A stretch of 30,667 bases of DNA from a virus: positions 1 to 30,667 of IMG/VR virus record IMGVR_UViG_3300008012_000102. One strand, written 5' to 3'. A program made the position numbers and the translations under genes. Shown here piece after piece: positions 1 to 30,667 of the stretch (positions are counted from its first letter, which is position 1; every line of letters begins with the position of its first letter). The notes under the pieces are model-generated. The model saw nothing but the letters and a program-made list of their open reading frames with translations, was not told where the DNA came from and ran no database searches.

Positions 1-2034
1 AGTGCTACAAGAAGAAAAGAAATAAGTAATGAAATATATTCTATTCTTCGCAGTGCAATTAATAATGATACAAAAACATTTGATCCTTCTGTAATTCAGA
101 ACATGACTTTGCCGGAACATAAAAAGCAAGCCCTTATTCTTTTAGGTTCTCAAATGAATGAAATGTCTGATACAATGCACAGGGATCAGAATGAGTACGT
201 AAAACGTGAAGGTAAAGGGAAAGAACTTGGCTATATTGATAACTATCTTTTAAGATTTAAATCTCTTGATAAGGTAGCTGTTAAAAAGAATCGTGCAGGT
301 TTTGAAGCAGCCTTACAACAAGAGGCTGGTCTTACTGTAACTCAAGCTAAAGACCTAACTGATCAGATTTTAGATAACCCTGAAATGAATGATCTTAGTT
401 TACTTGACGATGATTTTTCTGTAACTAAAGGTGGTATTGTCCCTACGGCACACAGAGAAAGAACTCTTGGTTTGTCTGAAAAAGATGCCTTTAATGAGTT
501 TATGGAGCAAGACATCTTTGCTAACATGTCTACTGCTGCTAAGTCTGCTGCACGTTTTGTAACACATCGTAAGTACATTGGTAAGAACGGTGAAATCCTA
601 GCAGCACAATTGCAACAGATGGAAAATGAAGGTGTTCCTAGAGAAAAAGTAAATGAAATAGCTATGGGACTTAAGGATTTTCTAGATGCTGAGTCAGGAA
701 ACTATAAACGCCCAACAAGTAAAGATGGCAAGTTAGCAATTGGAATCCAAAAGAACCTTATGTTTGTTACAACAATAGCAACCCTTGGTCTTGCTACAGT
801 AGCTTCTATTGTAGAACTTGCGTTAGCAGGTCGTGCTCTTACGGCAGAACAAATATATGGTCGTAAAGGGGCTACATCTGGTGACACGAGCCTAGCGTCT
901 TTTGGTAAGGAACTAGCAAAGGTTATTTCAGATGCTGTTAGGTTTGCAGGAAACACTGCTGTTCTTAAAGATCCAGGGGTGACCAGCGAGTCACGTGGTC
1001 AAGAACTAATACGCAGTCTTGGTTATTATGAATGGGACGTTGGTGCTGCCACAGTTACTGGTGTTACAGAAATGAACCCAGTGCATGAAAAGTACTATAA
1101 GTTGTTCTTTAAAATGACAGGTCTTACAGGCTGGACAAACATGACCCGCGCTATTCGTGGGTCTATTGCGGCTGATTATATGTTTGATCACACAAAAACT
1201 ATATCTGAAGCTAGAGAAATTGGTGCACCTAAAACTAATGAAGTTCAAGAAGCAGAAGAGGCTTTGAGAAACATCGGTGTAAACGTTGATGATGCTGTAG
1301 AGGTTTATCGTGCAGATCAAAGGGCTGGCCCCAATGAGCTTTTGTCTCCAGAGTTAGAGGCAAAGCGTGAAACCAATATGAGAACTGGTGCGTTTAACTT
1401 TATTAATGATGCTGTTGCATTGCCGACTGTAGCTAATAGACCAATGATCTACCAAGACCCAAGGTTTGCCTTGTTTACACAGTTCCAAGGATTCATTGCT
1501 ACATTTACAGCTAACCACATTCCTAAACTATGGGGTGAGTATGTTAAGCGTGGTACTCCTTCAATGAAGTACAATGCTTTTGCAGTTATGTGCACAATGA
1601 TTATGCTAGGCTTTGCATCTCAATATCTTAAAGACTTAATTAAGTTTGGAGACAGGGATGAAGATGAGCTAAAGACACTTGGTAATCCATACCTTGATAC
1701 AGGTGAGTATGTCCAACGTGGTATACGTGCTTCTGGATTGATGGGTGTTGGAGAACGTGTCTTTGATCAGTTCTTTCCTTTGTATGAACAAAGGTCTGAC
1801 AACGCATTAGAGTGGGCTTGGAATACAGTAAGTGGTGAAGCACCTGCTGCAGGAACAGTCAAACGTGTTGCAAAGACATTAACTAATCTCGGCACTGGTG
1901 ATGTTAGCGGCGCTGCTCAACAAGCAAGTAAGCTGGTTCCGTTTATCGGCATCGTTGGTGGTGCTGAAAGACTTTCAAACTTATACGATTGGGATTATAA
2001 AGGGGAAGAGAATGGCAAAACGTCAAATAATTAA
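1..2034 (+). CDS. Internal virion (ejection) protein, 3' part only
   Basis: The reading frame is open from the first base with no stop, so the true start lies outside the window; about 677 residues are visible, ending in TAA at 2032-2034. Near the middle (coordinates about 750-830) is a long hydrophobic stretch rich in T, A, L, V and I. A second one lies near 1570-1640 and follows a Phe-rich segment (residues such as FTQFQGFIATFTANHIPK). Membrane-active segments in a large late protein just before another large virion protein are typical of podovirus internal core or ejection proteins that help form the DNA channel (family knowledge). No transglycosylase motif is visible in this part; one could lie upstream. 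The next gene starts inside its last 23 bases. The virion role is inferred from position and composition, since no specific catalytic motif was found. Confidence 0.6.
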   Translation, partial: SATRRKEISNEIYSILRSAINNDTKTFDPSVIQNMTLPEHKKQALILLGSQMNEMSDTMHRDQNEYVKREGKGKELGYIDNYLLRFKSLDKVAVKKNRAGFEAALQQEAGLTVTQAKDLTDQILDNPEMNDLSLLDDDFSVTKGGIVPTAHRERTLGLSEKDAFNEFMEQDIFANMSTAAKSAARFVTHRKYIGKNGEILAAQLQQMENEGVPREKVNEIAMGLKDFLDAESGNYKRPTSKDGKLAIGIQKNLMFVTTIATLGLATVASIVELALAGRALTAEQIYGRKGATSGDTSLASFGKELAKVISDAVRFAGNTAVLKDPGVTSESRGQELIRSLGYYEWDVGAATVTGVTEMNPVHEKYYKLFFKMTGLTGWTNMTRAIRGSIAADYMFDHTKTISEAREIGAPKTNEVQEAEEALRNIGVNVDDAVEVYRADQRAGPNELLSPELEAKRETNMRTGAFNFINDAVALPTVANRPMIYQDPRFALFTQFQGFIATFTANHIPKLWGEYVKRGTPSMKYNAFAVMCTMIMLGFASQYLKDLIKFGDRDEDELKTLGNPYLDTGEYVQRGIRASGLMGVGERVFDQFFPLYEQRSDNALEWAWNTVSGEAPAAGTVKRVAKTLTNLGTGDVSGAAQQASKLVPFIGIVGGAERLSNLYDWDYKGEENGKTSNN

Positions 2035-5000
2035 CAGGACTCCTAGTGCTGTAGAGAAACTACAAGAAACTATGGTAACTGCAGCCCCTGAAGTAGATCC
2101 TAATATGGTACAGAAAGAAGGGGAGGCTCCGGTCTCTCCTACTTCTGGAAGTATTTTTGATAGGATTGCTGCACAACCTGTGGCTGAGGCTACACAAGAC
2201 AACGTAGAACAACAAGCAGAGCAAGTAGGTGAACAAGTACAAGAGGCTGTAGCAGAAGGTTCTCCTGTAGCTCCTGAGCTTGCTGCTATTGCAACTGCTG
2301 AGTTAGAGTCCAACCCTAAACGCCTTAATCAAAAACAACTAGAACGGGCTGAAGCAAAAAAGAATATTGTTAAGCCACTTAATGAACGCACTGAAGAAGA
2401 TTCAGGTCAGTGGTTCTTTAATGCTGTTATAGCAGAAGATGCTGCTTCAGATGTAACATCTGGGCCTATGTCAGACGGTGGCCTTGTGGCTCGTGCTAGG
2501 AATTTGTCTAATGGTGTTTATGGTGGTACAGCTTCTCAAGTTCAAGCTGAAATTGAACAAAACGGTAAACCTCCAAATGGGCTGTTTGGTATTGCTGGAT
2601 TAACAGAAGCAGCGACAAACAATGTTGCTCTTAATGTTTTAGAACGTCTTAATGCTGTAGATAGAAATGCTGGTAAACCAACAAGAGATTTCCTTCAAAC
2701 AATGTCTGTTGTTGCTGAAGATACTATTTCACAACTTTCATTTAGTGAGCCAACATCTCTTGATATAAACCCTGGAGAAACTGCTATCAATGATGATGGT
2801 GAAGTTCAAAACGTAACAGAAGAAGAGATAGCCCAATCAACACCCTTTTCAAAAGCTAAAGCCAATCGTGATTTAGGAACACGAATAAGCAGAGAGTTCC
2901 AAAGGTTGCGTAATAAAGCAGAGGGTAGACCAACAGATGAATACCAAGACATAAGTGCAGAAGAAGCCATTGCTCTTGGGGACATGGCAAAAGAGTTATA
3001 CTGGGCAGCAAATAAAACTGTTGATGGTAAGAACTTTCTTGTAAGACAAAAAGCAAATGACGGTCAAGTGTATTTCACTCTGACAAAACACGGTGCCGAT
3101 ATGCTAAAGCAAGGGACAGCTAGACGTAAGCGTATGTTCCCTGGAAAACAAGTAAGAACCCAAAAGAACCCAGGTGTAAAACTTACAGGTGAAGCAGAAA
3201 AGGTTACTCGTAAAGTGTCTTCTAGGGCAGGTCGTCTTACAGGAACTCAAGAGCTTAATCAAGCAATGGCTAATCTAAATAAAGTAGCCAACGTTGTTGA
3301 TCCTCGTAGGCTTAAGATTCTATATCTTACGGCACTTCCTGTGTTACTTGGACAGGCACCCCCTGATACTCTTTATGCATCTCTAAATCATGTTGGTCAA
3401 GATAAACTAAATAAGTTTCTGGCTAAGGCTGCTGCTAAAACAGGAAGCCCAACAGAACAAGAGGCTGCAAACGCAACACAAGAATATAATAATTTAATAA
3501 ATGATTTGGCTCAAGACTTGCGCGGTATTGCCTTAGAGCGTAAGGGGGCTAATTACCTTACATATTATGTTCAAGCATTTAATACTCGTATTGCTCCGCA
3601 ACAGTCTACCCTTGACCCTACAACGTCTAAGACTGCTAGGTTTGTTACTCGTAATGCTAAGCCTTCGTTGGTAGATTCAAAGACAGGAACAGGAAGACGT
3701 ATTGAACGTAACCTTCGACAGATGTACGCTATGCATCTTGTAAAAGGGGCGGGGCCTAAACTTCCATCAGAAAGAGAAAGCATGTTAGAGATTGCTACAC
3801 CACAACTAGTTAAGTGGGGTATATCTTTACGGGCTGCTGTTGATGGTGTTTCTGATTCTAAGATTGAAGAAATATCTCAAGCTATTGAAGATGGGGTTTC
3901 AGTTAATGATCCAAATTTTCCACAGATTCCACAGCTACCTTCTGATTTAGATCCAGAGTTGTTAGAAACAATTAAGAAACAAGGAGAAGATGGACAAGCA
4001 TATATTGATGGTCTTATTGACTTTGCAAATTATTATGAAGTAAAGACTCGTGCTGCTTCGGATAAATTAGCAGGTAGGTCAGACGGTAACTATCAGTTTC
4101 CTTCTTTCTTTAATGCGTATATGGATGGTAAAACCAATGGTCTAGCATCTAATGGTATGCAAATGGGATCTATGTCTGTTGCTCAAAGAACAGGTGTGCT
4201 AAGAAGTCAGAATACTTCTACCATTGATAATAATGAAGACATACGTGACGAGTTAGCAAATCTTTTGTTAGCTAATCTAGATGATGGATTTGATGGGCAT
4301 ACAGGTGAAGTTGGTGATTACTTGCATAACATTGCAACTGAAGTGTTTAGTATTCGTGCATTAAATAAAGCCACTACTATGACGTTTGGTTATGGAAAAG
4401 AGTTGAATTCTTTTAAACGTGACATTCGTGAATACTTAGATCTTATGGAACAAGAAAAAGCAGCAGAAGGATCTAACTATAATGAGGTAGCATTAGCTGT
4501 TGAAGCCCTTACATCTGATACTAAGGATGGAAGAGATGCCTTGGTTGAAATACTTCATGCTAAGTATGTACCATCCCTTGTTCAGGTTCTTGACAAGAGG
4601 GCCTTGCAGTCCCGTAATGTTATGCGGGGAGCAGCTATGCTTCATGCTCTTTCTAATGAGTTGTTTACTATTGAATCTCCTACAGGGACTTCTCTTAATC
4701 TTGGTGGCTCTGCTACTACAGGATACATTGAGGGAGATGCTTACAAGGTTTGGTCTGATGGTAAATATAGCTTAAGAAAGGTAGGACGTTTTGGAGATGA
4801 ACTAACTGCAGCTGCTCCAAGGCTTATGGATGATGTAAGTATCCCTGGAGAGAGGGCATATGGTGGATCTGTACCAGCCCCTGTTCAATCCCTAGATGCT
4901 GCTACGGTTATTCGTACAGCTAGTGGGAAATCTTGGTCTAGGCTTGAAGCAGCCTCTGGTGGTGCTCCATATCTTCATACTATTTATGATGCCTTTAAGG

Positions 5001-5566
5001 TTGATGCTATGGGATATGATGTTGTACTTGAAGAGGTCAATCAAAACTGGTTAGATTTAAACATGCAGTGGTCATATCTTGAAAAGACTTCTGATGCATT
5101 AAACAATCTTAGATCTAAGTTTAATGAAAGATACAGTGGACGAGACCCTAATGATGCTCTTACAGAAAACGAATGGAGTATGGCTGGGTATCTTTTAGAA
5201 CAAACAAAAGAAGATGGAAAATCAACAAGCTCAAACCTTATGAATAAACTTTCTAAGGTGCTTGATCTCCCCGTGGTTGATAAGGATAATAAACTTATTG
5301 AAAAACACCCAGAGGTAGAGGAAGCTACAAAGCGAATTGAAGACGCTATGATTGCTGTTGGTTATAACCCTAAAAGCCCACCCGCACAACCTACTGTGCG
5401 ACACATAAGGGCTTTTGTTCAGGCGTTTAGTAAAGAACTAAACATGCAAGGCAGACTTAATAAGATGATTGCAGAGACTAACAGAGATAAGGCTGCTCTC
5501 AAATCTGAAATAGAAAAGCAGATTGCAGACGGTAACTTTGGTGTGTTTCAATATTACGATCACTAG
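2012..5566 (+). CDS. Putative virion-packaged single-subunit RNA polymerase
   Basis: 1184 residues. The start is ATG 2012, preceded by AGGGGAAGAG and overlapping the previous gene by 23 bases; the frame is open further upstream but that part lacks a ribosome site. The first 120 residues are rich in E, Q and A. T7-superfamily polymerase motifs appear in order. A stretch around residues 522-545 (AFNTRIAPQQSTLDPTTSK) resembles the DxxGR region. Motif A is DGKTNG with Asp705. Motif B is R782xxxK786 with MT and Y794-G795; the R-K-Y spacing of 4 and 8 equals T7 R627-K631-Y639. Motif C is IYDAF with Asp993, having Tyr where T7 has His. A-to-B spacing is 81 (T7 94) and B-to-C 207 (T7 181). Its place at the end of the late virion block, separate from the T7-like polymerase on the other strand, suggests injection with the DNA, as for N4 virion polymerase (family knowledge). 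Polymerase assignment is strong; packaging is inference. Confidence 0.78.
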   Translation: MAKRQIINRTPSAVEKLQETMVTAAPEVDPNMVQKEGEAPVSPTSGSIFDRIAAQPVAEATQDNVEQQAEQVGEQVQEAVAEGSPVAPELAAIATAELESNPKRLNQKQLERAEAKKNIVKPLNERTEEDSGQWFFNAVIAEDAASDVTSGPMSDGGLVARARNLSNGVYGGTASQVQAEIEQNGKPPNGLFGIAGLTEAATNNVALNVLERLNAVDRNAGKPTRDFLQTMSVVAEDTISQLSFSEPTSLDINPGETAINDDGEVQNVTEEEIAQSTPFSKAKANRDLGTRISREFQRLRNKAEGRPTDEYQDISAEEAIALGDMAKELYWAANKTVDGKNFLVRQKANDGQVYFTLTKHGADMLKQGTARRKRMFPGKQVRTQKNPGVKLTGEAEKVTRKVSSRAGRLTGTQELNQAMANLNKVANVVDPRRLKILYLTALPVLLGQAPPDTLYASLNHVGQDKLNKFLAKAAAKTGSPTEQEAANATQEYNNLINDLAQDLRGIALERKGANYLTYYVQAFNTRIAPQQSTLDPTTSKTARFVTRNAKPSLVDSKTGTGRRIERNLRQMYAMHLVKGAGPKLPSERESMLEIATPQLVKWGISLRAAVDGVSDSKIEEISQAIEDGVSVNDPNFPQIPQLPSDLDPELLETIKKQGEDGQAYIDGLIDFANYYEVKTRAASDKLAGRSDGNYQFPSFFNAYMDGKTNGLASNGMQMGSMSVAQRTGVLRSQNTSTIDNNEDIRDELANLLLANLDDGFDGHTGEVGDYLHNIATEVFSIRALNKATTMTFGYGKELNSFKRDIREYLDLMEQEKAAEGSNYNEVALAVEALTSDTKDGRDALVEILHAKYVPSLVQVLDKRALQSRNVMRGAAMLHALSNELFTIESPTGTSLNLGGSATTGYIEGDAYKVWSDGKYSLRKVGRFGDELTAAAPRLMDDVSIPGERAYGGSVPAPVQSLDAATVIRTASGKSWSRLEAASGGAPYLHTIYDAFKVDAMGYDVVLEEVNQNWLDLNMQWSYLEKTSDALNNLRSKFNERYSGRDPNDALTENEWSMAGYLLEQTKEDGKSTSSNLMNKLSKVLDLPVVDKDNKLIEKHPEVEEATKRIEDAMIAVGYNPKSPPAQPTVRHIRAFVQAFSKELNMQGRLNKMIAETNRDKAALKSEIEKQIADGNFGVFQYYDH

Positions 5567-5568
5567 AA

Positions 5569-5624
5569 TAAAAAAAAAATACCCCTACTAGAATCCAATT
5601 AAGGAAACTAGTAGGGGCTTTTTT
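5569..5624. terminator. Bidirectional intrinsic terminator
   Basis: A perfect 10-bp stem pairs CCCCTACTAG (5582-5591) with CTAGTAGGGG (5608-5617). The loop contains a further TCC/GGA pairing. A T-run follows on the plus strand (5619-5624) and an A-run precedes it (5569-5579), which reads as a T-run for minus-strand transcripts. It lies exactly between the convergent late plus operon and early minus operon, so it should stop both. Confidence 0.9.
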
Positions 5625-5871
5625 ATTTAAGCATACCGTTCTTAGCCAGTAGCTCTCTGATGTCACGCTCAGCGTCTTTCTTTATTTGTGCAGCTTGTTC
5701 AGGCTCCATACCGTCTTCTACTGCTCGTTTATAATTATACTGTAGCATGTCTTCGTTAATTTTATTTGAGTATGCAGACTCTGGGTCTAGCCCAAAGGTA
5801 TCTACATACTCCATATCATCTACTGGTGCTCCACGTAGAGCCAAGTAGTTGTACGATTTTTTATCGCTCAT
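5623..5871 (-). CDS. Small hypothetical protein, last gene of the early operon
   Basis: 82 residues, beginning MSDKKSYNYLALRGAP. I chose ATG 5871 because TAAGGAGAAACC lies just before it; the frame is open 12 codons further upstream without a better site. It is charged and probably helical (many E, D, K, Q), with no cysteine pair, signal or membrane segment. Its ribosome site overlaps the last codons of the RNA polymerase gene, so the two are probably co-translated. The stop codon touches the shared terminator. The family is not recognised and no function can be assigned. Confidence 0.75.
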   Translation of the reverse strand: MSDKKSYNYLALRGAPVDDMEYVDTFGLDPESAYSNKINEDMLQYNYKRAVEDGMEPEQAAQIKKDAERDIRELLAKNGMLK

Positions 5872-5881
5872 TGGTTTCTCC

Positions 5882-8200
5882 TTAGGCAAAGAAGTAATCA
5901 GACTCATAGATCTGTGTTACGTCTAGGTCGCCTAGCTCTGGTTGCTCTACGTCAAGGTTAGTAGCATCAGTAATGATGTTTTGTTGTATCAAGTCGTAGT
6001 AATTTTCTTTATCATACATTTCGATAAAGCTTTGTTTAGTCCTCGCTAATAGTGACTCGACATCACATGCATGAGTACTAAAGGAATCATGCACTGCTCC
6101 GAAATCACCATTCCATTCCTCAATAACCAAGGCCATATGGCTTGCGTCTTGGCTGTGGATATAGTTAGGGCTAACCCCGCACATAAATCCGCGAATATCG
6201 GGGGTCTTCGTAGGTACTCTTGCCACATGGTTTACTCCCTTGTGTCCTTTAGATTCAGACTTGTATCCACTTATAGTACCTCTACACTTTCTCGTAGCTG
6301 TAGTAAAGTTTTGATAGACTACATTAAACCCTGATGGGGTTACCCATTTAAGTTCACTTCTACCATTACCGTGTACAAGCTTGCTTTGGTATGATCTAAG
6401 AGTGACTGTAAGTTCATTGAGAAGTTCTATATCCTCATCACTTTTATCTTTCTTAGTGTACAAAGCCTTCTGATCTTTTACTAGTTGTTTGTAGTCAGGA
6501 CCAGCGGGTTTACCATACTTGTCATACTTTGCGTACTCACCTATCTCATACTGGGCTAGCTTTTGTAGGTACGCCATAGTGTGGAGGGGTCCAGGGCAGA
6601 CCATGTTGATTGCCTTGATTAACAGCTTGGCTAGTTTATCACAGTCATCTTGAGTAATCCCGTACTCCACATGAAAGTCTTCGGCCTTACAATCAAAGAA
6701 CATATTTTCAGCGATCTTCTTTGCACCAGCTGAGTATGCTCTAGTCATACTGCCACGTTTAGAGATACCCTTTCGGATATGTTTCATTGGCATTTGATCT
6801 AGTATACCCTTGAGCCTTTCATCAGTTGTTAACTGGTAAAGCTGCTTAGCAGTTTGCACATAGAAGTCATGCTGTATATCTACCGGAATCAGGCCTACAA
6901 GCCTCCCTGTCTGGCTGTCTTTAGAAATAGCACCTAGATGCTGCCAACCATTGTTAGACCCGTCTACGGGCACTGGGAGGTGGCTTATGTGGATTCTGTT
7001 ATCCTTGACTGCTCGTTGGTAATCAAACCATTCTAAGCAACAGGAAAGAAATGACACAGCTTTTTCAGCTATGTTTGCCACAATAGACTTTCTACCCATC
7101 TCAATAATAACTTCCATGTTATCATTAGTCCAGCGCACTCTGTCTTCAAGAGTAAACTTATCAACACTGATAGACTCTAGGTTTTCATCCTTTAGGTATT
7201 TCACATAGTCAGCTTCACACCACTCTGGGATTTCATCAATGTTGTAGCTTTGGTTAAAGCTGTTTGCAGTATGAACCGCTAGCCAGAAGAGTCCGTCCTC
7301 TGTCATAGGCTTACCCCTAGCAAAGGTCATCATTCCACGGGCTAGATCAGAGCCTTGGTAGTTTAAGAAAGACTCTGAGTAGTATAGTCGTCCTCTGTAA
7401 TCTGCTTGCATATACTGATAGAATACGTCTTGATCGTATAGCAGCTTAGCCTTAGTCGTAATAAACCCCCACTCTACTAGCTTACTTCTTCGTTTCATTT
7501 CTTTAGCATCGTTATTCTCTACAGGTGTTGATGATATGAATGAATCCTTGTTAGCTATTAGAGCATCGTATACACGTTGGTTAATTCTCCAGCCTGTACG
7601 TTGAAGTTTATCTACAGAAGTAATCCAAGGTGTTCCTAACATAGGTGTAAACTGTGCGTTGTCCTCTTCAGTCCACTCTTTTATCACAGGTTCTCCGTCT
7701 GCTTGAATGATCTTGGAGATCTTTTCTGGTCTTGATAGAACCGTATGGTTTAGTGCTATCCTTAGCATGGCCTCAGGGATATCTGCTAAGTCAATCCACT
7801 TTGCTGTAGCCGACACAATATAGCTAGTATCCCTTGTTTTAGGATAATAGATATCAATGTAACCACAGTTATAGAACGCTTCTATGAAGAGATCACCTAG
7901 TCTAACATGCATATTCCAGGGTAACCCAGGGGGTTCCCTTTGAATTACACGTGCAATACGTTGACCTATTGCTGTAGATACAGCTGTCAACTGGGCAGTC
8001 CCTGCAGGACTATCTGAGGTATCGTAGGTGAATCTCATTTGTATTGTTTGGAAAGCCACATTAACTAGTCGCGGCATGTCCTCTTTATATTCTTTATACA
8101 ATCTCAGAAGTACACCACCTGAGTTTGCCTTAGGGTTATTTGGATTAACCCTTGAGACTTTATCAACTAGGTACTCTGAGATTTGATCGAATGGATTCAT
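5882..8200 (-). CDS. T7-like DNA-dependent RNA polymerase
   Basis: 772 residues (T7 has 883), single-subunit type. Visible motifs: DYRGRLYY near residue 267, equivalent to T7 DWRGRVY; motif A PVDGSNNGWQHLG with Asp413; motif B RKGISKRGSMTRAYSAG around 476-492; motif C VHDSF with Asp704. The protein ends in YFFA, recalling the FAFA C-terminal foot of T7 polymerase that lies near the active site. It should transcribe phage genes from phage-specific promoters in the host cytoplasm. Start ATG 8200 follows AGAGGATTGT. It lies 15 bases after thyX and is the second-last gene of a long minus operon. That is unusual, because T7 itself places this gene first. Identity is certain at family level. Confidence 0.97.
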   Translation of the reverse strand: MNPFDQISEYLVDKVSRVNPNNPKANSGGVLLRLYKEYKEDMPRLVNVAFQTIQMRFTYDTSDSPAGTAQLTAVSTAIGQRIARVIQREPPGLPWNMHVRLGDLFIEAFYNCGYIDIYYPKTRDTSYIVSATAKWIDLADIPEAMLRIALNHTVLSRPEKISKIIQADGEPVIKEWTEEDNAQFTPMLGTPWITSVDKLQRTGWRINQRVYDALIANKDSFISSTPVENNDAKEMKRRSKLVEWGFITTKAKLLYDQDVFYQYMQADYRGRLYYSESFLNYQGSDLARGMMTFARGKPMTEDGLFWLAVHTANSFNQSYNIDEIPEWCEADYVKYLKDENLESISVDKFTLEDRVRWTNDNMEVIIEMGRKSIVANIAEKAVSFLSCCLEWFDYQRAVKDNRIHISHLPVPVDGSNNGWQHLGAISKDSQTGRLVGLIPVDIQHDFYVQTAKQLYQLTTDERLKGILDQMPMKHIRKGISKRGSMTRAYSAGAKKIAENMFFDCKAEDFHVEYGITQDDCDKLAKLLIKAINMVCPGPLHTMAYLQKLAQYEIGEYAKYDKYGKPAGPDYKQLVKDQKALYTKKDKSDEDIELLNELTVTLRSYQSKLVHGNGRSELKWVTPSGFNVVYQNFTTATRKCRGTISGYKSESKGHKGVNHVARVPTKTPDIRGFMCGVSPNYIHSQDASHMALVIEEWNGDFGAVHDSFSTHACDVESLLARTKQSFIEMYDKENYYDLIQQNIITDATNLDVEQPELGDLDVTQIYESDYFFA

Positions 8201-8215
8201 ACAATCCTCTTTCTG

Positions 8216-8920
8216 TTATGTTAAACACCCCCAGCTTATAGGGGCGATGCCTTCTATACACTCACCAAACTGATTGGCTAGTTCTTGGATTTCTACTTGG
8301 GCATGACTGTCTGTTCGTTGTTTATAAATACGAGCAGCAGCAGCCAGTGATCCTGTTTCTACCCACTCTGTCATCATTGATTGTGGTAGAATCATACGTG
8401 CTTGTTCAGGGCAAATACCTTGAGCTAACATCTTTTCGTAGCATGTGATAGCATTTTCGTGTATCTCTTTTAAGTATTTATTAGGGAAGTATTGAGACTC
8501 AGCATCACCACTAGACCCTTGTTTAGCACCGTCAGTAGGCCTTGCTCTCCATGACTTTGGTTCATAAAACTCTGGTGTTGTGTCTACATATCTTCGTGAT
8601 ACTTCATTACGAGTAATACCTACTATGTGTTTAAACCATTGCCTTGCTACAAAGATAGGTGCCTTTATACGTACTTGATATTGTACTTGACTGAAGGGTG
8701 TCCAATGCCCATGCTCTGCTAAATATTTAATTAGTTTTTTATCTTTAGTATTTAAACGCTTAACAGTGTGAGGTTCGCAAGGAGGACTGTCCTCATCATA
8801 ACCTACTTCAATTGTTTCATATTCAGATCTTTTATTAAAGGAGACTCTAGCAGCATTTACTACTGCTAGGTCACTCCCCATACTATCTATTAGTGTTATT
8901 TCAAACTGTAAAGTAGTCAT
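8216..8920 (-). CDS. thyX: Flavin-dependent thymidylate synthase ThyX
   Basis: 234 residues. It makes dTMP from dUMP using FAD, NADPH and methylene-tetrahydrofolate, supplying thymidine for phage DNA. The signature lies at residues 93-111: RQWFKHIVGITRNEVSRRY. The NExSxRY half (N105, E106, S108, R110, Y111) is intact. The usual RHR half is replaced by KHI/HIV, a variant I associate with phage ThyX enzymes. Start ATG 8920 was chosen because AGGAGG precedes it by five bases; an in-frame TTG one codon earlier is too close to that site. The start overlaps the end of the primase-helicase gene by 20 bases, so translation is likely coupled. It sits between helicase and RNA polymerase in the early operon. 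Confidence 0.95.
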   Translation of the reverse strand: MTTLQFEITLIDSMGSDLAVVNAARVSFNKRSEYETIEVGYDEDSPPCEPHTVKRLNTKDKKLIKYLAEHGHWTPFSQVQYQVRIKAPIFVARQWFKHIVGITRNEVSRRYVDTTPEFYEPKSWRARPTDGAKQGSSGDAESQYFPNKYLKEIHENAITCYEKMLAQGICPEQARMILPQSMMTEWVETGSLAAAARIYKQRTDSHAQVEIQELANQFGECIEGIAPISWGCLT

Positions 8921-10538
8921 CAAAACCTCCTGCGGCTACTAGTCTTGTTGTCTTGTTGTTGTACGCAGCACTTCCGGCAGGTCCTGTAAGCCCTGTGAAT
9001 CTAGACTTGAGTACTTTGAACTTGATTGTGTTTCGTTCTGACTCTGACTCTGCGACAAGGTTTCGTGAAAAGGCAATGATGTCGAACGAGATCTGCTTGA
9101 TCGAGCCACTGCCTTTGATATCATCGATAGATGCGATGTTCCCTTCTTCAAAACTCTTACCCCCTTGGGCTTTACGTAGGTGGCTGATAAGACCCAACCA
9201 CACATTATGTTTCTTTACAACTTTAAGTAAGTCAGACATTACTTTATCAATCGCTTCGTTACCAGATAGTCCCTCAGACCCTTCCGATACCGCGATAGTA
9301 ATGTGATCAAGAACGAGGTACTTGCAACCCATAAGGGCCATGTACTCAATCTTTTCGATAAGAGATGAGTCCCCAACGGAGCCTTGATGATCCAAGAGAA
9401 CCAGTCGCTCGTCACCAAACACAGCTTCATATCCTCTACGGAGTTCATCCTCATCAGTCGATGGAGTATCCATGATGTTACGCCTAAGCTGCATGGAGAT
9501 AAACTTTTCGGCTGTATCTCCAACACTTTCTTCCAGACTAATGAGTCCAACCTTATCACTTGTCTTAGCAAGAAGGTCAAGAACAATCTCTTTAATGACA
9601 GTAGACTTACCACTGCCAGTGCCAGAGGTAAACAAAGTAATCTCACCATATCGTATTCCTTTTAGTTTTTCATTAAGACCTGAAAGACAATCTGGATACG
9701 GAACAGACTCTACATCTTGACGTTCTTTGAATTGATCCCACACAGCCTCACCAGTTACAATACCTGCAGGAGACCAAGTGTGCGCTCTCCATATACAATT
9801 GTCTAAGATCTTAGGTCCATGTTTCATTAGTGTGTCACTGGCATCTTTTTCTGGTAACTTTACAATCTTTACTTTACCAGCATCAAACATCTTTGCAGCT
9901 TTTTCAAGTGCAGCTTGACCAGCATCATCTTGGTCAAAACACAGAACAATTTCTTGGAACTGGTTTACCCACTCCCTTTGCTCTAGTAATGTTCTTAGCC
10001 CAGTTGCTGATGGTATCGACACAACAGAACCCCAGATCTTTCCAGAGTTATCTATCATAGACTGAGCCACTGCCAGTGTATCTAGTTCTCCCTCAGTGAT
10101 AATGATTTTCTTTCTACCAATCCCTGGGGAAGACTGACCAAACAGGTCTACATCTTTAAAGTTACCATGAACGTGGAAACTTTTAGGTAGTTTTCGTTCT
10201 TTGTAAGCAACCAATTTACCGTCTTTTGTGTACGGATAATAATGAGATTCTGGCATTCCAGTTTCACTCACGCTCATCTTCACACCAAAGTGATCAACTA
10301 CTTCTTTAGTGATACCACGAGAAGTAATAGAATAGCTACGATAAGAAGGTATATCGGAGAATTTAGTAAGCTCCACAAAGGAGGTAGGTGTATAGGCATC
10401 CATTTCAACTTTCACTTTCTTTGATTTACCACAGCTGAAGCAGTGACCTACTCCATCGCTGTACGATACAAACGCATCTGAACTACCACACCCAGGGAAT
10501 GGGCATGGTCCTTTTACATATCTTCTTTCATCATCCAT
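8901..10538 (-). CDS. T7 gp4-like primase-helicase
   Basis: 545 residues, close to T7 gp4 (566). A Cys4 zinc ribbon (C12, C17, C33, C36) starts the primase part. It is followed by a TOPRIM domain with ITEGELD (around 147-153) and FDQDD (201-205). The helicase domain has Walker A SGTGSGKS (305-312), the ISLEE acidic residue near 336, Walker B YLVLDH (407-412) and LISHLRK (450-456). The tail ends DDYFTV, acidic with an aromatic residue as in T7 gp4, which uses its tail to contact DNA polymerase. It should unwind DNA and lay primers at the fork. The start ATG directly follows the TAA of a small ORF inside rusA, and the ribosome site is weak, so coupling is plausible. Confidence 0.97.
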   Translation of the reverse strand: MDDERRYVKGPCPFPGCGSSDAFVSYSDGVGHCFSCGKSKKVKVEMDAYTPTSFVELTKFSDIPSYRSYSITSRGITKEVVDHFGVKMSVSETGMPESHYYPYTKDGKLVAYKERKLPKSFHVHGNFKDVDLFGQSSPGIGRKKIIITEGELDTLAVAQSMIDNSGKIWGSVVSIPSATGLRTLLEQREWVNQFQEIVLCFDQDDAGQAALEKAAKMFDAGKVKIVKLPEKDASDTLMKHGPKILDNCIWRAHTWSPAGIVTGEAVWDQFKERQDVESVPYPDCLSGLNEKLKGIRYGEITLFTSGTGSGKSTVIKEIVLDLLAKTSDKVGLISLEESVGDTAEKFISMQLRRNIMDTPSTDEDELRRGYEAVFGDERLVLLDHQGSVGDSSLIEKIEYMALMGCKYLVLDHITIAVSEGSEGLSGNEAIDKVMSDLLKVVKKHNVWLGLISHLRKAQGGKSFEEGNIASIDDIKGSGSIKQISFDIIAFSRNLVAESESERNTIKFKVLKSRFTGLTGPAGSAAYNNKTTRLVAAGGFDDYFTV

Positions 10539-10730
10539 TTAGTTCCATCTTTCTTCTTTAGCTTGACGATTTAGTTTCCTCTTGTAACTCGCTTCTCGTT
10601 TCTTGTTGAGTCTCTTCTGCTTGATCACTTTCATACTCTCGTACTCTGATGTCAAGGAATTCTCCTCCTCGTTTAACAATTCGCTTTTCAAGTTTGATGT
10701 TGTAAACTTTATTGTCATTGAATTCTTCAT
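10539..10730 (-). CDS. Possible small basic protein overlapping rusA out of frame
   Basis: 63 residues, mostly inside the 3' half of the RusA-like gene in another frame. The C-terminal half is very rich in K, R and E (for example KRLNKKREASYKRKLNRQ). Its TAA abuts the ATG of the primase-helicase, which otherwise has a weak ribosome site, so it could act as a coupling ORF. AAGGAG lies three bases before the first ATG, which is short. The RusA tail over the same DNA is low-complexity (E, Q, S, T), as expected if this frame were also selected. It may equally be a chance ORF. Confidence 0.3.
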   Translation of the reverse strand: MKNSMTIKFTTSNLKSELLNEEENSLTSEYESMKVIKQKRLNKKREASYKRKLNRQAKEERWN

Positions 10731-10983
10731 ACACTCCTTGGTATGTGTCTAATATTGGTTTAATTACATTATCCAGATCTGCTCCTCTATTTGAGAGACC
10801 TGCTGTTATATCAAAGGTAACCTGACCAACCCCAAAGGGCCAGTCAGTTCCTATTAGTTCATCCCGAATGTTGTTCTGATACTCCAGATAATCCGCTGAC
10901 TTGAACGTTGTCTTCCCCCTTCGGTTCCACATCTTGTTCGCACTCAGAGGTTTTATTGAGAAGTAATGACTCATCTCCTCCAT
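10558..10983 (-). CDS. RusA-like Holliday junction endonuclease
   Basis: 141 residues. RusA family enzymes cut four-way DNA junctions during recombination and before packaging. The N-terminus has the family pattern SIKPLSANKMW. The metal-binding region is RGADLDNVIKPILDTYQG (around residues 70-87), followed by VYEEFNDNKVYNI where RusA usually has a DD pair. The C-terminal 25 residues are a polar low-complexity tail. The start, ATG 10983, follows AGGAG by ten bases. A second ATG four codons in has a purine-rich site that is too close. The first 125 bases overlap the exonuclease gene in another frame, an unusually long overlap. In T7 the same functional slot is filled by the unrelated gp3 endonuclease I. 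Confidence 0.85.
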   Translation of the reverse strand: MEEMSHYFSIKPLSANKMWNRRGKTTFKSADYLEYQNNIRDELIGTDWPFGVGQVTFDITAGLSNRGADLDNVIKPILDTYQGVYEEFNDNKVYNIKLEKRIVKRGGEFLDIRVREYESDQAEETQQETRSELQEETKSSS

Positions 10984-11668
10984 TCTTTTGTATCTCCTCT
11001 AGTTCATCCCATGTGGTTAGCATAGTAAGTAGTTTACGACTAAGCCAAGGATCACCTGCATTATGTTCTTTCCATGCAGCGACAACCTTTTCCCAGCGTT
11101 GACCCATTGGTACTCCTGCTAGGATCTTTTCAGCTTTCTTTGGACCGATGCCTTTAATGCCTGGAATGTTATCACTAGTATCACCAGTCAAACATTGCAG
11201 CATCAAGTTCATGTTTGCCTTGTCATCATCTACAAACTCATGGGTTTTCTTAGTGTAGTTATAGTGATGACCAGGTATCTGTTTAAGATCTTTATCAATA
11301 CCACAAATCAGGAAGTCTAGTTCCATTTCACGAGCTTCATAAGCCCATATACATACTAGATCATCTGCTTCCATCCCGTCAGCTTCTACACCACCCCACT
11401 TTTCTTTCATATAGTTGTGACCATAGTTAAGGGACTTCTTTACTTCGTCCGTTAAGGCGGGTCTGGAGGCCTTGTAGGGGGTGTAAAGGTCTTTCCGGTA
11501 GTTCCCCCTACCTTTAAGTGCTACACGGCACTCATGAGGCTCTGAGAAGGCGTAAGCCATGCATTCATTTACGGTGAAGTCAATCACCTTTCGTATTTCT
11601 ACTTCATCAGAGTTGCTATAAGCAGCCCTGAAGTAGATAGAGTCGGCATCAATTAGTGCTAGTGCCAT
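10859..11668 (-). CDS. T7 gp6-like 5'-3' exonuclease (FEN family)
   Basis: 269 residues. It should remove RNA primers and degrade host DNA. The N-terminal metal-binding segment is LIDADSIYFRAAY. A helical-arch region with KGRGNYRKDLYTPYKASR follows. Then come GMEADDLVC and CGIDKDLKQIPG with their acidic ligands, and the helix-hairpin-helix GDTSDNIPGIKGIGPKKAEK near residues 161-180. Start ATG 11668 follows AAAGGAAAAGATA. The last 40 or so residues are polar and low in complexity; they are encoded over the start of the RusA gene in another frame. It lies between the DNA polymerase and the junction resolvase in the replication operon. Confidence 0.95.
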   Translation of the reverse strand: MALALIDADSIYFRAAYSNSDEVEIRKVIDFTVNECMAYAFSEPHECRVALKGRGNYRKDLYTPYKASRPALTDEVKKSLNYGHNYMKEKWGGVEADGMEADDLVCIWAYEAREMELDFLICGIDKDLKQIPGHHYNYTKKTHEFVDDDKANMNLMLQCLTGDTSDNIPGIKGIGPKKAEKILAGVPMGQRWEKVVAAWKEHNAGDPWLSRKLLTMLTTWDELEEIQKNGGDESLLLNKTSECEQDVEPKGEDNVQVSGLSGVSEQHSG

Positions 11669-11680
11669 TATCTTTTCCTT

Positions 11681-11956
11681 TCATCTGTAGATTACTTCAA
11701 CTCCCCAATCCTTTACTTTATTAGTTAAGGGGTAGGGGTTGAGGGGGTCTCTTTCGTATTCAACTGCTGCGAGTAGGTGGAGAATGATATATCCGTTTGC
11801 AGTATAGTGGTAACGCAATACATCAAACCATTCTCTCGGTTCAATACCATCTGGTTTTGGGTGGAAGGATACGGTGTACCCTGGATATTCAATTGATGGT
11901 TCATAGGGTACTTCCTTTATATTAGTGTACGTCTGCATAACTGCTGCCAATGACAT
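11681..11956 (-). CDS. Hypothetical protein between DNA polymerase and exonuclease
   Basis: 91 residues from ATG 11956, chosen because GGAAGG lies eight bases upstream; an in-frame GTG three codons earlier lies inside that site. It overlaps the end of the DNA polymerase gene by 35 bases. The sequence has a Tyr/Pro-rich first half (EPSIEYPGYTVSFHPKPDG) and a helical segment NGYIILHLLAAVEYERD. There is no clear membrane segment, cysteine motif or catalytic signature. Position suggests a replication accessory role, but the family is not recognised. Confidence 0.75.
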   Translation of the reverse strand: MSLAAVMQTYTNIKEVPYEPSIEYPGYTVSFHPKPDGIEPREWFDVLRYHYTANGYIILHLLAAVEYERDPLNPYPLTNKVKDWGVEVIYR

Positions 11957-13748
11957 AATCTCCACCTTCCATACAAGTTACACCAAACATCTTTGGTCCT
12001 TCTTTAAATGACTCTTGTAAGATTTCACCAACACGATCAGCATCATCTGGATGTGCTACATAGGCGATCTCGTCATGGTAGAACAGCCGTGGCTCTGCAC
12101 GTAGTCCTTCTTCATCAATCTTATTCATAGCATAAGAAAGTGCAGACTTACATGTAATACCCTCTGCTGTTTGCAGAAGATAGTTTAGGGCCTGGTATTC
12201 ACCAGAGACAAACACAGGACGACCATCAAGCCCAGGGAACCAACCTTCACCTGTAGCGTACTGAGTACTGCGCCATACATCGCCCAGTCTGTTCTTTAGC
12301 TCTGCCAATCCTTTAATGCCTTTGGCAAAGTCTTCACGAGACTTCTTACCAGCATTAGCGTTAGGCTTACCAGTTAGAATAGAACCAAGCTTAGCATCAC
12401 CAGCGCCAAACAAGTATGCGTATAGGTAGTTTTTAGCAATGGGGCGAGAGCAACCAAGAGCATCAGCGTTTCGTTGATGTTGATCACCATAGATAACTTC
12501 ATTAGTAAACTCATCATTGCCTACGTAATGACACAGACCCCTTAGTTGGTTACCAGAACTATCAGCACCTACAACTTTCCAATTGTCATCAGGTATAAAC
12601 AGTTCCCTTAGTTCTTTACCCCACGGGGCATTCACCCCTGGAAGGTTTACAATAACTTCATGACGACATCGGAATGTTTGAGTACCGATAGTCCACATGT
12701 TACCGTGGATGCGACCATTGGAAAGAACCTCAAGCCAGCCCTTAATAACAGAGCTTCTATTACGAAGGGTATAGTACTCGCTGATCATTTTACCAAGATC
12801 CCCTAGTTTCTCTAGAGATGTATCAGTAATCTTTGGACCAACAGTAACCCACTCTCGGCCTACTTTCTTACGATTATATTCATCGGGTTTCCATCCAATT
12901 GTAAGCAACCACTCTTTAACAAGCTCCATAGAACCAAGAGTGATCTGCTCAACAGTGAAACGTTGGAAGGGTTCCCCTGCTGCGTGAACGTGTATGTCGG
13001 TTGTTTTAATTTCTTTATTGTAAAAGTCAGACAACAAACGTGCAGTTACCGCTGTGTAGTCTCCATTCTTTTTGAACTTAGGAAACTTTTCTACTTTATC
13101 TATGTATACTTTATGCGTACCCAATTGTGGGTGAAGAGTGTTTTCAATCTCAAGCATACGAACATTCATATCTTTTAGGTTCTTCTTTGCTTTTACAACA
13201 TCAAAGTTCCAACCACGAGTCTTTACACGGGCATTAAACTTGGCTGTATCATGCTCAATCAGAAGACCCTCTTTAATAGCTGGTCTTTTAGCAGCAATCT
13301 TTTTGTATTCTACCATTAGGTGGTTGAACACATCTGCATTTAGCTTTACGTCTTGTACACAGTACCTAAGCATTTCTTTAGAGTAGTTATCCCACTCATC
13401 AAATTCAATTTTAGAATTGTTGAGGTGCTCACCCCAACCCTTAAGGCCGTGCTTGTGGGGTCTTTTGTATTGCAATACCTGAGACATAATCCAGGTATCG
13501 TATATTTTCTTTTCGTTTAGTTTCAACCCATACAGTTTTTCCATAACTAAATTATCAAACCCGATAATGTTATGACCGATCAAAACCTCTGCATTGTTTA
13601 GCATAACGCAACCATCGTCCATTGATGGGATTGAGTTATCATAATCACTGAATTTGTAAGTTGATCCAGTATCTAAGTTATGTGCTACAAGGCACCATAC
13701 TTTTGTTGCATCAAAACCATCGGTTTCAATATCATATACTAGTTTCAT
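11922..13748 (-). CDS. T7-like family A DNA polymerase with 3'-5' exonuclease
   Basis: 608 residues (T7 gp5 has 704). Proofreading motifs: DIETDG (D6, E8), GHNIIGFD (H59, D65) and Y129xxxD133. Polymerase motifs: A ADSSGNQLR with Asp396, Gln401 and Arg403; B RPIAKNYLYAYLFGAG with R435, K439 and Y443; C FYHDEI with D559 and E560. Tyr443 is at the T7 Tyr526 position linked to dideoxynucleotide acceptance. Gln401 replaces the usual Glu of the steric gate. The shorter length suggests a reduced thumb insertion, which in T7 binds thioredoxin; this is inference. The start MKLVYDIETDG is typical of the family. It overlaps the HNH gene by 17 bases. Confidence 0.97.
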   Translation of the reverse strand: MKLVYDIETDGFDATKVWCLVAHNLDTGSTYKFSDYDNSIPSMDDGCVMLNNAEVLIGHNIIGFDNLVMEKLYGLKLNEKKIYDTWIMSQVLQYKRPHKHGLKGWGEHLNNSKIEFDEWDNYSKEMLRYCVQDVKLNADVFNHLMVEYKKIAAKRPAIKEGLLIEHDTAKFNARVKTRGWNFDVVKAKKNLKDMNVRMLEIENTLHPQLGTHKVYIDKVEKFPKFKKNGDYTAVTARLLSDFYNKEIKTTDIHVHAAGEPFQRFTVEQITLGSMELVKEWLLTIGWKPDEYNRKKVGREWVTVGPKITDTSLEKLGDLGKMISEYYTLRNRSSVIKGWLEVLSNGRIHGNMWTIGTQTFRCRHEVIVNLPGVNAPWGKELRELFIPDDNWKVVGADSSGNQLRGLCHYVGNDEFTNEVIYGDQHQRNADALGCSRPIAKNYLYAYLFGAGDAKLGSILTGKPNANAGKKSREDFAKGIKGLAELKNRLGDVWRSTQYATGEGWFPGLDGRPVFVSGEYQALNYLLQTAEGITCKSALSYAMNKIDEEGLRAEPRLFYHDEIAYVAHPDDADRVGEILQESFKEGPKMFGVTCMEGGDYVIGSSYADVH

Positions 13749-14034
13749 AAGCTTTTCTTTCTAGGTAGTGTTTTTCTTTTACTGACCTGATTGTGTGACA
13801 GTTAGCGCAACGAATGTCGCATTTACGGGCTTCTTTAATAATGTTTTTGATACTACAAGAAGCCATCCTGTGAGGTGTGTATAGTTTATCTGTAGGATCT
13901 CTGTGATCCCATTGAAGAGCATAGGGGTTTTCGTTATACCCACAATCAATACAACCTTTAGCTATTTTGTATTGGTCAAGTATTTTCCTACGCCTTCTGA
14001 TTTTCTTTACTTGTTTACTAAGTTCTTCATCCAC
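13732..14034 (-). CDS. HNH endonuclease-like protein
   Basis: 100 residues from GTG 14034. The N-terminus is basic (KKIRRRRK). A Cys pair CIDCG (near residue 28) is followed by the HNH core LQWDHRDP, then a helical part, then CDIRCANCH with the final metal-site His and second Cys pair. This is the layout of small zinc-stabilised HNH nucleases, many of which are free-standing homing enzymes in phage replication regions (family knowledge). Its start lies eight bases inside the end of the small Zn-ribbon gene and its end overlaps the DNA polymerase start. The start codon is inferred from this overlap, since the ribosome site is weak. Confidence 0.82.
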   Translation of the reverse strand: MDEELSKQVKKIRRRRKILDQYKIAKGCIDCGYNENPYALQWDHRDPTDKLYTPHRMASCSIKNIIKEARKCDIRCANCHTIRSVKEKHYLERKAYETSI

Positions 14035-14185
14035 TGTTTTCTGCTTTCTTTATGTCGCATTTAGGACAGACTTTATACCCATTATCTATTGATACGGTTA
14101 GTATTTCTACACCACATTCAATACATTTAAACCTTTTAAACGGTTTACCCGTTACATGATCAACCTTTCCCCTATCTGATTTCAT
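14027..14185 (-). CDS. Small Cys4 zinc-ribbon protein
   Basis: 52 residues, read directly from the sequence. Two cysteine pairs, CIEC (21-24) and CPKC (40-43), with a hydrophobic segment between them form a classic zinc ribbon; the N-terminus is basic (KPFKRFK). The ATG overlaps the TGA of the upstream gene (ATGA) and its own TGA overlaps the GTG of the HNH gene, so it is translationally coupled on both sides. It could bind DNA or RNA or act with the HNH protein. Function is not known. Confidence 0.65.
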   Translation of the reverse strand: MKSDRGKVDHVTGKPFKRFKCIECGVEILTVSIDNGYKVCPKCDIKKAENSG

Positions 14186-14376
14186 GGGATTACACCCAGC
14201 ACCCAGTTTTCTGCACAGTCTTCTGCGTATTGCTCTGAGTGCCCTTCAATAAGTCGATCTTCAACTACGGTTTCTCCTTTAATCATAAGAACTGAATAAC
14301 CTGTCAATTCTTTGAACACGTGGGATTTCCTGTCAGAATATTGACCATTCCCCCAGAATGTGTGTAGTTCTGTCAT
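14182..14376 (-). CDS. Small conserved-looking phage protein
   Basis: 64 residues. The C-terminal part EGHSEQYAEDCAENWVLGV looks like a conserved acidic helix that I associate with small phage proteins of unknown role. GGGAG lies about 12 bases before the ATG. Both ends overlap neighbours as ATGA, typical of this tightly packed operon. No membrane segment or known catalytic motif is seen. Confidence 0.7.
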   Translation of the reverse strand: MTELHTFWGNGQYSDRKSHVFKELTGYSVLMIKGETVVEDRLIEGHSEQYAEDCAENWVLGVIP

Positions 14377-14471
14377 GATTTAAACTTTCTCCCTTTAAAG
14401 AATACAATTAGGTTTACTGTAGTGTTAATTGTTACCATGACTACAAGCCAGTATTGTACCCATTCAGGCAT
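14373..14471 (-). CDS. Tiny single-pass membrane peptide
   Basis: 32 residues, beginning MPEWVQYWLVVMVTINTTVN and ending in a basic tail (FFKGRKFKS). Residues 5-26 form one hydrophobic helix with a positive C-terminal end, suggesting an inner-membrane peptide. It starts eight bases inside the DUF3310 gene and its TGA overlaps the next ATG. The upstream site (AGAAGATT) is weak, so support rests on the overlaps and composition. Confidence 0.45.
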   Translation of the reverse strand: MPEWVQYWLVVMVTINTTVNLIVFFKGRKFKS

Positions 14472-14721
14472 CATAATCTTCTATTAGCATTTGCAAATAG
14501 TGCATTGCTTTTTCAAGATCTTTCTTGCCGTTTTTACTTTTATGCCTTACAACATATTTAATAACATTTGCTTCTCTGAATGGTATATCATTTTTTACAA
14601 TGAAATCAATAGGTTGTATAGGTAATTGGTAGTGGTTACCACCAACTTGTCTGGATTTAGCATCCATTTCTGCACTCATCCTTTTCATATATTGTTCATG
14701 GTTTTCGTAATCAGCGTTCAT
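14464..14721 (-). CDS. DUF3310 family protein
   Basis: 85 residues. The core SRQVGGNHYQLPIQPIDFI followed by NVIKYVVRHKSKNGKKDLEK is the DUF3310 signature, also found at the C-terminus of T7 gp1.7, a nucleotide kinase. This stand-alone copy lacks the rest of gp1.7, so kinase activity should not be assumed. AAAGG lies eight bases before the ATG. It overlaps the MazG gene by 11 bases; pairing with a nucleotide pyrophosphohydrolase fits a role in nucleotide metabolism. Confidence 0.85.
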   Translation of the reverse strand: MNADYENHEQYMKRMSAEMDAKSRQVGGNHYQLPIQPIDFIVKNDIPFREANVIKYVVRHKSKNGKKDLEKAMHYLQMLIEDYDA

Positions 14722-15046
14722 CTCCTGATCCTTTCAGGGTTCCATCTTGTTTACGTGAGGCTAGTTTATCCAGATTAGCAGCAGCAACAGTATCAAGACT
14801 ATCTCCAAGTTCGTTGGCAAGAACAGCGAGATACCAAAGAGTATCCCCAAGTTCTTTAGATATAGATGCCAAGGCTTCTTCTGCTTTTTTTGGGTCATTG
14901 TCGTAATCTCCACGAAGAATCTTCTTCACTTTGTTTGCGACCTCTGCAGCCTCTCCTGACAGTCCAAGTGCCAAGTACGGAAGTGCTTGATGTTCTGGGT
15001 AAACAGCCGTTGTAATGGCTTTGGTTTGATATTCATTAAAATTCAT
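14711..15046 (-). CDS. MazG-like nucleotide pyrophosphohydrolase
   Basis: 111 residues. MazG enzymes hydrolyse (d)NTPs to NMPs and pyrophosphate and may lower alarmone or damaged nucleotide levels. The metal ligands match the family: E32 and E35 in GEAAEV, then E65 and D68 in ELGDTLWY. The tail KGSGDER is typical of phage MazG proteins. There is no Shine-Dalgarno sequence before ATG 15046; it lies 17 bases after the G-run of a promoter-like repeat at 15054-15069. The transcript may therefore have a very short leader. It is the first gene of the replication operon. Confidence 0.88.
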   Translation of the reverse strand: MNFNEYQTKAITTAVYPEHQALPYLALGLSGEAAEVANKVKKILRGDYDNDPKKAEEALASISKELGDTLWYLAVLANELGDSLDTVAAANLDKLASRKQDGTLKGSGDER

Positions 15047-15053
15047 GTTGTTT

Positions 15054-15069
15054 TATATACCCCTTATAG
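15054..15069 (-). promoter_or_regulatory. Promoter-like 16-bp repeat, copy A
   Basis: CTATAAGGGGTATATA on the minus strand, identical in five places in the window. TATA followed by a G-run resembles the start region of T7-type promoters (TATAGGG). Read this way it would start transcripts into mazG and the replication operon. TATA-AGGGG-TATA can also fold as a small hairpin. The direction of use is not proven; the opposite strand would point to the small terminase. Confidence 0.5.
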
Positions 15070-15088
15070 AATTATACCTTTTTGATGA

Positions 15089-15103
15089 CGCAGCTTGTCT
15101 GCG
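15089..15103. promoter_or_regulatory. Hairpin CGCAG-CTTGT-CTGCG
   Basis: A perfect 5-bp GC-rich stem with a 5-base loop between the divergent repeats A and B. The core CAGCTTGTCTG recurs at 22488-22498 in the other control region. Small hairpins of this size serve as promoters for N4 virion RNA polymerase on single-stranded template (family knowledge), so this is a candidate site for the virion polymerase. That role is inference. Confidence 0.3.
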
Positions 15104-15116
15104 GCATAAGATATAC

Positions 15117-15132
15117 CTATAAGGGGTATATA
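15117..15132 (+). promoter_or_regulatory. Promoter-like 16-bp repeat, copy B
   Basis: CTATAAGGGGTATATA on the plus strand, with CAATT following as in copy C. It lies 19 bases before the ATG of the small-terminase-like gene. With the G-run as start, the leader would be 28 bases with GGAG placed correctly. It diverges from copy A, giving a two-way switch point at about 15.1 kb. Confidence 0.55.
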
Positions 15133-15150
15133 CAATTTATGGAGAAAACA

Positions 15151-15555
15151 ATGCCTTTTAACCCAAAAAGTCTCAAAAACCTAAATGGTGCTTGGACAAC
15201 TGAATCTGCAAAGGCTGCACAAAAGAAAGGTGTGGCTACGCGCAAGGCTAATAAAGAAGCAAGAGAAGCTGTTAAGATGTCCATTTATGAATGGGGCAAA
15301 TATAAAGACGATGTTCTCTCTACAAACGATATGACTTCTTTGGATGTCCTTAAGATAATGATGTTTAAAGCATTAGAAAAAGATGACATGAGTACTGCAC
15401 TTGATATTGCAAAGACTCTTGCAGAATTTGAGTCACCAAAGCTTGCACGTGTTGATCAAACTAATGTTGAGATACAGGCTGAAGACTTGTCTGATGAGGA
15501 ACTGCAAGAACTTTTAGATGAAGCAAGTGCCGAAGCGAATGCCCCGCGACACTGA
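15151..15555 (+). CDS. Putative terminase small subunit
   Basis: 134 residues from ATG 15151, which follows GGAGAAAACA; the frame is open upstream through the promoter-like repeat, so earlier starts are rejected. The basic N-terminal half (KKGVATRKANKEAREAVK) fits DNA binding. The second half is helical and the end EDLSDEELQELLDEA is an acidic tail common in phage small terminases. It would recognise the packaging site and load the large terminase. No other small-terminase candidate is seen. It is cut off from the large terminase by about 7 kb of opposite-strand genes and forms its own transcription unit with a terminator at 15622-15659. The assignment rests on sequence feel and lacks a unique motif. 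Confidence 0.62.
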   Translation: MPFNPKSLKNLNGAWTTESAKAAQKKGVATRKANKEAREAVKMSIYEWGKYKDDVLSTNDMTSLDVLKIMMFKALEKDDMSTALDIAKTLAEFESPKLARVDQTNVEIQAEDLSDEELQELLDEASAEANAPRH

Positions 15556-15608
15556 TGCGTTTTGTCGGTTACCCAAAAAAGATGCATATGCGTTTTGTCG
15601 GTTACTGA
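15555..15608 (+). repeat. Two direct copies of ATGCGTTTTGTCGGTTAC (micro-ORF)
   Basis: Identical 18-bp copies at 15555-15572 and 15588-15605 are 33 bases apart, so both stay in one frame. Together they encode a 17-residue peptide, MRFVGYPKKMHMRFVGY, whose ATG overlaps the TGA of the previous gene. The first 16 bases occur a third time at 20106-20121, before a minus-strand gene. Whether it is a peptide, a protein-binding site or a recombination site cannot be told from sequence. Confidence 0.55.
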
Positions 15609-15659
15609 AAATAAATAAAAGATCCCTGAGTACACACATAAGTGTACCCAGGGATTTTT
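15609..15659. terminator. Intrinsic terminator after the small-terminase-like gene
   Basis: The stem pairs ATCCCTG (15622-15628) with CAGGGAT (15549-offset partner 15649-15655) and GTACAC (15630-15635) with GTGTAC (15642-15647), with one mismatch and a six-base loop. TTTTT follows at 15655-15659. An A-rich stretch on the other side (15608-15620) would give a T-rich run to minus-strand transcripts arriving from the small-gene block, so it probably acts both ways. Confidence 0.85.
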
Positions 15660-15661
15660 GG

Positions 15662-15841
15662 TTATACTTTAGGGCGACTACAGAAGTTACCACCAGTGCC
15701 GTTAGGGCTTCCAGCAGGTAACCGTGAGATAGAGAGGTATCCTTGGTTACTAGAGAAAGAACCCTTAGGTCCGTATTGGTTTGTAGTGCGCCGGAATTGC
15801 AGGTTCTGTCGTCCGATAGGGTTTACAATAATTTTTTGCAT
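15662..15841 (-). CDS. Hypothetical protein, last gene of the small-gene block
   Basis: 59 residues, starting MQKIIVNPIGRQNLQFRRTT; rich in G, S, N and R, with a flexible C-terminal half. The upstream in-frame extension to 15901 was not used because it overlaps the previous gene; the site before ATG 15841 (GAAAGTTTAAAGAC) is weak. The stop sits just before the bidirectional terminator, as expected for a real last gene. The family is not recognised. Confidence 0.55.
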   Translation of the reverse strand: MQKIIVNPIGRQNLQFRRTTNQYGPKGSFSSNQGYLSISRLPAGSPNGTGGNFCSRPKV

Positions 15842-15854
15842 GTCTTTAAACTTT

Positions 15855-16010
15855 CTATTGTACTGTACGAGATTGATCAAGATCTTGAAGGACAAATCCA
15901 AGATCGATATAAAGAGTGATTGCTTCTTCTTCTGTTAGAAGCACTTCTTCACCACCAAAGTCAATGGCGATTTTACCATCGGCTTCAGCATATACATCTT
16001 CTATAGTCAT
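15855..16010 (-). CDS. Small acidic hypothetical protein
   Basis: 51 residues, read directly from the sequence. It begins MTIEDVYAEADGKIAIDFGG and contains the acidic run EEVLLTEEEA. It starts by TAATG overlap with the upstream gene, which supports translation by coupling. No motif is recognised; its strong negative charge is the only notable property. Confidence 0.6.
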   Translation of the reverse strand: MTIEDVYAEADGKIAIDFGGEEVLLTEEEAITLYIDLGFVLQDLDQSRTVQ

Positions 16011-16234
16011 TACACATCATCACTATCGTCTACAAAGCCATCTTTGAAAGCATCGTGTAGGATTGCGATTTCTTCTGTACTTATAGAGCCATAGACATTG
16101 TAATGGATTAGGTCTGAATTATACCGTTTACCTTTGCTCATCCTAAGGCTTTCATTACAAACAGTGTCTAGTTTTGTAAATGCTTCTGTAGCTTTATCTA
16201 GGTGTCTTGTATATACATCGAATGATATTTTCAT
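16010..16234 (-). CDS. Hypothetical protein
   Basis: 74 residues. AAGGAAAATT lies before ATG 16234. It is mixed charged with an acidic end (DGFVDDSDDV). Its TAA overlaps the ATG of the next small gene. No membrane segment or known motif; part of the chain of coupled small genes. Confidence 0.7.
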   Translation of the reverse strand: MKISFDVYTRHLDKATEAFTKLDTVCNESLRMSKGKRYNSDLIHYNVYGSISTEEIAILHDAFKDGFVDDSDDV

Positions 16235-16242
16235 AATTTTCC

Positions 16243-16467
16243 TTATACAAATGTGTTGTGAATCGAGTTATCTACCATAGACTCTATTTCTTTTTCGTCC
16301 ATAGATAATCCTAGTTCGTTTAATTGAAAGTTTACTAAGTCTATTGTATGGGTTCTAATGTAGACTCGTGATTCATCAACGTAGTCTTGACAGAAATTCC
16401 ATTCTTGTGCTACTTCTTCTTGAACCATTTCTTCTAGTTCTATCATTATGTCTTTCATCTTGCCCAT
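16243..16467 (-). CDS. Hypothetical coiled acidic protein
   Basis: 74 residues from ATG 16467, chosen because AAAGG lies seven bases before it and the upstream gene ends there as TAATG. The frame is open further but only from a TTG that overlaps the upstream gene. The sequence MGKMKDIMIELEEMVQEEVA is an amphipathic acidic helix, probably a coiled coil. Function unknown. Confidence 0.68.
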   Translation of the reverse strand: MGKMKDIMIELEEMVQEEVAQEWNFCQDYVDESRVYIRTHTIDLVNFQLNELGLSMDEKEIESMVDNSIHNTFV

Positions 16468-16625
16468 TACATAGCCTTTAGTTTGTTGTAACGAGTCCAC
16501 CACATTTGCCAACAGAATCGGTCATTACGTTTTTTGAATAACTCTAGTAGTTCTGTGATAGCTTCATCTGGTAGAGAGTAGTCTACAGCAAACTTAGCAA
16601 AAAACTCAAAGTCTTGTTTAGTCAT
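16467..16625 (-). CDS. Small aromatic-rich hypothetical protein
   Basis: 52 residues, read directly. It starts MTKQDFEFFAKFAVDY and ends with a Trp-rich basic part, RFCWQMWWTRYNKLKAM. It overlaps the upstream gene by eight bases and the downstream gene as TAATG, so it fits the operon exactly. No family is recognised. Confidence 0.6.
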   Translation of the reverse strand: MTKQDFEFFAKFAVDYSLPDEAITELLELFKKRNDRFCWQMWWTRYNKLKAM

Positions 16626-16791
16626 GGCACACCCCAGCTTCAATTAGTTGTGTTGCGGTTCTACCAAAGAACCCTTGCAATTGCCAAGCGAGTCCAGTGT
16701 TAATCAGATGTTGCCAAGCTTCTATTGTTTGGTTTTCGTTATCTGATTCTATAAATCCTTCAGCGATACCAACGGCTGTGTAGTTATCCAT
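16618..16791 (-). CDS. Small conserved-looking phage protein (AWQ..LQGFFGR)
   Basis: 57 residues from ATG 16791. The core AWQHLINTGLAWQLQGFFGR followed by TATQLIEAG resembles a small protein found in many phages of unknown function (recognised from memory). The start is set by TAATG overlap with a tiny membrane peptide upstream; the 13-codon upstream extension lies over that peptide in another frame and was rejected. Confidence 0.72.
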   Translation of the reverse strand: MDNYTAVGIAEGFIESDNENQTIEAWQHLINTGLAWQLQGFFGRTATQLIEAGVCHD

Positions 16792-16868
16792 TACACTAGT
16801 AACCAAACAGCGACAATAACATGCAACCATCCAATGGTTTCAATCATTTTATCAATGTCAATATTCAT
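16791..16868 (-). CDS. Tiny membrane peptide
   Basis: 25 residues: an acidic start (MNIDIDKMIE), then one hydrophobic helix (IGWLHVIVAVWLLV). GAGG lies about ten bases before the ATG, and the stop forms TAATG with the next gene. One of several very short membrane peptides in the minus block. Confidence 0.45.
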   Translation of the reverse strand: MNIDIDKMIETIGWLHVIVAVWLLV

Positions 16869-16873
16869 GTTCC

Positions 16874-17164
16874 TCAATCCTCAGTAAACATTTTATCTAA
16901 GTGGTTGATTATGTCGTCTGGTAAATATTCTCTAGGAGAGTCGTAACCAATTTGGGCATCTGGGTTTGTATAAACTGATTCCTGTCCTTTTCTTACATCC
17001 ATAATCATATAATTATGTATGCCCCATGTGTCACAATCTGTTACATAACCAAGGTCATTGATTTCATTAGCAACTATGTGGGTTCCATTCCAAGAATCAC
17101 CGTCACCAAATCCGAATTTATCAAAGGCTTCTTCCCACTCCCATTCAATCATCATGTAAGGCAT
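16874..17164 (-). CDS. Hypothetical protein
   Basis: 96 residues from ATG 17164, which follows GGGAG by seven bases; the open frame upstream overlaps the lysin gene and was rejected. It is acidic and rich in Trp, Tyr and Gly (DKFGFGDGDSWNGTHIVAN). The composition suggests a small folded cytoplasmic protein. Family not recognised. Confidence 0.7.
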   Translation of the reverse strand: MPYMMIEWEWEEAFDKFGFGDGDSWNGTHIVANEINDLGYVTDCDTWGIHNYMIMDVRKGQESVYTNPDAQIGYDSPREYLPDDIINHLDKMFTED

Positions 17165-17168
17165 TGTT

Positions 17169-17588
17169 TTACTCCCATCTATAAAACACATGTTCAGCAA
17201 TCTGCACGACAGGCACCTTACTTTCAGCCCATTCAGGTAGTACATAGGTTGCATGATAATGCGTGGCACCCTCAACAAAGTCATCAAGGTTTCCTGTATG
17301 TACTCCCTGTGCGATTATTAGGGCTTGTTCCCATGCTGTTTCGTCAGGTGTTTTGTCCGATTTACCGTCACAATACCAACTAAACTGGCAGCGATGGCGA
17401 ACAGGAAAGTCAGGTTTCCAAGAATATGTTGGGCCTTGAGTGACCACTTCGCATACATCGTCAGGGTACCTGTCATCACGGACACGATTCATTACCACTT
17501 GAGCAACTGCTACTTGTCCAATAAACGGTTGATCACGGGCTTCATGATATATGTTAAGTGCAAGGCATACGAGTGCTTCAGCAAACAT
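17169..17588 (-). CDS. SleB-type cell wall hydrolase (putative lysin)
   Basis: 139 residues. The Hydrolase_2/SleB fold is shown by LNIYHEARDQP with the likely catalytic Glu17, QVAVAQVVMNRV, CQFSWYCDG (67-75) and a THYHA..V.PEWA segment near the end. These enzymes cleave peptidoglycan glycan strands. There is no signal peptide, so release would need a holin. Start ATG 17588 follows GGAGG by seven bases and overlaps the upstream stop as TAATG. It is placed inside the early-type small-gene block, far from the holin-like gene at 24452 on the other strand. Confidence 0.9.
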   Translation of the reverse strand: MFAEALVCLALNIYHEARDQPFIGQVAVAQVVMNRVRDDRYPDDVCEVVTQGPTYSWKPDFPVRHRCQFSWYCDGKSDKTPDETAWEQALIIAQGVHTGNLDDFVEGATHYHATYVLPEWAESKVPVVQIAEHVFYRWE

Positions 17589-17806
17589 TAGCAAGCCTCC
17601 AATTGTTCAATGTGTGGGTCATAGTATTCTTCTAGATATTCACAGACTTGATCCCAGTTTTCTGGGTAGAAATCTAAATCACCAGCCCAGATACCATCGT
17701 TGTATTCGTCTTCACATACAACAGAGAAATTACTATCTTCTTGAATAGTACCATAGCACCAAGTTTCTCCACCGTCTTTACGTATGTATACATGTTTATC
17801 AAGCAT
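17588..17806 (-). CDS. Acidic hypothetical protein
   Basis: 72 residues, strongly acidic and rich in Trp, Tyr and Cys (YFEN-like run DLDFYPENWDQVCEYLEEYY). AAGG lies eight bases before ATG 17806, and the gene overlaps the previous one by eight bases. An acidic small protein of this type could mimic DNA or block a host protein, but nothing in the sequence proves that. Confidence 0.68.
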   Translation of the reverse strand: MLDKHVYIRKDGGETWCYGTIQEDSNFSVVCEDEYNDGIWAGDLDFYPENWDQVCEYLEEYYDPHIEQLEAC

Positions 17807-18116
17807 AGTTAAACCTTACTGATATTTCTTGAGTGGTTGACATGACACATTTCTCGTTACGTTTGAATAGTTCAGCCTCAATTAGATTGAGACCAGAGAA
17901 TGTGGGATCGTCAGTTACAATACGAACAATCCAGACTTCTTCACGCATCTGGACAGAGTTAGTAGTACCATCAGTATTAGTACCCTCGTTGTTCCAGTGA
18001 CCAACACCGTTGTATGCTGTGCAGCCTCCATGAATATTAGTTAGAAGTGTCTTGGCATCTTCAAAGGTTTGTCTACCCACTGCACATGGGATATATACTT
18101 CATGTATGTAGCTCAT
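17799..18116 (-). CDS. Hypothetical protein with a GGCTAYNGVGHW motif
   Basis: 105 residues. The segment NIHGGCTAYNGVGHWNNEG, followed by REEVWIVRIV, suggests a small beta-rich fold; similar patterns occur in phage and bacterial proteins of unknown function, with a loose likeness to DUF3574. The ATG overlaps the upstream TGA as ATGA. No signal peptide or membrane helix. Confidence 0.7.
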   Translation of the reverse strand: MSYIHEVYIPCAVGRQTFEDAKTLLTNIHGGCTAYNGVGHWNNEGTNTDGTTNSVQMREEVWIVRIVTDDPTFSGLNLIEAELFKRNEKCVMSTTQEISVRFNYA

Positions 18117-18337
18117 TGTTCTAGTACCACTTCTGCATTAGTTTCTATCCAGACCTTAGCGCCACAGGATAGTGGTTTGTCAGGACTGTATACGACTGTA
18201 CTGCCGCCCATGATATGAACAGCGTGTGCATACTCGTTAGACTTACTGGTTTTGACAGTGATTACAGGGTTACGATTACCAGACTTTGCATTAGCCCTGA
18301 TAACATGCTGGTTGATATGGATACGTTTAAGTGTCAT
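18113..18337 (-). CDS. Small beta-rich phage protein
   Basis: 74 residues from the second of two adjacent ATG codons, with GAGG six bases upstream; the first ATG (18340) is the alternative. The frame is open further upstream but overlaps the neighbour. The segments ANAKSGNRNPVITVKTSKSN and VYSPDKPLSCGAKVWIET look like a short conserved phage protein seen in podoviruses (from memory). Function unknown. Confidence 0.7.
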   Translation of the reverse strand: MTLKRIHINQHVIRANAKSGNRNPVITVKTSKSNEYAHAVHIMGGSTVVYSPDKPLSCGAKVWIETNAEVVLEQ

Positions 18338-18596
18338 CATACACCTCACCAAAGTCCTGCCATTCTTGTTCCCAAGTGGGTTGACCCTCGTCTTCTGTAA
18401 AGTCAGGATCATACCAGTGTGGTTCTGTACCGTTTACAATGTCTGAGACAGACGCACAATATACATCATCGTTTTCATGTGTGATTGCATTGTACATAGA
18501 TAGTGCATGTTCGTAGTTTTCCGATACTTGCCAGTGATCTACGAGAGTTGGTTTATTGTCAATTATTTTTCTGATTGACCAAGCGACAATATACAT
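18327..18596 (-). CDS. Acidic hypothetical protein
   Basis: 89 residues from ATG 18596, preceded by GGAAGG at nine bases and overlapping the upstream TAA. It begins MYIVAWSIRKI and has a strongly acidic, Trp-rich C-terminal half (DPDFTEDEGQPTWEQEWQDF). No family recognised. Confidence 0.7.
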   Translation of the reverse strand: MYIVAWSIRKIIDNKPTLVDHWQVSENYEHALSMYNAITHENDDVYCASVSDIVNGTEPHWYDPDFTEDEGQPTWEQEWQDFGEVYDDT

Positions 18597-19009
18597 TATT
18601 CTACACCTTCCCAATGGTTGATCTCTGAGTCTATATCATAGCACTCTAGATCGACTTGTCCTGTCTCAAGATATACGACAACACCGTCTGGTATTCTAGG
18701 GTGCCCCTTGTGTTCTACTATTTGTGCGTAGTCAAAATCATAGTTGTTATCGAACTGCCGCAATATTAGGTTAGACCTGTGTAGTCCTTGCTCAGTTTTC
18801 CACTGATCTTCTTTGATAAGGTCTTCTTGTCTTGCACCACGAATGAATAGGCGAGACCCTTCTTCATTAAGTGTGATCCATGCATAACCATATCCGTTTG
18901 ACTCAATCTCTTCAATATCTTCATGAGATAGGTTGTAAGGAAGTTTAAAGGTTTCAGTTGCTTCCATGTATTCAGTGGCGCGAAAGTCAATTTCAATCTT
19001 GTTTGACAT
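18596..19009 (-). CDS. Acidic hypothetical protein
   Basis: 137 residues from ATG 19009, chosen because AGGAG lies upstream and the six-residue-plus extension overlaps the previous gene. Strongly acidic (many E, D) with predicted mixed helices and strands; ends DSEINHWEGVE. No cysteine motif, membrane helix or known domain. It is the largest unknown gene of the small-gene block. Confidence 0.72.
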   Translation of the reverse strand: MSNKIEIDFRATEYMEATETFKLPYNLSHEDIEEIESNGYGYAWITLNEEGSRLFIRGARQEDLIKEDQWKTEQGLHRSNLILRQFDNNYDFDYAQIVEHKGHPRIPDGVVVYLETGQVDLECYDIDSEINHWEGVE

Positions 19010-19199
19010 CTTTAAGATACTCCTGTTTCCATTCAGAGAATTGGTATCCACTCATTTCACTGAATTTGTGCAGTGTGTAGTTGTGTACCATAAGGGCAAG
19101 AACCGTTGAGTATGCTGGATGCTCTTGGTCGTTTATGTAGTCGTATATTTCATCCCATGATTTAGGAATAACTACTAGAGCTTGATTAGATAGATCCAT
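18993..19199 (-). CDS. Hypothetical protein
   Basis: 68 residues beginning MDLSNQALVVIPKSWDEIYD; helical and aromatic-rich. It starts by TGATG overlap with the upstream gene, with AGGAAAGG ten bases before. Ends 16 bases inside the next gene. Family not recognised. Confidence 0.68.
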   Translation of the reverse strand: MDLSNQALVVIPKSWDEIYDYINDQEHPAYSTVLALMVHNYTLHKFSEMSGYQFSEWKQEYLKDVKQD

Positions 19200-19432
19200 C
19201 AGTGACCAGCCTTTCCTGCGTATCCTGAACCATTTAGTCGGTGCCTAGCATCACTGGCTTCTTGCCTGTTGATACGCTCAACATCTTCCATTTGGTCACG
19301 CAGAAAGTAATACAACTGAGTCATTTGCTCTTCAACTGTTTTGTCTGATACTTTGCACCAGCATGTAAAACAAGTCTGCATGAATTGGTAGTTATCTACC
19401 ATTCTTTGTATTTTCTTTTCTGTAAGTGTCAT
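19199..19432 (-). CDS. Hypothetical helical protein
   Basis: 77 residues from ATG 19432, chosen because AGAAAGAAATCTA precedes it; the longer frame overlaps a small basic protein. It contains CFTCWCK, a closely spaced Cys triplet, within a helical charged sequence, and a Gly-rich end. Possible metal binding, not certain. Confidence 0.68.
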   Translation of the reverse strand: MTLTEKKIQRMVDNYQFMQTCFTCWCKVSDKTVEEQMTQLYYFLRDQMEDVERINRQEASDARHRLNGSGYAGKAGH

Positions 19433-19538
19433 TAGATTTCTTTCTGTTGTAAATCTTCTTTGACTGTACAACCTGTTTGCCTTGCCGATTAGTTAGCATG
19501 GTACGGGCAATTGGGTTTACTGGTTTGATTGGACCCAT
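19392..19538 (-). CDS. Small basic phage protein
   Basis: 48 residues, read directly. It starts MGPIKPVNPIARTMLTNRQG and continues KQVVQSKKIYNRKK; this pattern of P, N, V followed by a KK.Y.RKK core matches tiny basic proteins found in many phages (from memory). GGAGAG lies six bases before the ATG. It overlaps the next gene by 41 bases in another frame. The role is unknown; nucleic-acid binding is plausible. Confidence 0.65.
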   Translation of the reverse strand: MGPIKPVNPIARTMLTNRQGKQVVQSKKIYNRKKSNDTYRKENTKNGR

Positions 19539-19540
19539 CG

Positions 19541-19624
19541 TTATCTCTCCGTTGCTATGTACTTTAGAATGTTTAACACAATAAAGAGTAGCAAGATGAT
19601 GATATAAATAGATCCAAAGGTCAT
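19541..19624 (-). CDS. Tiny single-pass membrane peptide
   Basis: 27 residues, MTFGSIYIIILLLFIVLNIL followed by KYIATER: almost entirely one hydrophobic helix with a positive end. AAAAGG lies nine bases before the ATG. It lies three bases after the upstream gene and two before the next, matching the spacing of real genes here. Confidence 0.55.
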   Translation of the reverse strand: MTFGSIYIIILLLFIVLNILKYIATER

Positions 19625-19627
19625 GTA

Positions 19628-19900
19628 TTACACCTTTTCGATTTCGTATTCTGTAATGTGTTTGATTAGGCGAACTCCATCAATTACATATGCATCTGCA
19701 AGTACACCTGTAGCCTCGTCTACATAGTCTGCACGTGTAGTGATAATACGTCTGGATTTACTTACGACTGTTTCTATACGGTGTTTCTTTGCGGCATTCA
19801 TGATTGCCATTACTTCTTCTTCTGATACTCTATCAACCATAGTAAACTCTACGGTGTTGTATACTGTAGCTCTGATATCATCATCGTTATCGTTAGACAT
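19628..19900 (-). CDS. Hypothetical protein
   Basis: 90 residues from ATG 19900, which follows AAAAGGATATGGAAAT and lies eight bases inside the upstream gene. It begins with an acidic run (MSNDNDDDIRATV) and has a compact mixed-charge body (VSEEEVMAIMNAAKKHRIET). No recognised family. Confidence 0.68.
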   Translation of the reverse strand: MSNDNDDDIRATVYNTVEFTMVDRVSEEEVMAIMNAAKKHRIETVVSKSRRIITTRADYVDEATGVLADAYVIDGVRLIKHITEYEIEKV

Positions 19901-20096
19901 ATTTCCATATCCTTTTCTCGTGGTGTCCTGCCCACGAGCTTGCATTTTTTTCAGCAAACTCAAAGATTGTCCAGTCTACATCGTCACCAGTGTCATCAGC
20001 ATTAGCTTTTTCTGCATCAGCAATAGCAAGTAGACGGGTGTAAACTTTAGCTTCAAAGGAATCCTTGAGAGCATGTGGTTCTGTGAATATACTCAT
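19893..20096 (-). CDS. Hypothetical protein
   Basis: 67 residues from ATG 20096, with AGGAG four bases before. It begins MSIFTEPHALKDSFEAKVYT and is helical and acidic in the middle. The 5' untranslated side carries the third copy of the ATGCGTTTTGTCGGTT repeat, read in reverse on this strand, directly before the ribosome site. It heads the run of small genes after a 263-bp gap. Confidence 0.7.
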   Translation of the reverse strand: MSIFTEPHALKDSFEAKVYTRLLAIADAEKANADDTGDDVDWTIFEFAEKNASSWAGHHEKRIWKYV

Positions 20097-20105
20097 TTTA
20101 CTCCT

Positions 20106-20121
20106 ATGCGTTTTGTCGGTT
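20106..20121 (+). repeat. Third copy of ATGCGTTTTGTCGGTT
   Basis: Identical over 16 bases to the two copies at 15555 and 15588, 4.5 kb away. Here it cannot encode the same peptide context, since TTGAC follows. It sits 10 bases upstream of a minus-strand start codon, so a regulatory or recombination role is at least as likely as coding. Confidence 0.6.
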
Positions 20122-20194
20122 TGACTAAAATTATCCGAGAGTAGCCCAAGGTTTCCCAAGGCTATCTCTGTTGTTTGTACGAGACTCCAATAGA

Positions 20195-20247
20195 GCAGGG
20201 CGGGCTACTATTTAGCCCTGCGAACATAAAGTGTCCCGAAGGGACTC
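20195..20247. other. Hairpins in the 263-bp gap downstream of the SSB gene
   Basis: Between 20097 and 20359 there is no convincing gene. The stretch holds an outer GCAGGG/CCCTGC pairing (20195-20200 with 20216-20221) that competes with GGGCTA/TAGCCC (20202-20207 with 20213-20218), and a GTCCC/GGGAC hairpin near 20233-20245. Neither is followed by a clear T-run on the minus strand, so terminator action is doubtful; an RNA leader or processing signal is possible. Confidence 0.35.
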
Positions 20248-20343
20248 AATAATAAATATAACAAGCGCCTCCAGTGCTACAAGGTTACTAAGACCGAGCA
20301 CCAGAGTCGCTATCTGAATATGATGAGAGCAGTTTATCTTCAT
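20212..20343 (-). CDS. Possible small membrane protein
   Basis: 43 residues starting MKINCSHHIQIATLVLGLSN, with one hydrophobic helix up to about residue 32. It follows the SSB gene by 16 bases but has no visible ribosome site, and its DNA overlaps the hairpins listed here. It resembles the other tiny membrane proteins of this phage; support is weak. Confidence 0.25.
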   Translation of the reverse strand: MKINCSHHIQIATLVLGLSNLVALEALVIFIIESLRDTLCSQG

Positions 20344-20359
20344 GCTCAGGAAGTATATG

Positions 20360-20869
20360 CTAGAACAGATCGCTAGCGGAACCCTTAGGCTCTTCTGGCT
20401 CAACTGATCCAACAGCCTCAAAGTCTACACCATCTGTTGGGGCATAGACTACAAGGTCAGTAACTTGGATAGCTGTGAGTGAGCTAGCAACACCTTTACG
20501 ACCAGCAGTGTCATAAGGATATTGAAAGACAATCACGTTAGCTTTGGAACCATTACCGATTGTGGTAACTTGCTCCATTGGTGTAAGATCAGAATTGACT
20601 ACACGGACCTTACCATTGGTCTCACCGTTTGCCTTGTGTGCTTTACGCTTAAGGCTAGCAGTGAACATACCAGCGGCATCTTTGACCAGTGCACCATCTT
20701 TCCTACGGAACTTGATATAGTTGTCCTCAAGCTCTTTGACTTTAGCTTCATCAGCAGTAGCAATCTGTAGCTCATACTGTTCAGCGCCAAATGGATTGAC
20801 AGGTTTATCAAGCTTAGGATAGTTGATAGTTACGTCAGTGATCTTGAAATTACGAACTTCTGTAAGCAT
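20360..20869 (-). CDS. Single-stranded DNA-binding protein
   Basis: 169 residues. It matches the phage SSB type with an OB-fold: INYPKLDKPVNPFGAEQYEL, then KRKAHKANG, then ANVIVFQYPYDTAGRKG and a final strand ending VYAP. The C-terminus is acidic and ends SASDLF, with a terminal Phe as in T7 gp2.5 and bacterial SSBs, where the tail recruits replication partners. GGAAGG lies nine bases before the ATG. It is separated from the other replication genes and lies directly downstream of the putative structured RNA region. Confidence 0.88.
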   Translation of the reverse strand: MLTEVRNFKITDVTINYPKLDKPVNPFGAEQYELQIATADEAKVKELEDNYIKFRRKDGALVKDAAGMFTASLKRKAHKANGETNGKVRVVNSDLTPMEQVTTIGNGSKANVIVFQYPYDTAGRKGVASSLTAIQVTDLVVYAPTDGVDFEAVGSVEPEEPKGSASDLF

Positions 20870-20931
20870 GGGATATTACCTTCCTTGCAAAATACACAAA
20901 ATTGTGTTGAAGATGCGTGATCTGTAATTAG

Positions 20932-21175
20932 ACCACGACTAGCTAGTATTCACCTTTATTGGTGCCTACGGGACGCTTCTCTCCCCGTCTTGACTGTATA
21001 CAGCACTGAACATCCGAGTCTTACTCTGCGATGTGCCCCACCATACTTATAGTTGTACCGTGCTCTGGGTTCTTTTGATGTTCACTACGCTCTCACCGAG
21101 CTTCCACGTTTTTTCATTCAGTAACCATGTGTCCTATTGCTAGGCTAGACGCTTTTCCAATATGCTAGTCGTAGT
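20932..21175 (-). ncRNA. Candidate structured RNA closed by a 12-bp helix
   Basis: No ORF of note lies in this stretch. Read on the minus strand, ACTACGACTAGC (21175-21164) pairs with GCTAGTCGTGGT (20943-20932), 12 bp including one G-U that would be a C-A mismatch on the plus strand, so the minus strand is favoured. Inside are a CCTA-GCAA-TAGG hairpin with a GNRA loop (21133-21144), GCTC/GAGC (21089-21101), AGCAC/GTGCT (21002-21064) enclosing ACATC/GATGT with GAGT/ACTC (21010-21034), ACGGG/CCCGT (20968-20988) and CACC/GGTG (20951-20964). It does not match tmRNA, RNase P or 6S RNA as I know them. Short hairpins alone could be chance; the long closing helix is the main support. Confidence 0.42.
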
Positions 21176-21257
21176 TTGCAACACAGAGGGTACAGGCTAT
21201 TGTGCCTGAGTTTCAGAGATTATCTGCAGTGGTTCTGCAGTACGTAGTGATGATGAA

Positions 21258-21364
21258 GATACATCCTGCCGTTTGTTTGAATTGGTGGCTGAGGCTAATC
21301 CACTCTGGCAAGACTACTAAGGATGTATCCAATTCGAGGACGCAGCCGAGGAACGAGGTCTGCG
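21258..21364. other. Strong inverted repeats upstream of the RNA candidate
   Basis: GATACATCCT (21258-21267) and AGGATGTATC (21320-21329) are a perfect 10-bp inverted repeat with a 52-base spacer that contains GTGG/CCAC. Just after comes CGCAG/CTGCG (21341-21345 with 21360-21364), the same stem as the hairpin at 15089. Its loop contains CCGAGGAACGAG, which occurs again at 22196-22207. Together with the preceding entry this fills the 504-bp gene-free stretch 20870-21373. Confidence 0.45.
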
Positions 21365-21373
21365 GCCCCATAG

Positions 21374-21535
21374 TTATCTGAGAGATTCTATAAGTACTAT
21401 GATTGATACTACAGTACCTATGGTTACAATCTCTTTGTTTCTGAGTATCCAAGGTCCATTACCAATAGTGACCCACTGGCACAGAAAGAGAAGTGTGTAA
21501 ACAAACACAGAGATTAGTATTACTGCTGTGATCAT
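21374..21535 (-). CDS. Small two-helix membrane protein
   Basis: 53 residues, read directly. Two hydrophobic helices (MITAVILISVFVYTLLFLCQ and TIGTVVSIIVLIESL) flank a short loop with a basic NK.. segment. The ATG overlaps the TGA of the upstream membrane gene (ATGA). The ribosome site is weak, so translation is probably coupled. The third of a tandem of three membrane proteins; possible holin-like or superinfection role, not shown. Confidence 0.6.
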   Translation of the reverse strand: MITAVILISVFVYTLLFLCQWVTIGNGPWILRNKEIVTIGTVVSIIVLIESLR

Positions 21536-21696
21536 TTGCTGAAATCCACAAGTGTCAATGAGTAGGTAATGACACCAGTGATAGTCATAATACCACAGAT
21601 GGCAATTATGAATACGTGTGAGTCAGATACAGCAGCAAGGAATGATAGCACAAACCCTACGAGAGTGAGCACTAGACCGATAATAGTGTTGTCCAT
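21532..21696 (-). CDS. Small two-helix membrane protein
   Basis: 54 residues, read directly. Helices MDNTIIGLVLTLVGFVLSFL and FIIAICGIMTITGVITYSL are joined by a short polar turn (SDSHV). AGGGGACTAAT precedes the ATG, and its stop overlaps the next start. It lies two bases after the upstream membrane gene. Function unknown. Confidence 0.65.
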   Translation of the reverse strand: MDNTIIGLVLTLVGFVLSFLAAVSDSHVFIIAICGIMTITGVITYSLTLVDFSK

Positions 21697-21697
21697 A

Positions 21698-21814
21698 TTA
21701 GTCCCCTAACCATTCGTTGATCATGATAATGAACGGGATTGAAAGAAACACCACAAGACCAGCAACAGCTGTTAGTGTGGCAAATACCCAGATAGCAAGC
21801 AGTACATCAACCAT
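21698..21814 (-). CDS. Small single-helix membrane protein
   Basis: 38 residues: MVDVLLAIWVFATLTAVAGL continuing VVFLSIPFIIMINEWLGD. One long or two short hydrophobic helices with an acidic end. GGAAAGG lies nine bases before the ATG, directly after the upstream stop. First of the tandem of three membrane proteins. Confidence 0.62.
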   Translation of the reverse strand: MVDVLLAIWVFATLTAVAGLVVFLSIPFIIMINEWLGD

Positions 21815-21815
21815 C

Positions 21816-22022
21816 TTATTGACCTTTCCAGAATACAGTGATTACAACAGTAACCTCTGAGTTAGTGACAACGTACATACCAGTAGAGTTGTCAATGAAT
21901 GTGAACTTAGCAGAGTCAGTACGATTGACCATCTTGACACCGTTGTTGACTGTGTTGATGATATCTTTGACTGTGCCTCCACGTTGTGACAGGCGAGACT
22001 TAGCGTGTTTAGTGATACGCAT
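21816..22022 (-). CDS. DUF4258-like small protein
   Basis: 68 residues from ATG 22022 (AAAGGATCTGTC before it). MRITKHAKSRLSQRGGTVKDI, then a central AKFTFID, then VTVVITVFWKGQ, recall DUF4258, a small RelE-like fold with a HA.xRxxxRG N-terminus. Some members are linked to toxin systems, but no antitoxin partner is seen and no activity should be assumed. It is the second gene of the block in transcription order. Confidence 0.6.
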   Translation of the reverse strand: MRITKHAKSRLSQRGGTVKDIINTVNNGVKMVNRTDSAKFTFIDNSTGMYVVTNSEVTVVITVFWKGQ

Positions 22023-22072
22023 GACAGATCCTTTCTGAATCCATGAGTGATGATGAGTATCCCTAAGGACAC

Positions 22073-22144
22073 TCAACGCTCTTTAGCAGCTAGAGCTTCT
22101 TTGTGGTTGAAGTAGACGACTCCGTTGACAACATAATATGTCAT
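22073..22144 (-). CDS. Tiny peptide, first gene of the minus block
   Basis: 23 residues, MTYYVVNGVVYFNHKEALAA ending KER. A good site, AGGAG six bases upstream, supports ATG 22144. The frame is open to 22480 but that part crosses the promoter-like repeats and has no site. It could be a leader peptide or a small early protein. Confidence 0.42.
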   Translation of the reverse strand: MTYYVVNGVVYFNHKEALAAKER

Positions 22145-22244
22145 GTAGTGCTCCTGTGTTAGAATAAGAAGATACTTATCCACTGTGAAGACAAACCGAG
22201 GAACGAGTGTTTGGCTCTTATAGATCTCAATGTGTGCTATGAGT

Positions 22245-22272
22245 ACTCTATGTATATATAGGTATATAGAGT
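22245..22272. repeat. AT-rich inverted repeat
   Basis: ACTCTATGTA pairs with TATATAGAGT around an eight-base loop, with one G-U wobble when read on the plus strand. It lies 18 bases before repeat copy C. It could be an operator or hairpin promoter; no T-run follows that would suit a terminator. Confidence 0.4.
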
Positions 22273-22289
22273 TACTTCCACAGCCTTTT

Positions 22290-22305
22290 CTATAAGGGGT
22301 ATATA
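22290..22305 (+). promoter_or_regulatory. Promoter-like 16-bp repeat, copy C
   Basis: CTATAAGGGGTATATA followed by CAATT, identical over 21 bases to copy B. In the G-run direction it points toward the large terminase, 298 bases downstream of the G-run. The opposite strand points into the minus small-gene block. Confidence 0.5.
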
Positions 22306-22384
22306 CAATTGAGCATTGTCCCAGAGGTTCCTTTAAGACCTCTCCCAGTACTCCCAATCGGGTAATAGTCTTAGTAATGGGTCC

Positions 22385-22400
22385 TATATACCCCTTATAG
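22385..22400 (-). promoter_or_regulatory. Promoter-like 16-bp repeat, copy D
   Basis: Same 16 bases on the minus strand. With copy C it forms a pair 79 bases apart facing each other in the G-run direction, so their transcripts would cross. Read the other way the pair diverges, toward the terminase and the small-gene block. This is why orientation is left open. Confidence 0.5.
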
Positions 22401-22484
22401 ATACTAAAAGGACGTTTAACAGCGCATAGAAGCCCACTGAGAGCCTCTAAGACCTCTGAGAGTACTTGGGATACCACCATGAGG

Positions 22485-22501
22485 CCACAGCTTGTCTGGG
22501 G
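22485..22501. promoter_or_regulatory. Hairpin with shared CAGCTTGTCTG core
   Basis: CAGCTTGTCTG at 22488-22498 is identical to the loop and inner stem of the hairpin at 15089. Here the stem is CCaCAG/CTGgGG with one mismatch. It lies 93 bases before the large terminase start. Candidate site for the virion RNA polymerase by analogy with N4; inference only. Confidence 0.28.
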
Positions 22502-22593
22502 CTACGTAGGGGGTCTGAAAGTAATGTGGGTACCTATATATATTGTTGCTTTAATCAGGCTTACTCAAAGGCAACCAAGAGGACACAAGACAC

Positions 22594-24246
22594 ATGAACA
22601 AGAAAGAACTAGCTAAACTACTCAAGGAAAAGCAGAGAAGGTCTAGGATTAAAGGATATCAAGAGGACTTTACTAGGTTTGCAGAAGAACAAATACAGAT
22701 CGTCACTAAGGACGTATCCAGGGGGTTCGTACCTTTTAAGTTTAACGAAGCTCAAAGAATAATTACAGAAAAACTAGAGGAACAAAAGAATGCTACTGGT
22801 AAAGTTAGGGCAATTATACTCAAAGCTAGGCAGCAAGGTATCTCTACCTATTGCGCTGGACGAGTCTTCTGGAAGAGTTACTACACTCCCTATGCGAGAT
22901 CAGTTGTCATGGCGCATGATTCGGCTACGTCTGATGCTCTATTCGCTATGTCAAAGAACCTTATCCGTAATATGGAAGGTGATCTTGCTCCCAAAGAACT
23001 TCGTAGTAACGCTAAAGAGATTATCATTAACAGTCCTGCTATGGTTGATAAAGAAGCTACTGCTAGTTATCGACTATATACAGCGGGGTCTCCAGAAGCT
23101 GGTCGAGGTACTACACCGACTATAGCCCACTGCTCAGAGGTAGCCTTTTGGCAACATGATGAGAAGATCCTTGCAGGTCTCTTCCAGGGTATCTCACAGG
23201 CTGATGGTACTGAAGTTATCCTGGAGTCTACTGCTAATGGTGCCCAGGGGGAGTTCTATAGGCTCTGGAAGGGTGCTGAGATGGGGGAGAACGAATACCT
23301 ACCTATCTTCCTACCGTGGTATATAACCCCAGAATACACTAGGGAACCCCCAGAGAACATGGAGTTGACAGTTGAAGAAGAAAAACTACGAGACAAACAC
23401 GGACTCGACAACGGACAACTCTACTGGAGAAGACTCAAGATTGCAGAAGGTGGAGAACTCAAGTTCAAACAAGAGTACCCCTCAACAGCTGACGAAGCGT
23501 TTATTATGTCAGGATCTAACGTCTTCAACTTGGAGCGTTTGGACGCACTAGTACCACAGTCATATGAGAGAAGGTCTGAATGGGACCCTGCCTCAAAGAT
23601 GTTTGATGAAAATAGAGAAGGTTCCTTGTACATATATCAGTTTCCTGATTGGAATGAACCTTATGTGGTTGCTGCTGACGTAGCGCTAGGTGTGGGGCAA
23701 GACTACTCTGCTGCTGTTGTGTTAAATAAGCGGTATGAAGTTGTAGCACACTATAGGAACAATAAGATTGACCCTAGTATGTGGGGAGAAGTATTGTTTT
23801 ATCTAGGTCGTTACTATAACAATGCCCTGTTAGCTGTAGAATCTAACAGTATGGGTATTGCTACCCTGCAGAAACTAGACAGTACAGGCTACATAAACCT
23901 ATATAAGCAGACTAAAATAGCTAATGTGTCTTCAGAAGAGGGTGTTAGGCTAGGGTTTAGAACTACATCTGCTACAAAACCAGCTATTATAGCAAACCTA
24001 AAGAATCTTATAGAAAATGAAGAGATACTTATACCCTCTGTACAAATAATCAAGGAACTTAAGGACTATATATCTACAGATACAGGTAAAACAGAGGCTG
24101 CACCTAATTGTTATGACGATTCAGTTATTGCATTAGCTATAGGTTGTGAGGTATTACGTACACATTGGGACAGATTGGGAACTTCAAATGTCTCATGGAA
24201 ACAAAAGATGTCTACTGTAGAACAAGCTGAGGTTAACTGGTTATAA
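22594..24246 (+). CDS. terL: Terminase large subunit
   Basis: 550 residues. The ATPase half has a Walker A-like loop KARQQGIST (77-85), an acidic Walker B region AHCSEVAFW (178-186) and the coupling motif ESTANG (211-216). The nuclease half has Asp362 in ADVALGVGQDYS, Glu416 in AVESNSMG and Asp508/509 in CYDDSVIA, the RNase H-like acidic triad. It pumps DNA into the prohead through the portal and cuts it. GAGG lies 11 bases before the ATG. The small subunit candidate is 7 kb away in a separate unit, which is unusual. Confidence 0.96.
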   Translation: MNKKELAKLLKEKQRRSRIKGYQEDFTRFAEEQIQIVTKDVSRGFVPFKFNEAQRIITEKLEEQKNATGKVRAIILKARQQGISTYCAGRVFWKSYYTPYARSVVMAHDSATSDALFAMSKNLIRNMEGDLAPKELRSNAKEIIINSPAMVDKEATASYRLYTAGSPEAGRGTTPTIAHCSEVAFWQHDEKILAGLFQGISQADGTEVILESTANGAQGEFYRLWKGAEMGENEYLPIFLPWYITPEYTREPPENMELTVEEEKLRDKHGLDNGQLYWRRLKIAEGGELKFKQEYPSTADEAFIMSGSNVFNLERLDALVPQSYERRSEWDPASKMFDENREGSLYIYQFPDWNEPYVVAADVALGVGQDYSAAVVLNKRYEVVAHYRNNKIDPSMWGEVLFYLGRYYNNALLAVESNSMGIATLQKLDSTGYINLYKQTKIANVSSEEGVRLGFRTTSATKPAIIANLKNLIENEEILIPSVQIIKELKDYISTDTGKTEAAPNCYDDSVIALAIGCEVLRTHWDRLGTSNVSWKQKMSTVEQAEVNWL

Positions 24247-24339
24247 TCCTATACTACTATATATACGGATAAATAGGCCTCAAACCCTTAGTGGAAGCCA
24301 AATAGTAATTTAATCTATGCACTATTTTGTGTGTTAATC

Positions 24340-24355
24340 TATATACCCCTTATAG
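24340..24355 (-). promoter_or_regulatory. Promoter-like 16-bp repeat, copy E
   Basis: Same 16 bases, G-run on the minus strand, in the 205-bp gap after the large terminase. In that direction it would run antisense into the end of terL; in the other it would serve the structural operon from 24452. It is the copy that argues most against a simple G-run start model. Confidence 0.5.
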
Positions 24356-24405
24356 AACATAAAGACCTTAAGGGTCTAAGAGATCCGCGTTGTCCTCATG
24401 CGTCC

Positions 24406-24440
24406 GGTGGTACGCAGCGGTATACCACCACTTTATTTTA
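24406..24440 (+). terminator. Possible weak terminator or leader hairpin
   Basis: GGTGGTA (24406-24412) pairs with TACCACC (24423-24429), 7 bp with a ten-base loop, followed by a T-rich stretch (TTTATTTTA). It lies between terL and the holin-like gene, whose ribosome site follows at once. A smaller AGACC/GGTCT hairpin lies at 24363-24377. Attenuation or mRNA processing is as likely as full termination. Confidence 0.4.
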
Positions 24441-24451
24441 TGGAGACCCCC

Positions 24452-24649
24452 ATGTCAGTAGAAACATTTCTTAAATGGAAGATACTTCCTAGATTTATGA
24501 TGCTTATGTCTACTCTTATGTCTTGGAGATGTGCCGAATGGTTCATGGCTTTACCAGAACCGACTGGTGCTCAGTCAGCCTTTGTGTCAGTGGTCATGGG
24601 TGTTATGACAGGTGTTTTCGGAATTTGGATGGGGCATGAACATAAATGA
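24452..24649 (+). CDS. Holin-like small membrane protein
   Basis: 65 residues from ATG 24452, with GGAG seven bases upstream; an 18-codon extension upstream crosses the hairpin and was rejected. Two hydrophobic helices (around residues 12-30 and 42-58) with WKILPRFMMLMSTLMSWRC and GVMTGVFGIWMGHEHK. This pattern occurs widely in podoviruses next to terminase genes and is often called a holin (from memory). It could release the SleB-type lysin encoded on the other strand. The membrane nature is clear; holin function is inferred. Confidence 0.65.
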   Translation: MSVETFLKWKILPRFMMLMSTLMSWRCAEWFMALPEPTGAQSAFVSVVMGVMTGVFGIWMGHEHK

Positions 24650-24828
24650 TATGGTCACTATTACTTACAGCTTGTGTAGAAACCACTTGTGTTAAACAAG
24701 ACATACAGTGGTTTGAAGATAGACAAGAGTGTATAGAGTTTAAAATATTACATGAAGAACTACCACAAGACGGTAGTTGGGGAACAATTACATATGAATG
24801 TAAAATATTAAACGGGGCTTCAACCTAA
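24646..24828 (+). CDS. Small lipoprotein-like or secreted protein
   Basis: 60 residues. The start MIWSLLLTACVETTC has a very short hydrophobic stretch and a lipobox-like LTAC, with further Cys residues at positions near 15, 29 and 52 that could form disulphides. It starts by ATGA overlap with the holin-like gene, so an outer-membrane lysis role (like Rz1 spanins) is a reasonable guess. Unlike Rz1 it is not proline-rich. The hydrophobic segment is shorter than a normal signal peptide. Confidence 0.6.
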   Translation: MIWSLLLTACVETTCVKQDIQWFEDRQECIEFKILHEELPQDGSWGTITYECKILNGAST

Positions 24829-24986
24829 TGGGTAGCCCATGTGTTGGTATTTGTAAACTAGACAACAAAGATAAATATTGTGTTGGATGTGGACGTACAA
24901 TTGATCAAATAAGAGACTACTATTTAAGTGGATTAAAAAATGGTACATATCCCGTATATACAACCAAAAAGAAAACGAAGACCTAA
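24828..24986 (+). CDS. DUF1289-like Cys4 protein
   Basis: 52 residues, read directly. MGSPCVGICKLDNKDKYCVG followed by CGRTIDQIRDYY is close to the DUF1289 signature (SPCxGxC.....C.GCGRTxxEI). Four cysteines probably bind zinc. The end is basic (TTKKKTKT). It starts by TAATG overlap with the previous gene. Members occur in Proteobacteria and their phages; function unknown. Confidence 0.78.
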   Translation: MGSPCVGICKLDNKDKYCVGCGRTIDQIRDYYLSGLKNGTYPVYTTKKKTKT

Positions 24987-25137
24987 AGAATACAAAAGCC
25001 CTGTTGTGTGGTGGAAAAGTGTTCGTTATTTAAATGGAGAAATGGAATGTCGATCGAAAAGTCAGGAGAACGCTTCTCCGGTTACAACAAACCAAAACGT
25101 ACACCAAACCACCCCAAAAAATCCCACGCAGTCCTAG
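24940..25137 (+). CDS. Possible small basic protein
   Basis: 65 residues beginning MVHIPYIQPKRKRRPKEYKS, with an aromatic segment VVWWKSVRYLNG. It overlaps the DUF1289-like gene by 47 bases and the next gene by 91. The first 35 residues fill the only gap (24987-25046) in this run of genes, which is the main argument for it. The C-terminal half is low-complexity and out of frame with a better-supported gene. Confidence 0.33.
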   Translation: MVHIPYIQPKRKRRPKEYKSPVVWWKSVRYLNGEMECRSKSQENASPVTTNQNVHQTTPKNPTQS

Positions 25138-25325
25138 CAAGGTCTGGGGGCAAGGAAAAACTAATTAGGTTTGGAGAGAAGGGTGCAAGCACAGCTGGAA
25201 AACCTAAAGCAGGTGAATCCAAACGTATGAAGATGAAACGTAAGTCTTTTAAAGCCCGTCATGCTAAGAACATTGCTCGTGGACCTTTGAGTGCAGCCTA
25301 TTGGGCCAACAAGGTCAAGTGGTAG
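25047..25325 (+). CDS. Conserved small basic phage protein
   Basis: 92 residues from ATG 25047, with GGAG seven bases upstream. The patterns SGERFSGYNKPKRTPNHPKK and FKARHAKNIARGPLSAAYWA ending NKVKW match a small basic protein often found between terminase and portal genes in marine phages (from memory). Highly basic, so probably nucleic-acid binding. An upstream in-frame GTG has no ribosome site. Confidence 0.8.
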   Translation: MSIEKSGERFSGYNKPKRTPNHPKKSHAVLARSGGKEKLIRFGEKGASTAGKPKAGESKRMKMKRKSFKARHAKNIARGPLSAAYWANKVKW

Positions 25326-25327
25326 TT

Positions 25328-25531
25328 ATGGAGGACATATTGTTAGATGCAGTTAAGAAACACGCTGAAGGTCATGTGGCTAAGCACAAGGCCAACATTG
25401 AGGTGTATCTAGGCAATCCAACAGGTATTGGGGAGCACAGTGATATTATCCAAGCAATCGAACATGAGCTTGGGTGTATGGCTAAATGGCAAGAAAAACT
25501 AGACATGATTAAAAAGCATTTTATGGAGTAG
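25328..25531 (+). CDS. Hypothetical helical protein
   Basis: 67 residues from ATG 25328, just after the upstream stop. MEDILLDAVKKHAEGHVAKH and a central GNPTGIGEHSDII suggest a helical hairpin with a conserved turn; the C-terminal half is an amphipathic helix. AAGG lies 13 bases upstream, so the site is weak. Position between packaging genes suggests a structural or packaging accessory. Confidence 0.7.
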   Translation: MEDILLDAVKKHAEGHVAKHKANIEVYLGNPTGIGEHSDIIQAIEHELGCMAKWQEKLDMIKKHFME

Positions 25532-25535
25532 AGGT

Positions 25536-25703
25536 ATGGCAGTAAATGAAGCGGGTAACTACACAAAACCGACAATGCGTAAAAACTTGTTTAATAGAAT
25601 TAAGGCGGGTAGTAAAGGCGGTCGTCCAGGCCAATGGTCGGCGCGTAAAGCCCAGATGCTTGCTAAGCAATATAAAGCAAAGGGTGGGGGCTACCGCGAC
25701 TAA
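25536..25703 (+). CDS. Small basic phage protein (ARKAQ..GGGYRD type)
   Basis: 55 residues, read directly. GNYTKPTMRKNLFNRIKAGS, then GGRPGQWSARKAQMLAKQYK and GGGYRD, a pattern I know from small phage and protein families such as DUF6321 (name from memory). GGAG lies seven bases before the ATG; the TAA overlaps the next ATG. Basic, probably nucleic-acid binding. Confidence 0.75.
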   Translation: MAVNEAGNYTKPTMRKNLFNRIKAGSKGGRPGQWSARKAQMLAKQYKAKGGGYRD

Positions 25704-25957
25704 TGGCAAAGAAACCGTCACAAAAGAGCCTAAGCAAATGGACTTCTCAGAAGTGGCGCACACGAAGTGGTAAACCTTCTACTCAAGGGCCGCTTGCAAC
25801 TGGAGAGCGTTATATGCCAGCTTCAGCTGTGGGAAGTCTCTCAGCAGCAGAACACGCTGCTACCACTAGGGCTAAAAGAAAAGCTACAAAAGCAGGAAAA
25901 CAATTTAGCAAACAACCTAAAAAGGTTGCAGCAAAAGTTAAAAGACATAGATCGTAA
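25703..25957 (+). CDS. Small basic phage protein (DUF5872-like)
   Basis: 84 residues. KPSQKSLSKWTSQKWRTRSG, then GERYMPASAVGSLSAAEHAA, then a Lys/Arg-rich tail (RAKRKATKAGKQFSKQPKK). The first part matches the DUF5872-type pattern of Trp, Lys and a GERYxP motif found in viral proteins (name from memory). Starts by TAATG overlap. Likely binds nucleic acid; role in packaging is only positional inference. Confidence 0.75.
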   Translation: MAKKPSQKSLSKWTSQKWRTRSGKPSTQGPLATGERYMPASAVGSLSAAEHAATTRAKRKATKAGKQFSKQPKKVAAKVKRHRS

Positions 25958-25976
25958 ATAACCCAGGAGTGGTAAA

Positions 25977-26117
25977 ATGTCTAGATTTGTACAAGAAACA
26001 CATAAACAAAAAGGCGCTAAGAAACCCCAGGCACCCTTGCCAAAGGCAGGTTCTTACAGTCTTAAAGATTTAGAAAAGGCTAAGCCTATCTATTCTGGAA
26101 CCGGAGGGAAACGTTAA
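25977..26117 (+). CDS. Small basic protein before the portal
   Basis: 46 residues, read directly: MSRFVQETHKQKGAKKPQAP continuing with a basic, Pro-rich body and ending GTGGKR. AGGAG lies seven bases before ATG 25977, and the TAA overlaps the portal ATG as TAATG. The sequence looks unstructured. Function unknown. Confidence 0.65.
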   Translation: MSRFVQETHKQKGAKKPQAPLPKAGSYSLKDLEKAKPIYSGTGGKR

Positions 26118-28309
26118 TGGAACCCGCTGGCTACAAAGAAGTTGTTAGTGATGAGCAGCTAATTAGTATGGTGGAGTCTGGTGTTCAGAACTCTACTGGC
26201 GATTGGCTAAACTCATCAGAACTGGCACGAGAAAGACTAAAAGCGACTTATGAGTATGCTGGTGTTGCTGATTATCACCTATCACCACAGGGTGTTAGTA
26301 CTATTGTAGATACCTCTACTACAGAAGTGGTAGAAGCATATACGGCTGTACTCTCTGATTTGTTTCTTACAAATAAAAGACTAGCAAGGTTTATGCCTTG
26401 GGATAGTTCCCCTGCTGCAATTCAAGCAGCAAAAGACGCTTCAGACATTACTAACTATTGTTTATTTAAAAAGAACAATGGATGGGAGCTTCTTCAACAG
26501 TGGATGAAAGCAGCATTGCTTTGGAAAAATGCAGTATGTCGTTGGGGCTATGTTGAAGATTACGATTACGTATTTGAAGAATACGAAAAGATTAGCCAAT
26601 CAAATCTTGACACACTGTTGTCAGAAGACGATGTAGAGATTGTTGGCGATTTGCAATTTGAAAATGAATTTCAATCAACTGATTCTATAACTGAACAAAA
26701 CGTAGAACTTATGTATGTTGATGTTCGTATACGAAAACGTATTAATAAGTCTCGTGTTAAAATAGAGTTAGTGCCGCCGGAAAACTTCCGAATTGCTAGA
26801 GATGCTACATGTATTGATACAGCATCTTTTGTTGGTATGCAGACAGAAATGACACGCTCAGAGATCCGTAAATACTATCCTGAAATGGCTGACAGCATTG
26901 ATGCCTGGGATGAACTTGGGGATGATACGTGGTCAGGTAGTCTAAAATATTCTCAAGACATTGCAGCACGTAAACAAGTCACAGGACAAGAGTACACTCA
27001 AGGGTCCTTGCAGCAAGAAACCACACCCCTAGAAGCAAACCGTGAAGTAGCGGTTACAGAATGTTGGATGCACGTTGACCGTGATGGGGATGGTATTGCA
27101 GAGCTAAAACACTTTATTATAGCAGGATCTCATATTCTTTATGAAGAAGACTGTGATGAAATTCCGATGGCTTCTATTGTACCTATTGATATTCCGTTTG
27201 AGTTTTATGGATTGTCAATGGCAGACTTTACACGCAGTTCTACATTGGCATCGACAGCCATCCTGCGTGGTTTTGTAGAGAATACCTACCTCACTAACTA
27301 TTCGCCTAAGTTGGCTGATCCTAATGTGGTAGATTTCTCTGCATTGCAAAACATGAAGCCTAAACAAATTATACCAACTAATGGAAGCCCAGTAGGTGCT
27401 GTTCAACAGTTACCGCCTGAAACTATTTCTACAGGAACTGTGCCTCTTCTAGAACACTTGCAGCTTATTAAGGAACAAGCTACAGGTATGTCAAAGGCTG
27501 CTCAGGGTCTTAATGATACACTTTATGTATCAGGTAACTCAGAGCAGAAACTATCTGCTGTTCAATCAGCTGCACAAAAACGTATTCAACACATTGCTCG
27601 TAGGTTTGCTGAAACAGGATTTAAACGCTTGTTGTCTGGTATTTATTCTACAATGCGTAGTAATATGAAAGGTAATGTTAATTATAATATTGCTGGTGCA
27701 CTTAAGTCTATTGATATGCAATCTCTTCCATCAAGTATGGATTTAGAAGTTTTACTTGATATTGGTGAAAACTCTAATTCTTCTTTAATTGGAAAGTATG
27801 GTCGTATTGCTGGTGAGATCCTACCTGCTCTTAATCAACAAGGGGCTGGTATGATTATTAAGCCAGAAGCTCCAGCTATTCTTGCAACTAAAATTATAGA
27901 AGCAATGGATGTTGATAGTAATGACTTTTTAGAAGACTACAATACAGAAGACTTTAAGGAAAAAGCTGCACAAGCTATACAAGCACAACAACAATCTGCA
28001 CAAGCAGATCGTAATCTTGCTCAGCGTAAGGTTGAAGCAGATGCTGCGCTAGCTGAAGCAAACGTTGTTTATACTGGTGCTCAAACTAAGAACACTATGG
28101 ATGATAACGCTAAGCAACTTGCTGTGTCTATTGATAAGCACTTCCAAGAATGGGCAGATCTTCAAATTAAAGCAACCAAAGAAGGTGCAGAGCTACCAGA
28201 ACATCCTGGGTATGACCAGATCATTATGTTAGCGCGGCAAATCCTAAGCCCACCTCAACCACAGCCACAACCAGAGATGGGACCACAAGGACCCCAGGAG
28301 ATGATATAA
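26117..28309 (+). CDS. Portal (head-to-tail connector) protein
   Basis: 730 residues, the size of P22 and N4-type portals (about 725-765). It forms the ring through which DNA enters and leaves the head. The N-terminal part (VSTIVDTSTTEVVEAYTAVL) and the region LNDTLYVSGNSEQKLSAVQS followed by a long helical stem (IQHIARRFAETGFKRLLSGI) are typical of large podovirus portals. The C-terminus has a helical, Gln/Ala-rich barrel-like segment (KAAQAIQAQQQSAQADRN) and a Pro/Gln-rich tail. GGAGG lies before the ATG. Position between terminase and scaffold agrees. Confidence 0.9.
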   Translation: MEPAGYKEVVSDEQLISMVESGVQNSTGDWLNSSELARERLKATYEYAGVADYHLSPQGVSTIVDTSTTEVVEAYTAVLSDLFLTNKRLARFMPWDSSPAAIQAAKDASDITNYCLFKKNNGWELLQQWMKAALLWKNAVCRWGYVEDYDYVFEEYEKISQSNLDTLLSEDDVEIVGDLQFENEFQSTDSITEQNVELMYVDVRIRKRINKSRVKIELVPPENFRIARDATCIDTASFVGMQTEMTRSEIRKYYPEMADSIDAWDELGDDTWSGSLKYSQDIAARKQVTGQEYTQGSLQQETTPLEANREVAVTECWMHVDRDGDGIAELKHFIIAGSHILYEEDCDEIPMASIVPIDIPFEFYGLSMADFTRSSTLASTAILRGFVENTYLTNYSPKLADPNVVDFSALQNMKPKQIIPTNGSPVGAVQQLPPETISTGTVPLLEHLQLIKEQATGMSKAAQGLNDTLYVSGNSEQKLSAVQSAAQKRIQHIARRFAETGFKRLLSGIYSTMRSNMKGNVNYNIAGALKSIDMQSLPSSMDLEVLLDIGENSNSSLIGKYGRIAGEILPALNQQGAGMIIKPEAPAILATKIIEAMDVDSNDFLEDYNTEDFKEKAAQAIQAQQQSAQADRNLAQRKVEADAALAEANVVYTGAQTKNTMDDNAKQLAVSIDKHFQEWADLQIKATKEGAELPEHPGYDQIIMLARQILSPPQPQPQPEMGPQGPQEMI

Positions 28310-28310
28310 A

Positions 28311-28607
28311 ATGGCAACAGTAACACTTTCAGCCGCTGGCGTAGGCGCTGCTCAATCGGGCACTGTAACTACAGCTGGTGGGTCTGGCGGCGGTATTATT
28401 ATGGTAACAAACGATAGTGATGCAACCGTAACCTTTGATGTAGCAACAGCGGGTTCGACAGTTTTGTCTAATCAAACAGTCGCTGCCAAAGATTATAAAA
28501 TTGTAACAGGCCTTAACAATGGTGCACAAACATTGGTCAATGTGAGTACTTCACATGGGACTGCTGCACAATCAGGCGAAATTATTTACAACACACTTGT
28601 AACTTAA
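28311..28607 (+). CDS. Small beta-rich protein, possible virion decoration
   Basis: 98 residues, very rich in Gly, Ala, Ser, Thr and Val with almost no charged helices (TLSAAGVGAAQSGTVTTAGG). The alternating pattern suggests a small beta-sandwich, as in capsid decoration or fibre proteins. AGGAG precedes the ATG and the gene starts right after the portal. The role is a guess from position and composition. Confidence 0.7.
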   Translation: MATVTLSAAGVGAAQSGTVTTAGGSGGGIIMVTNDSDATVTFDVATAGSTVLSNQTVAAKDYKIVTGLNNGAQTLVNVSTSHGTAAQSGEIIYNTLVT

Positions 28608-28611
28608 GATA

Positions 28612-28947
28612 ATGGATAAGTATCGTAAGACAGCTGAGAAGAAGCTGGGAAACGAAAAGTCATATGGAAGTCATAAAATTCATCCCGAAGAACTAGCTAG
28701 GCAAGCCCACGTTAAAGGGCACTTTGCAGCAAGAGAACGGGATGAATTCTTTGATGAAGTATACGGTGAAGTCTTAATTGACTTTTTCCTTGAGTGGCTC
28801 AAGACGGAGCCACATGAAACCAAATCTCGTGAGTTTCTCTACAGTTCTGCTATGGCACTAGGAAGTGTTAAGGAGAAAATGATGAACTTTGAGATGTACG
28901 GAAAAAACATTCCGCACTTAAAGGAGGACAACAGTGAGACCAATTGA
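28612..28947 (+). CDS. Hypothetical helical protein
   Basis: 111 residues, charged and mostly helical (EELARQAHVKGHFAARERDE; FFLEWLKTEPHETKSREFLY). The site before the ATG is weak. It lies between portal and scaffold genes and overlaps the next gene by 14 bases. Its family is not recognised; a head-assembly accessory is possible. Confidence 0.72.
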   Translation: MDKYRKTAEKKLGNEKSYGSHKIHPEELARQAHVKGHFAARERDEFFDEVYGEVLIDFFLEWLKTEPHETKSREFLYSSAMALGSVKEKMMNFEMYGKNIPHLKEDNSETN

Positions 28948-29134
28948 TATTGATGCTCTTATTGCAAATTATAATGAAATGATTAACACCTTAGAATACG
29001 ATTCAATGCGTAGTGCTGGTAAGGCTAAGCTTAATGCAGATAAGCTTGTAAACCTTTATGAACTTGTTGAACGCTATACTAAGGTACAGAATTCTAAAAA
29101 AGCAACCCCTAAAAAGGAGGTAGCAAATGGATAA
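28934..29134 (+). CDS. Small hypothetical protein with GTG start
   Basis: 66 residues from GTG 28934, set by a strong AAGGAGG site eight bases before it. MRPIDIDALIANYNEMINTL followed by more helix and a Lys-rich end (SKKATPKKEVANG). Overlaps the scaffold start by eight bases. Probably a small coiled accessory in head assembly; family not recognised. Confidence 0.72.
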   Translation: MRPIDIDALIANYNEMINTLEYDSMRSAGKAKLNADKLVNLYELVERYTKVQNSKKATPKKEVANG

Positions 29135-30230
29135 CGATACCGAAGCACCCGTAGACTCTACCCAATTGGATGAACCTACAGCAGAGGTTAATAGTCAAAC
29201 TGAAGAGGCTTTGCTGGCTGACATCATAGCGAACTCTGAGTTCGTAGATACTCTACCCGATGAGCAAGTACCTGAGTTAGACACGGAAGAAACTGATGAA
29301 GAAGACCCAGAGTCATCAGAAGAAGCCGATAACGAAGATGAAGAAGAAGAAGACGAGATTGAAGAAGTAGATACAGAAGATGAAGATGCTGATGAAGAAT
29401 CCGCTACCGATGAACCTGATGTATTTGCAACCGATGACTTGGACTTGGAGGCTAAGGTTGTAGTCAAAATTGATGGCGAACATACTGAAGTTTCTTTTGG
29501 TGATCTTATTAAGGGTTACTCTACTGAACAACATCTGTCTAAGAAGGGTCGTGAACTTGGTGATGCAAGAAAACAGTTAGAAGAAGAATACCAAGAAAAG
29601 GTTGGAGAAATTCAAAACCTATCTAAGGCATCTGCTGCTATACTGTACTCTAATGAACAGGCTCTTTCTAAAGAGTATCATGATATCGAAGCTCAAATTG
29701 ATAAAGCTCGTAGAAATGGTGATACTTATGAAGTTAACGAACTAAAAGACAAACGAGAACAAGCTCAAAAAAACTATTGGTCTGCACGTAATCAACGTGA
29801 AGAACTAGTAGAAAATCTTCAAAAAGCAGAACATCAACAGAATGAAAAAGAATGGAATGAACAACTCCAATACTTTAACGAAACCATTCCTAGTATGATT
29901 CCTGATTTTAATGAAGATACAGCTGTTGCAATTCGTGAGTTTGCTATTGAAGAAGGTATTTCTCCAGAAGTACTAGACTCAATTGCAGACCCTATTATTG
30001 TAAAGTTTGTTGATGATTATCGTAGACTAAAACAAAATATTACTAAAGGTACTGTTAAAAGAAAGAATACACCTGCCAAAAAGGCTCCGCTTAAGAAAGC
30101 TAAAACTACAACTCGCAAAAAGCAAGATGCAGCTTCAGCAGTTAAGGCACGAGCAATGGATCCTAACTCTTCAAGTGAAGATCAAATGGAATTTCTAAGA
30201 GGACTTGCTGAACGCTCTTTAAATCTTTAA
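29127..30230 (+). CDS. Capsid scaffolding protein
   Basis: 367 residues. The first 110 are extremely acidic (runs of E and D), the middle is a long coiled coil (QEKVGEIQNLSKASAAILYS; RDDG-type charged helices up to about residue 260) and the end is basic (KRKNTPAKKAPLKKAKTTTR) with a final helix. Acidic N-terminus, coiled coil and basic C-terminal capsid-binding part is the standard layout of phage scaffolds. AAGGAGG lies six bases before the ATG. Placed directly before the capsid gene. Confidence 0.88.
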   Translation: MDNDTEAPVDSTQLDEPTAEVNSQTEEALLADIIANSEFVDTLPDEQVPELDTEETDEEDPESSEEADNEDEEEEDEIEEVDTEDEDADEESATDEPDVFATDDLDLEAKVVVKIDGEHTEVSFGDLIKGYSTEQHLSKKGRELGDARKQLEEEYQEKVGEIQNLSKASAAILYSNEQALSKEYHDIEAQIDKARRNGDTYEVNELKDKREQAQKNYWSARNQREELVENLQKAEHQQNEKEWNEQLQYFNETIPSMIPDFNEDTAVAIREFAIEEGISPEVLDSIADPIIVKFVDDYRRLKQNITKGTVKRKNTPAKKAPLKKAKTTTRKKQDAASAVKARAMDPNSSSEDQMEFLRGLAERSLNL

Positions 30231-30251
30231 TACCTCGGAGGTATATTTAAA

Positions 30252-30667
30252 ATGGCTAATAATCTTGGTGTACGCGGTACTGGTGGCCCACAAGGCCCAG
30301 CCCGTGGTACTGGCAAGGATGTTTCCCAGCGGGAAGATCTAGCAAACTTTATCACGATGATTACTCGTGATGAAACTCCTTTTATGTCATCTATTGGCAA
30401 ATCTAAAGCAACAGCAATCTACCATGAATGGCAGACAGACCAGCTGGAAGCTCCAGGCAATTCACGCATTGGTGAAGGTACAGACTTTATCGCACCAACT
30501 GCTGACGGTTCTGGCGGCACAGGTGCAACACCTGCAACTGGTGCTAAATTTGCTGTATCTGGTCCTAATCGTACACGGTTGGGTAACTATACTCAGATCA
30601 ACGGTAAGACAATTGCGGTATCCGGCACACGCCGTGCGGTTGATCAAGCTGGTGTTGCAGACGAATA
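30252..30667 (+). CDS. Major capsid protein, 5' part
   Basis: The first 138 codons are visible; the gene runs out of the window. GGAGG lies ten bases before ATG 30252. After a Gly-rich start (MANNLGVRGTGGPQGPARGT) come EDLANFITMITRDETPFMSS and HEWQTDQLEAPG. The TPF.SSIG and EWQTD patterns are those of the SU10-type major capsid family (DUF5309) of HK97 fold (from memory). Position after the scaffold agrees. Confidence 0.88.
   Translation, partial: MANNLGVRGTGGPQGPARGTGKDVSQREDLANFITMITRDETPFMSSIGKSKATAIYHEWQTDQLEAPGNSRIGEGTDFIAPTADGSGGTGATPATGAKFAVSGPNRTRLGNYTQINGKTIAVSGTRRAVDQAGVADE

Follow-up and report, generated by a model that had tools for sequence, protein, structure and literature searches.

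Does a phage outside the N4 group carry a small RNA polymerase (RNAP) in its virion? To our knowledge, the giant N4-type enzyme is the only case of a one-chain virion RNAP (vRNAP), and ejection and autoinhibition are the roles ascribed to the large domains that flank its core. The locus in question lies in the window (i.e., the whole stretch of DNA that was analysed), which at 30,667 bases is an entire virus record and nevertheless a fragment of a larger phage genome; a 97% relative, G001, of 58,751 bases with overlapping ends, corresponds to a complete genome of about 58.5 kb and carries the whole gene set. The initial annotation had proposed that a protein encoded at the left end of the window is a compact injected polymerase, distinct from those of N4-like phages, that works together with a one-chain late polymerase. 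The features on which this proposal depends are the following:

2012-5566, plus strand: compact N4-type single-subunit RNAP, proposed virion RNAP (P0001); 1184 aa, no cysteine, ATG at 2012 to stop at 5566
4124-4141, plus strand: motif A, D705-G-K-T-N-G710 (DGxTNG, of N4 vRNAP type)
4355-4396, plus strand: motif B, R782...K786...MT..Y794-G795
4985-4993, plus strand: motif C, Y992-D993-A994

Relatives of the 1184-aa protein were sought in two scans of viral contigs, the second of which gave 47 distinct loci, including two ordinary T7-like RNAPs (L048 and L049) that were caught through motif B. An alignment of 40 relatives, with identity down to 24%, was employed for conservation, AlphaFold2 modelling and profile comparison. 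Complete members of the family measure about 1,110-1,370 aa, and their carriers are uncultured, mostly marine phages.

All residues named in the initial annotation (D705, R782, K786, M790-T791, Y794-G795 and D993) are found at their positions in the translation, and both catalytic aspartates, D705 and D993, are invariant across the 40 aligned relatives, as are G706, T708, G710, K786, M790, Y794 and G795; position 782 is Arg in 34 relatives, Lys in five and Ser in one. In profile alignments, D705 and D993 pair with D537 and D812 of T7 RNAP, and the T7 spacing of motif B is borne out, R782/K786/M790-T791/Y794-G795 pairing with R627/K631/M635-T636/Y639-G640. The corresponding residues in N4 mini-vRNAP are D559, R666, K670, Y678-G679 and D951, and D962 pairs with T7 D787 and N4 D929. 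Purifying selection is stronger on the core than on the N-terminus, with a dN/dS against the 97% relative of 0.12 for the gene and 0.10 for the portion C-terminal of residue ~480.

Single-sequence searches are nearly blind to this protein, so that profiles and structure are required: P0001 alone gave no significant match in Pfam, phage records or PDB sequences, and its sole PHROG match is the RNA polymerase family phrog_414 (E 0.002), which is also matched by 24 of the 40 relatives (best E 3e-7). The AlphaFold2 model obtained from the 40-relative alignment (pLDDT 78, pTM 0.75, with low confidence chiefly over the first ~110 residues and in a few brief segments elsewhere) matches T7 RNAP and N4 mini-vRNAP over residues ~130-1184, in agreement with the palm and fingers fold expected of such an enzyme. 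Foldseek matched the model to T7 RNAP (E 2e-15) and N4 mini-vRNAP (E 5e-12), as well as to mitochondrial RNAPs, and VIA gave a Z of 22.9 to the N4 mini-vRNAP P2 complex, with 754 residues aligned, and of up to 27 to T7. The longest alignments are those to the N4 vRNAP structures, with as many as 772 residues between model residue ~130 and the C-terminus, and the top Z is that to T7 RNAP; structure search by itself fails to separate the two as nearer kin. The residue match lies far beyond chance, and sequence and model together confirm the product of 2012-5566 as a real single-subunit RNAP, with predicted activity.

Profile comparison does separate the two. With hhalign, the 40-relative alignment scores 120.6 over 646 columns (E 2.5e-12) against ten catalytic domains of Schitoviridae vRNAPs, versus 81.5 (E 3.2e-8) against 61 T7-like RNAPs, while the Schitoviridae vRNAP and T7-like profiles score 86.5 with each other. 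The DGxTNG form of motif A is present in 37 of the 40 relatives and in none of the 61 T7-like RNAPs; that each of the ten profiled vRNAP domains has it is not an independent count, since DGxTN was required for profile entry, and one further vRNAP that was retrieved (RHEph16) is without DGxTN. With T7 RNAP and PF00940 the compact enzyme shares the fold, motifs A, B and C and an identical motif B spacing, but it differs from them in being a cysteine-free product of a late-operon gene, in bearing DGxTNG instead of DGSCSG, and in having no significant Pfam match; like N4 (PMC4496689), it lacks the Asp of the DxxGR motif of T7.

The placement outside the N4 group holds for the phage and not for the protein. 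The former does not look Schitoviridae-like: its second RNAP is a single T7-like chain of 772 aa rather than a two-subunit RNAPII, and N4-like structural genes were not found. Within the phage collection, the terminase (TerL) and T7-like RNAP are nearest to those of Roseobacter phage CRP-7, whereas the portal matches the SU10 portal family. The protein, in contrast, is nearest to the N4 virion polymerases, which argues against an independent invention.

The compactness is upheld. N4 gp50 comprises 3500 aa, of which residues 998-2103 constitute the mini-vRNAP, and N4 vRNAPs range from 2,842 to 3,820 aa (PMC10654107); the protein described here, at 1184 aa, consists of the core plus ~120 aa and is devoid of giant N- and C-terminal domains, including the lipid-binding N-terminal and autoinhibitory C-terminal domains of gp50 (PMC12633501). 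It also departs from the ExDGxxxG pattern given for N4 vRNAPs (PMC10654107), reading Y-M-D-G-K-T-N-G with no Glu two positions before D705. It shares with gp50 a single-subunit core, DGxTNG, the absence of cysteine, paired catalytic residues and a position as last late-operon gene by the ejection proteins, and can be described as a stripped-down putative N4-type vRNAP, similar in size to the catalytic domain that forms the mini-vRNAP of N4.

The genomic surroundings of the gene provide a second line of evidence, and include the following features:

1-2034, plus strand: C-terminal portion of a large protein of virion/ejection type (match to phrog_6958, virion structural protein, E 6e-13)
5582-5617, no strand: bidirectional intrinsic terminator with stem CCCCTACTAG / CTAGTAGGGG, read directly from the sequence
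5882-8200, minus strand: second, T7-like one-chain RNAP, 772 aa (PF00940 E 1.5e-55, phrog_414 E 1.8e-99)
8216-13748, minus strand: replication block sharing its strand with the T7-like RNAP, with ThyX, primase/helicase, exonuclease and DNA polymerase A

The position at the end of the late structural block, beside an ejection-type protein, and the presence of a separate, one-chain T7-like polymerase are both as initially described. The large upstream protein is about 1370 aa long in the 97% relative (L001/G001), and its gene runs 23 nt into that of the RNAP; in all 32 loci whose contig extends far enough upstream, the stop of a large ORF on the same strand falls at or near the RNAP start, with an overlap in some cases. 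In the window and seven near-complete relatives, within contig reach, the order is a lysozyme-type protein, a ~1300-aa protein and the compact RNAP, faced on the convergent side by the T7-like RNAP, primase/helicase, exonuclease and DNA polymerase. A convergent ORF of more than 600 aa, the T7-like RNAP, follows in 45 of 46 loci, and a PF00940 RNAP above the curated cut-off was found in 40 of 40 contigs searched. In G001, a phage lysozyme domain (E 1.5e-32) is encoded two genes upstream and the next protein matches virion structural families. This arrangement of ejection module and RNAP equals that of N4 gp52, gp51 and gp50, the latter being the largest ejection protein of N4 (PMC12633501). The terminator has a 10-bp stem without mismatches, preceded by an A-run at 5570-5579 and followed by a T-run at 5619-5624, and is predicted to end both convergent operons; a pattern scan restricted to loops of 3-8 did not list it.

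The family is also strikingly poor in cysteine, with six in 45,638 residues and none in 34 of 40 members, versus 676 in 46,528 residues (1.45%), and at least seven per protein, in a set of T7-like RNAPs mostly from the same contigs. Cysteine is absent from N4 gp50, gp51 and gp52, from T7 gp15 and gp16, and from P22 gp7, gp16 and gp20, T7 gp14 having one; both upstream ejection-type proteins are nearly cysteine-free too. Cysteine scarcity independently marks proteins that travel through the tail, although scaffold and some other structural proteins share it. Synteny, cysteine depletion and N4 vRNAP kinship converge as indirect indications that the compact RNAP would be packaged.

The reading that we consider likely is that early transcription is begun by an N4-type vRNAP, compact and injected, while middle and late transcription falls to the one-chain T7-like RNAP. 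The 1184-aa protein would be an active DNA-dependent RNAP of the N4 virion type, with a catalytic core and a disordered N-terminus of ~120 residues. Produced late, from the last gene of the structural operon, it would be loaded into the capsid alongside the neighbouring ejection-type proteins and later be ejected into the next cell before the DNA or together with it, probably in an unfolded state. There it would begin to transcribe the incoming genome; the T7-like RNAP arising from this first transcription would then drive the middle and late genes. RNAP activity, packaging, injection, early role and the assignment of enzymes to promoters are all inferred here. As the conserved N- and C-terminal domains of N4 vRNAPs are missing, ejection would have to proceed without them.

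The distribution of promoter-like repeats bears on this scheme:

15054-15069, plus strand: phage-type promoter-like repeat TATATACCCCTTATAG, exact (five copies in the window, 0 expected)
15117-15132, minus strand: the repeat at the head of the leftward middle block that holds the T7-like RNAP
22290-22305, minus strand: the repeat at the head of the leftward early block
22385-22400, plus strand: the repeat before the terminase gene (late, rightward)
24340-24355, plus strand: the repeat before the next late genes

The early, middle and late blocks, so named from their gene content, are all headed by exact copies of this T7-type sequence, and relatives display diverged forms at similar places, such as CTAAGTTCCTTATAG in G016, G019 and G032. 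Sigma-70-like sites are not commoner than in shuffles, and N4-like hairpins with a 3-base loop number 4 in the early region versus 3.8 expected, in a scan of perfect stems of at least 6 bp. If the early block needs a phage-type promoter, a phage polymerase must enter with the DNA, an argument that is tempered by the fact that weak host promoters are hard to exclude. A tentative and rather doubtful extension is that host RNAP is needed at no stage, the injected polymerase reading the T7-type promoter class that heads all three blocks and handing over to a T7-like RNAP of overlapping specificity.

The location of the gene in the late operon could also be accommodated by a late polymerase that is not packaged and that serves some of the genes within the cell that made it (or primes replication), with host RNAP transcribing the early genes, as happens in T7. 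Two RNAPs are reported to coexist in the T7-like Vibrio phage Peru-2, as in the carriers described here; both are one-chain enzymes, but the second one of Peru-2 is described as T7-like, and its gene stands outside the ejection module, with the metabolism module on one side and the structural module on the other (PMC13320782). The near-absence of cysteine and the invariant place behind ejection-type proteins fit virion proteins instead, and a single strong phage-type promoter class stands out, so that no distinct late class is evident for the compact RNAP; we thus regard such a role as improbable. Less probable still is a polymerase-derived ejection protein that has lost RNA synthesis and serves as a third ejection protein like T7 gp16. 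At this position CRP-7-type phages do encode a protein of comparable size that has no cysteine and no clear motif A, but neither the two catalytic Asp nor the Lys and Tyr-Gly of motif B vary among the 40 relatives down to 24% identity, and purifying selection weighs more heavily on the core than on the N-terminus. That the resemblance is fortuitous, or that a DNA polymerase of family A has been mistaken for an RNAP, as the weak family matches of P0001 alone might evoke, is hardly credible in view of the RNAP-type MT..YG of motif B, of best structural matches listed that are all RNAPs (Z about 15-27), and of a genome that encodes its own DNA polymerase A.

Roseobacter phage CRP-7 (MK613349) is the nearest isolate (TerL 61%, T7-like RNAP 37%), and its gp33 (L058 17859-21566), cysteine-free and 1235 aa long, is syntenic with the compact RNAP, sharing genome layout and a place behind a homologous large protein (25% identity). 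In contrast to the compact RNAP, gp33 displays no significant polymerase similarity (profile comparison with 2% probability, E 0.024); a faint resemblance in motifs B and C can be observed. Since the similarity is too weak and the AlphaFold model poor (pLDDT 37), gp33 is either very diverged or a replacement, and this isolated phage may have a virion polymerase that diverged strongly. Among published candidates, ORF30 of Pseudoalteromonas phage vB_PunP_Y3 (L112 24147-34412), reported as a virion RNAP homologue, was rejected as a precedent because both DGxTNG and a match to the vRNAP profile are absent, the latter being a weak test, since the small profile also misses P0001 in a plain HMM search; ORF30 is annotated as a ParB-like domain protein. 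In the accessible part of its description, the 'vRNAP' of StenR_269 rests on size, absence of cysteine and helical prediction (PMC10747016).

No earlier description of the compact RNAP was found in a search of an open-access library. A survey of N4-like viruses discarded vRNAP-HMM matches below 2,500 aa and required ExDGxxxG (PMC10654107); the compact family falls on the wrong side of both thresholds, and such families may thus have been overlooked. A natural vRNAP without flanking domains would reveal which parts are dispensable for ejection and early transcription, and would provide a small, probably expressible enzyme for tests; together with the T7-like RNAP, it is proposed to form a simple two-polymerase transcription programme in marine phages.

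A few minor observations accompany these results. A scan of genome contigs gave a single match, a 10-kb contig (L107) in a Bacteroidetes MAG (UBA10340) that encodes an 89% identical polymerase; it is probably a mis-binned phage contig and not a clue to the host. The repeat GCGTTTTGTCGGTT occurs in three exact copies in the window (15557-15570, 15590-15603 and 20108-20121; 0.09 expected) and also in G001; it was dropped as a vRNAP promoter, its orientation and place being unfit, and may be an origin, a terminator or a regulatory site. Lastly, the early region of G027 holds a repeated GCCACGCAAGCGTGTC at 6869, 8382, 11751 and 19130 (plus strand), an element that contains a short inverted repeat and could be a terminator or a hairpin promoter.

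Follow-up and report, generated by a model that had tools for sequence, protein, structure and literature searches.

A repeated 16-bp element as the likely promoter of the T7-type RNA polymerase encoded by an uncultured marine podovirus

The locus and its repeated element

The window analysed in this work is a virus record of 30,667 bp, corresponding to about half of a marine podovirus genome of ~58.5 kb, and encodes a T7-type RNA polymerase (RNAP) of 772 aa together with a DNA polymerase, primase-helicase, MazG, terminase, portal and capsid proteins. Its layout is shared by the relative G001, a near-complete genome of 58,751 bp whose first and last 280 bp are identical (end overlap). The closest isolate by RNAP sequence is Roseobacter phage CRP-7 (37% identity), for which a distant T7-like RNAP has been described and no promoters were given (PMC6918029). 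Relatives were grouped into clades by their RNAPs, which are 85-100% identical to that of the window in clade A (the clade of the window itself), ~63% in clade B, 60-61% in clade C, 59% in clade D, 56% in clade E and 37% in clade F, the CRP-7 group.

Five exact copies of the 16-mer CTATAAGGGGTATATA occur in the window, at 15054-15069(-), 15117-15132(+), 22290-22305(+), 22385-22400(-) and 24340-24355(-). This is the strand on which an earlier note had reported the element; TATATACCCCTTATAG is the same 16-mer as written in the promoter reading proposed here, which gives the following features:

15054..15069, + strand: predicted T7-type promoter TATATACCCCTTATAG, exact copy with orientation and start assigned by comparison; predicted +1 at 15069, reading rightward into the gene at 15139/15151
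15117..15132, - strand: predicted T7-type promoter, exact copy; predicted +1 at 15117, reading leftward into mazG (15046) and the replication/RNAP operon
22290..22305, - strand: predicted T7-type promoter, exact copy; predicted +1 at 22290, reading leftward into small early genes and an SSB-like gene
22385..22400, + strand: predicted T7-type promoter, exact copy; predicted +1 at 22400, reading rightward into the terminase large subunit gene (22594)
24340..24355, + strand: predicted T7-type promoter, exact copy; predicted +1 at 24355, reading rightward into the post-terminase genes, towards portal and capsid
5882..8200, - strand: T7-type single-subunit RNAP, 772 aa (Pfam RNA_pol, E=1.5e-55), the proposed cognate enzyme
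1898..5566, + strand: second single-subunit RNAP (≤1222 aa), encoded last in the structural operon; candidate virion polymerase

The earlier note had counted five identical copies, and exactly five were recovered; in shuffle controls allowing up to three mismatches the mean was 0.34 and five was never reached, no other 16-mer of the window attains this number, and order-2 Markov simulations yielded two at most. That the element occurs nowhere else is true of the window, where no additional match appears at one to three mismatches, but not of G001, which has an additional copy in its late region, 34 nt 5' of its ribonucleotide reductase (RNR) gene. A pattern scan of IMG/VR matched at least 118 stretches. 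Copies had also been placed at every transcription switch point, which is too strong: the genes on either side of the 24340 copy both run rightward, and no copy is present at the convergent junctions near 5.6 kb and 15.6-16.0 kb. The suggested folding of the core as TATA-AGGGG-TATA failed, its predicted stability being zero. With respect to individual copies, 15117(-) faces the 15054 copy and has the RNAP gene downstream, the next leftward ORF from 22290(-) is co-directional, the terminase large subunit at 22594 was assigned through PHROGs and Pfam, and the copy at 24340-24355 is co-directional in the + reading only.

Clade variants and their likeness to T7-class promoters

Each clade was found to carry its own repeated element at equivalent places: TATATACCCCTTATAG in clade A, TATACTC[TC]CCTT[AT]TAG in clade B (listed 16-mer form TATACTCTCCTTATAG), TATATACCCCTTAAAG in clade C, GTATAAGTCCCTTTAG in clade D, TCTAAGTTCCTTATAG in clade E and, in clade F, AGTCC[CA][TC]TATTAAAAG, with GGA next in most copies. 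Before the 15.1-kb gene, terminase and RNR the element keeps its position from clade to clade while changing in sequence. Clades A to E have a copy 5' of RNR and another 5' of the 15.1-kb gene, and one copy of the CRP-7 group immediately precedes the RNAP gene. The element of this last group was missed by exact 12-mer counting and recovered by mismatch-tolerant counting in intergenic DNA, and its homology to the elements of the other clades is unsure because its spacing differs.

In clades A-E one end of the element is nearly constant (CCTTATAG, with variants CCTTAAAG, CCTTTTAG and CCCTTTAG), while the opposite, GGGG end varies. The constant end is CTTATAG-like and matches the -5..+1 part of T7-class promoters, in agreement with the promoter-like, T7-type character proposed in the earlier note. 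Promoters of T7, T3 and SP6 have in common CACTATAG at -7..+1, with a polymerase-specific block upstream (PMC13029058, PMC10138996 for the core; PMC13029058 for the block), and the T7 class has been divided into a specific region at -8..-12 and a common region at -7..+1 (PMC9596486). The resemblance of the constant end to this core fixes the strand, such that the element ends in TATAG with G as the predicted +1. CACTATAG itself is absent from the elements, whose core is CCTTATAG or a variant, and they would therefore be T7-class in their working yet lie outside the T7/T3/SP6 consensus.

Conservation across clades covers -15..+1, with TATA, TAAA, TTTA or a TTTA-like sequence at -4..-1 and a terminal G in every clade, and extends modestly into +2..+4 in several clades. 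The initial transcribed letters are predicted to be G/A-rich, GGGA or GAGA in clades C, E and F, and G followed by A or G, not GGG, in the window. The poor conservation of the flanks, which the earlier note had remarked on as unlike T7, is accounted for if the unit is a recognition-plus-unwinding block at -15..+1.

Features in common with T7/T3/SP6-class promoters are an AT-rich upstream part, a polymerase-specific block at ~-12..-5, an A/T melting region at -4..-1, a presumed +1 G and a cognate single-subunit polymerase in the genome. The elements differ from that class in their core (CCTTATAG, CCTTAAAG or CCCTTTAG), in numbering only 5-7 copies per genome, and in serving a genome transcribed both ways with a conserved face-to-face pair. 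The candidate promoters of the CRP-7 group, found in the present analysis, are likewise repeated, intergenic and in gene direction; they end in AAAAGGGA, resembling AAAGGGA of T3, and would place 5' ends at GGGA after TATTAAAA. They differ from those of the window in sequence and spacing, and belong to an RNAP of only 37% identity.

Two RNA polymerases and the assignment of the element

An AF2 model of the 772-aa RNAP (pLDDT 76.9) aligns with T7 RNAP at Z 28.8, and its catalytic motif residues are invariant among 25 relatives. The specificity loop of T7 RNAP, which we take to be residues 739-770, corresponds in alignments to residues 632-667 of this enzyme, a stretch modelled at low confidence (pLDDT ~51-58). 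When 20-residue windows along the protein were ranked, without bias, by how much they differ between clades while staying alike within them, the best 15 all fell in this loop, and the divergence of the loop relative to the rest of the protein ranged from 0 to 0.96 within clades and from 1.17 to 1.86 between clades. A tree built without the loop joins clade C to B, D and E rather than to A (95/100); clades A and C nevertheless share one recognition block and, in the loop, the motif GH[KQ]G[VI]NHVA. Across the five clades, and without full phylogenetic correction, promoter distances correlate with loop distances at r=0.63 (p=0.05) and with those of the rest of the protein at r=0.17. The recognition block thus appears to change with the specificity loop, which we regard as supportive rather than conclusive because only five clades are involved.

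The protein encoded at 1898-5566 carries the motifs DGKTNG (A), R-x3-K-x7-YG (B, with the spacing of T7 R627/K631/Y639) and YDAFK (C), as well as a DxxGR-like motif. Among its relatives, 33 of 46 match an RNAP PHROG and 3 of 46 a virion RNAP PHROG. No polymerase was matched in a PDB sequence search with its profile, tblastn against isolate phages matched nothing, and profile comparisons with CRP-7 gp33 and with the 772-aa RNAP stayed below significance, with the catalytic motifs aligning. Fold comparison gave a clear answer, a single-subunit RNAP fold: the AF2 model (pLDDT 86.6) scores Z 25.6 to T7 RNAP and Z 22.7 to N4 mini-vRNAP. The terminal place of its gene in the structural operon, together with the three virion-RNAP PHROG matches, suggests that it is probably virion-borne, although at ≤1222 aa (~1,200) it is unlike the N4 virion RNAP of ~3,500 residues.

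Taken as a whole, these comparisons make it highly probable (roughly 0.88) that the T7-type RNAP of the phage itself (5882-8200) uses the 16-mer as its promoter in the reading 5'-TATATACCCCTTATAG-3', with the final G as +1. The copies, their positions, the clade variants, the gene directions and the covariation of the loop are observed, and from these we infer that transcription initiates here, where +1 lies and which of the polymerases binds. In the proposed mechanism TATA at -4..-1 would form the melting region, the specificity loop would read ATACCCCT at ~-12..-5, and an upstream contact would be made by the AT stretch that extends to -15/-17. The five copies would drive two leftward operons (replication/RNAP and early), the 15.1-kb rightward gene, terminase and portal/capsid, with a further copy serving RNR in more complete relatives. 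Transcription from 15117(-) would reach the polymerase gene itself and so make the circuit self-amplifying.

The same element could be a T7-type promoter in the orientation favoured by the earlier note, TATA then GGGG (CTATA-AGGGG, with the start at the A/G run), which would turn the 15.1-kb pair into a normal divergent one, its leaders to mazG and the 15.1-kb gene being as short as 17 and 28 bases. The two orientations were compared using 72 copies in 23 records, with ORFs from a simple caller and copies not all independent because the records are partly related. When the element is read to end in TATAG the next ORF is co-directional for 65 of 67 scorable copies, against 33 of 69 in the opposite reading. 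Paired copies do not discriminate (27/28 and 26/28, respectively), and it is the copies without a close neighbour that separate the two, with 38/39 co-directional in the TATAG-ending orientation and only 7/41 in the other, which would send most of them antisense into the upstream gene. Seven copies fall within ORFs of 80 aa or more, among which are several doubtful upstream extensions. Since it is moreover the GGGG side that varies between clades, while the other end keeps the T7-like CTTATAG, we consider the orientation favoured by the earlier note highly improbable; the note was right, however, to leave the orientation open and to point out that on the other strand every one of the five copies has a gene downstream. 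The preferred TATAG-ending orientation makes the 22.3-kb pair (22290-/22400+) back-to-back, 110 bp apart, and the 15.1-kb pair (15069+/15117-) face-to-face, with predicted transcripts overlapping by 49 nt, so that each 5' leader would cross the opposing promoter, share 49 nt with the other and measure ~70-82 nt rather than 17 and 28. This conserved arrangement is unusual and mechanically awkward where the reverse reading offers an ordinary divergent pair, and face-to-face pairs with overlaps of 49-68 nt recur in clades A, B and D.

That the genome holds another single-subunit RNAP raises the alternative that the 16-mer is the promoter of this second, virion-type enzyme and not of the 772-aa one. 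Inside clade A, however, the identity of the second polymerase drops to 38-47% while the 16-mer is fixed, so that the 16-mer tracks the 772-aa enzyme, with whose loop it also changes between clades; we judge a role for the second polymerase at these sites very unlikely. A short, invariant, intergenic sequence paired at regulatory junctions would also suit an operator or another protein-binding site, for a repressor or a replication or packaging factor. This explanation has just as slight a chance, given that the 16-mer has neither palindrome nor fold, keeps a consistent orientation relative to the downstream gene, covaries with the polymerase specificity loop and also stands singly inside the late operon before RNR.

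Hairpins and a tentative transcription programme

A family of hairpins (e.g. GCCGCAG-ACAAG-CTGCGTC, then ~8 nt and GG) occurs four times in the window, alongside a terminator-like hairpin:

15072..15108, - strand: hairpin between the face-to-face promoters, with GG after it (15078); candidate early promoter (covarying stem, E=1.6e-14)
21324..21369, - strand: hairpin with long loop; candidate early promoter (model hit, E=1.5e-9)
22175..22218, - strand: hairpin with long loop; candidate early promoter (model hit, E=1.3e-7)
22469..22505, - strand: hairpin; candidate early promoter (model hit, E=1.6e-10)
15622..15655, no strand assigned: terminator-like hairpin with 14-bp stem (consensus scan; T run after the stem on both strands)

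Five of seven pairs of the hairpin stem covary, with both sides changed, and all 14 strong hits of the hairpin model (R1) lie on the early/replication strand and in clade A only, nothing strong being found outside that clade. These hairpins may be early promoters, perhaps of the second polymerase, the main alternative being an RNA leader element. In phage N4 the virion polymerase reads hairpin promoters and a second polymerase acts later (PMC4496689). The window likewise combines a candidate virion-operon polymerase of N4/T7 fold, early-strand hairpins and a second phage polymerase; it differs from N4 in that the latter is a single T7-like chain acting on predicted sequence promoters, not N4 RNAPII, and its hairpins depart from those of N4 in their loops and in being longer in the stem. 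Alteromonas phage R22Y is likewise a marine podovirus with two predicted RNAPs, one of virion type, though its virion RNAP has 2,083 aa and no promoters were reported (PMC11705849).

We tentatively propose, at somewhat less than even odds for all steps taken together, a hybrid programme for this group of marine podoviruses, which is widespread and uncultured. The early genes would be started from DNA hairpin promoters by a compact single-subunit polymerase of virion type, the T7-type polymerase would take over at the 16-mer promoters, and the face-to-face pair with its inner hairpin promoter would act as a switch, with the replication operon on one side and the 15.1-kb gene on the other. The analysis yields a predicted map of transcription in a lineage of marine phages whose genes have little functional annotation, and brings to light a second, probably virion-borne polymerase. 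The five polymerase-promoter pairs, together with a sixth in the CRP-7 group, represent a natural record of covariation between promoter letters and specificity-loop residues, which makes specificity change of T7-type polymerases directly testable, and the conserved face-to-face pair would offer a compact test of transcriptional interference.

With respect to other signals, Rfam gave no match, and sigma-70 promoters are not in excess over shuffles. A 5'-terminal mRNA hairpin as a general feature following each start found no support, since mean z values in clades B, C and F are close to 0 or higher; such hairpins are strong only at some sites in clades A, D and E. The hairpin at 15622..15655 ends both the rightward 15.1-kb gene and the leftward early operon.

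Predicted promoter copies beyond the window

The element predicted to act as the T7-type promoter of these phages, a 16-mer in the window with its own variant in each related clade, recurs outside the window in relatives, where copies were located as follows:

G001 (near-complete relative), 22613-22628, +: late-region copy of the predicted promoter, ahead of the ribonucleotide reductase gene
G001, 50028-50043, -, and G004 (another relative), 31535, + as searched: copy with two mismatches, TATATACGCCTCATAG, lying 5' of the DNA polymerase gene
G008 (clade E), 12989-13174, -: leftward early promoter with two degenerate copies
G009 (clade E), 42287-42477: leftward early promoter with tandem GAGAGATACT repeats

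The late-region copy is kept at equivalent places across clades A-E, as grouped by T7-type RNA polymerase. The two-mismatch copy, possibly a weak promoter, is common to relatives, and the window carries no such copy.

A second polymerase and differing gene content

Also encoded in the window is a second single-subunit RNA polymerase (1898-5566, +), a candidate virion polymerase, for which sequence comparison against isolate phage records returned no match. After the terminase, G001 carries a ring-hydroxylating oxygenase-like gene (L202:2308-3360; Pfam E=5e-6), at the place of which the window has small ORFs only.

Hairpins and repeats

Structured elements in the window comprise:

15072-15108, 21324-21369, 22175-22218 and 22469-22505, all - (early-gene strand): covarying hairpins, each followed by GG
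15622-15655: a strong hairpin resembling a terminator, with a stem of 14 bp and a T run on each strand
15555-15616 and 20106-20134: repeat ATGCGTTTTGTCGGTT, three copies

Loops of the covarying family are of two types, either ACAAG or a longer loop containing CTCGTTCCTCG. One member falls within 20.9-21.8 kb, a stretch of about 900 bp of the early region lacking a convincing ORF. The terminator-like hairpin separates convergent genes. Two copies of ATGCGTTTTGTCGGTT form a tandem pair directly 3' of the rightward 15.1-kb gene and the third lies in the early region; in relatives, the repeat likewise occurs 3' of the counterpart of this gene.
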